A stretch of 64,000 nucleotides of DNA, from the NCBI GenBank assembly GCA_030247885.1, contig JAPDRO010000004.1, positions 434,001 to 498,000 on the forward strand, read 5' to 3'. The first letter of the stretch is position 1. Each line of letters opens with the position of its first letter. A model generated the notes under the pieces. That model saw only the letters and a program-made list of their open reading frames with translations, did not search any database and was not told the DNA's origin. Source of the stretch: Taxawa tesnikishii (nom. ined.). Lineage: Eukaryota; Ascomycota; Dothideomycetes; Dothideales. Shown here one piece after another: positions 1 to 64,000 of this stretch. The translations under genes were made by a program, and so were the position numbers.

Positions 1-1762
1 ATCGAGATAGGCCTGCCCGATCGCTGCGTTCTCCTTTTCGGCCAGCTTCTGTTCCTTACTTTTCCTGGGTCGGTAACCTTTTATGCCCTTCTTGCCTTTT
101 CCTGGCTCCGCCTCGTTGGCCTGGAAAGTAGTCATGAGACCACCTTCAAGGTTAGGACCTCCAGGAGAATCACTGCGGAGATCCTTGCGAGGAGTGTTCC
201 CTTGGAGCAAGTCTGTTGTAGTCTTGACCTTTTTGTTGTGCCTTTGCAAGTCCTTCATGAGCTTGTTCTTTTCATCTTCGTCATCGATCTCTCGCAGTTT
301 CTGGATCGCCTCATCGCGCTTCTGCGTTTCGTTTGCAAGGGTGCGCTCGCGCCTACGTTTGCGCTGCATGTCTTTCTTCCGCTCCTTCTCTGCCTCAATA
401 TCCTGGTTCCGTACATCATCTTCTGCTTCTTTTTCATGCGCAGTAATGTACTGTTCATGAGAAGCGTCAGCGCTTGCAGCAAAAATGCTCAGGAGCTTGG
501 TGACTTGTGCGATTCGGCGTCGCTAGAAACAGTTGTTAGCACGTTGAGAAAATAGTGTGACAGGATATGGAAACCTACTTTGCGCTTAGCGGACTCCTTC
601 GAATAGACGTCCAAGGCACGCTTGTTACTCCTTTGCTTCCACTCCTCACGGGGCGCTTCGAAACCAGGTTCTTCCACATCACTCAACTCCCGCCGCTCCA
701 ACTCCGCATAAGCTACTTCGGTAGCCTTCACAGTAAGTCCGGGCGGTCCTGATGGCGGTGGCAGAGGGGCTGCTGTGCTGGAGAATATTGCGGCGGAGCA
801 ACGGGTACTGGTGGATGGTAGATAGGTTCGGCATTGCGCTCAGGACCCATGTCATGACCAAGGGGTCCAGATTCTGCGATGGGAACTTGCATTGGTGCTT
901 GAGGAGCAAGCTCTGCCTTGACGCGGGTCTGAGTAGGAGATGGGACCTTGGAAGACTTGCGCACCGAGCGTGGCGGTGACGACGAAGGAACTGGTGGTGG
1001 ACCTTGGGCAGGTGCTGTATCCGATAGTATGTTCATGACAGACATGGGATTTGATGCTCTTGTGGGCGCCTGCAATTCCTTCAGCTTGTGACTCTCGCGA
1101 CCTTCCACCGTGTAACCTACGCTCTGTGGCTTTGACTCCGGACCACTCATTGCTTGCGTAGAAGAGTTTCCTCGGTGATATGTAGGAGATGACGGTCCGT
1201 TACCATTCATGGTCGTGATAGGCGGTGCACGCGCGTGTGGATGTGTGTCTCTGGGTGATGTCTGATTTGGATACGAGGGAGGTGCGATTTCGCGATGATA
1301 TCCGTTCTGTTCGTGATAGCGGTCGTTCCGATCGAGTGAGGTTCGTGTCTAATGTCTCGGGTCAGTGCGCGTCCTATTGTTTGGGTGGTTCTCATTGTCT
1401 TCAGTAAACTTCACTTCTTCACTTACCAGGCCGGGTGATGGAGGATGAACCTGTGGATGATACTCCGACGGCCTGTCACCAGCATCCATGACTGGATCGT
1501 AGTAGCCCGAACTTGGTCTCTCACGAGCTTGCACCGATGGGCTCGGCAGAGGGTGTCTTGCGGCTGAAGGGGAGGAGGGGTGACTGCGATAATACTGAGG
1601 AGATTGTGGTCCGCTGTTGTAGGAGGAACCGCGTGGTCTGCCGTGCCTGGTGTCGATGGGTGGATAAGCATGGCTTGGTGTTTGCACAGGCGAGTGGTTG
1701 ATGTTGTTTGCGTAGTCGGCCGACCTCGCCTCAGCACCATTCCTTTGCGCGGAAGAATACAT
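1..1762 (-). CDS. INO80: INO80 chromatin-remodelling ATPase, N-terminal part (partial, runs off the window)
   Basis: The ATPase subunit of the nuclear INO80 nucleosome-remodelling complex; only the region before the Snf2 motor is in the window. Seen: start ATG at 1762; exons 1762-1427, 1348-579 and 522-1; introns 1426-1349 (donor GTAAGT) and 578-523. The N terminus is Pro/Ser/Tyr-rich and disordered and contains PMSVMNILS, resembling a short motif typical of fungal INO80. After that come AYAELERREL and a long Lys/Arg/Glu-rich helical stretch (KKDMQRKRRRERT, then RPRKSKEQKLAEK) like the segment preceding the DBINO/ATPase part in other fungi. One base is missing in exon 2: the GGGG run at 766-769 (CCCC in the sense strand) must be five long to join the upstream Q/P-rich frame to the PPPSGPPG frame. 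Divergent from BRX1. The identification rests on these conserved N-terminal blocks, since the ATPase itself is not visible. Confidence 0.82.
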
Positions 1763-2757
1763 TGTTCCACACCACGCAGCGACCTTCCGGACGCTCCCTT
1801 ATTTAGTTTTCACCGGTTCTGCATCTACTTTTCACCAACACGCTCAGCCGGACTGGAGCTTATCTGTCGCTTCCTGAACGTGTGCCAGCCGATCACTGAT
1901 ACAGCGCGGACTCGACGCGATATGGGCGGGCAGGCGGTAGGGTGATGGTGGTTGGAAGGTGTTGATGCGACAAGAGTAGTGTAGTATGGTGGAGCTGGGT
2001 GATGATGGGAACGATGCTTGATGGATGCGCTGAAGCCCCTTGGAAGGCTAAGCTTGCCGCGCAATAGGACAGGTGGGCGTCGAAGTAGCTTTCACGGTCG
2101 GCACATGTGTATACTGGCTTGGCGTTGGTGGTATAGGAAAAGGGTCAAGCGACGGCGACGGCGACGGAGGGAGTTGGGGAGGGATTATGGTATGTGTGGG
2201 CAGCAACCGAAGGCTGATGGATGGGTGGGTGGGCAGAGCCATGACCGGCATGATCTAATAAGCCCATCTGGCTTTTGTCTTGTCAGGATGGCCCTCGAGC
2301 CGACAACGACCAACACCAGACGCGGAGGTTGTCTGCCGCGCCTCCCTCTGTAAATTGGTTTTCCCGATTGAGCAATTCACGTGTTTTGGGCGCAAGTCCG
2401 CTTCTGTTTTCTTTTATTCCTTTTTGTCATTGTCTACACATCCTTACATCGTTATCGCTGCGAGTTCCCCTCCGGGACCGTTTCGTGTGTAGGGGTTCGG
2501 GATTTCGTGCGGCTTCTGATTGCGCCGTGTCTCGCAATCACCAAAGTTCCTTTCCTCTGCCACGGACCAACACTGCGAATCCCTAGAGTCACTTCCACGT
2601 CCGGAACGGGAAGATCCGATCGCAGATCAGATCAATCTAATCTCATCTAATCAGCTGTCTAAATCTCAAATCTCGAACCAGTAAAGCAGTTTTGCGACGC
2701 TCTCTTCAAATCATTCCACCTTTCTGTCTCCATACACATCTAGCTCCAGTCGCAGCA
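1763..2757. promoter_or_regulatory. Divergent intergenic region between INO80 and BRX1
   Basis: About 1 kb between two outward-facing starts, so it must hold both promoters and 5' leaders. It contains a short GGCGAC-type tandem stretch near 2150-2172 and pyrimidine-rich leader sequence before BRX1. No coding potential was recognised. Confidence 0.6.
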
Positions 2758-3763
2758 ATGGCCGCTGTATACAAGTCGCTGTCCAAGACCAACGCCAAGC
2801 CCAAGGTCGATGGCGAGTCCGACGCGCCCAAGAACCGCCAGAGAGTGCTCATACTTTCTTCCAGAGGCGTGACTTACAGGTATCCAGTTGCGCTGCCAGG
2901 TCTACTCTGCCCGTACTTACCTTGCTCCTAGGCATCGCCATCTGCTTAGTGACTTGTACTCTCTCCTTCCCCACAGCCGCAAAGAGTCAAAACTCGACAC
3001 CAAAACCAAACTCTACCAACTCAACGAACTCGCCGACTTATACAACTGCAACAATGTCTTCTTCTTCGAAGCGCGCAAGGGCAAAGATCTCTACGTCTGG
3101 ATGAGCAAACCGCCCAACGGGCCAACCGTCAAGATGCACCTGCAGAACCTGCACACCATGGAAGAGTTACACTTCACGGGCAACTGTCTGAAAGGCTCGC
3201 GACCCATCCTCTCTTTCGACTCGACGTTCGACACTCAGCCACACTTGAAGATCATGAAGGAGCTGTTCACCCATATCTTTGGCGTGCCCAAGGGTGCGCG
3301 CAAGACGAAGCCGTTCGTCGACCACGTCATGGGCTTCACCGTCGCCGGGGGCAAGGTCTGGATCCGCTGCTACCAGATCAACGAGACCGAGCCTGGCGGA
3401 AAGCAGGCCGCGAACCCGGAACTCGAGGGCGCCACGGACGTGGACCGAGAGGAGACAAGGAAGACGGGCAAGAAGGGTGGAGAAACCAAACTCAGTTTGG
3501 TCGAGATCGGCCCGCGGTTCGTGCTCACTCCCATCGTGATCTTGGAATCCAGCTTCGGTGGCCCTGTCATCTACGAGAACAAGGAGTTCGTATCGCCGAA
3601 CCAGGTCAGGCGCGAGGTCAGGCTTGCGAAGTCGCAACGGTACAACAGGCGCGCCGAGGCCGGTCAGGAGCGTAGTGTGAAGAAGGGCGATTTGGGACTC
3701 AAGACGGAGGGTGGCAGGAAGAGACGACGGGATGAGCTGGACGAGAAGGAGCTGTTCGCATGA
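2758..3763 (+). CDS. BRX1: Ribosome biogenesis protein BRX1 (Brix domain)
   Basis: A nucleolar assembly factor of the 60S pre-ribosome, needed for 27S pre-rRNA processing (family knowledge). Seen: ATG at 2758; two exons, 2758-2879 and 2932-3763, separated by a 52-nt intron that splits the Arg codon after GVTY. The 317-aa product fits the family. The Brix domain runs from about residue 25 (RQRVLILSSRG) to about residue 250 and includes DLYSLLPHSRKESKLD, NNVFFFEARK, LYVWMSKPPNGPTVK, GSRPILSFD and GPRFVLTPI. The C terminus is Lys/Arg-rich (GGRKRRRDELDEKELFA), typical for nucleolar targeting. An antisense open frame at 3167-4003 is a shadow caused by codon bias. The frame is intact. Confidence 0.96.
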
Positions 3764-6700
3764 GGAGATGAACGAATCTGCATTGAGGAATGCATGGCGC
3801 TTCGTGTGGGGATCTATTGAAGCGTCACATGGCGCGACGTTGTTCATGCAGGCATAGATGATACCCACATCAGGACTTGGGGCGCATTGCGGCGTAAATG
3901 GAACTTCCTTGACCATCAGTCTCTCCGCATTCATTCGGGCCTGCAACACCCGTGTCATCGAATCAGTCTGTCTGGCAAACCGCTTCCATTGCAAGTCGTC
4001 CAAGCACTGGGTCCTATCAGGGTTGCTTGCAGCAGAATCGCCACGTTACCAGAATCATGGCAATCTGCAGTCGCTGTGTGGCGAGCTATCGCGCCATTTG
4101 CCTCGCTGGCCAAGTCCCTGGTCAACTCCTTGAGCCGCAGAAGCCCGATATGCAGTCAAAGCATCGTTCTTGTATTCCGGCTATAACATGTACTTTACGA
4201 ACTCGTGCAACCATCCATCCATTGATTCGCAACATGCAAAACAAGAGAAATCCACAAAGAAGGCGTCCGTCACATCTGTATATCAAGTTACTTGTGCAGA
4301 TGAGTGGAAACGAATACGTTGTTGCATGGCGTTTACCATCCTATGATCACGGCGCATCCATCAATATAGCCATCTTCCCATCCCCACTACTCTCTCAAGC
4401 CCTTGGATCCGTTTCCGCTGTTTCCAATCTAGTCAGAATGTCTTCTCTTACCATGAGCGTCACGCAATACAGAATTCATCCGAATCTCCATGTTGCAGTA
4501 TTGACACTTCCATTTTACACACTAGGCCGCACCATCCCTCGACTCAGTACCGCAATAGCAGCTCTATCCCCTCTGCAGACAAGCTCAGCGCTGGTAACGA
4601 GCAGCGGGGTGACGCTTGAGAGAATCGACGCCGGCCGGCCGCCAGTGCGCGGCCGCCACTGCAGCGAAGAAGATCGATATGTGGTGTATTGCCATCAGAA
4701 ACGAGGAGAGGTTGCCAGGTATTCTGACACGAGCACGGATAGCAGCTAGGCAAGGCGGTGAGGGCGTAGCGCGTGCTGAGGGATACGATTTCCCAACGGA
4801 TTACGGTTACTCACAATGGAAAAGCGCAGAGAAACGCACCAGGCTTTCGTGGTTACCAAGCTGGCAAACACGTCTAGCAAAGCAATCTCTCCTGCTTGAG
4901 ATTTTTGCCCTTCCGCATCCTGGTCCCTTCTGTAGAGATGCCGTCCGCTGGGAATAGCTTGCGTGGCTAATAAGTCAACTTCTATTTGCTGGAAGCAGGA
5001 CAACCATCGTTGCATGCGTGTCCAATGGATGCGACTCCGATCTGGTTCGCTAACAGAGAGGCCCCTTCGAAGATTAGCGAGTGCTGATTAGGTCGATGGG
5101 GATGCCGTGTGAGGAGTCCATCCCGGTTGAGCATCTCCCGCGATTTGCCCGCGTATACTCGAGCACTGAGTGGTTGTCAGTGTGAAAGATAGGACGTATA
5201 TAATCCCTTCCAACACAGTAGTGGGAGAGGTAGGGGCCAAGCGTGAGAAGTTGTTTCTGCAGTGATGACCGCTGCGCAGATGTACGAACAAGGGTGGGTT
5301 CCTTTTTATAAGGACCAGCGGAGCATTGCGATTTCCTTATCAGATGACCGTAGAGAAGATCTCTCTTCGAATACCCGGACAGCATTGGAAGGCTAGTTGT
5401 ACGATCCCTTGCAGGCATAGGGTGATATCTGCCTCGACTGAGCCAGTTGTCCCAGAGTGATGCCAAGAAACAAGATCGCTCTGCAGACCAGCTGTGCACT
5501 GGCTCAGTCGATGGGACGCAGGGTCAGACGCAGGGTCAGGACGGGCACTTGCTGCAGCAAATGGGGTATTTGTTATTGTTTAAAGGGAAGACGAGTCCCT
5601 CCAATTGTATCTGTGAAGGATTATCGCCCAAGAGGCTGTCTCTTGTCGGATGGATCACTGCAGAAAACACCGGTCGTATCGTTCCCTTGCATGTATGAAG
5701 CGCCTACAGACCTGGTTCCCGGAAGGCACATATCGACATGCTTCGCTATCCCGGCTCTCTCGTCTTGAACCATCCGACAAAGTTGCTTTCGGGACAAATT
5801 CTTCATCCGTAACCCTGCAACGACTATTTTATCTGTCATCCTGTTGGTATCTGCATCGACTACGTTGGCCATCACGCTCCGCTAACTGCCAGGAAAACAC
5901 GGACGGGAACTTTCTGTATGACGCCAGCAACGGAAGCGAACAGACGGATAAGGAAGTCAGGGCTGGTGTTGAGCTACCCGGCTCTCGACCACAGAATGCC
6001 CGCCGCGTTATAGGGCGAGTGAGACATTTGAGGCCAGGGGTAAAACAACGGCGAAGCGTTGCAGGAGGTTTTGGACGCCGGTGAGGCACGGCTCTTGGAG
6101 CCAAGGGTCTTGCTATAGGATCAGAAGGCAGACGTTTGATAGGAGACCACGGATTTTCTTCGTAGAGACTTCGCAAGCAGCAGTTGCAGCAGGGTCAGCG
6201 GTCGGTTCCAGAGTCATCTCAAACGCCGTTAAGCCGTTGCAATCTGTCGATAATGAGACATATCAAGCTTAGTGCGTGGATGTGGCGCCGCTGACAGCAA
6301 GCGTGCAACGGGAGTGGGATTTTGAGGGCCTGAGATGGCCTTCCCCGCCATGAGTTGTGAGAAGGTGAGACTTGGTGTGAGTGCGACTGTCTTGGGGCTG
6401 TGAGACGGGCGTTAGAGCGCGGGGGAGGAGCATGCGAACGTGAAGATTTGGTATGATGGAGAATGGATGGACGGTGGGTGGATGTTCGATGGGCATGGCA
6501 TGGCAGCGACGGTCAGGCTCGCCTCGCCAGTCATGCAAGAACGCGTCGACGTGCAGATCGAAGTCAGGGCGCTTGCTAAATCAAGGAATGGACGAGGCTC
6601 GGGAGCCAATCATCCGGCCAATCGCGCGGACTAACTGACTCCCCCCTTGCTCGCGGTTCTTGTTCTGGCGGTTGCAACAGCGTGAAATGCACAAGTGCCC

Positions 6701-7462
6701 TGGCCAGCTTTTTCTCGGCGAAACGCAAGGCAGAAGGCTCGGTTTAGGAAAGCCCACTCCTCTGACTGACGATTGGCGTGAGAGCTGCAGCCGCTTCTGT
6801 GCCCCTCTCGTCCTCTCAGCTTCGCCGTGCCGTAGGTTGACTAGCTCAGGCACAACCCCGGTCTGCAGCTTGCAGTAGTGGTTACCTTCGAAATCAACAA
6901 ACACTGCTTCCCCTCCACAACTCACACAACCACCAGCTTCCATCTTCTACACCAAACATCTCAGCATTGCAGCGTCGTAGAGCACGACCACACGGCCACC
7001 GGATCGAGATTGGACAGACGTCATTGGAATCTGCACGGGAAAAATCTGGACGTCGCGCGCCACATCCCTGCATCCAGCTTTGGCCCTCTCCCTCTCCCTC
7101 CCGAGCTAGTAAGCGTCTGCGCTCGCACCTCCTGCCCTATCTGCAACGCCTTTAATCTTATGCATGCACGCATTGCTCCCTCCTTGAACGAATGCTATAT
7201 CCTAACCCGCGTGCCACACCCAGCTTGAACACTGAACCTCCCGACAACGACGCAATGCGCTTTGCTGCAAACGACGCTGTTTGAGCCGCTTCTCCGCACA
7301 CGCTTCGTACAAGCTGCCGGCCGGAAGCCCCACTGAAACATCAACCGATCTCAGACCATATCTCGGCCATACAGCAAACCTTGAACAGGAATATTTCACA
7401 CGCGCCAATTGCACTGCACTCGCCATTCGAGTGCTACAAGGCCCGTCCCTGGGCTACCGGCG
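3764..7462. other. Gene-poor 3.7-kb interval, probably including the long forkhead 5' leader
   Basis: No open frame here looks like a conserved protein. The longest (3952-4749 +, 5074-5499 -) have atypical composition and no recognisable motif. The last 500-600 bases before 7463 are pyrimidine-rich and probably belong to the leader or promoter of the forkhead gene. A perfect 14-bp inverted repeat lies at 5434-5511. Confidence 0.5.
5434..5511. repeat. Perfect 14-bp inverted repeat with 50-nt spacer
   Basis: TCGACTGAGCCAGT at 5434-5447 is the exact reverse complement of ACTGGCTCAGTCGA at 5498-5511. A short direct repeat (two copies of a 12-mer containing GACGCAGGGTCA) follows at about 5515-5539. 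The function is unknown; it could form a hairpin in a transcript, or be a small foldback or MITE-like relic. Confidence 0.6.
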
Positions 7463-9868
7463 ATGGCATCGACGCGTCGTAGTCAACAACATCTCGAAAT
7501 CTACCAGGACCCCGTCACCTCCTACAACGACCACGACGTCGAGGCAGCTCTGCTCAGGGCACTCGGTCCTCTCAGTGACGCGTCCTCCAAGGCCAACATT
7601 ATCCTCAATCCTTCTACTATCCTCCCAAGCGCCGCATCGCCTAGAAAATCGAGCCAACACTCCAGCTCTCCTGCCGGACCCCTCACCAGGAGGGCACTAA
7701 ACACCGTAGCTTTCCCTCCTCCTGCACAACCGAGCTTTGTCACTGACTCTCCGAACAAGAGAGCCTCTTTATTCTCGAACCCTCCACAATATCCGACCTC
7801 AAAGCTGAGAAACCAAGAAGCCCTTTTCAGCACCTTCCCTTCCGTGCAACGCCCGATGGACAAGGAAAATTACTACTCGCAGGCTTCGTACAACGAGCCT
7901 AACATGCAGTTCAACGACTCAACATATGGCTACAAGGCTCCGGGAAAGAGGATGCTTATGGACGCTGCCCCTCTGAACGATAGGACGAACAGTTTGAACA
8001 GCAGCAACAAGAAGATCAAGGCCACTCTGGAGGATGAATTCGTCCTGCCTGCGCCGGAGGATATGCCAGCAGTTGAGGACGATGGCACCAAGCCACAGTA
8101 CAGCTACGCTACTCTCATCGGCATGGCCATTCTCCGCGCACCCAACCGTCGCCTGACCCTGGCACAAATCTACAAGTGGATCTCGGATCACTTCAAATAC
8201 TACAACAAGGCTTCTGAAACTGGTTGGCAAAACAGCATCCGTCACAACCTTAGCCTCAACAAGGCTTTCATCAAGCAGGAAAGGCCCAAAGATGACCCTG
8301 GTAAGGGCAACTATTGGGCGATCGAGCCTGGTATGGAGAAGCAGTTCTGCAAAGACAAGATTTTGCTCAAGAAGATTGCCAGCCAGGAGAGCACCACTTT
8401 CGTGCCTACCATGTCACAGGAACTCGCCAACACCAGCAGACCTCCCTCCGCCCCCGCCATCGGCCAATTCACCCTTGCTCCTACCGGAAGGAAGAGCGAA
8501 CCAAAGCCTATCGATTCGGCCAAGTTTCCTGATGAACATTTCTCTTCTGACGGCACCATTCCAGCATCGGATCCGGCCTTCCAGGAGGACGACCTGGACC
8601 TCATCGCGATGCCCCCACCTGCACCCCGTAACATGCGGTCGTCGCCACCACCGCAGGACATCGGTTCTTCGCCGCCACCTATGGTTCCATCTTCAGCGCG
8701 CCAAGGCACCCCTCCCCATCTTCCACACTTCCCACCGCCTAGCCGGTCTGGCGGTCGTAAGCGGAAGCTTGGTGGCATGGCAGACAGTGGTTACTTCTCT
8801 TCCATCGAGTCGTCTGCCACGCGCAACCAGAACCTATCGCATATGATTCTTACCTCTGAGGCGGACCATGGCCGCTCACAGCACAAGCGTGGTCGCGCTG
8901 AGGCAGAGATTGCCCGCATTCGCAGCTCGTCATACGACAGCCCAACAAAGGGCAAACTGCAACACAAGCGGAAGCAATCATCTCTAAGCATCTCTTCGCC
9001 ACAGCGCCCAGAGACATCTGCTGGTCTTCCGCCTCTCACACCTGCCGTTGTATTCAAGCGCCCGGCGCGCCCGCCACCATCGGTTTCCCCAAACACCAAC
9101 CTTCGCAACCATCGCAACGGCGTTCGTGCTCTGCTTGGATCCCCCGGCGTCAACTTCACCCCGCTTCCGGACAACCACATGTGGTCTCCAGCATTCAACC
9201 TGAACGACGACCAGTTCATGTCGCCGGTGAAGCAGTCTGGGATGACACCATGGAGGGACGCTCTTTTAACAGCGCGTTCGACGTTTTCGAGAACGCGGCC
9301 GAGGACCTCACCGCCCGTGGCTCGCCAGAGAAGAAGCGTCCGCGCCTTGAACGCGCCGCTACTAGCTCGGGCATTCTGGCCGATATCACCGGCAGCAAGG
9401 GCAATGCTAAGCTTGAGTCGCCTTTCAACCTGTCTGCTTTCACGAACAGCCCGTTCAAGATGACCCCCACCTCTGTTGAGTCGTTGCACAGCCCAGTCAA
9501 GCTTGGCAACACACCACAGCTGAATCCACCGCAGCTGGGCAGCCCGCTGAAGAAGAAGGCCAGCGTCGCCCCTCCGCCTTCGTCAGCGAGAACGCCCCCG
9601 AATGGTTGGATCTAAGCCTGGAGAACTACTTCGGCTTTCCCATGCAGACGCCCGGTAGGGCCCCAGAAACGAAGGAAACAGCAACGAGATGTTCGGTGTC
9701 GACCTGCCGAGCGAGAGCAGCGAAGAAGGCGTCGACATCCTCCAGGGATTCGACAAGATTGGCGCCGGTATCGGGCTCGGTGTCCAGACCAACGCACAAC
9801 CGACGAAGCAGGGAAGCCCGATCAAGAAGAGACCGACCATGGGCAGGAGCGTCACCTCCAGGTTCTAG
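7463..9868 (+). CDS. HCM1: Forkhead-box transcription factor, HCM1/Sep1-like
   Basis: A nuclear DNA-binding regulator. Yeast HCM1 drives S-phase spindle and chromosome-segregation genes and fission-yeast Sep1 drives septation genes (family knowledge). Seen: ATG at 7463; the forkhead domain lies at about residues 208-300 ([57 protein letters not shown]). No FHA domain is present, which favours HCM1/Sep1 over FKH1/2. The flanks are long, Ser/Pro-rich and disordered with many SP/TP sites, suggesting CDK control. The C-terminal part needs three extra bases: the runs TTTT 9264-9267, CCCC 9569-9572 and CCCC 9661-9664 should each be one longer. The frame then continues through [30 protein letters not shown] and [16 protein letters not shown] to the stop at 9866-9868, giving exactly 802 codons. 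Taken as written, the protein would end near 9463 with an unrelated tail. Confidence 0.88.
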
Positions 9869-10942
9869 AAGAGCTTGAGCTTCCTGCCCGTGGATTGGAG
9901 ACGTTGCATGGCGAGGTGTCGACGGAGACATTGGAAACGAGGACACGATTTGGATTCTCGAAGATTGAAAAGTTGGCTGAGATGCAGCATGAAAGAATGA
10001 TACCCCCGGGATGGAATTGAACCGATCACGAACACCACCCTTTTTCCTTGTTTACGAAGATCATTGCGGTAATGGTCGATGCATGATGAAGCGGCATTCT
10101 GGATAATTCCGTCTGATGTATGGCATGCTAGATCAGCAAGGGGTTGGACCTCTTCCTCTCTCTCTCTCTCTTCTTTTTGAGCGTTGGAACACCTTTGTTG
10201 TGATGAATATTTCTTATCCCCTTTTTGTTTTTTGTTATCTGTCGTCGGGAAAGCAGTGGGCGGATGAATTGATTGAGACCGTGGGAACTTCTGGTTGATA
10301 CCACGTGCTATGCTATGCAATGCCCCCTTCTAGTTTTAGGAATGAAGATATGGAAACTACCCTGCCCTTTTTCTTTTTCGAAACCAACAATGTTGTGTGG
10401 AAAGTGTTGCCAACAAGGACACGTGAGGAAAGGTGTGTATAGCGTTGGTCAAGGGCACGGAAATATCTCAAACACGAATATCGAGCTCACACCGCTCTCA
10501 CTAGCTTGGTTGACTAGAACAACGTCACATCGATAAAGACGTAGAGAAGAAAGGCAAGGCGGGAGACGGATGGGGTATCATCATGATTCTGGAAGCAGAC
10601 GTGTACCACCAGTACATCATGTGAGGGATTTGGGAACGATGTCGTGCGAAGAGTCAGCGGATTAGTAGTTTGTTAACTGCTGACGCAGTCGTTCCTGATG
10701 GAATTTTATATTACGAAAAGAACAAGATCAGTGGGGTAATTGTATGCCATTCGTTCTTGTCTGGCGAAGGTCTATTGAGAGCTATGAGCAAGTCAAGCGT
10801 ACGGAGAGGTGTCCTGGAAGCAACGAACTTGATGCCACTGTCTGCGCAAACCCGCCACACCGAGCTATGTAGAGCCTGTGACAGGCCGCTCCAACACCCT
10901 ATCATCGTCAGCCGAAACCCAATAGTCGGGAAAGGGCAGAAC
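9869..10942. other. Intergenic region between convergent forkhead and C78 peptidase genes
   Basis: A 3'-to-3' interval with a CT microsatellite (10151-10171) and AT-rich terminator-like sequence. It may include a short last exon of the C78 gene (see that entry). Nothing else was recognised. Confidence 0.5.
10151..10171. repeat. CT-rich microsatellite
   Basis: A run of TC dinucleotides (CCTCTTCCTCTCTCTCTCTC) in the 3' flank of the forkhead gene. Confidence 0.8.
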
Positions 10943-12487
10943 TTACACCAACGCTTCGTAGCTGTCGTGCTTGGCGAGCTGCGATATGTCACGCCGGTAG
11001 ATTTTCATCATAGCCTCTGCACTCTTAGTGGACACAAGCTTGTTGTTTTGTCGCTCAGCAAGGTTGCGCATAGTGTTTGGAGGAGCGAAAGAGGGATCGA
11101 AAACGAGCAGCGAACGTGCACCAGAGGTGTGCCTCTCAAGGCCAACGACCGTCAGGGAGTGTCCTGGTTGCTGCAGGTAGATCGGGGACAGTTGGGTTTG
11201 TTGCGTCTTCATGCCGGGGTTGAAGCAGTTGGAGTGCTGAAAGTACCCCTCAACCCAATCGAGAAGCTGCGTGCAGGCCGTAGAAGTGGGGGCGGTGTTG
11301 AATTGGCGGACATCGACAGCCACCTGGAGGTATTCGAGGATCGTTAAAGCCTCTGGAGTACCAATCCACTTGCGTGTTCCCTTCACTCCACCCGTCTCCG
11401 TTCGTCCATTCGGGTGGATGCCTTGATCCCAAGCCCTTTCGATCATGTCCTGTAATTGCAAGACACCGGGTACAGTATCTCCGAACCGCCGGCGGCCATC
11501 GACGAGAGCCGACTGCATGTAGGAGTACATCATCTGAACGTTTCGGTAGCCACAGAAGCCGCCCTCCCTCTTCATCTTGGAGACGTGGTGGACTGATGGA
11601 TGACAGCAATACACCACTTTCATGCTTTTAGTCAGCATTGACAGCCTGCTCAGGACTGGCACGAGTCCGCCAACCTCGTTCTCAGCAGAAGCCCATTCAG
11701 TATGCAATCTGCCATCCGAGCCGATCTTGCGGACGCGGGTACGCCCAGCGGTTCGCAGCTGCTCGTAGAGCCAGGAAGGCATCATCTCTTCGTAGGCGTG
11801 CGGACCAAGTTCTCTCCTGCCCAGTCTGCCTGTTCTGTTTCCCTTTGAGACCGAGGAGGTGGAAGGTGTCTTCGTGGAAGGAGCACGCAGGAAGCCCCCG
11901 ATACTTCTAGCAATGACGTCTCCCGATGGTTGATCGACAGCAGATGTCTTCGAGCGTTCGAACGAAACGGATGGAAGTCCCTGATCGCGCATAGAGAGTC
12001 GCTTGGGACCCGTGTTCTTCGTAGATCCCGCAACAGTCTCGGATGGGTCTATTTCGGTAGCGACGTGTGATGCCGCATGTAGATCGACATGATCGTTGAA
12101 ATCCGTCAAAACGATGAATTCGGAGCATTCTGGACACTCTACATATGGGAATTCTTCGTCATCAGGAACAGTCCGTTGGTCGCGAACCCGCGTTCCTCTC
12201 GCTTGCTCTTCTCCTTGCAACTGCAGAGCAAGCGCTAGAGACGCATTGTCGTCCGCTTTCGAAACCGGAATAGTTTTGCTGGAAGGACTCCTTTTTGGGT
12301 GCTTGCTAGGTGCTGCAGCCAGTCTGTTTTCCTCTTCTTGCAGTGCTACGGCCAGCGGATCCGGAGATTCTGCTCGTGCCACGAAAGGAGAGTCTTCAAC
12401 ATGCTCTTCAACGTGCAGAGTGATGGCGTAAGAATCAGAAGCAACAAACTCACAGAACGGGCATGAGAATGGGCCTGAGGAGACCAT
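10943..12487 (-). CDS. Peptidase family C78 protein (ZUFSP/ZUP1-type deubiquitinase)
   Basis: A papain-like cysteine protease of the UFSP/ZUFSP family. ZUP1 trims K63-linked ubiquitin chains at DNA damage sites in animals, and fungal members (S. pombe Mug105) are related (family knowledge). Seen: ATG at 12487; 514 aa to the first stop. Two N-terminal C2H2-like zinc fingers (CPFCEFVASDSYAITLHVEEH; CPECSEF..FNDHVDLH). Helical ubiquitin-binding-like stretches (DPLAVALQEEENRL and SLALALQLQGEE) lie just after each finger region. The catalytic domain runs from about residue 250 to the end: nucleophile Cys in GGFCGYRNVQM, His in GHSLTVVGLE, Asp in LLVFDPSF. At the C terminus GCGTTGGT is followed by GTAAGT (10946-10940), a good donor. 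A short extra exon down to about 10711 is possible, so the last residues are uncertain. It lies tail-to-tail with the forkhead gene. Confidence 0.87.
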   Translation of the reverse strand: MVSSGPFSCPFCEFVASDSYAITLHVEEHVEDSPFVARAESPDPLAVALQEEENRLAAAPSKHPKRSPSSKTIPVSKADDNASLALALQLQGEEQARGTRVRDQRTVPDDEEFPYVECPECSEFIVLTDFNDHVDLHAASHVATEIDPSETVAGSTKNTGPKRLSMRDQGLPSVSFERSKTSAVDQPSGDVIARSIGGFLRAPSTKTPSTSSVSKGNRTGRLGRRELGPHAYEEMMPSWLYEQLRTAGRTRVRKIGSDGRLHTEWASAENEVGGLVPVLSRLSMLTKSMKVVYCCHPSVHHVSKMKREGGFCGYRNVQMMYSYMQSALVDGRRRFGDTVPGVLQLQDMIERAWDQGIHPNGRTETGGVKGTRKWIGTPEALTILEYLQVAVDVRQFNTAPTSTACTQLLDWVEGYFQHSNCFNPGMKTQQTQLSPIYLQQPGHSLTVVGLERHTSGARSLLVFDPSFAPPNTMRNLAERQNNKLVSTKSAEAMMKIYRRDISQLAKHDSYEALV

Positions 12488-13044
12488 CTTTGTAGCTTAG
12501 AAGGTGAAAGAACAAGGGGATCTGGTTGCCGCTCATCTAAACAGCTCCCTGCCTACCTGGCTTAAGTAGGTCGTGATAGGTAGAGGGAAGCATCAGGTGA
12601 TGCGGTGACGTCGCAAAATGTGACTTTCTGTTGAGAACAACATGAGCAGCAGGCGGATGTGTTACAAAGTGCCTTCTCTTCCGGGTTTGTATGGAGTGGA
12701 GGGAAGTGGTTGCACCGCCGCGAACAACGAAGACGGGGAGATCAGAGGGTCAGAGGGTCAGAGGGTCAGAAAGGGAAGCCGAACAACATCCGAGCCGGTC
12801 TTGGCAAGGGCTCGTCACATGCTGCCGTTGCTTGAAAGCAGACGACGGTCCTAACATCGCGTTTCCTTGTGTATATACAACACTTGCGTCTTTTCGACAA
12901 TCATATCGCTTGTTCGCACGTCTACGCGCAGAATCAACAGTGTGTTGTGATCGAGTATTCTACCCGCACTGAGCATCTCCAACCCTCCTCGACCCATTAC
13001 ACGACTGCAGCACACCCCGCTATCACCCCGCTGTACCAAACACC
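12488..13044. promoter_or_regulatory. Divergent intergenic region between the C78 peptidase and SDR genes
   Basis: Contains both promoters and a short tandem repeat of CAGAGGGT (12743-12769, about 3.4 copies). No coding potential was recognised. Confidence 0.5.
12743..12769. repeat. 8-bp tandem repeat (CAGAGGGT, about 3.4 copies)
   Basis: Three perfect consecutive units at 12743-12766 followed by CAG. Confidence 0.85.
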
Positions 13045-13881
13045 ATGAAGATCATCCTCACAGGAGCCACCGGCTTCATCGGAAGCGAGGTCCTTAAGCA
13101 GTGCTTGAGCAACTACTACATATCTCACGTCTACTGCATTGTCAGGAAGCCTCTTGCGCCAGAGCTCGCGACACACGCAAAAGTAACCCAAATCTTCCAC
13201 GAGGATTTCGAGAAATGGCCAGAAGACATGTTCGAGCAGCTGAGAGGCGTTGGCGGTTGTATCTGGTAAATACCCTCATAATCTTTCTCCATGTTCAGGA
13301 GATCATGTCTGTGGAGCAAGCAGACTGATGCACGCTACAGGTGCATCGGCGGCGCCATATCCAAATTCCCGAAGCTCGAGGAGGCACAGAAGGCCAACAT
13401 CGCTCTCCCATTGTCAGCAGCTGAGGCGTTCGCCATAAACCTCTCCCAACATGTCCCTGCCCCGGTCTCTACGCTCAAGAAGCCTCTCCCATCTCCACCA
13501 TTCCGCTTTGTCTACATGTCGTGCTCCGGTGCAGAGCAGAACCAATTTGCCAGCCTTTGGGTACAGGCCGACACACGCAAGATGAAGGGAGCAGCGGAGA
13601 AGGGATTGTTCGACTTGGCAGACACTGGAGCATACAAGGACTACTTTGACCCATACGCCCTGCGATTGGGAACGGTTTATCCAGGAGGACAGAGCGTTGG
13701 AAACATTCTCACAGAGGCCGTCACTACCAGTATCAGCGTGGAGAGAGTGGCTAGATGCGCCATTCAAACTGTCTTGTCCGGAAGGCCGGGGTTGACGGTT
13801 GAGAAAGGCAAGAGGACGATTGAGAATGCGGCTGCGCTTGGCGACGACTGGGCGGATATCAACACCCATGTTCCATTCTAG
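13045..13881 (+). CDS. Atypical short-chain dehydrogenase / NAD(P)-binding epimerase-like protein
   Basis: Seen: ATG at 13045; exons 13045-13265 and 13341-13881 with a 75-nt intron; 253 aa. The N terminus is a clear Rossmann motif (TGATGFIGSEVLKQC, residues 6-20), as in atypical SDRs of the NmrA/epimerase group. Later conserved-looking pieces include FRFVYMSCSGAEQN and YALRLGTVYPGGQ, where a Tyr/Arg-rich strand follows the usual active-site helix, but a canonical YxxxK is not obvious (YKDYFDPYALR is in that place). Substrate and pathway cannot be told from the sequence. Fungal proteins of this size are generally soluble cytosolic oxidoreductases of unknown role. The frame is intact. Confidence 0.85.
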
Positions 13882-14764
13882 GGAATGATAATGAAGCTCA
13901 CGTGCGGAAGAAGTAGTATCAAGGGATGCTGGATGAAGCCAGGTTCTTGGGGGACCGGGGAACCAGGCTATTGGAATGATCTGCAAGGAAGGCGTTCATG
14001 GGCTAAGTGACGATTCAATGATCATAATGTACAGGGGCGCAGATATGAACGTGTGTCCGGATTCTTGGTGATACCGTTGTGTGTGCATTCCGTCGGTATG
14101 TGACTCTCACGTATTACCTGTGTCTATTGTTTCTGTTGTTTCTGTTGTTTCTGTTGTTTCCCTTGCTCCCTCTTCACACTTCGCACTTTTTCATACTTGT
14201 CTGCAGTCACAACTTCAAAAGGGTGGACAGGTCTCCGTTGTCCTTGACTGCAGCTACAGCGGCAACAACGTCTAACCCTTGGACTCCCAATGTCTACGTC
14301 GTGATAGTGCTGCATTACGATAGCAACGAATCAGTACATTGATAGACCGTTTAGAACACCGGTCCTGGTTATGCTCTATGGACTGCGGCCGCAGCCGTAC
14401 TTCTCCTCACCGAATCTGGATTCTTTGGTTGCCTGCCCAGCCACCCGAAGCATATGTGGGTATGACGACGCCCTTCACAGTACCCGTGTAACATCTATTG
14501 AGACTGAGCGCGAGGTTTTCAAGAGTAGAACTTCCCTTCCTCAGGCTACCATCACACTGAATGCGAAGAGATTTCACATCACGTAGCTTCTTCCGCGTAT
14601 GATCTCCGTCACCACACAAGCTGTTATCCAACGGCACTTCCCGCAGCCCGGCATATTTGAACTCTCCGATCGCCTTTCGCTTCCTCTCGAGGACATCCAC
14701 ACACCTCACAACTACATCAATCTCATAACATCCTCTCTCGAACAACAGCCTACCACAATTCAAG
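13882..14764. other. Intergenic region with a 9-bp minisatellite
   Basis: No gene was recognised. It holds the tandem repeat at 14127-14160 and a polypyrimidine-rich leader before the small Myb-like gene. Confidence 0.5.
14127..14160. repeat. TTGTTTCTG tandem repeat (about 3.8 copies)
   Basis: Perfect 9-bp units repeated end to end over 34 bases. Confidence 0.9.
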
Positions 14765-15365
14765 ATGACAGTCAAGTGGGGTCCCGTGGAGGATCAGTTC
14801 ATCCTCAATACCATCTTTACCAATCCATCCATCAAGATTGACACGCAACTCGTCGCAAAAGCCGTAGTCGAAACCTGGCGTAAGTCGCTTCCCTTCCTTC
14901 ACTTTGTCCTGCGCTAACAACTCATTTACTCCAGCCGCGAACAAGGAAAAGCCCACTCAACGTGCTGTCTCTGAGCGCCTCGTCAGACTGCGCAAGGCTG
15001 CCGCAACCAGCGTCGCCGGCGGCATGTCCGCCCCCATCGCGTCAACTCCCAAGACGCCTCGTACCACTACCACTACACCAGCCAAGACCCCCAAGTCAGC
15101 CTCGAAGCGCAGGACTCCTGCCTCCGGCAAGAAGCGCAAGGCCAATGACAGTGATGACCACGAAACCGACAGCACCATTGTCAAGAAGGAGCTCAACGAG
15201 CTGGAGGACCCGTTCAACCTTCACCCGACTCTGAGTGAGAGCATGTCGGCCAAGCGTCAGCGCCGGTCGACTTCTGCCGCGGCCCTCAAGTATGCCGAAG
15301 ATGGCGATGAGGGTGATGGAGGCGAGAGCGCGGTATCAGTGTTTGGGGAGGAGGTCGAGGCCTAA
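14765..15365 (+). CDS. Small Myb/SANT-like protein, family member 1
   Basis: Not a named gene. Seen: ATG at 14765; exons 14765-14879 and 14935-15365; 181 aa. Residues 1-60 form a three-helix Myb/SANT-like pattern: a Trp and acidic residues near the start (KWGPVEDQFILNTIF), a middle helix with LVAKAVV, and a basic third helix (RAVSERLVRLRKAA). After it come a Thr/Pro/Lys-rich linker (TPKTP..TPAKTPKSASKRR), a KKRK nuclear-localisation-like block, then IVKKELNELEDPF (a hydrophobic-K-x-E motif before acidic residues) and an acidic end. The same build recurs in seven other loci in this window, most between 28.9 and 46.4 kb. A nuclear DNA- or chromatin-binding role is inferred, not shown. Unlike four other members it lacks the intron before the second helix. 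Confidence 0.8.
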
Positions 15366-16449
15366 GTTTCTACTCTGGTGTTTCCCGTAGAACAGGCGGG
15401 AGGAAATAGGAGTTTATGGCAAAGTATGGGAGTTTGCTGTGGGTTTAGTGGGAAGGGGAGTTTTTGGGGTTTGTAAATCAATGAGCGGGCAGGGGTAGCT
15501 TCGGTAATCAAGCAAGGTGCTTCTCGAACGAACAAGTAGCCGGATCAGAAAGTGCTATCACAATGCGTGGAATGTGAGGGATATGATGGTTCGTAGCCAG
15601 GGCTCTTTATATTGACACGGCTTGGTTGGCCCTTCTTGGGACGGATCATCAAGTCGCAGCACACTCATAGATTTCAAGCGTCCTGTCGTCGCTTGTCGTA
15701 CGCAACTATTGCCAGTCAGCCTATATGTTTCCTCCACAGCACCGTGAGCAAGAAACCTCGTGCTCAGGCATATGCTTGGCCACTCTACGAGATGATCCAT
15801 TAAAGTAAAAAGCAAGCACAGCCCTCAAACGTCCCGACCATCAACCGATAAGCAATCTATACCAAGTCAGAGTGATTGTCGCATTCCCTGCATTGTCCAT
15901 ATATCCCAGTGATTGGCCCGTCACCCGTTGGCCGCATCACCGTACGGTCCTCCAAGGTGCGACAGACTCCTAGATCTCATTTCACCGTAATCGCTAGTAA
16001 CAGTGTTCCATACCAAGGCGTAGTGCGTATCGCCCCGACAGTGTCGCCAATTTGTTGTTGCTCACATCAGTGCATGTCGATGCCCTTCTGGCTAGCGGAC
16101 GATATCTCAGTATCAACCACAGGCTTCTCAAACAGTCCTCAATTGTCGAAGATACATGCACATACTAAGGCAAGATAGGGCGTGGTTGAGGAGGCAAGGT
16201 CGAGGTTGAGTGTCCGCGACCGATCTTATTCCCGGGTGAAACCGTGTGGAGAGCCGCATGTGCCGCCCTATCCATACGCAGAGGGGAAACGATGTACAAA
16301 CAGAATCCGACCTCGGCAATGGCCTAAGCAGAGTAGGAAGCAGTAGGGCGTACTCGCCTAAATACTTATTGTTGTCGAACAGCATGTTTTGTTACGGTGC
16401 TATAATATAATCATGCAGAGCCAAGACGTGGAAGCGGTAGTTCCTACTA
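15366..16449. other. Intergenic region between the small Myb-like gene and the MFS gene
   Basis: No conserved frame was seen. An alternative upstream ATG for the transporter lies at 16413 in a different frame. Confidence 0.45.
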
Positions 16450-18158
16450 ATGCAGTACAAAATCCGGATTTCTGCGACAAGAACGAACGTTGGCCCAATC
16501 AAGTCTCGCCCAATCACAAGGAAACATCAGCGGAGCATATATCGCAAGATGAAGAAAGATGTGCAGGAGGGAGCGAGATTCAGCAGACGCAAAATCCCAA
16601 GATCAAAAAGACGAGGTCTTTTCGCATTCTTATGTCTTCTGCCGGAGGTCGAAGAGCCGAGACAGTATCCAAGAAGGGTGAAATGGTTCATCACCTTCGT
16701 AACAGCCTTTGCCGCTGCTACTGCTTCTCTAGGCAGCGCGATAATCCTCCGTGAGCGTTACATACCGGTCTGATAATCCTCGCTGACAGGTGAACAGCTT
16801 CCCTGTCGCAAGCAGCAGAGGACCTTCACGCCACCTCAACCATCACCAATCTCTCCGTCGCTCTTTTCATGCTGTGCATGGCCATCTTCCCTCTCTGGTG
16901 GTCATACTTCAGCGAAACAGTAGGCAGACGCTCTGTCTACCTGGTGTCGTTCTCGTGCTTCGTTCTCTTCGCGATTCTCTCCGCCGTTTCCACTTCGATC
17001 GGCATGTTCGTCGCAATGCGCATGCTGAGCGGTGGTGCAGCTGCATCAGTTCAAACTGTCGGAGCCGGAACACTGTCAGATATCTGGGAGCCCAAGGAAC
17101 GCGGCAAGGCCATGGGATTCTTCTACATTGGATCTGTTTGCGGGCCGTTACTGGCACCAATCATTGGTGGGGCGCTTGGTGAGAAATGGGGTTGGAGAAG
17201 TACTCAGTGGTTTCTCGTCATTTATGGAGGAGTGTCGTTGGTCTTCCTTCTTCTGGCGCTTCCAGAGACGAGCAAGCGCCGCAAAGCGCTTGTCGAGGAT
17301 GTTCCGTCCACCGCTGGACCTGCGCTAGAGCGGACATCATCCCACCAGGCGGTACCAAGGAAAACCCAGCGGTGGATCCATGCCCTGCATCAAGCGTTCG
17401 TAGAGCCACTGAAAATCGTGCTTTGGCTTCGGTTTCCGGCAATCCTCATAACCGTCTACTATTCCAGCATCGGCTTCGGTTCGCTCTACGTCCTGAACAT
17501 CAGCCTGCAAGACGTCTTTTCCAAACCGCCATACAATTTCCCAACATGGGTGGTGGGACTTATCTACATACCTTCCTCCCTCGGGTTCCTCGTCTCATCT
17601 CTCTTCGGAGGGAAATGGTCCGACTATATCATGGCAAGAGGAGCAAGAAAAGCAAACAGATATGATGAAAAAGGCGGACTGATATACATACCCGAGGATC
17701 GAATGGGAGAGAATGCCTGGATCGCCGCTGTTCTTTTCCCTGTGTCTATGCTGGTATATGGCTGGACCGCCGGACAAGGAGTGCATTGGATAGTTCCCGT
17801 AAGCGTCCAGATATCGGGAAGGCTACTTACGCTCCTTCAAAGACTGACCGATCTCCAGCTCATAGCCAACTTCTTTTTCGGATGCAGCACGATGGTCATC
17901 TTTAGCCTTGCACTTACCATGCTGACCGAATTCATCCCTCAGAAGCCTTCCAATGGTGTAGCGGCGAACAACTTCCTAAGAAACATATTTTCCTGCGTTG
18001 GAAGCACCATTGCAGACCCAATGATCAGGGCTATTGGCAATGGTTGGACGTTCACCATCCTAGGCATGTTGGGATTCTTTAGTATATCCATCGTATGGTT
18101 GATGAAACACATGGGTCCTCGTTGGAGGGAAGCGATGACCCGTAAGATAGGTCCTTGA
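16450..18158 (+). CDS. MFS transporter, DHA1 (drug:H+ antiporter, QDR/TPO-like) family
   Basis: A plasma-membrane-type major facilitator; DHA1 members export drugs, polyamines or small metabolites (family knowledge). Seen: exons about 16450-16750, 16798-17798 and 17859-18158, 533 aa, about 12 membrane segments. Hallmarks: PRRVKWFITFVTAFAA before TM1; the motif A equivalent SETVGRRSVYLVSF after TM2; RMLSGGAAASVQTVGAGTLSDIW; the motif C-like IGSVCGPLLAPIIGGALG; LPETSKRRK at the start of the central loop. The second intron (17799-17858, 60 nt) is a multiple of three without a stop, so an unspliced reading would hide it; its ends and CTGAC branch site support splicing. The N terminus is uncertain. 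From ATG 16450 it is oddly basic, while ATG 16413 gives an acidic, more typical N-terminal tail but in another frame, so a lost base or unseen intron near 16600-16650 is possible. Confidence 0.87.
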
Positions 18159-18819
18159 AGCCGCTTCCGCATTTAAAATGGTCGGGCAGACGCCATCTAT
18201 AGAAAAGCGCCGTATAGAGTTGTTCAGGGTTTGAGGTGGTTAAGCAGTCCGTTTGCTTTGCTTTGAACTGCCGAGCAGGATATGTGTTTGAGGATATGTA
18301 TAAAGCCCCGCTATGCCGCGTCTCACCTGTCCATTCTGCATATAGTCGGACCTCCTGAGCGCCTTGGGTGAGAGTAATATGACAGTCTCGGCGCTCCAGT
18401 CGCTAAAGGTAGAGGCAGGGCGATTCGCTTGGCTTGCAATGTTGCTGCGGCACCCGGTCGCGCCGCTGCAGTAAGATCTAGAACGTGGTATTCCGCCGAG
18501 AGATCCGCCAGAGGAGCACGATCAAGCCATCTGATGGCAAAGGCGCAGCGCTCGGTGTTAAGGACGTTCTCCCTGTCGCCTTTACGTGCCCGCCGCCACA
18601 GAGATTATTCGGAGACCATCGGTGGTGTATTCCGATAAGGATAGGAACAGAAAGGTCGTGAAATCTTTCTTAGCGCGTCGACGTTTTTCGCCCCGCGGTC
18701 TTCCTCTGAAAGGCCTTGGACATCCTCCAAACAACCTCCCAACCTCAACAGCTGCACTTTTCCCGTCCTCTGCTCACACACATCCCCAACAGCAGACGCC
18801 ATAACGCAGATCTCTCACC
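18159..18819. other. Intergenic region between MFS and NAP1
   Basis: No coding signal; the last 150 bases are the probable NAP1 leader. Confidence 0.45.
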
Positions 18820-20292
18820 ATGTCTGAGCCTATCCGTAACAAGAGGCCCGAGAGCAAAATCGCTCCGTAAGTTACCATTTCACCAAAACCGTCGTTCTCA
18901 CAACATCGCACCTATGACGATCCGAGCAAACGCAGCTAGAGCTGACATTGTGCTGCCTACTAGTACCCCTCAGAACACTCCTGCAAACAATGCGCCCATC
19001 TCATCGCATGCGCAACAGCCTGGTGTCGCCAGCATCAAGGAAGGTGCGTGTTTAGACCAGCGTTACACCCCGCTTCACCGCCACAGTACTAACCTTACGT
19101 GCAGAGGATCTCGACCGCGCAGCAGCAGCATCCCTCTTCGCCGCCAACCCAAAGCTCGTCTCTATGATGCAGAACAAGTTAGGTGGTCTCATCGGCCGGT
19201 CGTCTGGATACGTGGAGTCGCTTCCCGCACCTGTTCGCAGGAGAGTCGCTGGCCTGAAGGGTGTCCAGAAAGAGTACGCAAAGCTCGAGGCACAGTTCCA
19301 GGAGGAAGTTCTTGAGCTCGAGAAGAAGTTTTTCAACAAGTACAAGCCACTCTACGAGAAGCGTGCTCAGATCATCAACGGTGCCGCAGAGCCAAGCGAG
19401 GAGGAGGTGCAAGCTGGTGAGGAAGACGATGAGGAGGAAGAAGAGGGTGCCGAGAAGCCAGCACAGGAGACCTCCGACGAGGGCAAGGACGTTAAGGGTA
19501 TCCCAGAGTTCTGGCTCTCCGCCATGAAAACTCCTCCCTTGCAGAGACCATCACCGACAGGGACGAGCAGGCCCTCAAGCACCTCACAGACATCCGCATG
19601 GAGTACCTCGACCGCCCTGGTTTCCGACTCATATTTGAATTCGCGGAGAACGAGTTTTTCACCAACAAGACTATCTCAAAAACTTACTACTACAAGGAAG
19701 AGAGTGGTTACGGTGGTGATTTCATCTACGACCACGCAGAGGGCGACAAGATTGACTGGAAGTCCGGCAAGGACCTCACCGTCAAGATCGAGAGCAAGAA
19801 GCAGAGGAATAAGAGTGGGTTTACACAAATCATGTTCAACCCATAGCAAAGACTAACAACATTCTAGATACCAAGCAAACCCGCATTGTTAAGAAGACCA
19901 TCCCTACTCCTTCGTTCTTCGACTTCTTCAACCCAGCGATGCCACCATCGGACGAGGACGAGGAGGTCGACGAGGACATTGAGGCCAAGCTTGAGCTTGA
20001 CTACCAGCTCGGTGAGGACATCAAGGAGAAGCTCATCCCCGTGCCATCGACTGGTTCACTGGTGAGGCTCTGCAATTCGAGCAGGGCTTCGACGATGACT
20101 TCGACGAGGACGAGTTTGAAGATGAGGATGACCTTGATGAGGAGGACCTCAGCCGTGACGAGGACGACGAGGACGAGTCGGACGAGGAGGTAAGCTGGGA
20201 AAAACCCCCGCAAAAGGGAACACCACTGATTTAGAATTTAGGGCGATGGCTCGAAACCAAAGCAGGAGACTGCTGAGTGCAAGCAGAGCTAG
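18820..20292 (+). CDS. NAP1: Nucleosome assembly protein NAP1
   Basis: A histone H2A-H2B chaperone shuttling between cytosol and nucleus, also tied to mitotic cyclin function in yeast (family knowledge). Seen: ATG at 18820 and five exons: 18820-18866, 18964-19043, 19105-19814, 19868-20189, 20242-20292. The NAP domain includes [61 protein letters not shown] and [14 protein letters not shown], then [11 protein letters not shown] and an Asp/Glu-rich tail. The end is CKQS, a CaaX-type prenylation signal as in NAP1 of other fungi. Two bases are missing: AAAA at 19527-19530 and CCCC at 20037-20040 should each be five. With them added, the exons sum to exactly 404 codons including the stop, and [17 protein letters not shown] and [13 protein letters not shown] are restored. 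As written the gene would be broken twice. Confidence 0.94.
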
Positions 20293-21062
20293 AGACTATA
20301 CCCCGCGACATGACCATGCTTTAGCATGGCTCTCATAAGGCAGTCGACGTAAGCATGTCGGGTTGTCACAATGCAGATCTTATTGGAGCACGTAGCAGCT
20401 CCCGGTTCGGGAATGTAAATTGCCCTCTATTCTGTTCATGGGAACAACAAAAAAACAGCCACGCTCTTTCATGCAGCACCATCTCTTCACGGACGCGGTG
20501 TTTAGGGATCTTTTACCCTCCTCCTTCCGGCGTAAAACTTCATGGCGATGCTTTAATTTCTAAGTTATCTTACCCTCGGAACGATCGAATTGGCACCAGC
20601 ATGTAGCACGGCAGAATGAATGGGCAAGCGTGGAAAGCAACGAGGGACGTGGGGCGGAGTGTGGTTCTTCGGCGTGCGTGGTCATTGCAAATTTCGAGTT
20701 TTGAAACATTCATCTGCAGTCTTTCTCGTGATATGAAGTTGATAAAGACATGGAAGAACATATCTTAACATGCGTCTCTCTCGCAACCAGCCGTTTCGTC
20801 CTCACGAGGCGACTATTGCAACGGAGTTACTGTCTTGGCATCGAAAAGACATTGATTGGTGCAACTGCAAGGATGGAGGGGCAACCAAAAAGTCCCTGAC
20901 GATCACACCATCGGCGACTCACATCATCCCGCGGTCGCCGATGACGGTGCCAAAATTATTCGGAGACTCGACTCATCCCGGACAATGAGTAATTGTCTTT
21001 TCCTACAAATACACCTTTGACACCCTTGTATTACCCTTTAACTCAGTTAACCACGCGTCAGA
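20293..21062. other. Intergenic region between NAP1 and phosphoglycerate dehydrogenase
   Basis: No gene was seen. Two CGACTCA sequences (about 20915 and 20967) are one base off the Gcn4/CpcA site TGACTCA; not enough to call a site. Confidence 0.4.
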
Positions 21063-22591
21063 ATGTCTTCCGCAAGAGAAATCCCCACTCGCAATGGCGG
21101 CAACCTCACCCGCACCGTCTCCAACAGCTTTGATCATGTCTCGACCTCCCCGTCATGTCCTTCCACTCACCATCCGCGAGTTTCCAGCAGAGGGTTGGTG
21201 CTTCTGCTACCGCTGCGAAACAGCTGAAGCCTTTTCAAACCCAGGACATCAAGGTCCTTCTGCTGGAAAATGTTAACCAGACTGGACGGACTATCCTTCA
21301 ACAGCAGGGTTACCAAGTAGAGTTCCTCAAGTCGTCGCTGCCGGAGGACCAGCTCATCGAGAAGATCCGGTATGCGCATACTAAGCCTACTATTCACACC
21401 ATATGGATGGCTAATCGCCAACACTCGTAGTGATGTCCATGTCATTGGTATCCGTTCCAAGACCAAGTTGAGCGCGAAAGTTCTCAAGGAGGCCAAGAAC
21501 CTGATCGTGATTGGCTGCTTCTGCATCGGTACAAACCAGGTCGACCTCCAATATGCCGCCCAGAACGGAATTGCCGTGTTCAACTCGCCTTTCTCTAACT
21601 CCCGCTCCGTCGCCGAGCTCGTAATCGCAGAGATTATTGTACTGGCCCGCCAACTGGGCGACAGAAGCATGGAACTGCACAAGGGTGTTTGGAACAAGGT
21701 CTCGAACGGCTGCTGGGAAGTCCGTGGAAAGACGCTCGGAATCGTCGGTTACGGACACATTGGAAACCAACTTTCGGTGCTCGCGGAGGCTATGGGTATG
21801 AAGGTTATCTACTACGATGTTGTCAACCTCATGAGCATGGGTACTGCACACCAGGTCCCCACACTGAAGGCCCTACTCGAGAGCGCCGACTTTGTCACTC
21901 TCCACGTGCCCGAACTGCCAGAGACGATGAACATGATTGGAGAAGAGCAATTGTCGCAGATGCGCAACGGCAGCTACCTGATCAACGCCTCGCGGGGCAG
22001 CGTGGTCGACATCCCAGCGCTCGTGAACGCGATGAGGGACGGCAAACTTGCTGGCGCCGCGCTAGACGTGTACCCCAACGAGCCTGGCGGAAACGGAGAC
22101 TATTTCAACAACGACCTTAACTCCTGGGCGGAGGACCTCAGGAGCTTGAAGAACCTGATTCTTACACCGCACATTGGAGGTAGCACCGAGGAGGCCCAGA
22201 GCGCCATTGGTGTGGAAGTCGCGGAGGCACTTGTCCGCTACGTCAACGAAGGCAGCACTATCGGTGCCGTCAACATGCCTGAGATCTCCCTGAGGAGCTT
22301 GACCGCTGACGAGCCAAACCACGTGCGGGTAAGTAGATTTACGTCTTGCTGGCCGGATAGTGTGCTGACGTGTGCTAGGTTATCTACATCCACAAGAACG
22401 TGCCTGGTGTGCTGAGGAGAGTCAACGAGATTCTTGGCGATCACAACGTCGACAAGCAGAGCACCGACTCTCGTGGCGATGTTGCATACCTGATGGCAGA
22501 TGTGAGCAAAGTCAGTACGGGCGAGATCAAGCAACTTTACCAGGATCTGGACGACTTGAGCTCGCGTATCAGGACTAGAGTTTTGTACTAG
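21063..22591 (+). CDS. SER33: D-3-phosphoglycerate dehydrogenase (serine biosynthesis)
   Basis: Oxidises 3-phosphoglycerate to 3-phosphohydroxypyruvate with NAD, the first step of the phosphorylated serine pathway; cytosolic. Seen: ATG at 21063; exons 21063-21369, 21431-22328 and 22379-22591. The NAD fold carries GIVGYGHIGNQLSVLAEAMG, with a D-2-hydroxyacid dehydrogenase signature in LINASRGSVVDIPALV and the catalytic His in LTPHIGGSTEEAQ. The C-terminal ACT domain (VIYIHKNVPGVLRRVNEILG) is the usual serine-sensing regulatory domain. One base is missing: CCCC at 21148-21151 should be five, which joins the leader MSSAREIPTRNGGNLT to VMSFHSPSASFQQRVG. The coding length is then exactly 473 codons including the stop. 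An alternative start at ATG 21155 would avoid the frameshift but loses the conserved N-terminal leader. Confidence 0.94.
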
Positions 22592-23323
22592 ATGGGTTCT
22601 TTGTTTGAGTTGATTCGCTTTGTTTCTCTAGACTTGGGCGCACGGGATGGATGGATGGACCACAAAAGCATTCACACGGCGCACCTCTAGATGTGGAAAA
22701 TCAGCGGCGCTGGCGCGGTCAATTGGAGCGCAGTAAAGCGCGTTTTGCGAACAACTGACACGAGCGCGCATTGTGCACGCGCATATGTATATGCCGATGC
22801 AGGGGGCAAGAAGAAGACACGTTTGACCGTCTCACCGTTTTGCGCAATTCGCGATTGCTATGGAAGCAAACGTACACAGAATACAAGCTTCGTTCGGCCC
22901 TCGGGAGTCCAAAGTGAAGATAGCGCAATCGCCCAGTGTTTCAGGTGATAGGAGTGTCACTCGGCTCTTGATTCAGAAGCACGAGCTTGAGCGAGCCGCG
23001 CCAGCGAGCGGTGTGTGTGGATGATTCGTCAGGGACTGTGGGGAAGACCAGAACAGTGTGGCTTGTGCTTGTTCCCTGCCTGGTCTCTCCTGAATTGTTA
23101 TGCGTATGGCGCGCTCGCAAGAAAGCCAACGGTAGACTTCTTTCATACACAGGGAACTTTTGTCGACCTCTCCGTCCAACCATCCTCTGCTCGCTCGGTA
23201 TTCCCTCGCTTCTTCATTCATAGCGCTGGAGTTGGGGGTTTAACTTTCACGGTCCTTTTGAATGTTGACCACTCTCTGAACCCTTTTGCGGAGAATCACC
23301 TCCATTAATTATCTGCCATAGCC
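22592..23323. other. Intergenic region / myosin V promoter
   Basis: No coding signal was recognised; about 730 bases between the SER33-like stop and the MYO2 start. Confidence 0.45.
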
Positions 23324-26300
23324 ATGGCACACACCTACGATGTCGGCACCAAGGCCTGGCAGCCCGACCCTACGGAGGGTTGGGTTGCCTCCGAAGTCGA
23401 GCAGAAGATCGTTGACGGTGACAATGTGAAGCTCGTCTTTCAGCTCGCCAATGGAGAGGTGAGGGCATACTCGATGTATTGTTTGGAAACACCCACTGAC
23501 GGGATGTACGCATACAGTCCAAGACGATAAACACTACCCTGGCCGCTCTCCAAGACGACAGCAACACTTCGCTACCTCCCTTGATGAACCCTGCTATGCT
23601 CGAAGCCAGCGACGACCTTACGAATCTGTCCCATCTCAACGAACCTGCCGGTAATGCGCATCTCATACGTTGGGTTAACACGGATGCTGACGGAGGACAA
23701 CAGTTCTACAAGCCATCAGGTTACGATACGCGCAGAAAGAGATATATACATACAGTGGTATCGTCCTTATCGCTACGAACCCCTTCGCGCGAGTCGACTC
23801 TCTCTATGTCCCAGGAATGGTTCAGGTATATGCAGGGAAGCAGAGAGCGTCACAAGCACCGCACTTGTTCGCGATTGCGGAAGAAGCCTTTGCGTAGGTC
23901 ACGGAAGATCTCGATGAGCTACGGGGGATACTGACGGATGTACAGCGACATGCTGCGAGACAACCAAAATCAGACAATCGTCGTTTCTGGAGAGTCAGGA
24001 GCCGGTAAGACCGTCAGTGCCAAATACGTGATGCGATACTTTGCGACTCGAGAGCCGCCGGACCAGCCCGGCATACGATCGAAGGGCCGGATAGACACCA
24101 TGACCGAGACTGAGGAGCAGATTCTCGCGACCAACCCGATCATGGAAGCTTTCGGTAACGCAAAGACCACTCGAAACGACAACTCCTCGCGTTTCGGAAA
24201 GTATATTGAGATCATGTTCGACAAGAAGACGGATATCATCGGTGCGCGGATACGGACATATCTTCTGGAACGCTCGAGATTAGTCTTCCAGCCCTTGAAG
24301 GAGAGGAATTACCACATCTTTTACCAGATGGTAGCGGGTGCTTCTGACGCCGAGAAAGAAGAGCTGGGTCTTGTACCAGTCGAACACTATGACTATCTCA
24401 ACCAGGGAGGCGCACCGCAGATTGACGGAGTGGATGATGCGGAAGAGTTCGCGGCGACACGCGCATCTCTGGACAGGATAGGTGTGAGAGCGGATCAACA
24501 GGCGCAGATCTTCCGGATATTGGCTGCTCTTTTGCATATCGGAAACATCAAGATCACTACTACGAGGACCGACTCACAACTTTCTTCTTCGGAACCCTCG
24601 CTTGTCAAGGCCTGCCGACTTCTTGGAATCGACCCCAATGGCTTTGCTCAATGGACTGTCAAGAAGCAGCTGATTACGAGAGGAGAAAAGATCATGTCAA
24701 ACCTTACGCAACAGCAAGCGATCGTCGTCAGGGATTCCGTGGCCAAGTACATTTACTCAAGCTTATTCGACTGGTTAGTCGAGACAATCAACAACGGTCT
24801 TGCTAGACAAGAGATCCTTGAGCACGTCAACTCCTTCATCGGCGTCTTGGATATCTACGGTTTTGAACACTTCGCAAAGAACTCATTTGAACAATTTTGC
24901 ATCAATTACGCAAATGAGAAATTGCAGCAGGAATTCAACCAGCACGTTTTCAAGCTCGAGCAAGAGGAATATGTGCGCGAAAAGATTGATTGGACATTCA
25001 TTGAATTCTCCGACAATCAGCCGTGCATTGACATGATCGAAGGCAAACTCGGCATCCTGGCTCTGCTCGATGAGGAATCTAGGTTACCCATGGGATCCGA
25101 CGAGTCTTTCGTTACCAAGCTTCACCACAATTTCGCTGGGGATAAGCAGAAATTCTACAAGAAGCCCCGGTTCGGAAAGTCCGCGTTCACAGTCTGCCAC
25201 TACGCGCTGGACGTAACATACGAATCTGATGGGTTTATCGAGAAGAACAGAGATACTGTACCCGATGAGCATATGGAGGTTCTCCGCGCCACATCCAACA
25301 CTTTCCTCGCTGAGCTCCTGGAAGCCGCATCTGCCGTTCGTGAAAGAGACACTGCCGCTGCAAGCCAAAAGCTGGGTGCCGTAGCAGCTCCGGGCAAGAG
25401 ACCAGGTGCAGCTGCAGCAAGGAAGCCCACACTTGGAAACATCTTCAAGTCCTCCTTGATTGAGCTCATGAACACGATCAACTCTACCGACGTCCACTAC
25501 ATCCGCTGCATCAAGCCCAATGAAGCCAAGGAAGCTTGGAAGTTCGAAGGACCTATGGTTCTCGGCCAGCTGCGTGCTTGCGGTGTACTCGAGACTGTCA
25601 GGATCAGTTGCGCCGGTTACCCGACGAGGTGGACATACGAAGAGTTCGCTCTCCGTTACTACATGCTTGTTCCATCATCGCAATGGACATCCGAGATTCG
25701 GGATATGGCAAACGCCATCCTGCGCACAGCGCTTGGTGAGGGCAAGAACGACGGTACTGACAAGTACCAGATGGGTCTGACGAAGATCTTCTTCCGTGCT
25801 GGTATGCTTGCGTTCCTGGAGAACCTGCGTACGAATCGTCTGAACAGCGCTGCGATCATGATCCAGAAGAACCTCCGCGCAAAGTACTACCGCAGACGGT
25901 ACCTTGAGGCCATTGACTCCATTCGCGCATTTCAGTCTCTCACCCGGGGCAATCTCTCCAGGCAAAGAGCAGAAGAGACGCGTCGGATCAAAGGCGCAAC
26001 GACCATCCAACGTGTTTGGAGGGGCCAAAAGGAGCGCAAGAACTACCTACGCATCCGGAACGATCTCATCCTCTTTGAAGCGGCGGCCAAGGGCTGGGCT
26101 TGCAGGAAACACATCCTCGACACACGGTTAGGCAATGCCGCCCAGAAAATCCAGAGGACCTGGCGGGCACGGCAACAGCTCAAGGCGTGGCGCGACTATA
26201 GGAAGAAAGTCGTCATTGTTCAAAACCTTTGGAGAGGCAAGCAGGCCCGGCGGACATACAAGACCTTGCGTGAAGAGGCGCGTGACCTCAAGCAGATCTC

Positions 26301-28333
26301 GTACAAGCTGGAGAACAAGGTCGTCGAGCTTACGCAGTCTCTCGGTACCATCAGGAATGAGAATAAGACTCTCAAGAACCAGGTTGAGAATTACGAGAAT
26401 CAGCTCAAGTCCTGGAAGACAAGGACACAGACCCTTGAGGCGCAGGCAAAGGACCTTCAGCGCGAGGCAAACCAAGCAGGTATTACCGCAGCACGTTTGA
26501 CAGCCATGGAGGAGGACATGCAGAAGCTGCAGCAGAGCTACGAGGAATCGAACTCCAGCATGAGGAGGTTGCAGGAAGAGGAGAAGGCACTTCGCGAGTC
26601 TCTGCGGTTGACAAGCGAAGAACTGGAGCAGACCAGGCAGCGGAACAGCATTACTGAGAGCGAGAAGATGTCGTTAAGGCAGCAACTGGCGGAGTTGCAG
26701 GATCAGCTCGAGCTTGCCAAACGTGCCGTGCCTACGAATGGCGATATGAACGGTGTTGCTGGTCCAGGCCAGCCGAGCGGCCTCATCAACCTCGTCTCTT
26801 CTAAGAAGCCCAAGAGGAGGAGCGCAGGCCCTGAGCGGATCGACACCGACAGGTTCAGCGCCGCCTTCAACCCTCGACCTGTCTCGATGGCTTTCGCCGG
26901 AACCGCCAGCCACCAACAAAACCTCTCAGGATCTACCTTCCGGCCTGATCTTGAGAATGTCGAGATGGAGCTCGAAAACCTGCTCGCCGATGAGGATGGC
27001 CTCAATGACGAGGTTACCATGGGTCTGATTAGGAATCTCAAGATCCCGGCACCAGGTTCAAGCCCACCACCTACCGACAAGGAAGTCCTCTTCCCGGCCT
27101 ACCTCATCAACCTTGTCACGTCAGAGATGTGGAACAATGGTTTTGTGAAAGAATCCGAGCGTTTCTTAGCCAATGTGATGCAGTCTATCCAACAGGAAGT
27201 GATGCAACACGATGGCGACGAGGCAGTCAACCCAGGCGCTTTCTGGTTGTCCAACGTCCATGAGATGCTGTCTTTCGTCTTCCTGGCAGAGGACTGGTAC
27301 GAGGCCCAGAAGACGGATAATTACGAATACGATCGCCTCCTGGAGATCGTGAAGCATGATTTAGAAAGCTTGGAATTCAATATCTATCACACGTGGATGA
27401 AGGTGTTGAAGAAGAAACTCTACAAGATGATTGTCCCCGCGATCATCGAATCTCAGTCGCTGCCCGGTTTTGTCACAAATGAAAGCAATCGCTTCCTTGG
27501 CAAGCTTCTGCAATCCAACAGTGCACCCGCGTTCAGCATGGACAACCTCCTATCCCTCCTGAACAACGTTTTCAAGGCCATGAAGGCGTTCTACCTTGAA
27601 GACTCTATCATTACGCAGACCATCACGGAACTGCTTCGTCTCGTCGGCGTTACTGCCTTCAATGACTTGCTTATGCGGAGAAACTTCCTTTCCTGGAAGC
27701 GTGGTCTCCAGATCAACTACAACATCACCAGGATAGAAGAGTGGTGCAAGAGTCACGACATGCCTGAAGGAACACTTCAGCTTGAACACCTGATGCAGGC
27801 GACCAAGCTGCTCCAGCTGAAGAAAGCAACACTGAATGATATCGAAATCATTCAGGATATCTGCTGGATGTAAGTCGAATTGATTGTCCTCAATACACGT
27901 TACACACTGACTTTCCGTAAGGCTTTCGCCCAACCAAATTCAAAAGCTCCTCAACCAATACCTCGTCGCCGACTACGAGCAACCCATCAACGGCGAAATC
28001 ATGAAGGCCGTTGCCTCGCGCGTCACCGATCCCAAATCCGACGTCCTCCTCCTCCCCGCCGTCGACATGGAAGATTCCGGACCTTACGAGATCGCCGAAC
28101 CCCGCGTCATCACCGCCCTGGAGACGTACACACCCAGCTGGCTGCAGACTCCCAGACTGAAGCGTCTTGCGGAGATTGTCAGCGCGCAGGCCGTCATGCA
28201 GCAGCAGATCGACGCCGGTGGCGCCTTGGCTAAGGATTCGTACGACGGCGATGGAGAGTGGGACCACGTCAACGGTAACGGTAATGGAGATATCGGTGAA
28301 AGGCACATGATGCCAACTGAGCAGGAGGTATAA
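23324..28333 (+). CDS. MYO2: Class V myosin heavy chain
   Basis: An actin-based motor that carries secretory vesicles and organelles to growth sites. Seen: ATG at 23324; five exons: 23324-23458, 23518-23650, 23704-23893, 23946-27869, 27922-28333; 1597 aa, in the class V range. The motor domain spans about residues 70-770: P-loop GESGAGKT (about residue 168), switch I NDNSSRFGK, switch II DIYGFEHF, actin-site HYIRCIKPNEAKEAW and converter MGLTKIFFRAG. About six IQ motifs (IQKNLRAKYYRRRY and similar, about 780-925) bind calmodulin or light chains. A coiled coil follows (about 930-1080), then a cargo-binding dilute (DIL) domain from about residue 1200, including SFVFLAEDWYEAQ and LEHLMQATKLLQLKK. 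The first three exons are short, and none of them is seen unless introns 23459-23517, 23651-23703 and 23894-23945 are removed. The reading frame is fully intact. Confidence 0.97.
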
Positions 28334-28909
28334 TCTCTCGGTCTGTCTGCTGAGCGCTTGAGCGCTGATTCTAATCTTTTCGTACTGAGTGGAGGAGAGT
28401 GTGCGCAATTCTGTATGATGACGAGTTGGAAGGAGCAGAGGCATCGAGCATAAGCTTGAACCTCCGAGCTCATCATACCCAGTTAGTTTTTGGTGCAACA
28501 ATCTGTTGATCTGTTGTGGGCATATCCTGGCGTTTTGTTTGGCGAAGGGAGAGAACACCTTCTGGGGGAATTGAGATTCTTTTTGGGAGAGCTTTTCTTT
28601 GCGGCTCTCTGCATTTTTCTTCTTCTGATTTCATATGGGCGCTTTGATGGGAGACTGTCGGAGATACAGGATAGTGTTGACACCTTTTTTGACATCTTCA
28701 CTTCCACTCTGCTCTTTTGCATTGCTATGAGAAGTGCAGAACGTGATTGCAGCGCTATGATGAGATGTCTGTGAGTTCTTATGTTTTTCATATCGTCTCC
28801 TGCAGAGCAAGGGCACCATCAGGTGGCCCATCATCTCGTTCTCATAATGTACACTGTAAGAGAAATCCTTTGCTATCGCAAGTCCCGCCTGAATTACGAC
28901 GCTCACTCC
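28334..28909. other. Convergent 3' intergenic region (MYO2 / small Myb-like member 2)
   Basis: T-rich, terminator-like sequence; no gene was recognised. Confidence 0.45.
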
Positions 28910-29414
28910 TCACGCCTCGTCCTCCACAACCTCCGTCTTGACATAGTCGTCATCGTCGTCCTCCTTCTCCGCTTTAGCCGCCTTCTTGCCCTCCTTGGCG
29001 CTATTCTTCGACGGGGTGGCCTCCTCGTCATCGTCGTCGTCGCGGGTATTCGGATCGGCCTTGCGCTTGCGGCCGCCCTTGGATTTGGGAGTCTTTGGAG
29101 CAGCGGCGGCGGCGGCGGCGGCAGCGTTGCCAGCAGTGTCCGTCTTGCCGCCGGCGTCGGCGATCTTCTTCAGAACGGCGCGGGTCATCACCTTCATGCT
29201 CCCGACGCTGGCGGAGCCGAAGGCGGCGCTGGCGGTGTCCCAGTCGACCTGTGATGTTTGCGGTTAGGCGAGGTGAGGGGAAGGGGAAGGTGAGTTGTTG
29301 GGGATCGGAACGTACGCCGGCCATGGGGTTGTCGCTGCATAAGTAGATTGCGAGCAGGCGGTTCTTGTCGTTGTCCGAGAGGACCTCCTTCGCGACGCTG
29401 TAGGAGTATGGCAT
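28910..29414 (-). CDS. Small Myb/SANT-like protein, family member 2
   Basis: Not a named gene. Seen: ATG at 29414; exons 29414-29316 and 29248-28910 (intron 67 nt, phase 0, directly before VDW); 145 aa. The first helix (LSDNDKNRLLAIYL) and second helix (VDWDTASAAFG) are separated by the intron, and the third is MTRAVLKKIADAGGK. It is followed by a long poly-Ala run, then TPKSKGGRKRKAD (basic, AT-hook/NLS-like), an Asp-rich stretch, a second Lys/Ala-rich stretch and the end DYVKTEVVEDEA, with the VKTE motif in an acidic setting. Intron position and phase match members at 30.1, 32.1 and 42.0 kb, so these are true relatives. A nuclear, chromatin-linked role is inferred. Confidence 0.8.
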
Positions 29415-30101
29415 GGTGTTCAGTTCGATACTGGCTGGAAGTTAGCGGCGTTGGAGGAATGAGACGGTGAGGACAACTCCCTCGTGTTTGTTACTGTGGT
29501 GATGTGTGGGTGTTGTGTCGACTCTGCCGTGTAAAGCCTGATGTGGAAAGAGATTGATGAAAAGCGTAAGGAGTTGTTGTGTAAGAAACGGAACGGGTTG
29601 AGGGGAAGGAAGATTATATGGGGGAAAGGCGGACTCACATGCCAGAAGATGAAGCAGCGAGGTGGGAGCAAACTCACTTGTGCTTGGACGAAGCTGAAGC
29701 TTTCGAACGAAGACAAAGATGGAGTGAGCGTGCGGGACGATGCTGGAACTGGGCGGGAACTTCACTTCTCGCTGAACCTACACGGTGTTTTCGATGGACT
29801 CTTGATTTGACGAATAAATGCATGCCTGAATGCCTGTATATGAAGATTTTGGGTGCATTAAACCATCAGATTCTCAATGGCCTGCCTTTTGGAGGGGTAT
29901 CGTGTCCGCCGGACAGCCTGGCGTATGCATTCGGTTAGATCTGAGTGCATGTGTGATAGACACAGAACCTTCTTGCATTCGGGATAGAGCTATGGAGGTG
30001 CTTGTAACGAGGTTCCGGGAGTCCACGATTCTCTCACAACGCTATTACCCTCTGATTGCGGGCCGTCGTGCTAACCCTCTCCCGACATGTCTCCTCTACA
30101 C
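29415..30101. other. Intergenic region between small Myb-like members 2 and 3
   Basis: About 690 bases; promoter of member 2 and 3' end of member 3. No other gene was seen. Confidence 0.45.
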
Positions 30102-30658
30102 TTAAGCCTCCTGCTTGAAGCTGCCTTCACCCACAGCGTTGGAGCGCTTGTGGCGAGGCTTCTTAGCCTTGCTCTCGGTTGAGGCGGGGATAACGGCTGC
30201 GTTGGTAGTGGCGGAAGAAGCAGTATCAGCATCGGCGTTCTCAACGGCAGCAGCGGTGTTGGTCTCGTCACTGTCCTCTTGCTTGACTGGAACGGAGACC
30301 TTGGCAGATTTAGCACCCGACATAGCGGAGGCCTTGCGCTTCTTGCCGACAACCTTGTCTGGCGAGCCAGCTGCGCCAGTGGGAGCGGTGTCGTCATCGC
30401 TATCGGTACTCTCCTTCTCGAGCTTCGCCTTCAGGCGGGTGAAGCGCATACGGGCGGCGGGTGCGGTGGGAGCCTCTTTGTTTGGGATACCAAGGTCGGC
30501 CGCGATTACCTTCCAGTCAATCTTCTCAGTGTTAGCTGTACGTTCGCAGGTCAGACTGCGTGAATAACCCATGAACGTACCTCACCGCCGAGATGCTTGA
30601 TGATGTGGAGCAGGAAACTCATGTTGTCGGCGTCGTTCAGCTGCTGCTTGGGAGCCAT
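30102..30658 (-). CDS. Small Myb/SANT-like protein, family member 3
   Basis: Not a named gene. Seen: ATG at 30658; exons 30658-30581 and about 30521-30102 (intron 30580-30522, phase 0, directly before IDW); 165 aa. First helix LNDADNMSFLLHIIKHL, second IDWKVIAADLGI, third AARMRFTRLKAKLEK. The tail holds GKKRKASAM (basic block), then VPVKQEDSDETN (hydrophobic-K-x-E followed by acidic residues) and the C-terminal GSFKQEA, a second such motif. The 3' splice site is not ideal (ACTGAG or AAG before ATTGAC), so one Lys may be added or lost at the junction. Same strand as member 2 and the same intron position. Antisense frames over it are shadows. Confidence 0.8.
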
Positions 30659-31049
30659 TTTGAACGATTGATGAGGAGTGAGATTCGAAAATCACCGTAG
30701 ATGGAATGAAAGGAAGGATTATAGCAGAAGTGTTGATGCTTGTGGAAGAAATGGAATTGATCTTCTGAAGATGGTGATGATCGGTCTGAGTCAGTCGAAC
30801 AATCTAAAGTGAGCAGAGGCTGTGGGACAGGCAAGTTTCGAGAGTGAGCTTAAGAGTGAGAGACCACTGGCGGTCTGTTTGTTTCCTCAAGCTTCTTCCT
30901 CCCGCTCGAGCTTCTCTTAAACACAATCACCTCCACAACGCGACAACACAATCACCGGTGGTCTTCCTCGTACCACCTAACCTACTCCAACTAGACTACT
31001 GGCGGTGATCTTCACACACTTGATCTCCTCAGCACATTTGTTGTCCACG
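30659..31049. promoter_or_regulatory. Divergent intergenic region between small Myb-like members 3 and 4
   Basis: About 390 bases between two outward-facing family members, so their promoters are shared or adjacent. Confidence 0.5.
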
Positions 31050-31659
31050 ATGGCTGGTTGGACCGACTCTGACGACCGCAAGCTGTTGCTTGCCATCATC
31101 CAAATTCTCTCACCAAGCCCACCAAGCTGGGACGAGGTCGCTGCAAAGACGGGCAAGACTAAGGAAGCTGTTCTGTACGTACCTCTGAATGCTCACCAAT
31201 TCAGTGTGTTCAAAAGGGCATTGTATACCTACAGGAGTACTATCTCAAGGCAGGCCTGCAAGCACTTCAAGATGCCTATTCAACGCATCTGAAGGACCCG
31301 CTCACTTGCCGGGCGTCCAACTGGATGCATTGCTTTCGATATTGCCCTCTCCTAGATCTCATACGTACACATCGCTAACTTTGTATATGCAGCCAGCGCT
31401 ACTAAAAGATCAAGAAGGAGCCCCTCACTGCTTCCGCGGACGATGCTGACGGCGACGACGGAACGCCAGCAGCTGTTCCAGCTCCAAAGAAACGCAACCG
31501 TAAGGCGACCTCGAAGACTGCAGGCAAGGGAAAAGGCAACGGCTCTGAGGACGACAACGGAGAGGAGAAGGCCAAGGCGGCTAGGAAATCTCGCGGCAAG
31601 AAGGTGAAGATGGAGGAGGAAACCTGTTGGAAGAGCGGAGGGCGGAGGATGCTGACTAA
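31050..31659 (+). pseudogene. Small Myb/SANT-like protein, family member 4, damaged or mis-spliced copy
   Basis: Seen: ATG at 31050 opens WTDSDDRKLLLAIIQIL and SWDEVAAKTGKTKEAV, the first two helices in good condition, to a donor at 31175. The expected third helix is at 31392 onward (QRY-stop-KIKKEP), where TAA stands in place of an aromatic codon. The frame after it has the family's full tail: IKKEP, an acidic stretch, PKKRNRKATSK and VKMEEE. Alternative: an acceptor at 31234 gives a short third helix (STISRQACKHFK) and a stop at 31292, a 60-residue protein without a tail. Near the 3' end one added base (about 31619) would give an acidic ending and a stop at 31657-31659; otherwise the frame runs to 31786. 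This is either a decaying copy or a gene with alternative splicing, and the sequence does not decide which. Confidence 0.55.
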
Positions 31660-32124
31660 TCACGGAACCTCACTTCACCTGCTACTCAGCTTCGCCTCAT
31701 CGTTGATGAAACGTGAACCTCATTCATCTCACTCTTCTGTCTACTTCAAAATGCCTAATAGTAAACACGATATCAAGGTTCTTTGAAGGTGTCGGACAAC
31801 GTAATGAAATCCTGATAAGACTAGTTTCATAGTGAAGCTCTACTAATCCCATATACTATACTAAAGTGTACGTTTTGAACAAAAGGTCTGGTATGGATCC
31901 GGTAATGTAGAGTCTCACTTGTTCAAGCTCAAGTTTCCTTTAGAATGCTTATGCCATCACTGTCGCAAAGCTCGTGGTCTGTGCATGTTGTAAGTTCCTT
32001 CAAGCTTGACGTTGTCTACCTTCACATCTGAGTTATTGTTTCCTATCCATCCCACAACGCAACCGCTTCCCCACCATTCTCGATCGATCACATATCCACA
32101 CAACACATAATAGCATCAACAACC
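31660..32124. other. Intergenic region between small Myb-like members 4 and 5
   Basis: AT-richer than its surroundings; no gene was recognised. Confidence 0.4.
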
Positions 32125-32615
32125 ATGCCCAACTGGAAGGAACCTGCCACGCTCGATCGCCTCCTCGCCGCCATCATCGCCGCTAACGGCGGCAGAGTGA
32201 GCCCACCCCGCGTCGTACACGTCACTTCCCATGACTGACCGATGGATACAGGTCGACAACATGGCTGTCGCGCGTTAGTTTGAAGAGAACGTCACCTACG
32301 ACGCGATTGAGAACCGCACCCGCGTCTACAAAAAGCAGGCCAAGGAGCTCGCCGACCAGGCCCAGGCCGAGGGCCGCATGGATAAGGATATGCGCGCTGT
32401 CAAATCCACCAACGGCACCCCACGTAAGCCGCGTACTCCGAAGAAGGACGCTCTTCACGGTGCGTATGTCTCCCTTCGTAGTCACGTCAGGACTAACTGG
32501 TCTAGGCGTTGCCTCCGGCCGTGTCTCGAAGAGGGCTCCGAAGGTCAAAGAAGAGCCAGTCGATGGAGAGATGGGTGATGTCCATGCTGAGGACGACGAC
32601 GAGGGCCTGGCTTGA
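32125..32615 (+). CDS. Small Myb/SANT-like protein, family member 5 (in-frame stop or shifted splice site)
   Basis: Seen: ATG at 32125; exon 1 32125-32196 (PATLDRLLAAIIAANGGR); intron phase 0 at the family position; exon 2 to 32459; exon 3 32506-32615. With the usual acceptor (before 32252) the second helix reads VDNMAVAR followed by TAG at 32276-32278, where relatives would have a codon such as CAG. If that same TAG is used as the splice acceptor, the frame stays open (exon 2 from 32279, FEENVTYDAIENRTRVYKKQ) but the second helix is lost. The tail has PRKPRTPKK (basic), KVKEEPVDGE (hydrophobic-K-x-E) and an acidic end AEDDDEGLA. Its status between functional gene and new pseudogene is open. 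Confidence 0.65.
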
Positions 32616-32909
32616 AAGGGGTTCCTGCCGTGTCGCCACGACAGTAAAGGCGGGCGCTGAGTGATATCCGAAGCCCGTCATGTAATATGCAATGCATTGT
32701 ATGATAGCACGACACAGATGACCACACGGCAAGCATGATTAACGACATGACTTCCTGCTGCACTCGGTTTCTCAACATTTAAAGATGTGCCTGGTTAACT
32801 GTTTCGAAAGTCAACAACGTAACGACGCAAGTGGTCGGTGAGTACGAGGTCACCGCTGAGAGAGAGAGTAGCGCAGGCAGCTGGGAGTACTTCGAAAATT
32901 CTTCGATTA

Positions 32910-35176
32910 TCAATATCGCACAAGCCACCCACTGTATGCAGTTCTAATTCCTCTTAACGCCAACCGCCCAGACCCTTTTCCTGCTTCTTCAAGCCCCGCC
33001 AGGCCGTGGTGTTTCCCTCCGCCCGGATCCAGCAACAGATGCGGCTTGATGAATCCTTCGTCAATCCTGCTAAACATGGTCGCTGCGTCCTCGGTCGTGA
33101 CGTTAAGCAACTGGCTGATCGCGCCTCTGGCCGTAAGCTGTGTCGAAGCTCCTTGTTCTCCGTCCGCCGCTCCGTTCCGCAGTCCGGACGTTGGGTATGG
33201 AGTATCGTCGTCAAGCGCTGACGGTGTGTGCTCAGGCCGCCGCACCGAAGGTGGAAGATCCAGTTCTGCTTCATCATCGGATGTAGAGCCACTGTTCTCA
33301 ACGGAGAGCAGACCTCGTTCTGCTGCTTCCTCCGCAGCGCGCTGTCCGCGGCTGCTGTTCCTCCTGAGCTGTCCATCCGGTCGGATGGGTGGGCTGCCGG
33401 CAACGCTCCCTGTGCTATAAATACCTACTCTGCTGTTGCCTCTAGATCTAGATCTGACGTTGTTCTTGCCCACACTGTCTAAGGTGTAACCGTTCGCGCT
33501 GGGGCGAGGGTTGTGTCCGAATCCGGTCCTGTTCTTGTTGGCGTAAGATCCGCCAGCAACGACCTCGATGTCGAACTCATCATCGCTGTCGATCTCTTCC
33601 ACCACGCCTGTCCGAATTTCGAGGATCTCAAGCATGCGTGCGGTAGTGCCTCCAAAGATGATCACAGTGAGAACGACCACGACCAAAACCGTAGCGCGCA
33701 GAGCGAATCCATTCTGACCCGTGAGTCCTGCTGCCAGTGCAACGCCTACAGCTCCGCGAAGACCGGCCCAGAAAAGCATAGTCTGATGATTCTTCGGGAT
33801 CTCATCTGCAACCTCTCGGCCCCGCTTGTGTGCGCGGTAGCGTATGACTGCGTTGATCGCCGTTGCCAGCGGAAAAACGGCGCAGTAACGGGCAACGCAA
33901 ATTCCTACCACAGTGACCAGGATAAAGAGTGGCTTGTATTCCAGGCCAGCTTCTGTAAACAGAGAAAGTCCGAGGTAGATGAAGATGAAGTTCTCCGACA
34001 ATTGGGCCATGACCTGGAACACGAACTTCGTCGTAAGCTGTGTGCGGCGCGACATGTTGTGGTAAGCATAGTGCTTCATGCATATACCGCAGAAGAGAAG
34101 GGACACGATTCCTGGAACAAGGCGTCAGCGATCATGGGAACGAACTTGGAAGTCTGAGAAGAACAGACGAACCAGACATATGGATTGCGTTCGAGAAGAA
34201 GTAACTTGCGTATGCGATCAGAATGATCAGACAGCTCTCTATCTTTGGAAATCTCCTGACAAGCGTGTATTTCAGGAGCAAACTCGTCCCAATGCCGACG
34301 ACCAGCCCGATGACCAAGCTGCCGAAGAAGACCAGCAAGAAGATGCCAATACTTTCGAACAAGCTCACGATGGTAAGATGGCCTGCTGCAGCTCCCTCTT
34401 TATACTTTTGCGCGGTTTCGAAAAGCACAATGGCGATAGCGTCGTTCAATATGGATTCTCCGAAGATGACCGTGTACAGCTTCGGGTCCACTTTATATGT
34501 GTTGAAGATGGCCAGGATAGTCACGGGGTCGGTGGCGGAGAGGGTCGCGCCAACAGACATGGCTTCGACAAAGGTAATGTCCAGCCCTTCAAGCGGGATT
34601 CGAGTCCAGAGATAGAGGATCACACCGAGAACGACAGCGGAGATGAAGGTGCCGGCAAAGGCGAAGGTAAGGATAGCACCGATGTTGCGGAAGAAGTTAC
34701 TTTGGTGCAATTCGTAGCCAGACGCCAGAATGATAGGCGGTAGAAGCAGGTTGAAGAACATCTGGTAGTCGAAGCTGACCGCACCAAGCACAGATTGCGC
34801 GGCGGTCAACCGCAGTATAAGCCCAACAACCATTCCGGCGAAGATGGAAAGAACCGTTTCATGTACTGCCTGGATCTTTCTGGTTTGGAGGAGGTAGCTG
34901 GTGAAAAGAGCTACTATGAGTAGCATGATAAGGATGAAGAGCGACCATGATGCGAATATCTCCTTCTGACCCGCCTCAGGTTCTGTTATACAATCAGTCT
35001 CTGGTGTAGTTGGAAAAAGGCATCCTGTTCGAGGGTACGATTACTGACCGTCGGGATCGGCATCGGATACTTCTCGCTCTGTAGACGGGACGATGGTCAG
35101 TGTAGGGTCTTTGGCTGGCGCAGGTGTGGTACGTACTTAGCAGCTCGAGAGCCGCTTGTCTGATTAGAGAAGCCAT
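32910..35176 (-). CDS. NHX1: Sodium (cation)/proton exchanger, NHX1/NHE family
   Basis: An endosomal/vacuolar Na+(K+)/H+ antiporter that sets lumenal pH and vesicle traffic (family knowledge). Seen: ATG at 35176; four exons: 35176-35137, 35078-35049, 34982-34173, 34111-32910; 693 aa; exon 2 is only 30 nt. The CPA1 core has about 12 membrane segments and includes FFNLLLPPIILASGY (amiloride-site-like), SATDPVTILAIF and FGESILNDAIAIVLFE with the transport-critical Asn-Asp pair, then ENFIFIYLGLSLF and WAGLRGAVGVALA. A long hydrophilic Ser-rich cytosolic tail follows, from about residue 480. The final 25 residues are uncertain: as written it ends RTAYSGWLVRY, while another frame gives AWRGLKKQEKGLGGWR. 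Flanked on both sides by members of the small Myb-like family or by transporters. Confidence 0.95.
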
Positions 35177-36114
35177 GGGTGAGTTGCAGGATGCGAGGGC
35201 AGATGTCTGCCTCGGGTGCTATGTCTGCATGAAGTCGATATATTTTACGGTTGATGTAGGGTTGAAGGCTGCCTGCCGTGTCGCGGCGGTGCCTGAAAGC
35301 TGCAACGCGACACAAATTACCTGTCACGAGTGTGTGTTCGTGCGACGCTTGTGCAACTTTTGAGCGGGCGGGTGCGCGACCGGGGTGTTCTACGCAGGCG
35401 TGTATATCTCTCTCGCTGTGTAGGCCTTCTCCTTACTCTCCTGCCAACTGGCCGATCTGAGCTCCACCAGCTGTTCGGGGTCCTTGCGGCTGCGGCTGCC
35501 GACCCAAGGCACCTAAGCCCAACTCGGCTAGTGTTCCCCACCGCTTTCGATGCAGGGACGTTTTTGTCTCTCCGCGTTCAAGAGTTCAATCACACGCACG
35601 TCACAGCCCGGCGTAAGGTTCTCGGCTGTGAGGGAAGGAACGTGCAACTGGAAGGCAAAGCAAAGGCACGACCTGACCCTGACCACGACCCCCGACCCCG
35701 ACCCCGACCTCAGCAGAGGCCAGCATCAGGCGCGTTTGCCTTTGCCTTTGCGCTTGCCTTGCTTTTGATTCGCCTCGACCACAAAAATACTTCTGCAGAG
35801 CCGTTCCCAAGTTCTGCTCTTGATCTCTTAACTTCTTTCCCCTTACAAATCACGGACCATGTCCTCCAAACTCTAAATTTCACCGCCTTCCGCTATTCAC
35901 TCCCGCCCAGCTAGCACCTCAACCAAGACACCTCGTGACACACTGCAACCACGCACACCGCGTGAGTGTCTTAAAGGACGACCACGACCACGACCACACT
36001 CAGTCCACGAGATACATCGCCCTTGTCTAGCGCACCACACCCGGCTCCTCTTACATTCTGTACACGCCGCGCCTCCCGTTCAGCCATACCCACCCGAGCT
36101 TCGCTCTACACAAC
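35177..36114. promoter_or_regulatory. Divergent intergenic region between NHX1 and the GPH transporter
   Basis: No gene was seen. It holds two simple-sequence stretches, imperfect GACCCC/GACCCT units (35669-35711) and ACGACC units (35976-35998), and pyrimidine-rich leaders. Confidence 0.5.
35669..35711. repeat. Imperfect GACCCN hexanucleotide repeat
   Basis: Consecutive units GACCCT, GACCAC, GACCCC and variants upstream of the GPH transporter gene. Confidence 0.7.
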
Positions 36115-38412
36115 ATGGACGGTGGAGACGACAACAACACCAACCGGCCTGCTCTGAAACCTGGGGCCCGTATCAAGAAGACGGTCTCCTTCCGCAGACA
36201 GTCTGGTGCTTCCTCGCAGGCTAAATCACTGGATGTGTTCAGAGCGAACAAGTCGTTGGATGGAAAGGGTGCAGAAGAGCAGGACGAATACTCTCCCTTG
36301 ATTGGAAATGGAAACAGACGCTCACCAGATATACCAAAACTGTCAAACTTGTCAACAGCCACGCCTGATGAAGAAGAGTGGGATGACGACCAGGATGAGA
36401 CCAGGAGCAGCTGGTACCTTCTGCTCTTGACTCTAGGCATTGGCGGGTAAGTAGGAGACGCCTGGCCTCCTGGCCGAGTGACACGATTTGAGAACTACAA
36501 ACGGTGCTGACCATCATTGTTTAGTCTGCAAATTGCCTGGTCCGTGGAACTGTCTAATGGATCGGTACGTTAAGCATCCCTTCGAACATACGGGCGCGTG
36601 GACTTATCTTTTGACAGCCATATTTGCTCGGCCTCGGTATCAGCAAGTCCCTGCTTGCCTTTGTATGGATAGCTGGACCGCTGTCTGGTACGCTGGTTCA
36701 GCCCTATGTCGGTATCAAAAGTGACAACTCAAGGTCTAAATGGGGAAAGAGGAGGCCATTCGTTGTTGGTGGTGCCATCGCCACCATCATATCTTTGGTG
36801 GCCCTGGCATGGACGAGGGAGATAATCAGCAACGTCCTGCACGTTTTTGGTGTCGATCGCGAAGCCCCGGCTGTCTATACCGTCGCCATCGTATTCGCGG
36901 TCCTCATGATCTATGTCCTCGACTTCTCGATCAACGTTAGTAAGTACTTACTACGATATCATTTTGCTCTCCAAGTACTATTGCAGTACTGACAGCCCCA
37001 ATAGTTCAAGCCGCTATCCGCGCATTCATTGTCGATAATGCGCCCGCTCACCAGCAGAATGAGGCTAACGCCTGGGCTTCCCGTATGTCCGGCGTTGGCA
37101 ACATCATTGGTTACCTTTCCGGATACGTCGACCTGCCCAAGATCATGCCGTTCTTTGGAGACACTCAGTTCAAGGTTCTTTGCGTCATTGCCTGCCTTGC
37201 ACTTGCCATCACTGTCGGAATCTCCTGCTTTTTCATCACCGAACGGGATCCTCGACTCGAGGGTGAGCCAACGTATCAAGAGGAAGGCGTGCTTGCATTC
37301 TTCAAGAATCTTTTCCGCTCCATGAAACGATTGCCGCCACAAATCAGCAAAGTTTGCATGGTACAATTCTTTGCCTGGATTGGGTGGTTCCCCTTCCTCT
37401 TCTACATCACCACCTATATCGGCGAGATCTATGTGGAGCCCTTCTTTGAGAAGAACCCGCACATGACTCCTCAGGAGATCGACGAGACCTGGGAACGTGC
37501 TACTCGTATCGGGACCTTTGCGCTGCTTGTCTTCGCGATTACAACCTTTGCGTCTTCGGTAGTCCTCCCACTATTTGTGCAACCAATGTTCAAGGCACCA
37601 GCACAGGACCCGGATTGGGTACCGACACCGGGTACTCGTACTCCCCGCACCCCAGGACAGGATATGAGCAACAGCGGGTATTTCTCCTACCAACCTCCTC
37701 GCACTCCTCGGACGCCTGGCGCTCGGACTCCTGGCACACCAGGTGCTCGTACGCCTGGCGGCGGATACCGCACACCTCGCACACCCATGACTCCAGGAGC
37801 TATTCACACCCCGGATACTTCTCATACCACCCCGTCGAGTCTTCCACGAAAGACTACCAAGAGAAGGGTACGGGCGTCATCAGCAGAATTGGCCAGAAGA
37901 TCCCTTCGCCACGCATCCCGGGTTTTACTCTGCGTCGTGCTTGGCTCTTGTCACATCTTCTGTTCGCCATCGCCACCTGGTGCACATTCTTTATCGATGA
38001 CACCAAGACTGCTACAGTCTTGGTTGCATTCATCGGAATCCCCTGGGCAATGACCAACTGGGCTCCATTCGCCATCATCTCAGCCGAAATCAGCAAGCGC
38101 GATGCTATCCGCAGAGGCCAGATGCGTGCTCCACCGACCCGGGACGGAGAGTTGCTCGCTAACGGCGAGGATGAGGCTGCCGACCAGGCTGGTGTCGTGC
38201 TCGGCATCCACAACGTCGCCATTGCAGCGCCTCAAGTCATCGCCACTTTGGTCAGTAGCGTCATCTTCAGGTTTTTGCAGAAGCCCCGTGGAAGCGTGGG
38301 AGACAACAGTGTCGCCTGGGTTTTGAGGTTCGGTGGATGCGCCGCTGTTATCGCAGCTGTCCTCACAGCCAGACTCGAGGACCAGCCGGAAGAGGCGGAC
38401 GAGGAGGACTAG
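36115..38412 (+). CDS. GPH-family sucrose/alpha-glucoside proton symporter (Sut1-like)
   Basis: A sugar:H+ symporter of the plant-SUC/fungal-Sut1 type; S. pombe Sut1 moves maltose and sucrose (family knowledge). Seen: ATG at 36115; exons 36115-36446, 36525-36564, 36618-36939, 37005-38412. An acidic/Ser-rich cytosolic N-tail, then TM1 with LTLGIGGLQIAWSVELSNGS, TM2 LLAFVWIAGPLSG and the loop SKWGKRRPFVVGG, the family signature, then about 12 membrane segments. Between TM8 and TM9 is a Thr-Pro-Gly repeat insertion (about 37615-37830; units such as TPRTPG, ARTPGTPG). One base is missing at its end: CCCC at 37809-37812 should be five, giving GYFSYHPVESSTKDYQEK and the rest of the protein. The exons then sum to 701 codons including the stop. 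The repeat may be a phosphorylation platform; that is inference. Confidence 0.92.
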
Positions 38413-39307
38413 GTGTTATCCTTGCGGGAAGAGCTTTCATCTATTCTAGAAGGCCAGACGAAAGAAAAGGAGATTGCGATAGACACGCCAACAAGGACGA
38501 GATGAGATGCTAGATTGAAGTTTACACGAAAGAAACGTTCCGTGGAAGATTAATGACACGAACGGATGGAACGTTTCTTTGGCGGTATGCTTTCGGGACT
38601 GGGTTTTTCTTAACTATTGTAGCTATTGAGCAAGGCGAATTGGCGGGTTACGGTATCTTTCGTGTCTCTCTCTTGTTTGCATAGGTAGCTTGGACTCAAA
38701 AAGATATTGTCCGGATTGCAAAACATAACATTGCTCTGTCTTTACCCCTCTGAACACCAGCATAATGCCGAGTACTGTCAATGCGGCCCACACATCTTCT
38801 CATTCTTGTCTTTTCTGCCTCACGACGCTCTCGGTGCGGCTTGTGGAAGGTGAAAGAGGATGAGTTGGACGTACATAAATCTTACTCGGAGCCACGTTAG
38901 TACGAGCGGTGAGTGGGAACATGAATTCGAGAACACATCTTCCCCAAGGATAGTACTCAGTAGCCTTTGAACCGACATAGCCCTGGGAGAAGACATCTCG
39001 GACCGTATACCACAGCCTCAACCTTGGAGGCCCTTAGTGTGCTAGCGTGTAAACTACTTGGCTTGGATTATTGCGCCAAGCTTGCCTCAGATGATGTTTA
39101 ATGAGGTTGTTGCTCTTCACCCTTGCAGAACAGTTCCAGCCCTGCGATTCAACCGCGGCCGCAGCCGAGGGCGGTAACAAGCTGCCCGGCAGAAAAAGCC
39201 CAAATCCTGAAATCTTGGCAAACCATCCGGCCTCTTTGCGCGTTTGAACGGAACAACTCAACTCATATTTCAACTCCGATACGCATCCGGAGTACACATT
39301 CCAGATC
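38413..39307. other. Intergenic region between the GPH transporter and NOP2
   Basis: About 900 bases, 3' region of the transporter and promoter of NOP2. No gene was recognised. Confidence 0.45.
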
Positions 39308-41545
39308 ATGGCTCCTAGCAGGCGCATGCAAAAGCAGGGCGTTCCTGAGCCCTTGAACGAATCACTCATCACGAAGAAGAGGAAGCTCGCGCAACCGCCT
39401 CCCGCCGACACCGCTGCCGCCAGCAAGAAGAGGAGGACCTCTTCCGAAGGACCTTCAAAGGCTGCCACAAAGGGAAGCAAAGCCAAGAACTCAGCAGCGA
39501 CGAAGTCCACAAAAGGATCCTTTGCAAGCAATGGAAAGGTACAAAAGAGCAAAGCCAAGCCGGTGAAGCAACTGCTAGAGAGCGGATCGGAAGAGGAGGA
39601 TGAAGATGACATTCCTGACGTCGCGGACCTGGACGACGAGGACGTGGACGATGAAGACGTTGCAGTAGGTGGCCTGGATGCTTTGGACACGGATGATGAC
39701 GAGCTACCGGAGGACGACGATTTCGTGGATTCGGACGACCCAGACGTGCAGCGCGCAATGTGGTCAGAAGATGAAGATGCTTCAGATGCGGAGGAAGTGC
39801 TCACAGCGGCGAATATCGCCGGTCTGTCTGGACGTTTGGATGCTCAAGCCGCCCAAGAGGCCGAAGAAGCCCAAGCCGAACTCGAGGACGCCGCACTTCA
39901 AACCAACATTGCAGCGGATATCCCTGACGATGACGAGAAGCCTTCAGCAAACCTTGCGCCGGATCTTCAGCTTCTTCGTACCCGAATCAACGAGACAACT
40001 CGCGTTCTCACTGACTTCAGCAAGCTGGCAGACCCGTCCAAATCCCGAGCTGAATACATTTCGCGGCTGTTGGAGGATATTTGCGCCTACTACGGCTACT
40101 CTGAATTCTTAGCCGACAAGTTATGGCACCTTTTCCCACCTGATGAAGCCCTCGCTTTCTTCGAGGCAAACGAAACTCCTCGTCCAGTCGTCCTCCGCAC
40201 AAACACCCTGCGTACACACCGTCGTGATCTTGCGCATGCCCTCATCAACCGTGGTGTAACCCTCGAGCCGGTTGGCAAATGGTCAAAAGTCGGATTACAA
40301 GTGTTCGAGTCTCAGGTTCCGCTTGGTGCTACGCCTGAATATCTGGCTGGGCACTACATTCTGCAAGCCGCTTCTTCCTTCTTGCCCGTCATGGCTCTTG
40401 CTCCTCAAGAGGGCGAAAGATGCCTGGATATGGCTGCTGCTCCCGGAGGAAAGACCACGCACATGGCTGCGTTGATGCGGAATACGGGTGTTATCTTCGC
40501 TAATGATGCGAACAAGGACCGTGCAAAGGCCTTGATTGGTAATATTCACCGTTTGGGAGTCAAAAACACCATCGTGACCAACTACTCTGCACTTGAGTAC
40601 CCGAGAGTTATGGGTGGGTTTGACCGTATCTTGCTCGACGCGCCATGCTCTGGAACTGGTGTCATTGCAAAGGATGCAAGTGTCAAGACGAACAAGACCG
40701 AAGCCGATTTCCTCCGGTTGCCGCATCTGCAGAAACAGTTGCTGCTCGCAGCTGTGGACTCTGTGGACCATGCCTCCAAGACAGGTGGTTACATCGTCTA
40801 CTCCACTTGTTCCGTCACTGTGGAAGAGAACGAGCAGGTCGTGCAGTACGTTCTGAACAAGCGCCCCAACATCAAGCTCGTTCCCACCGGCCTTGTCTTC
40901 GGTAAGGAGGGTTTCACTTCTTTCAGAGGCAAGAAGTTCCACCCTTCGTTGAAGGAGACGAGACGCTACTACCCTCATGCTTTCAACGTGGATGGTTTCT
41001 TCGTTGCTAAGTTCAAGAAAACCGGACCCACGCCTGCAGGCGCGGTCAGGGCACAGGGTCAAGAAGGCCTGTCAGCTGGCGTCAGGGCTAAGGACGCGGT
41101 TGACGGTGGCGAGGAGGAGCATGTCGATAAGACGCCCGTTGGCGAGGAGCCTGAAGATGATTTCGGAGGCTGGGACGATGAACAGGATGAAGTCTACATT
41201 GAACGCGCGAAGAAAGCGGCGTTGAGGAGGAAGGGCGTGGATCCGAAGGGTCTGAAAGTCAAGACCAACGGAAAAGCGAAAAAGGGAGAGGATGATGCGG
41301 TTGATGGCGCGGTAAAGGTACCTAAGGTCACGGAGGAGAAGGTTGATGGCGCCAGTGGCGCCACCGACCTGGCAAATAAGAAGGTGGGGAAAGACTCAAA
41401 GGTCGCGAAAAAGCCGACGCAGAATGGTGTGAGCGAGGTTGGTGGGCATGCACAGGGTACGGCGACACAAGTGCAGAGCAAGAAGGAGAAGAGGAAGTTC
41501 AGTCAGGCAGGGAAGGACGTGAAGGCGAAGACGAAGGCTAGGTAG
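39308..41545 (+). CDS. NOP2: 25S rRNA (cytosine-C5)-methyltransferase NOP2
   Basis: A nucleolar NOL1/NOP2/NSUN methyltransferase that makes m5C in the large rRNA and is required for 60S assembly (family knowledge). Seen: single exon, ATG at 39308, 745 aa. The N-terminal 220 residues are Lys-rich then very acidic, as usual. The catalytic half starts near DFSKLADPSKSRAEYISRL and contains the PUA-like/RNA-binding part, SAM-binding DMAAAPGGKTTHMAAL (about residue 373), motif IV DAPCSGTGVIAKD and motif VI IVYSTCSVTVEENE with the catalytic Cys, then YYPHAFNVDGFFVAKFKK. The C-terminal tail (about 580-745) is Lys/Gly/Asp-rich and low-complexity. The frame is intact. Confidence 0.97.
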   Translation: MAPSRRMQKQGVPEPLNESLITKKRKLAQPPPADTAAASKKRRTSSEGPSKAATKGSKAKNSAATKSTKGSFASNGKVQKSKAKPVKQLLESGSEEEDEDDIPDVADLDDEDVDDEDVAVGGLDALDTDDDELPEDDDFVDSDDPDVQRAMWSEDEDASDAEEVLTAANIAGLSGRLDAQAAQEAEEAQAELEDAALQTNIAADIPDDDEKPSANLAPDLQLLRTRINETTRVLTDFSKLADPSKSRAEYISRLLEDICAYYGYSEFLADKLWHLFPPDEALAFFEANETPRPVVLRTNTLRTHRRDLAHALINRGVTLEPVGKWSKVGLQVFESQVPLGATPEYLAGHYILQAASSFLPVMALAPQEGERCLDMAAAPGGKTTHMAALMRNTGVIFANDANKDRAKALIGNIHRLGVKNTIVTNYSALEYPRVMGGFDRILLDAPCSGTGVIAKDASVKTNKTEADFLRLPHLQKQLLLAAVDSVDHASKTGGYIVYSTCSVTVEENEQVVQYVLNKRPNIKLVPTGLVFGKEGFTSFRGKKFHPSLKETRRYYPHAFNVDGFFVAKFKKTGPTPAGAVRAQGQEGLSAGVRAKDAVDGGEEEHVDKTPVGEEPEDDFGGWDDEQDEVYIERAKKAALRRKGVDPKGLKVKTNGKAKKGEDDAVDGAVKVPKVTEEKVDGASGATDLANKKVGKDSKVAKKPTQNGVSEVGGHAQGTATQVQSKKEKRKFSQAGKDVKAKTKAR

Positions 41546-41972
41546 ATGGATAGGTATTTCGTTTCTTTGTATACAGATATCCCTCTGAAGTCAAGCGCAT
41601 TCATGTCTACGTTTTGCTCTACTAATATAGCAAGAAACTTCTGGATTCCTGATGAGTTTGTATTGAGTTGTTACAGGCCAGCAGCGTTAGCAGGGATGCC
41701 AGTTCTTCAGGACAGATGCCACGGGTGAACGATCTTTGCGGCGCCGCAGCAGCAAAATCTATTTCACTTGAACATTTTCGAGTGAACTGTGGCTCTCTTC
41801 ATCAACCCGGACCCTGGCCGCAGGCTGCAGCTATCTGAACTGTTTCTACCGCTCTCTCCTCTCCTTCCACCTACCTTTTCTCTTCCGTGTTCGGATTCCG
41901 ATTGCAACAACACATCCCACCCATACCAACCAAGACACAACAACCACACCACCACAAAAGCTTGCAGTCACA
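41546..41972. other. Intergenic region between NOP2 and small Myb-like member 6
   Basis: About 430 bases; no gene was seen. Confidence 0.45.
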
Positions 41973-42505
41973 ATGCCACCCAAGACACCAGCTCTCACCG
42001 CGGAGGACAAAGTTGCTCTCCTCATCGCCTGCATCAAGTACTCGGAAGGTGGCAAGGTACTTTCACCGCCCCCACGGTCTGTCCAGTACGCTCTAACAAC
42101 CGCAGATCAACTGGGCCAGAGTCGCGGAGGAATGCGGCATCACCACTCCAGGGGCCGCGTACGTCACCACCCATTTCTTCTCTGCATTTCACATGCCTTG
42201 CGATATGCTAACACTGGCAAAGCGCCAAGCGCTACGAGCGCATCCTGAAGGCTGCGGGTGTCACGCCCTCTGCTGTCCGCGCCAACAACGGCGGTGCCAA
42301 GTCCGCTGGCGCTGTGGATGAGAACGACGAGGACGGTTCTGCACCAACTCCGAAGAAGGGCAAGGCTGCCCCAAAGAAGGGCAACAAAAAGCGCAAGGTC
42401 GAGGAGGACGATGATGGGAACGATGTTGAGGACGCTGGAGGAGCCGCGGGGGCTGAGGTTGACACAATCACAGTCAAGGGAGAGGGAGATGACGAGACTG
42501 CTTAG
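41973..42505 (+). CDS. Small Myb/SANT-like protein, family member 6
   Basis: Not a named gene, but the best-preserved member. Seen: ATG at 41973; exons 41973-42056, 42106-42158 and 42223-42505; 139 aa. First helix TAEDKVALLIACIKY, then GGK with the phase-0 intron, INWARVAEECGI (Trp-containing second helix), and AAAKRYERILKAAGV (third, recognition-type helix). The middle exon is 53 nt. The tail has KKGNKKRKVEEDDD (NLS-like) and ITVKGEGDDETA (hydrophobic-K-x-E before acidic residues). The family type is a Myb/SANT-like three-helix fold; binding to DNA or histone tails is inferred from the recognition-helix composition and basic tail. Confidence 0.85.
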
Positions 42506-43501
42506 GTGTTGACACGGCATCGCGTCCTTTAGACGATTGATGCGTCGAAGAAAGACATGATATGCATTGGCACGGCGGGGGCGGGTCGGGCGGCGTACGG
42601 CGTTGATGTTGCATGAGGGACCAGGTGTTCACAACGATGTGCACTTCGGATAGTCTCATGAACTTGCTTCAATGATCATCTACAATCATTCATGTTCCAC
42701 TGCAATTGCATGTGCATGACTTGGTGTCTTGTTGATGGAGCACCGAAGCGTGGGGTCGACTTCTGCTGTTCCGCGAACCGTTGCCTCGGGTCGTACAAGG
42801 ACAGGGTCCTTGCCAAGCTTTAACCTCACTTCACTTCAGCTTTCCTCCTCATTCCCATTACTCCTCTCGGTTACAACGAACTGTCTGCGGTCTTAGGCTT
42901 GAACCATCGAACGGCTAGACGAGTAGTTGATGCATATCACAATGCAAGGGTTACAGTAAACGTTGGACGCTGTGCTGCCGTGAACCCGGCCACTGTTGGG
43001 GAAGACGGCGGCAATGCGCGACTGGCAGAGTAAGGCAAGTACAAACACGAGCTCTAGACAAAACAACACTGTGCATGTTGATAGCTGCATGGCCGTTCTG
43101 AGGCATCGTTTGGGAACGACTGATTGCAGCATTGTTGGCCGCTCATCGGACGAGTTGCTCCTCCGAAGGGACAGCTCCTAGGATGGTGACGAGGATACAC
43201 ACGAAACTATCTCACCCACATGTTGTGGTGAGCAGTCCGCTGTTAAGGCAGGTGGCTTCTCGGGAACATTCATATTCGTGAGGGTCTCGCTATCCCCTCA
43301 GTGAGCTTTGAAGACCCGACAAGGCTTTCCACGTCAAGCTTCACCCAATCACGCGGACTACCCTCGCCTTAGAGCCATCCTAGTTCAAACTTGCGGGGCT
43401 TTCTTCGTATCAAGAACCCCTCCACTTCTCTCACAGCACAATCATTTCCCAACAAACATACACAATTCACCACGGGATCTACAACAGCAAACACCGCAAC
43501 C
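42506..43501. other. Intergenic region between small Myb-like members 6 and 7
   Basis: About 1 kb with no recognised gene or repeat. Confidence 0.45.
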
Positions 43502-43969
43502 ATGCCTTCAAAGACCTGGGCTCCAGAGGATGATCGTACCATTCTCATCACGCTTCTCGAGACTCAGAACATCCCACTGAATACCGCCCTCCTCACCGTT
43601 CTCGCGGAGAGATTGAGCACAGACACCATCCCGGTCACGGCTGAGGCTGTCAAGCACCGCATTCGAAACCTGAAGAAGATGGCGCAGGAGAGTGGCGGGC
43701 AAGGCGCTTCACTCGCAAATATTGAGGTTTCAGCTGACTTCGTATAGATCGAACCCTGGCGCTGAGGGTAAGCCCAAGGCCACGTCCCGCAAAAGAAGGC
43801 TGGTGATGACGCCGACGGAGAGTCTCCCAGCAAGAAGCGCAAGACCTCGGCCAAGAGGGGAAAGGGAGGCAAGGCGGTTGCGGAGGAAGAGGATGATAAC
43901 GATGATGACTATGAGGAAGGGGGCGTGAAGGAGGGTATTAAGAAGGAGCAGATTGATGGGGACGATTGA
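43502..43969 (+). CDS. Small Myb/SANT-like protein, family member 7 (GC-AG intron)
   Basis: Not a named gene. Seen: ATG at 43502; exon 1 43502-43698; exon 2 43748-43969. The 49-nt intron begins GCAAGG and ends TATAG with a CTGAC branch site, so it is a GC-AG intron, and it restores SGGSNPGAEGKPK. Domain: TWAPEDDRTILITLL, a middle helix with TVLAERL, and AEAVKHRIRNLKKMAQ. One base is missing in the tail: AAAA at 43791-43794 should be five, giving KKKAGDDADGESPSKKRKTS, then the acidic stretch and GIKKEQIDGDD (hydrophobic-K-x-E). With it the gene is exactly 139 residues plus the stop. As written, the frame ends in an Arg/Met-rich artefact. Confidence 0.78.
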
Positions 43970-44708
43970 ACGTCCTCAAAGATCCAAGGCAGGTCCACAG
44001 TATGCTGTCACGGTGTGCAGTAAGGTAGTTGCAGGTGGGCGGTTTCCTTCTGATGTTTCCTTGAGCATCGTTGCCCGGTCAAAAAGAATGCATGACATCA
44101 CTGCATCTGCATAGGAGCTGTACCTGCTCTATCCCCCTATGTCAATTCTTTACATGATCCATACCTTGACCTGTCTCGTTCCTGTTCATCCCCTCCTACG
44201 TACAAGAGCTTTGTCGCTGGTCTTCTCGAGATGTCTCCAAGTTCTTTTCGCAATCCCTCCATGTCTTCTGATCACAGCCAACGTCACATGCAAGCGCTTC
44301 GCGACCTTCCCACCGCAATTATCTAATCTCGTTGCGTCGAGTTCAAGGGCATTTGTAAGAGAACCCTGATTGTTAGAGTTTGGTGGCGCCTGTCGAGAAC
44401 CATCCCCTCGGGACTTAATCATTCACAACAAGATCCTTAGCGCGCATGTGCCTTCGAACAAGCGCAATCCAGAGATACCTGAAACAACGCCTTTCCCAAT
44501 CTGGCAATGCCAAGATCGCGCCGCTCGAGGAGCTCTACAAACTACGATCTCCAGCCAGCCTCTCCAATTCTTTTGACAACACCACTACCGTCTGCTGTCT
44601 ACCTTTTCCTTCTTTTCTAGCTTGTTCTTTTCCTCTCTAATAACATCCATCTTACAGGTTGTCTACACATCAACAACAAGAGAAGACGTTGCTACCGATA
44701 ACCCAAGT
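43970..44708. other. Intergenic region between small Myb-like members 7 and 8
   Basis: About 740 bases; no gene was recognised. Confidence 0.45.
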
Positions 44709-46400
44709 ATGGAGATGCAAGAAACTCCGAGAAAGAAACGCAAGTCTTGTGCTGGTCGTAAGCTTGTGCGCTGGGATGGTAAGCAGCGTTGTTCTCCCTC
44801 ATCTCATTGCAGCTCGGCTGACATCTTCCAGTCGAGGTCGACCAACACTTGCTGCTTGCACTCGATTATGAGTGCATCCAGCGCGGCATCATCCTTCCTT
44901 TTGAGGAAGCGATGCAACATATCCAGCCTGGCTGCACCGGAGAAGCGGCTCGCCAGCACCTCGTCAAAGTTCGCCGCGCTCGTATGGCCGCTGGACAACA
45001 GGTTCCTCCAGAGCCCAAGAACCGTCGTAAGGCCAAGACTGGACCTAGCGGAACCCCTTCAACCAATGAGAGTGACAAGATCGATGGTGGGTGCGGATCT
45101 TCATCTGTTCGGACACAGCTAAAACTTTGCAGTCGCCAACGCTGTTGCCTCGCGTCTCATCTACACCCCTGTCAAGAAGCAGAAGACCTCGCGTCTGGCT
45201 CTTAACACTCCGCAGACTTTAGTAGACGACGCCGAAACTTCTGCTGCACTTGCGACTCCAACTGCCGCCGAGACCAAGAAGCAGCTTCCAATCAAGTTCA
45301 AGCTAAACACCAACAAGCAGTCAGTTCCGCTCGCGCGTGGCCGCAAGTCTGTCATCAAGATCAAGAAGGAGGATGATGAGTCAGAGGAGTATGCCCCAGA
45401 CCCAGACGCCGGCGGATCTGACGACGAGTGGACTCCTTCGGGCAACAACACGAACAAGCGTAAGAGAGGTTCCAAGCGCACCAGCACTCGTGTCAGCAGC
45501 ATTGACACCGATACGGAGCCTCAGAACGACATGTTCAAGGTGCCAGATCTTGTCCGTGTCGTGACTGAAGTCGCTGCCGAAGAGCAGGGCAAGATCGTCA
45601 GGAACGATGAACTCATCGAGGAGTCCACCGCGGACGACGAGTCTGGTAACGATGAGGACTTGGTCTACACGGGCAAGCCTGGCCAGAGAGGCTACGAAAG
45701 CGCTGAAGTCGACGACAACGGAGAGGACAGCGGTGACAGCGGTGACAGCGTCGAGCAGGACGTCAAGGACAACATCATGCCACCACCATCCATGGCAGCC
45801 TCGCAGTCCTCCCGGGAGAACGGTGGCGTCGTGGTTCCCAACCACACCATGCCACACGACTACGGCTTGGACCCTGGTCCTAATTTCGGCAGCTTCAACA
45901 TGGGCTTCAGCTTCGACGATCCCTTCGTCGACACCAAGTTCACCAACAATGCCCGCAACAATAGCTTCACTGACACCAAGTTCTCCGACAACTCTCAAGA
46001 CGCCAGCCAGGACAATCTCAACAGCTTCAGGGACGGCTACGAGTCCGATTTTGCCAACAACGTCGCCATGGGAACGGGCAACATGACCATGCAGGCATCC
46101 GGCAATAACACTGCTCTGAACACAGGAACGAACACCCCATTCGAGTGCGCCTCGTTCGATACCGGCTTCGGCAACTACAACTACAATTTCGGCGCCAACG
46201 CTCCAGCCACCGGCATTGCAAACATGGGCGGCTACACCACCCTTGACACCTCCGGCAGCTCTCTAGGCCAGCAGCCAAGCTGGTTCACCGGTGGCTTTGC
46301 AGACGCCTCTGGCTCGTTGCTGGGAGGCATTCACGGCTTCGCGGTCCACGGCTCGGATGCCTTCTTCGGCGGAGCTGGTGGAGATAGCGATCTCAACTGA
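44709..46400 (+). CDS. Long Myb/SANT-like protein with N/G-rich tail, family member 8
   Basis: Not a named gene. Seen: ATG at 44709; exons 44709-44778, 44832-45086 and 45133-46400; 530 aa, three to four times the length of its relatives. The first exon has a basic leader ([13 protein letters not shown]). The three-helix domain follows: [48 protein letters not shown]. Then a basic region, [13 protein letters not shown] (hydrophobic-K-x-E before acid), NKRKRGSKR, an acidic central part with a GDS repeat, and a C-terminal 200 residues rich in Asn, Gly, Phe and Ser (for example [11 protein letters not shown], twice DTKF), resembling activation-domain or prion-like low-complexity sequence. A transcription-factor role is inferred. 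The frame is intact. Confidence 0.82.
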
Positions 46401-49400
46401 AGGTCGAACAAAGGCGGAGTGAGAGATCATCTGCTATACGGAGAGATGCGGTCTGCTATTTGGGGAGTTCTGGGAGTTTTCATTGGGTTGTCTTACAGGG
46501 CGATACCCGCATGCCCTTCGGGCAGTGCACATATGGGCGGGCGTTGACGAAATTTTGATGGGTCCTTCACTGGGCGGTAATACATTGGGGACGATGTTGT
46601 ACTTTTGTACTTGAGCTTTTTTTCCAAAAGAAATTTGTTCTCTTTCCGAGACTCCAGGATTAAGATGCTCATGGGTCTGTTGCAAGTCAGGTGTTGTCGC
46701 TGGAGTAGTACACTTTCGCCAGGCGAACGTTACAATGACGTGCAAGGCAGCATACTTGCTAGACTAATTTGGTCTTACATGTTCAAGAAGGCGGTCGGAG
46801 AGGCTGAGAACGCAAGCCACCGATTTTAGGGAGAGGCTGTGCGGCATGCCCCGACGGGTGAGGTTGGAGCGCTATACTGGACCCTGAACAGGGGCTCCAA
46901 CCTTCAGTTACATCGATCGTTCCTTCGTTGTAGCCATTGACATCCTCAGAGGCCTTACTTAGTCTGCAGGTCGTGTCTGAATCATTTACTCCAGGCCCAC
47001 CGCCTGGGTCTAGCGTCAACAGCAATACCGCTCGGACTCATGGAACACCGTGGCTTTCATCGACCTCTTTTCCAGCGTCTTTGGAATCATGCCGTTGAAT
47101 CTGAGGAGCATAGAGAGAGCCCTCCACGGCCACGGCCACGACTGGAGAGGTAGACTATGGTTCGTTTTGCTTCGTCGTTTCCTTTCATACCAAAGACGGC
47201 GGGTCCTACTGCATTACGAAGGTGAGCGCCCATGATTCATCACTCTTTTTGGTACCCGTGCCTTGGTACCATGGAGCTCTAGCAAAATTCCAAGGGTACG
47301 AATCAACATACAAACCGCACATAAAGCAGATTCCGTGACGTAGGTTGCCTAGATCAGGCCTTGGTACTCTTTGATGATCAACGACTATCCGGATTGGACA
47401 CGGAGCGCTGGAAGAAAGAAGAAGCCGTCATTGGCGTCAACATGCACAACCCGGTTAGAGAAGCCTATGGGGCAAAGGCCAAGAAAGCCGGTAAACCGCT
47501 CCCACTCCACCACGCATTGGCAGCTTGCCGGGCGCGCCTACGAGCGCCGTTGAGGTTGATGGCCTTCGACATGGTGGCGGAGCCGAGTGACAAGTAAACG
47601 ACAAGACTGTGCCGGCAGTGGGGCTTGTCTACCTACGCAACAATCTGTCGGGAGCGGCAGTATTTATTCGAGCGAAGAACCCTACAGCGTTTCATTTTGC
47701 ACCAGTTGGAGGTCCATCAGTTTGGCGCTATTGCACGGGGTCACCAAAGAACGTTCGTGAAATGGATCTGGCTGCGTCTGGAGCCTCGGAGTACGACTGC
47801 AGATCTTGCAGGAGACCGGAGTTGCCTGAAGAGATGAACACGAACACCGATCTCTTCTCCAATGCGTGTCGGGTCTTTTTACCATCTTGTCTGACTAGAA
47901 AGTAGAAGGGGATTTGGGAGTTCGTACACAAGAAGTGACGCTGGAGCTGAGCGCTCAGTCCCCGAGCGACGCACAACACTTTCGCGCGAACCAGGCACTC
48001 GAATAGACGACACTGCATGGAGCGGGGCCAAGGGCGGCTCCTGCGGAAAATACCAGGATCCTTACTCTGTCATCCACCATGGGTGGCAGAATGGGCGACG
48101 AACGAGATGGCCAAGAATAGGACCCAAGATGAGGGTCTTCGGGCGTCGGGATACTTCTATATAGCTCTCTTACAAGTAGCATGCTTTTATGCAGTGGATA
48201 CTATCTTAATTCGAAGAGACAATTACAAGCGCATAGATGTCCCCCTCACTGGGTCCCTCGTTGTTGTCTAGGGTCGCTAGCTAGGTTCCGGCCCTCCAAG
48301 GCGTTTCCGTTCAATTCTCTAATGTACAACGTGTTTCCTATGCGAGAGAACTCAACCAGATGGCGAGGAGCCCCATTCTACAGATTTTCCATGTTCCCAT
48401 CGAAGGCCGCCAGTCATGCCCCAGAATTCTCTCATCACATTGGCATCTCCACTAAGCCGTGCTCCACCAACAGCTGGATCGTTTCCTCCACGTCACGAAA
48501 ACCAAGCGCTCGGTTGCCGTTTTGCTCGCATCTGCTGGACGCAAGCTCTTCCACCTCCGCTATAGTTGGTGGACCCCAGTCTACCGGTTCCATCATGTAA
48601 TTGTTACAGTGGACTGTGACATTCCCACCCTTGAAGCTCACTTCCAGGTTCCAGGCGATGACGTTGAGGTGTCGAATATGTTTGACGCTGTCGCCGGTAC
48701 TGTAGATCCATTGGCACACAAATGGCCGGATTCAATACTCAGAGAAGGCACGGGTATTGAGGTTGAGGCTGAGAACCCTGCTGGAGAGGTACGTGAGGTA
48801 AAACCTCTGTACACGCTTGACGACAAGTTGCTGTTATGGGGGTTGGGGTAGCCGCACCAAGTTCAGAACCAGGCCTTACGTTCCGTTCATGTTGGCGAAG
48901 ATGTGCGTGTAACTCTTGTTACGGATTCCAGGGGCAAAGTGAGAAAGGTGTTCGTTAGTTTCTTCAAGGTATCCGGATCTGGCGCTTTGTGACTTGCATG
49001 GTGCCAGCTTCTTTCGGTGCTCGTCGCTTGGATCCAGCCGTAACCGTGCGATTTACCGGCGCGTGCTGTTCGATTGTGCGGTGTTGGTCGCGCGATGGAG
49101 TCCCCAGCTCCCAGTCTTCGGTGTTACCGTAAAGCACGTTCGAGAAGTACAAGGATAACGAAACAATAAAGGCCGGATCAGTCGTTGTATCCGCGACGAC
49201 GACTTCGTGTGATGTCCTAGGGTCTGTTGTCTGTGAAGACTTTCCGGACATGGACGTACTGGATGAGGGGAGGAGAAGGAGGATAGAGAGAATAAGGCAA
49301 CCTCAACAATCTTCCGGCAGTGGATAAGTCGCAGAAGAGATGACGTAAGCAACCATTCTTGTAGTGAATGCAGCAAGAGGGCGTCGCGTATCTCCTGGGA

Positions 49401-49599
49401 ATGCTTGTGTTTTTGTCAGCTTCGCAAACAGCACAAAGGTTTCGGAAGATTCACCGCGACGCGTCGACTTCACGACAACTCGCTGCTTCTGAACCGTTCG
49501 TTGGCTTGCCGTTATTGCCTGCGTTCATTTCTTTCCGACCCGTCCTCCTCGCAATTGAAATGTAAACACAATTACAACGCCCAACATAACACACCGACC
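46401..49599. other. Gene-poor 3.2-kb interval with probable gene remnants
   Basis: No complete gene can be modelled. On the plus strand at 47118-47597, two codon-like blocks (EVDYGSFCFVVSFHTKDGG and ALVLFDDQRLSGLDTERW) can be joined across an intron starting GTGAGC at 47222, but upstream and downstream stay unresolved. Around 47625-47837 a frame resembles the repetitive F-box-like proteins common in this fungal class (weak). On the minus strand see 48438-49251. Confidence 0.4.
48438..49251 (-). pseudogene. Probable remnant or unresolved hypothetical gene, minus strand
   Basis: An ATG at 49251 opens a 95-codon frame with natural-looking composition (SGKSSQTTDPRTSHEVVVAD, then LYFSNVLYGNTEDWELGT). 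A downstream frame ending at 48438 reads like a conserved C terminus (HLNVIAWNLEVSFKGGNV, MMEPVDWGPPTIAEVEEL, FRDVEETIQLLVEHGLVEM). The part between (48720-48963) shifts between frames. I do not recognise the family. Either several introns or lost bases hide a real gene, or it is decaying. Confidence 0.35.
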
Positions 49600-51201
49600 A
49601 TGGACGAAGCCAGTGAGCGTCTGATCACCCAGCTCCTCTTGGCGGACTTTGAAGATGCTCTAGAAGCATTCAGTGCAGATGGTTTGGAGGACGACAGCGA
49701 GCGCCGCACGCAGCAGCTCGCTTGGGCCGGGCATGCGGAGTATCTTAGACGAGGTATCAGCTTCAACGACGATAACCGCATGGCACGCAGCTTGAATCAT
49801 GCGTGTCGCACCGACGGAGCGCTCATCATCCAAGCACGTCTACAAGAGCAAACGGCTGCAGCGGACCGTGATTTCGCGCGTCGGCTTGCAGAAGGAGGAG
49901 GGATTCGTCCGATTCTAGCACTGCCAAGCCCATCTCAAACTGAAGGTGAAGCGAGTGCAGCGTCCGGTTCTGAGGCCGACGACAAACTGTCTCCTTTCGC
50001 CTTGGTGCTTTGGGGAGATCAGCACCGCAAAGAGGCAGAAGAAGACGACAGTGCGAGCCGCGTCCAATGCGAGGGGTGCTTCAGTGATGTGCTTGAGCGC
50101 TACACCATCGCTCCCCGTGCCAGCACGTGTACTGCACTACCTGCGTGATCAGCCTCTTCACATTAGCCACCAAAGACGAGAGCCTCTTTCCACCAAGATG
50201 CTGCGGCGAAGCAATCAACATGGACACTGTCAGCCATCTCTTCAGCCAGAATTTCCATCGGACCTTCGCGGAGAAGGCAGTTGAGTAAGTTATCCCAGAA
50301 AGACAACACAGAACCCCAATCTTGTCAACAGACCGCTCTTCAAACCTCGACTGCCTGCCGAAATGCCTCCATACGGCAAAACGGTAGGCATCCAGCAGAT
50401 GATAGGTCAACGAGTCACCCTTTGTAGGGTCAGTCCGCTCGCTAGATGGTCTGTTGATGGGGTGGGGGAACACACTGGCGCATACCCTGGTCCTGTGAGC
50501 TACGTCAAGATTTTACTGACCCATGCCAGATACACGACCACGGATCGTCAGTATTGCTCCGCCATTGATTGCGCTGACTTCATTGCCCCTGACGATATCG
50601 ACGATAACGTCGCGACCTGCCCCAAGTGTTCCACCCGCACCTGCACTACCTGCAAGGGAGCGGCCCATACCGGAGACTGCCCTGGAGATCCGGGTTACCA
50701 GGCGCTCATGGAACTGGCCGCGGAGCAAGGCTGGAAGCAGTACCACGGCTGCCAGAGAATGATTGGGATCTCAACGGGCTGCAACCATATGGTGTATGTT
50801 CAGCATGCGGATGAGATGATGAGAAGACTAACTTCGCACGCAGGTGCCGCTGTAAATTCGAGTTCTGCATGCAGTGTGGTGCTCGCTGGAAGAGTTGTTC
50901 ATGCCCCCAGACTGACGAAGACAACTTATACGCTGAGGCTGAGCGGCAGATTCGTCGGGAAGCTCAGGCTAGAGGTACCAATATCGAAGAGCTGGATCCA
51001 GTGCAGCAGCGTGAGGCTATCCAGCGCATCGCCAGGGATCTGCGTGAGAATGGCGAGTGCAACCACCCCCGATGGAATCGTGTCGATCGAATGCACGGCG
51101 ACACCACTTGTGAGGCATGTCACCGGACCCTCCCTTGGATCACGGAGTGTGTCCAATGCCGGATCAGGTGGTGCATGCGCTGCAGAAGAAACCGTACTTG
51201 A
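49600..51201 (+). CDS. RBR (RING-in-between-RING) E3 ubiquitin ligase
   Basis: A ubiquitin ligase that passes ubiquitin through a Cys in RING2 (family knowledge). Seen: ATG at 49600; exons 49600-50284, 50530-50793 and 50844-51201. RING1 is CEGC..CQHVYCTTC..PPRCC; IBR is YCSAIDCADFI..CPKCSTRTCTTCKGAAHTGDC; RING2 is GCQRMIGISTGCNHMVCRCKFEFCMQCGARWKSCSC, with the likely catalytic Cys in STGCNHM. A C-terminal Cys-rich tail follows (CEACHRTLPWITECVQC). One base is missing: CCCC at 50113-50116 should be five, restoring APPCQHVYC; the length is then exactly 436 codons including the stop. Oddity: the residue two before HGC is Tyr (WKQYHGC), where the family has the first zinc-binding Cys of RING2. 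The 245-nt first intron is long for this locus and may hide a small exon near 50332-50379. Confidence 0.88.
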
Positions 51202-51948
51202 ATGGGCTCTGGAAGAAGGCAAGTACAGGACTGCAAAAGCAGAGGAAACGGGGTCTTTGAGGACAATGATGGGTCTACACAGCATTTGGAGTGCAGTTTC
51301 ATCAAGATCGTGGGTGGAAGGGATTCGTCGAGTGATTCTGGAATTGGTACAACATGCAACTCACAGGAAATAAGACAGACAGAAGGAAAGAGGCACTGAC
51401 ATCAGATTTGTAGTGGTCAGAAAGTTCTTTGGGTTTCATGAGGGCTGTTTCTTCCGCTATACACGCAGGTCAAAGTTCATCAACATCAACTTATCAAGTC
51501 AACGCAGACCTGAATGTTCTGCAACGGATATTCAGTCTGCGATTGGAACAGTACCGCTGATGGTCGTTCATGGCTCGCAGAAGACCTCATCAAAGATTTT
51601 TTGGTAAATGTGTTAGCACACTGGATGGTTTCACCTGTGAGTGATTGATGTTGAGACGTCAAGTGAGAAGATGAAGTGGTTGCTGAGAAGGGAGGAGAGT
51701 TCTGGATAGACGGAGATTGCGGAGTTGATGTGCGGCAGTTGCCGTTCCGACAACGTCCAAGCTTCAAATGCTTCTCGAAAGTCTTCGAACCTTTACCTCG
51801 GGGGTCACTAAAGACAACTTTTGCGTCTTCTCCAATTCCCATATCATTCTCCATCCCTCCCCCATCTTGTCCTCTATACCCTGCTACGAGTCTTGCTTTT
51901 TGGAGTCAGGAGCACTGGTTTCTTTTGAAGTTCATCCCACACATCACA
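51202..51948. promoter_or_regulatory. Intergenic region / HSP60 promoter
   Basis: Contains a heat-shock-element-like array at 51771-51790; no gene was seen. Confidence 0.5.
51771..51790 (+). promoter_or_regulatory. Heat shock element in the HSP60 promoter
   Basis: Four adjacent pentamers, cTTCt cGAAa gTCTt cGAAc; three match the alternating nTTCn/nGAAn Hsf1 consensus exactly and one is a single swap off. It lies about 160 bp upstream of the HSP60 start codon, a suitable place and gene for Hsf1 control. Confidence 0.75.
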
Positions 51949-53923
51949 ATGCAGCGAGCATTCGCATCCAAAGCCCGGGCATCTGCCCTTTCGTCTGCCT
52001 CCAAGCTCCGCAGTCCCGCTCTGCAGCAACAACGCTTTGCGCACAAGGTCCGTACGCGTCTTTGGACTGCGTCGTGTGCCTGAATTACGTACTGACGTCC
52101 TTCCAGGAGCTCAAGTTCGGCGTTGAGGGTAGGGCTGCCCTCCTGAACGGTGTCGAGACCCTTGCAAAAGCTGTTGCCACGACTCTTGGACCAAAGGGAC
52201 GCAATGTCTTGATCGAGTCCAGCTACGGTTCGCCAAAGATCACAAAGGTGCGTGAAGAGATCAGGAACACAACCGAAAATGTCAACACACCATCTAACTA
52301 CTGTACAGACGGTGTCACTGTCGCCAAGGCAGTTGTGCTCAAGGACAAGTTCGAGAACCTCGGTGCTCGCCTCCTCCAGGATGTCGCTTCTAAGACCAAC
52401 GAGATTGCTGGTGACGGTACCACCACCGCTACCGTCCTTGCCCGTGCCATCTTCTCTGAGACCGTGAAGAATGTCGCCGCAGGATGCAATCCGATGGACT
52501 TGAGGAGAGGCACCCAGGCTGCCGTGGAGGCAGTTGTCAAATATTTGCAGGCGAACAAGCGTGACATCACCACCGGTGAGGAGATCGCTCAGGTTGCTAC
52601 TATCTCCGCTAACGGTGACACCCACATCGGTAAGCTGATCTCCACCGCCATGGAGCGTGTTGGCAAGGAGGGTGTCATCACTGTCAAGGAGGGCAAGACC
52701 ATTGAGGATGAGCTCGAGGTCACTGAGGGTATGCGCTTCGACCGTGGATACACCTCCCCCTACTTCATCACCGATACCAAGTCCCAGAAGGTTGAGTTCG
52801 AGAAGCCTCTGATTCTGCTGTCTGAGAAGAAGATCTCTGCCGTTCAGGACATCATCCCCGCCCTTGAGGCCTCCACCACCCTCCGCCGCCCCCTGGTTAT
52901 TATCGCAGAGGACATTGAGGGTGAGGCTCTCGCCGTCTGCATTCTGAACAAGCTTCGTGGCCAGCTGCAGGTCGCTGCTGTCAAGGCTCCTGGATTCGGT
53001 GACAACCGCAAGAGCATCCTGGGCGATCTTGCCGTCCTTACCAACGGTACCGTCTTCACTGATGAGCTCGACATCAAACTCGAGAAGCTTACCCCCGATA
53101 TGCTTGGTTCCACCGGCGCCATCACCATCACCAAGGAGGACACCATCATCCTGAACGGGGAGGGCAGCAAGGACGCCATTGCCCAGCGCTGCGAGCAGAT
53201 TCGCGGTGTCATGGCGGACCCCAGCACCTCCGAATACGAGAAGGAGAAGCTCCAGGAGCGTCTAGCTAAGCTCTCTGGCGGTGTTGCCGTCATCAAGGTC
53301 GGTGGTGCCTCCGAGGTTGAGGTCGGTGAGAAGAAGGACCGTGTTGTCGATGCTCTCAATGCTACCCGTGCTGCTGTTGAGGAGGGTATCCTCCCCGGTG
53401 GTGGTACCGCCCTTCTCAAGGCCGCCGCCAACGGCCTTGACAATGTCAAGCCCGAGAACTTCGACCAGCAACTCGGTGTGAGCATCATCAAGAATGCCAT
53501 CACCCGCCCCGCTCGCACCATTGTTGAGAACTCCGGTATGGAGGGTAGCGTCGTTGTTGGTAAGATTATGGACGAGTACGGATCCGACTTCAACAAGGGC
53601 TTCGACAGCTCCAAGGGCGAGTACGTCGACATGATCTCCAGCGGTATCCTCGATCCCCTCAAGGTTGTTCGCACCGCTCTGCTCGACGCCAGCGGTGTCG
53701 CCTCCCTGCTCGGTACCACTGAGGTAAGTATTTCAATACCGGGATTATGAATGGTAAAGGCTGACATCTGTCCCAGGTGGCAATCGTTGAGGCTCCTGAG
53801 GACAAGGCTCCACCAATGGGCGGTATGCCTGGTGGCATGCCCGGCATGGGAGGTGAGTAAACACTCGCATTTTCAAGGGTTCGAGACAGTTGCTGACACG
53901 ACACTCTAGGAATGGGCTTCTAA
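51949..53923 (+). CDS. HSP60: Mitochondrial chaperonin HSP60
   Basis: The group I chaperonin of the mitochondrial matrix, which folds imported proteins with HSP10 and ATP. Seen: ATG at 51949; exons 51949-52047, 52107-52247, 52309-53723, 53777-53852, 53910-53923; about 581 aa. The N-terminal 33 residues ([18 protein letters not shown]) form a basic amphipathic presequence. Chaperonin hallmarks: [41 protein letters not shown] (catalytic Asp), [30 protein letters not shown], and the [15 protein letters not shown] tail. At intron 2 the conserved frame KDGVTVAK needs one more G at the donor (AAG G|GTGCG, 52247-52248), or else an acceptor one base away from AG; adding it makes exactly 582 codons including the stop. 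The last coding exon is 14 nt. The gene sits behind a heat shock element. Confidence 0.96.
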
Positions 53924-54648
53924 GCTCGGCCGTGTAAGATTTGATGATACCCATTTCCCATTTCTGAGCGCCCTGTCCTTCTACCTTGTACAAAACAACC
54001 CTTTTGCTAATTCTGCTTTGTCGTTTGCATACACGATCTTCTCCTCTCTTTGGCGGATCTCTGGAGGGCATTTTGTAGATTATGCATTTCAAGCGTATGT
54101 GGCGGCTGTAGATTGGTAGTGTCGGTAAAAGTATTGAATCGTATTATACAACCTACAAACCCCATGCCAAGTTGGTGCCTACATGCGGACGCGCAAGCAA
54201 CATTGGCATTCAAACAACAGGCCACATCAGCCTGTGTACTATGCAACGCGTGAGCTCGAAAAGTGAGAGTCATTTGTGCAGCAACTCGTCAAGGGAACGG
54301 CAATTGCTGCCGTCCCATCCTGCAGCTACCATGCAAAGTCCGACACGTGATGTTCCGCTCAATGAACGAGCGAGCGCTCGGCGGCTGCCCCACTAATAAC
54401 ATACATTAGGCATTAGGCCATCTACACACCTGTATCAAACTCTCCATCCGCGCGTACAATCCTAAATCACTGCCTGCTAGGATTCCACTTGTTTATAGAG
54501 TAAGCCACTGACTCTCCCTCTCGATCAACGCAGCAGTTCGACCGCAGTCAATTGGAAACTGTCTTCTGGCGATTACGCCCCGCTGACACAAATCCGCTCA
54601 AGGATAGGACTCGCACACTCTTAAGATCACAACACACACTCGCCAGCC
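53924..54648. other. Intergenic region between HSP60 and cofilin
   Basis: No gene was recognised; it includes the HSP60 3' end and the cofilin leader. Confidence 0.45.
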
Positions 54649-55473
54649 ATGGTAAGTATTTGCGTTGAGACAACCCGTTCTTGTGGCACACTGATTGACT
54701 GTTCCCGCAGGCTCAATCCGGGTATGTTTGCTCTCTTCCTTCCGATCTGTTCCCCGCCATACCCCTCGTCTGCTCAACGTCTCACCGCCTCGAGCATGTC
54801 GCATGACCGGACACCCTCTAACAATCGTATCCATACAGTGTCTCCGTCTCCCCAGACTGCATCACGGCATTCAACGACCTGAAGCTTGGAAAGTCGACCA
54901 AATGGATCATCTACAAGATCTCCGACGACTGGAAGGAGATTGTCGTTGAGGAGACCTCCACAAGCGCCGACTATTCTGCTTTCCGCGAGAAGCTCCTGAA
55001 CGCAAAGAGCAAGGACCGAAGGGGCAAGGAGGGCATGGGCGGCAGATATGCTGTCTACGACATGGAGTACGACACCGAGGGTGAGGGAAAGAGGTACGTG
55101 ACATTGTTGTCAGAGGGGACAAGCATGCGCAATGCCTCACAGACATACGATTCTTTCGATCGGCTGCAGAGAACATGCAACTGACGCATTGGCAATCTCC
55201 AGAAGCAAAATCACCTTCATCGCATGGGTGCCAGATGATGCGCCACAATACGTGAGTCCACCTCAGCGGCATACATAGGCCCCGCGCCTTCCCCGCTTCC
55301 CAGGTTGCGCGGTGTCGCTTTACTTACACAGCTCACAGCCTCGCATGATGTACTCGTCCTCCAAGGAAGCCATCAAGCGCGCTCTCAACGGGCTCGCGGC
55401 AGACATCCAGGCCAACGACCCAGATGACATCGAGTACGACAACATCGTCACCCGCGTTTCCAAGGGACGCTAG
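54649..55473 (+). CDS. COF1: Cofilin (actin-depolymerising factor)
   Basis: Severs and depolymerises actin filaments in cortical patches and cables. Seen: five exons: 54649-54651 (the ATG alone), 54711-54721 (11 nt), 54839-55093, 55203-55251, 55339-55473; 150 aa, normal for cofilin. Sequence starts MAQSGVSVSPDCITAFNDLK, with the conserved Ser near the N terminus that kinases regulate in other species. KWIIYKISDDWKEIVVEE, RYAVYDMEYDTEGEGKR, KITFIAWVPDDAP (the long-helix region follows) and PRMMYSSSKEAIKRALNG cover the ADF fold. It is only found when all four introns are removed, because the first two exons are 3 and 11 nt. Confidence 0.96.
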
Positions 55474-55976
55474 GAATGTTCTGCAGTAGGCTCGTTGATT
55501 TGTTAGCTTTCCAGCAGCAACCGACCGAGTAGCGAACTTTCTCATACCCCGAACGAACAAACTGGAAGGAGGCTGCATCGATAGTGGCTGCAGATGGCGG
55601 AAGAGACTTCTTGGGCCGTCGATGAACCTATAGAACAGCATGACAATGAAAGCAAATTTCCTGCATGAAACAATTCTTTCCACTGACACTTTTCCCACCT
55701 CGTCTCCCTAGCCCCGTGACAGTCAAAGAATGTGCCAGACCGCATGCGTCAATACCAAAAACCCTGTGTATGTTCGCTCTCGAGGAAATGGTCGAACGCT
55801 GGCCTGTATTGTACAGCCTTGGCACACGTAATGAGGTGACAATTGGCTGGTTTCACCAAAATCACATCAACCTTTTGCACATAGCATTGCACCTAACATT
55901 TTGAATAAATACTCCTGTTCCCCTGCACCAATACTTTGTACGGTGAGTATGACAAAGGTACCACTCAACTGAAAAC
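55474..55976. other. Intergenic region between cofilin and ALE1
   Basis: About 500 bases; nothing was recognised. Confidence 0.45.
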
Positions 55977-57846
55977 ATGCTGCCGTACATTGACCTCCGT
56001 GAGTCTGCTGCGTGGGGTTTCTCCAAGCTTAGCAAAACTGACCGAGAGAACAGCATTCAACTATGTGGGCGCGAGGCTGGGCGCTTCCACAGATGAGCGT
56101 ACGTACCACATCATGTTGTATCGCGGTTTCAGTAGGTTGCTCACCCTCAGCAGTGAAGCTCATCTTCTCCTTCCTCATCTCTTATCCCCTTGCGGGTGTC
56201 TTGAAGCGCATCCCAGACGCCAGACCGTGGCAGAAGAACGTCTTCATCATAAGGTACTGCTTACAACCCAATCTGAATACATACATATTGAACGTAGCCA
56301 GCGTCTCGATCTTTTATTTAATCGGGCTTTTCGATCTTTGGGGCGGCTTGTGGACCATCTTCCTTAGTTCCGCTGGAGCCTATGCAATTGCTGCTTACGT
56401 CCAAGGACCCTACATGCCATGGATCAACTTCGTCTTCCAGATGGGCTACATGTCGGTCAGTCACATCTACCGCCAGATGGTGGCCGATCCCAGCAAAGTC
56501 GATGTCACCGGCGCGCAAATGGTACTGATCATGAAGCTTACCGCATTTTGCTGGAACGTATACGATGGCACGCTACCGCAGGAAACTCTATCTGAGCAGC
56601 AAAAGGATCGTGCGCTTCACAAGCTCCCAGATCTTCTCGACTATGCAGGATTCGTACTCTTCTTTCCATCAGTCATGGTGGGACCGGCGTTTGATTATGC
56701 GGAGTATCGCCGCTGGATAGAGACGAGCATGTTTGAATTACCTCCAGGAACGGATCCTTCGAAAGCCCCTCCGACGCGCAAGAAGCGCAAGATCCCCAGA
56801 AGCGGGACTCCGGCGGCCTGGAAAGCAGCATACGGACTTGCCTGGATCTTCGCGTTCCTGCAATTTTCCGGATACTATTATCCCGCCTACTACTTTAGTG
56901 ACAAGTACAAGGAGTATAGCTTCGTTCGACGCGTCTGGCAGCTTCACATGCTTGGCTTCACCAGCCGGATGAAGTACTATGGCGTCTGGTCGCTTACTGA
57001 GGGTGCTTGCATACTTTCGGGAATCGGCTACAAAGGTATTGATCCGAAGACTGGCAAGGCAGACTGGGGTCGTCTCACGAACATCAAGCCGCTGGGCATC
57101 GAGCTGGCGCAGAACAGTCACGCTTATCTGGGCAATTGGAACATCAACACGAACCATTGGCTTCGGAACTATGTGTATCTGCGGGTCACTCCCAAGGGAA
57201 AGAAACCTGGATTCCGTGCAAGCATGGCAACATTCGTTACGAGTGCTTTCTGGCATGGTTTCTATCCCGGATACTACATGGCGTTTGTCCTTGCTAGCTT
57301 CATGCAGAACACGGCAAAGAGTAAGAAACTTCCCTATATCAGCATTGACGTTACTGACGAGCGTCAGACGCCCGTCGCCTGCTTCGGCCTCTTTTCATGT
57401 CAGCTGACGGCACGAAACCGCTGCCGAACAAGCGGTATTACGATATCTTCAGCTACCTGGTTACTCAGCTCGCTTTCTCGTTCACAGTTGCCCCTTTCAT
57501 ACTGCTCAGGTTCAACGACGTCATGATAGTATGGTCTCGCGTCTACTTCTACGGCATCGTGGGAGTTGCTGCATGTTCGCTGTTCTTGTTGACTCCAGGA
57601 AAGGCATGGCTTACGAGTCAAGTCAAGAAGCGGGCAGGAAAGCCGGCTATGGTAAGGTCCGAAAGCTACGATGGCCACGAACCACTTCAGGGTCTGCCGA
57701 ACGACCCTGGTAAAGCGTGGGATGACATGATGGAAGAGATTAATGCGGAGATTGAGGCGAGAAAAAGGAAGGGTCAGCCCATTCCCAAGGAACTGAAAGA
57801 GGCGAAACAAGTGGTGGAACAGAATCTGGAGAAGGCGACGCGGTAA
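55977..57846 (+). CDS. ALE1: Lysophospholipid acyltransferase ALE1 (MBOAT)
   Basis: An ER multi-pass enzyme re-acylating lysophospholipids (Lands cycle; family knowledge). Seen: ATG at 55977; exons 55977-55998, 56054-56098, 56154-56253, 56302-57320, 57368-57846; 554 aa. N terminus MLPYIDLPFNYVGARLGAS, then KLIFSFLISYPLAGVLKR. The MBOAT core has about ten membrane segments with LPDLLDYAGFVLFFPSVMVG. Two conserved polar sites follow: NWNINTNHWLRNYVYLR (Asn/His) and MATFVTSAFWHGFYPGYY with the invariant catalytic His. The C-terminal tail is charged (EARKRKGQPIPKELKEAKQ). It lies just downstream of cofilin on the same strand and ends close to the next gene's tail. The frame is intact. Confidence 0.95.
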
Positions 57847-58083
57847 ACTGCGCTCGAGCAGGAGAGAAATCAGATTGAAATGAAGCTTTCCAGCCATCAC
57901 ACCACTTCCATCACACATCTCTTACCGCTCCGCACCTTGCTAAGAACTGAAGGCTAACAAAATAATGGGGTTGGTTGTATTACAGATCATTGCTTGTTCC
58001 ACTATGTCGACTGCCTAACTGCTTGTGCCCGACAGTGCCCTCTCGTAAGCCCGACGAAATCTCCATATTGCAGAGATACCATG

Positions 58084-59865
58084 TCAGCCGACGAAAGCAT
58101 GGGGCACGTTGTTCCGTAACGTATCGGCCTCCTGTTCCAGCCTCATCATCAAGGCCATAAAGGGATCCCAAGCCTCAACATCTCCTCCATTCGACATGTG
58201 CGCCCTCATCCGAACCAGTTTTTCGCAGTCGTCCAGCCATCCCTTCACCGTCTGGAGGTCTGCATCTTTGTTCGACAGTAACGCTCGCAGTTGATTCCCA
58301 TGGCGCTGGAGTTCGCATAGCCTGGCCTCTGCACCACAGGCCTGCAGACGTCTTCTCACCAACGTCTGCCGCGCTACATGGCTCGAGGGCGGAGCGTGCA
58401 GCTCCTCGCGGCTAAACTCCGAGACGGGTGCGAGGGCTGGGAAAGAGATCTGGCGCGCGATGGGCGAGGCCGATATCGTCGTCACCTCCAATGCACGAAC
58501 GCGCAGGTTCGGTTCCTGCGTCTTGCGCCGCAGCACGCGGTACCTGGTCGGGACCGGTATGCGGCTCGGCGGCGGCACGTAGCAATCGTCCCCCGGTTGC
58601 GCGTTCGTCACCACCAGCGGGCCCCGAGCTGGGAACTCGTCGTCGTACTCGTCGTCCTCCCACACCGGCGCTTGCGCGAACACGGGCCGGCCTCGTTCCA
58701 TCGCGTTTGCTGCTGGGAAGCGCGTCTGGGATCCTGGCGGCAGGCTGTCGCTCGCCCTGCGTGAAGGCCGACGCATTGGGATCGCTACGCCTAGAGTGCC
58801 GTAATCGACGCGCTCGTTGATGGATCCCTTCCTCCATCCCTTCCTCACCGGGACAAACTCATCGATGCCTTCGGCCACGGTGTCACGCCTCTTCATCACC
58901 TCATCCGCGCTACTCTCCCGCTGCAGGGAGAGTTTGCGGAAGGGGAAGGAGAAGCTACGACGCCCGACCGTCGGGGGTCGGTCTGTTAGACGCTCGAAGC
59001 TGCTCTTGTGTACGGGAGCCGCGGCGAACCGCATCGAGGTCCGTAGAGGCCAGGCCTGTGGATGATCGTGCGACACCTGCGTGTTTTCACCCGCCGAGAA
59101 CCGGTGACGGCGGGAGCTGCTGCGGGCCAGCTGGGCTGCGCGGGCCGCGCGAGCAGCGATCGCGTAGTCGCTGTTCTCGGAGAGGTCATAGCCGGACAGC
59201 GTCTCCGCATCGCTGTAGCGTCTTGATGAGCGTCGCTGGGCGGGTGGGGAGATGTAGGGGATCGGTCCGTTGCTGAGCGGCCATCCTGGCTGATGGGCAG
59301 CGAGAGCGGAAACGGAAAGACCTCCTGAAACAGGGTACCCGGTACAGACTTCGATACCTGAATTGGCATGATTCTGCGGCGAGGTGCCTCGTCGTCTTGG
59401 GATCTGTAGTCCGTGGGTTAGGCATGAGGGCCCGTTTGGTGGTCCGGCAGTCGCGTAGAGGGCGGTCTGATGACCCTCGTGTACAGGCACCATGGCTGAC
59501 GTCTCACCGGCATTGCGATACGCATAGCCCGCTCCCTCCTCCCACTTGGGGGACGCGCCACTGTCCTTCTGCTTCGTTGGCCCGCTGGACCTGCGCGCCG
59601 GCGGAGGGTAGCAATGGAAGAGGTATCCCCTCGGTGCAGACTCCTCAGGACCGCGTCTGCATCCCAAGTCAGAGCCGCCGCTCGTGGAAACGGCTCTTCG
59701 AGGCGCGAGGAACGGAGCAGTTGCTCTTGGGGTCCCGGGGCAGCTGCCGGCGGACATTCGACGAGAACGGGGAGTGACCCTCTGAGAGAACCAGGAGCCT
59801 GGATCGATGCTCGTCAGATTGCGAGTGTCGTAGCGGGACAGGTGGTTTGCGATCGCTGCTTCCAT
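58084..59865 (-). CDS. Hypothetical Ser/Arg/Pro-rich protein
   Basis: Not recognised. Seen: ATG at 59865 (the frame is open further upstream, but only to a non-ATG), stop ending at 58084; 593 aa. The first about 450 residues are Ser/Arg/Pro/Tyr-rich with many RRxS-type phosphosite-like motifs (for example RRHRFSAGE, RRSFSFPFRK) and are probably disordered. The C-terminal about 110 residues are helical and less repetitive (LVRRRLQACGAEARLCEL, TVKGWLDDCEKLVRMRAHM, MALMMRLEQEADTLRNN), perhaps a coiled coil. The consistent codon pattern over 1.8 kb supports a real gene, but high GC also opens antisense frames. Convergent with ALE1. No function is proposed. Confidence 0.7.
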   Translation of the reverse strand: MEAAIANHLSRYDTRNLTSIDPGSWFSQRVTPRSRRMSAGSCPGTPRATAPFLAPRRAVSTSGGSDLGCRRGPEESAPRGYLFHCYPPPARRSSGPTKQKDSGASPKWEEGAGYAYRNAGETSAMVPVHEGHQTALYATAGPPNGPSCLTHGLQIPRRRGTSPQNHANSGIEVCTGYPVSGGLSVSALAAHQPGWPLSNGPIPYISPPAQRRSSRRYSDAETLSGYDLSENSDYAIAARAARAAQLARSSSRRHRFSAGENTQVSHDHPQAWPLRTSMRFAAAPVHKSSFERLTDRPPTVGRRSFSFPFRKLSLQRESSADEVMKRRDTVAEGIDEFVPVRKGWRKGSINERVDYGTLGVAIPMRRPSRRASDSLPPGSQTRFPAANAMERGRPVFAQAPVWEDDEYDDEFPARGPLVVTNAQPGDDCYVPPPSRIPVPTRYRVLRRKTQEPNLRVRALEVTTISASPIARQISFPALAPVSEFSREELHAPPSSHVARQTLVRRRLQACGAEARLCELQRHGNQLRALLSNKDADLQTVKGWLDDCEKLVRMRAHMSNGGDVEAWDPFMALMMRLEQEADTLRNNVPHAFVG

Positions 59866-60858
59866 GGCGAGGGTGGGGGATGCGCTGCCAGTGCTGGAGG
59901 AGGGCAGCAAAGGGGAGGACGAGCGAGACGATATCAAGAAATCACAACGGTGTGAGGATTACAGGTATCTCAAGGCAATTGTTTTTCGATCAGATAGATG
60001 GCAGATGTCGATCGCCCAAGACGAGAGCTGCTGCTGCTGCCCGCGACGACAACTTGTCAACAGCTGGCACCGCCGCCTTTTGTGAGTTGTCGCGACCGTA
60101 GAGATGGTCTGAGAGAAAGAGGGATGCAGGCATCTTCGAAGAGCAGAGGTGAACCCTTCCGCAGGGTCCGACCCACCGCTACGAACACTTTCTCCGGGTC
60201 AACCGGTGGTTGTTCATGCTAAGCTTGAAGCGTCTGTGGTATACACGCGCGCTAAACCCAAATCCGGAAATCCTATTACCACACGTCCGCCAACAACGCT
60301 CGTCTTGATGCTCGTTGGGCGGATGTCCCAGATCTCTGCGTCCAGCAGCACGTACTATGAATAAGTGTGCTGGTGCGTCATGGCAGGGAAAGTTGACGGC
60401 AAGGGGTTCTTCGACAGATGATATCTACTCCTGCATTCTGACACGTGATTGTTCTCTCCCACAAGAAAACTGTGTGACGAATTTCAAAGGCCGTGGTACG
60501 TATTAACACGTCTCCATGCCTTTCCGGAAAGGACAGGCACTCTACGGATCTCTAGTTGCGCGCCGGGAAGCGAAGCATGATAGTACTTGTGCCGGCGGAT
60601 GAGGCGATGCGCTCTGCTATCATCGTGAGTGTTATCAAGGAGAAAAGCAGCATGTACGTACTCGGGAAATGCCGAATATCTGTTCGATTCGAGTGTTCTT
60701 GCCCCGTACAGTTCAAATTCCTCCCGTGGCTGAGGAGGAGAAGATTTGTGGAAATCTATAGAAAACCGTATTTGAGTATTCATCGCTGCGACATGTATAT
60801 TCTCATCCGTTTCCTAGACGCTCATGCATCGATCAGGCCTCCTTTCCCTACCCATCCA
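59866..60858. other. Intergenic region between two hypothetical genes on the minus strand
   Basis: No gene was recognised. A leader for the gene ending at 58084 may lie here. Confidence 0.4.
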
Positions 60859-61596
60859 TCAACGCCGCTTTCGAACATATACGATACCATGCATCCTGTT
60901 CGCGTCCGTGATCATGATCGAATGGATATGTATCTCAAACCAAGGTCCTACTCGCTCGGTTTGAACCGCTCCGGATCCACACTTGTCACCCTCTCCGTCT
61001 CCAGTGCCCGCCTCTCGTACCAATCCTCCCCTCCGAGCCCTGCATTGTGATAGGGCACGGAGGGGCGGGGAGCACAACCCACGAGAAACGGAGTCGACGC
61101 TTTCGAGGTCGAGGGACGGAACGGCCAAGGGGTACTCCTGGCTCGTAAGACGAGGGGCGGACGGGCAGGTCAAACGGGCAAGGTCCAGAAGTGGGATCTC
61201 GTCCGTCTCGGGACAGACGTCTGTTTGCGGCCTCAGGGTGGGCTTCTTGGGAGGGCTGATGGGGAGGGTGAAGGTGTCGGCCCTGATGGACGAGAGGCCG
61301 CAGTTGCACCTCGTGAGATGAGGTCTGACGGAGGAGGAGGAGGCGCTCTGCTGTCCGTACTCTGCCTTGCCGTAGTTGCTTGTGGTGGCGGAGGCAGGGG
61401 CGGTGGAAACAGCGTCCCGCTTGACGAAATCGATGTCCGCAATGGCCGCGGGCGGCGTTGGTCGGAGGACCGGCGGTGAGATCGATGAAGATCTCTTTGG
61501 TGGGTTCTCCCATGGGAATCGTAATGGCTGCTTGAGGGCCATGTTCGTGTTGAGATTGCGAACTTGAGATGCGAAGGTGAGTTCTGGGCGGTACAT
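60859..61596 (-). CDS. Hypothetical protein
   Basis: Not recognised. Seen: ATG at 61596 (a second at 61542), stop ending at 60859; 245 aa. Sequence includes MALKQPLRFPWENPPKRSSS, DTFTLPISPPKKPTLRP and DEIPLLDLARLTCPSAPRL; Pro/Ser-rich, no membrane segment or clear domain. Whether it is one exon or part of a larger gene cannot be told. Same strand as the CENP-A gene about 500 bp upstream of it. Confidence 0.55.
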   Translation of the reverse strand: MYRPELTFASQVRNLNTNMALKQPLRFPWENPPKRSSSISPPVLRPTPPAAIADIDFVKRDAVSTAPASATTSNYGKAEYGQQSASSSSVRPHLTRCNCGLSSIRADTFTLPISPPKKPTLRPQTDVCPETDEIPLLDLARLTCPSAPRLTSQEYPLAVPSLDLESVDSVSRGLCSPPLRALSQCRARRGGLVREAGTGDGEGDKCGSGAVQTERVGPWFEIHIHSIMITDANRMHGIVYVRKRR

Positions 61597-62116
61597 GATG
61601 GAGGACGGTGATTGTAACTGGCAAGATGCACTTCGCAAAGGAAGAGAAGAGGGGGCACATATTCAAGTAGGTGCCTTCGGGATGGTTTCGACAAAGTTTT
61701 CATGCACAAATGTCTAAAAGAAGGTGTACTAAGGTTCGCGGGCCGCGAAGGCAGGTACGATCAAAGCACACGTCCTCACTGGCGGGAAGGGACAGAGGGA
61801 AAGAGCGAGAAGCACGAAATTGAAAGCCAAGGGGTATGATCTTACTTGACGATGCTGGAAGATCGTGTGGTGTTGTGTAGCGAGAATCACAAAGATGAAA
61901 CACCCCCGAAGATTGCTTGAGCACAAGCATTGGATATCTGGATCGTCACACCAACCTGCCAACTCCATGCCTTCGAGAACTCCTCCACCGATGAAATGGC
62001 AGCAGACCGATGGCGATGTATGCGCCGTGCACGACCAAGTGCAGAACTCCAAACTCCCAAATTCTTTCCCATGGTACAAGAGCCGTTATGATCGCGGGAG
62101 CAGAGATTCCCTGTGG
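61597..62116. other. Intergenic region between CENP-A and the hypothetical gene
   Basis: About 520 bases, no gene recognised. Confidence 0.4.
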
Positions 62117-62781
<665 letters not shown>

Positions 62782-63528
62782 CTTCTGCATAGGCAAGCAG
62801 AGAGGGCCGAGTTTTGTAGGGGTTGCCCCGCACTAGCGACACGTCCCGATGGACGAGGAAGGAGCGACTGTTGTGAGCTGCTGCTGCTGCTGTTGCCTGA
62901 TGTGAATGTGATTGACGCGTCGCAAAGCGATTGCAGACCCGACCAGTGGGCGCAGAGCAATTGTAGGAAGACGGCTCTGTTGCAGTGCCAAGAGACCAGT
63001 GATCAACAGCAAGTATCGGTGCTGCCGAACCAGTGCTGGAGCGGTATGTAATGCGCGACTGAGGAATCCTCGTTGTTTTGGCCGGCAAGCTGCGTGGGTA
63101 TGTCTCGATTCGGCAAGAGACGCGCTTTCTGGCTCGGTTGCTGGCTCGGTTGCTGGTCTCCGAGGCTCGCTTATACGCTCGGGTGATGAGCCTGTGCGCT
63201 TGATCGGTTAGCTATCTAATCTCAATCTCCTTGTTCACCCCGTTGTCCTCCGTTCCGTTCCCCGCAACGGAAATGATTGACGGCGGCATGCGTGGCTTCT
63301 TGCTGTGGCTGATCGATCGCTCTCTAGTCGACTGCTTGCAATCCACCACGTCGCCCTTCTTCTTATCGTCCCCGTCCCTTCCACACCCCTTCACCTACCA
63401 AACACCTAGCAAGCAACCCTGGTCACTATATATCCTCGCTCTGCATCTGTCACACTCTGCATCTGACACACACTCTCTTCTCCTCCTCCTCACGTAGCGC
63501 ATACATCCGCCACGGCTGATCTCCCATC
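62782..63528. promoter_or_regulatory. Divergent intergenic region between CENP-A and the Derlin-like gene
   Basis: About 750 bases holding both promoters; a short GGCTCGGTTGCT direct repeat lies near 63131-63154. No gene was recognised. Confidence 0.45.
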
Positions 63529-64000
63529 ATGGCTGCTATTCTTGGTCCGGGAGACGGCGTACCGCTCGAGCAATGGTTCTTCGAGATGCCCACCTACACG
63601 CGCTGGTGGACCACGGCCGTCATATCCACCGGCCTCCTCGTCCAGTGCCATATCATCACTCCCTTCCAGCTCTTCTACAGCTTCCGCGCCGTCTTCCACA
63701 AGAGTCAGGTACGTCACCCACAATCGCAATCCGCGCGCAAAACAACACACCTTCGTTTGCGCACACCGGGCGCCAGATCCCAGCTAAACAGTCACCGCAG
63801 TACTGGCGCCTCTTCACCACCTTCGTCTATTTCGGTCCCCTGAACTTCAATCTCATCTTCCACATCTTCTTCATCCAGCGGTACGCGCGCATGCTCGAAG
63901 AATCCGCCGTCTCGCCCGCCCACTTTTCCTGGATGCTCGCCTACGCCGCCACCACAATCGTCTCACTCGCTCCCTTGTTCTCCGCCGCCTTCCTCGGCTC
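63529..64000 (+). CDS. Derlin (Der1/Dfm1-like) ER protein, partial at window end
   Basis: An ER-membrane, rhomboid-like protein in ER-associated degradation (family knowledge). Seen: ATG at 63529; exon 1 63529-63708; intron 63709-63800; exon 2 from 63801, cut by the window. Sequence starts MAAILGPGDGVPLEQWFFEM, then PTYTRWWTTAVISTGLLV (TM1), with PTYTR a Derlin-family feature near the start; LFYSFRAVFHKSQYWRLFTTF; and YFGPLNFNLIFHIFFIQRYARMLEES, as expected for Derlins. Whether it is Der1 or Dfm1 cannot be told without the C terminus. Confidence 0.85.

What the first reader, a model, noticed from the sequence alone, without database searches (positions are those of the whole stretch)
28910..46400. 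Local expansion of a small Myb/SANT-like protein family
Seven loci here (28.9, 30.1, 31.0, 32.1, 42.0, 43.5, 44.7 kb), plus one at 14.8 kb, share an N-terminal three-helix domain (acidic/Trp start, aliphatic first helix, IDW/INW/VDW-type second helix, basic third helix), a KKRK-type block and an acidic tail. They lie on both strands and are interleaved with housekeeping genes (NHX1, the GPH transporter, NOP2). I know no named family for them. This is the best candidate for an undescribed system in the window: a lineage-specific set of small chromatin or DNA-binding proteins.
Basis: partly seen in the sequence, partly recalled or inferred. Interest (0 to 1): 0.8.

Follow-up and report, generated by a model that had tools for sequence, protein, structure and literature searches.

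The report
Clustered fungal Myb-like nuclear protein genes
A fungal stretch of DNA holds a cluster of old, strongly diverged genes for mostly small Myb-like proteins, some of a kind that databases already name without a known role; all of them carry the same predicted SUMO-attachment signal in their tails, and two look broken.

Summary
The loci are real: I built spliced models for all eight. Six read as intact genes. Those at 31.0 and 32.1 kb each carry an in-frame stop inside the domain and are probably pseudogenes. The 44.7 kb gene encodes 530 aa, so it is not small.

'No named family' is wrong for the core: 42.0 (E 3e-21) and 30.1 (1e-14) match Pfam PF22980 Myb_DNA-bind_8; 31.0 falls just under its cut-off. 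The other five do not match it. Shared introns tie 28.9, 30.1, 31.0, 32.1 and 42.0 together; 14.8 and 43.5 form a second pair; 44.7 is a distant third type. No pair shows gene-wide DNA similarity: an old, diverged cluster, not a recent expansion.

New here: each tail has one SUMO-acceptor consensus [VI]KxE, 8 of 8; the next-best of 24 arrangements of the same letters reaches 3 of 8.

Best reading: nuclear single-Myb DNA or chromatin binders with a SUMO-site tail. Binding and SUMOylation are inferred. Copy number and lineage-specificity were not testable: no genome is held, and a search for 42.0 in viral and prokaryote contigs found nothing.

The parts
14765..15365 (+). m14.8, 181 aa; exons 14765-14879, 14935-15365. 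Domain, KKRK, SUMO consensus VKKE at 15180-15191
   Evidence: pairs with m43.5 at z 8.4; no Pfam Myb match
28910..29414 (-). m28.9, 145 aa; exons 29414-29316, 29248-28910; intron phase 0 just before VDW; RKRK; VKTE 10 residues from the C end (28942-28931)
   Evidence: no Myb Pfam match; linked by intron position and z 3.8 to m31.0; not recovered by leave-one-out profile
30102..30658 (-). m30.1, 165 aa; exons 30658-30581, 30521-30102; intron phase 0 just before IDW; KKRK; VKQEDSDE (VKQE at 30287-30276)
   Evidence: PF22980 E 1.1e-14, 53.9 bits, cut-off 27
31050..31786 (+). m31.0, interrupted: exons 31050-31174, 31393-31786; in-frame TAA at 31403-31405 in helix 3; unusual 218-nt intron; VKME at 31604-31615; coding composition fades after VKMEEE
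   Evidence: PF22980 E 5.4e-06, 26.1 bits, just under cut-off 27, read with X at the stop
32125..32615 (+). m32.1, interrupted: exons 32125-32196, 32252-32459, 32506-32615; in-frame TAG at 32276-32278 in helix 2; intron phase 0 just before VDN; VKEEP (VKEE at 32544-32555)
   Evidence: no Pfam match; z 5.1 to m43.5; not recovered by leave-one-out profile
41973..42505 (+). m42.0, 139 aa; exons 41973-42056, 42106-42158, 42223-42505; intron 1 phase 0 just before INW; intron 2 phase 2 in helix 3, as in m31.0; KKRK; VKGE 10 residues from the C end (42473-42484)
   Evidence: PF22980 E 3e-21, 74.9 bits
43502..43969 (+). m43.5, 132 aa; domain uninterrupted in exon 43502-43726; exon 2 43796-43969 (donor uncertain: 43727 or 43742); KKRK; IKKE 10 residues from the C end (43937-43948)
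   Evidence: three helices predicted at pLDDT 56
44709..46400 (+). m44.7, 530 aa; exons 44709-44778, 44832-45086, 45133-46400; N-terminal KKRK, helical domain, long low-complexity tail with [10 protein letters not shown] (IKKE at 45360-45371)
   Evidence: no Pfam Myb match; z 6.3 to m31.0; not recovered by leave-one-out profile

Best explanation
The cluster holds old paralogues of a fungal single-repeat Myb/SANT-like family (Pfam PF22980 Myb_DNA-bind_8 plus relatives too diverged for that model). Each intact product is probably a nuclear protein. Its N-terminal three-helix domain would contact DNA or a nucleosome through the basic third helix; the basic block would serve as a nuclear localisation signal and add DNA affinity; and the charged tail would present one SUMO-acceptor lysine (psi-K-x-E) that tunes its activity or partners. 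Two members, 31.0 and 32.1, are decaying or conditionally expressed copies, so the family is turning over. Shown here: gene models (by splice consensus, no transcripts), family match of the core, shared introns, tail motif, in-frame stops. Inferred: fold of the diverged members, DNA binding, nuclear location, SUMOylation, regulatory role.
For: PF22980 matches for 42.0 and 30.1 and a borderline match for 31.0. A phase-0 intron sits just before the hydrophobic residue of [IV]-[DN] at the start of helix 2 in 28.9, 30.1, 32.1 and 42.0, and a phase-2 intron sits at the same helix-3 residue in 31.0 and 42.0. All eight connected at z >= 3.8; 5 of 8 recovered by leave-one-out. Basic block in 7 of 8 tails. 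[VI]KxE in 8 of 8 tails against 0-3 of 8 for the other 23 arrangements; shuffle probability for all eight 6e-10 (whole tail) to 1.6e-8 (local blocks of 8); for six tails, leaving out 31.0 and 44.7, 1e-7. Control: 3 sites in 8145 aa of 16 other window ORFs. The motif lies exactly 10 residues from the C end in 28.9, 42.0 and 43.5. After seven designed-protein entries, the first natural protein in the PDB listing for the core profile is the Myb protein CEF1, at only E 0.092.
Against: The SUMO motif was noticed after looking, so its shuffle probability is optimistic; the 16 control ORFs are mostly folded proteins, not charged tails, so they are a weak control. No SUMO assay exists. Five of eight domains have no PF22980 match, and no Myb match above cut-off, in Pfam; the only sub-threshold match of the 28.9 and 44.7 domains is to a non-Myb family each (E 0.083 and 0.12). 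16 of 28 pairs have z below 3; 3 of 8 are missed by leave-one-out. Profile comparison of the core five with the other three gave only 17.5% probability (E 0.0014). AlphaFold models are low confidence (pLDDT 56, pTM 0.31) with no Foldseek hit. The core profile's top PDB hits are designed repeat proteins, matched over helices 2-3 only, which says little; single m42.0 found only chance hits. No expression or binding data.
Confidence: 0.6

Rival explanations
1. Two or three unrelated families of small nuclear proteins that happen to sit together: PF22980-type (28.9, 30.1, 31.0, 32.1, 42.0), a 14.8/43.5 pair, and 44.7. Similarity between the groups is convergence of short amphipathic helices and charged tails.
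For: Introns are shared only inside the first group. Leave-one-out profiles miss 28.9, 32.1 and 44.7. Group-to-group profile probability is 17.5%. 16 of 28 pairs have z below 3.
Against: Cross-group links at z 4.3-6.3 (31.0-44.7, 32.1-43.5, 14.8-30.1, 31.0-43.5). The [VI]KxE motif at the same distance from the C end in 28.9 and 42.0 (group one) and 43.5 (group two), and 8 of 8 overall. Close clustering.
Confidence: 0.25
2. The domain works as a protein-interaction SANT-like module (histone tail or complex subunit) and does not bind DNA itself; the basic block only imports the protein.
For: Acidic residues around helix 1 and in the tail (sequence). Some Myb-related domains are known not to bind DNA directly (general knowledge; also said in the listed abstract start of PMC2572630).
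Against: Helix 3 is basic in the PF22980 members (AKRYERILK, ARMRFTRLK) and Pfam names the family as DNA-binding, but that name is not a test.
Confidence: 0.3
3. The cluster is mostly relics: old duplicates losing function, with tails kept open only by GC-rich composition.
For: Two of eight carry in-frame stops; 31.0 also loses coding composition after VKMEEE.
Against: The other six are open from start to stop with clean introns (43.5 has an uncertain donor). Third-position GC stays high in these six (0.65-0.86). The tail motif is kept in all eight.
Confidence: 0.12

Closest known systems
Pfam PF22980 Myb_DNA-bind_8
   Same: Domain of m42.0 and m30.1 matches over nearly the whole model (positions 2-49 of 50); m31.0 matches just under cut-off.
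   Different: 28.9, 32.1, 14.8, 43.5 and 44.7 do not match. The tail with [VI]KxE lies outside the 50-residue model. Two searches of the paper library for its name, accession and recalled InterPro number found no paper.
Classical Myb/SANT repeats (PF00249, PF13921; e.g. CEF1)
   Same: Three-helix layout, Trp near the start of helix 1 in some members, basic third helix; weak sub-threshold matches (m31.0 E 0.04-0.08, m42.0 to PF13921 E 0.13; CEF1 E 0.092).
   Different: A single short repeat without the regular tryptophan triad (recalled feature); far below cut-off.
Trihelix / Myb_DNA-bind_4 (PF13837)
   Same: m43.5 helices 2-3, E 0.06.
   Different: Below cut-off (14.2 of 27 bits); partial match only.
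Fusarium MYT1-3 and Cochliobolus BZcon1 (fungal Myb regulators; seen in search listings and abstract starts only)
   Same: Ascomycete Myb-like regulators.
   Different: MYT3 has two Myb domains according to its abstract start; these are single-domain proteins, and no relationship was tested.

Membership tests
PF22980 Myb_DNA-bind_8 | Score above the curated cut-off of 27 bits | tested here: met
   m42.0 74.9 bits, m30.1 53.9 bits: 2 of 8 only
PF22980 Myb_DNA-bind_8 (m31.0) | Score above 27 bits | tested here: inconclusive
   26.1 bits, read with X at the in-frame stop; 19 bits for the alternative splice form
PF22980 Myb_DNA-bind_8 (m14.8, m28.9, m32.1, m43.5, m44.7) | Score above 27 bits | tested here: not met
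   PF22980 not listed with max E 10 for the whole protein or the domain alone; HMMER's filters drop most matches above about 0.1
One family of eight | Each member found by a profile of the other seven | tested here: inconclusive
   5 of 8 found; 28.9, 32.1 and 44.7 not; shared introns link 28.9 and 32.1 to the core
Myb/SANT fold | Three-helix fold superposable on solved Myb/SANT domains | tested here: inconclusive
   2 of 8 folded (43.5, 44.7): three helices in both, pLDDT 56, no Foldseek match
DNA-binding Myb protein | Binds DNA | not testable with these tools
   Needs gel shift or SELEX
SUMO substrate | psi-K-x-E acceptor consensus | tested here: met
   8 of 8 tails; consensus form [IVL]KxE as in the abstract start of PMC3395311
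SUMO substrate | SUMO conjugated to that lysine | not testable with these tools
   Needs a conjugation assay or proteomics

The most novel reading that the evidence does not exclude
A clustered, fast-diverging set of SUMO-regulated single-Myb chromatin proteins in which domains turn over while the tail SUMO site is held fixed, and in which the two stop-bearing members (31.0, 32.1) are not dead but expressed only when the stop is bypassed, by RNA editing of the kind known in ascomycete fruiting bodies or by an alternative splice site that skips the stop and yields a domain-less protein.
Probability: 0.08. Interest if true: 0.7.

Novelty: new member of a known kind. Interest (0 to 1): 0.4.

Why it matters
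PF22980 is named in Pfam, but two searches of the paper library found no paper naming it. The finding gives a concrete hypothesis for what such proteins are: Myb-type nuclear proteins carrying a conserved SUMO-acceptor tail. One proteomics or localisation experiment could test it. The cluster also offers a natural series for asking how single-Myb proteins diverge, and whether in-frame stops in such genes are decay or recoding.

Tried and rejected
Rejected: 'undescribed family' for the core (PF22980). Rejected: recent tandem expansion. DNA comparison of the eight loci (blastn, word 7, E up to 1) gave only matches of 12-34 nt and one of 46 nt, some of them at the basic-block codons.

Considered and left open: alternative splice forms avoiding the stops. 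In 32.1 a downstream AG keeps the frame but deletes helix 2. In 31.0 both splice sites must shift, and the product loses part of helix 3 and drops from 26.1 to 19 bits against PF22980. The canonical sites, each preceded by a branch-like CTAAC or CTGAC, keep the stop in frame.

Led nowhere: relatives of 42.0 in viral contigs and genome contigs, and of the neighbouring NOP2-type gene in viral contigs; these collections are viral and prokaryote, so absence says nothing, and the other seven members were not sought. Single-sequence AlphaFold models were too weak for fold search. PDB searches with single m42.0 and profile A2 gave nothing relevant. Literature: zero papers for PF22980 or Myb_DNA-bind_8, for the recalled InterPro number IPR054505 and for SANT-like with Dothideomycetes. 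Broader searches (the last had 720 papers, 25 listed) were seen as listings only, so a paper on this family under another name could be missed. The Ascochyta rabiei MYB paper PMC5470089 (passages) showed nothing on this family in the passages seen. The DTHCT match of m28.9 (E 3e-5, 25 bits against a cut-off of 24.9) was set aside as a match to the charged low-complexity tail.

The clustering estimate uses assumed genome-wide copy numbers (50-400) and genome sizes (30-40 Mb), not measured ones.

Full report
WHAT IS THERE. The window reads as a filamentous-fungus contig (inferred from its short introns and genes). Pfam confirms a forkhead factor, a NAP, a Na/H exchanger, an RsmB/F-type methyltransferase (NOP2-like) and a cpn60 among ten ORFs scanned; the transporter next to them scores 29.2 bits against a cut-off of 33.4 for MFS_1. 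From the six-frame readings and the DNA I built spliced models for the eight loci: 14.8 (+, 181 aa), 28.9 (-, 145 aa), 30.1 (-, 165 aa), 31.0 (+, interrupted), 32.1 (+, interrupted), 42.0 (+, 139 aa), 43.5 (+, 132 aa) and 44.7 (+, 530 aa). The models rest on splice consensus and homology, not on transcripts; the 43.5 intron has an uncertain donor. A profile built from the eight finds, in the 25 best six-frame ORF pieces printed, 13 pieces of these same loci at E 3.2e-4 or better and two more at E 1.9 and 9; they match by construction. The best piece elsewhere has E 0.6, against 0.91 for the best reversed decoy. So no ninth member was found.

ARE THEY RELATED. Pfam answers for the core: m42.0 matches PF22980 Myb_DNA-bind_8 at 3e-21 and m30.1 at 1.1e-14; m31.0 reaches 26.1 bits against a cut-off of 27; the other five do not match, nor do their domains alone. 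Gene structure gives independent evidence. In 28.9, 30.1, 32.1 and 42.0 a phase-0 intron falls exactly before the hydrophobic residue that opens helix 2 (G|VDW, E|IDW, R|VDN, K|INW), and 31.0 shares with 42.0 a phase-2 intron at the same residue of helix 3. These five form one group. The pair 14.8/43.5 is linked by BLAST at E about 1e-6 in a database of just these eight domains and by z 8.4. The 44.7 domain is linked mainly to 31.0 (z 6.3) and 14.8 (z 4.5). All eight connect at z >= 3.8, but 16 of 28 pairs have z below 3. Leave-one-out profiles recover 5 of 8, and the group-to-group profile comparison is inconclusive at 17.5%. I therefore accept one family for five members, consider 14.8/43.5 likely, and 44.7 possible.

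TWO ARE INTERRUPTED. With canonical splice sites, 31.0 has TAA at 31403-31405 (residue 46, helix 3) and 32.1 has TAG at 32276-32278 (residue 33, helix 2). Beyond the stop the 32.1 frame keeps coding-like GC by codon position (0.68/0.42/0.72, a count that includes a few codons past the final stop) and ends in an acidic tail like the others; 31.0 keeps it as far as VKMEEE (0.60/0.49/0.67) and then loses it (0.42/0.45/0.51). Pseudogenes are the simple reading for both, best supported for 31.0. A sequencing error cannot be excluded. In ascomycetes, A-to-I editing is known to correct premature stops in pseudogenes, and automatic annotation then invents introns around the stop (PMC6160140, passages seen). 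The alternative AG in 32.1 is just such a place, so this stays open as the novel case, with low probability; those passages name no Dothideomycete among the edited species.

THE TAIL. A sharper shared feature is the SUMO-acceptor consensus. Each of the eight tails contains one [VI]KxE site (m31.0 has another inside helix 3, left out of the count). Whole-tail shuffles give a chance per tail of 0.05-0.10 and 6e-10 for all eight (in which the m31.0 tail still included the helix-3 site); without 31.0 and 44.7 it is 6 of 6 at 1e-7. Block shuffles that keep local composition give 1.6e-8 to 1e-9. Of the 24 orders of the same four symbols (some nearly redundant) only the SUMO order reaches 8 of 8; the next reaches 3 of 8. 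Sixteen other long ORFs of the window, stop to stop, two of them overlapping in different frames and most of them folded proteins, hold 3 sites in 8145 residues. In 28.9, 42.0 and 43.5 the site lies exactly 10 residues from the C end, and in 30.1 (VKQEDSDE) and 44.7 ([10 protein letters not shown]) acidic residues follow, as in the acidic-extended SUMO motif described in the abstract start of PMC5727262. The motif was noticed after the fact, so these probabilities are optimistic, but the arrangement control does not depend on composition.

MECHANISM. Most likely these are nuclear proteins: a single Myb-like domain contacts DNA or nucleosomes, a basic block imports the protein and adds affinity, and the tail lysine is a regulated SUMO site. 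The family match of the core, the introns and the motif are shown. Binding, location and SUMOylation are inferred. The main rivals are a protein-binding SANT-like role, and separate families thrown together.

FOLD TESTS. Both models show three helices (8-21, 26-39, 47-63; and 4-16, 23-28, 36-52) but at pLDDT 56 and pTM 0.31 without an alignment, and Foldseek finds nothing in the PDB. This is compatible with the reading but not evidence for it. The core profile against PDB sequences hits designed repeat proteins over helices 2-3 (E down to 5.8e-9, composition-like) and then, as first natural protein, CEF1 at 0.092.

EXPANSION. The seven lie within 17.5 kb in two groups. DNA matches between loci are short, 12-34 nt and one of 46 nt, and identity of the other core domains to 42.0 is 18-33%. 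The duplications are therefore old. With assumed totals of up to 400 copies in 30-40 Mb, seven in 17.5 kb anywhere would be expected about 1e-5 times or less under random scatter, but the true total is unknown because no genome is held.

NOVELTY. A known Pfam kind without a paper found, with diverged relatives next to it and one new feature, the shared SUMO consensus. I found no paper in the library naming PF22980, Myb_DNA-bind_8 or IPR054505 (the last number is recalled); the library lacks most subscription papers.

Noticed in passing
31050-31786 and 32125-32615: Two neighbouring genes each have a single in-frame stop inside the domain, with a downstream AG that could splice past it while keeping the frame (in 31.0 only if the donor shifts too).
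   Followed up: partly
tails of all eight loci, e.g. 42473-42484, 43937-43948, 28931-28942: SUMO-acceptor consensus [VI]KxE in every tail, three of them exactly 10 residues from the C end.
   Followed up: partly
10943-12496 (-): Gene for a Peptidase family C78 protein (PF07910, E 2e-47), the family of Ufm1-specific proteases (recalled).
   Followed up: no
50285-51373 (+): IBR half-RING domain (PF01485, E 1e-8): a probable RBR-type ubiquitin ligase gene.
   Followed up: no
28910-29248 (-), m28.9 tail: Tail scores just above the cut-off for the DTHCT region (PF08070, 25 against 24.9 bits), probably composition only.
   Followed up: no
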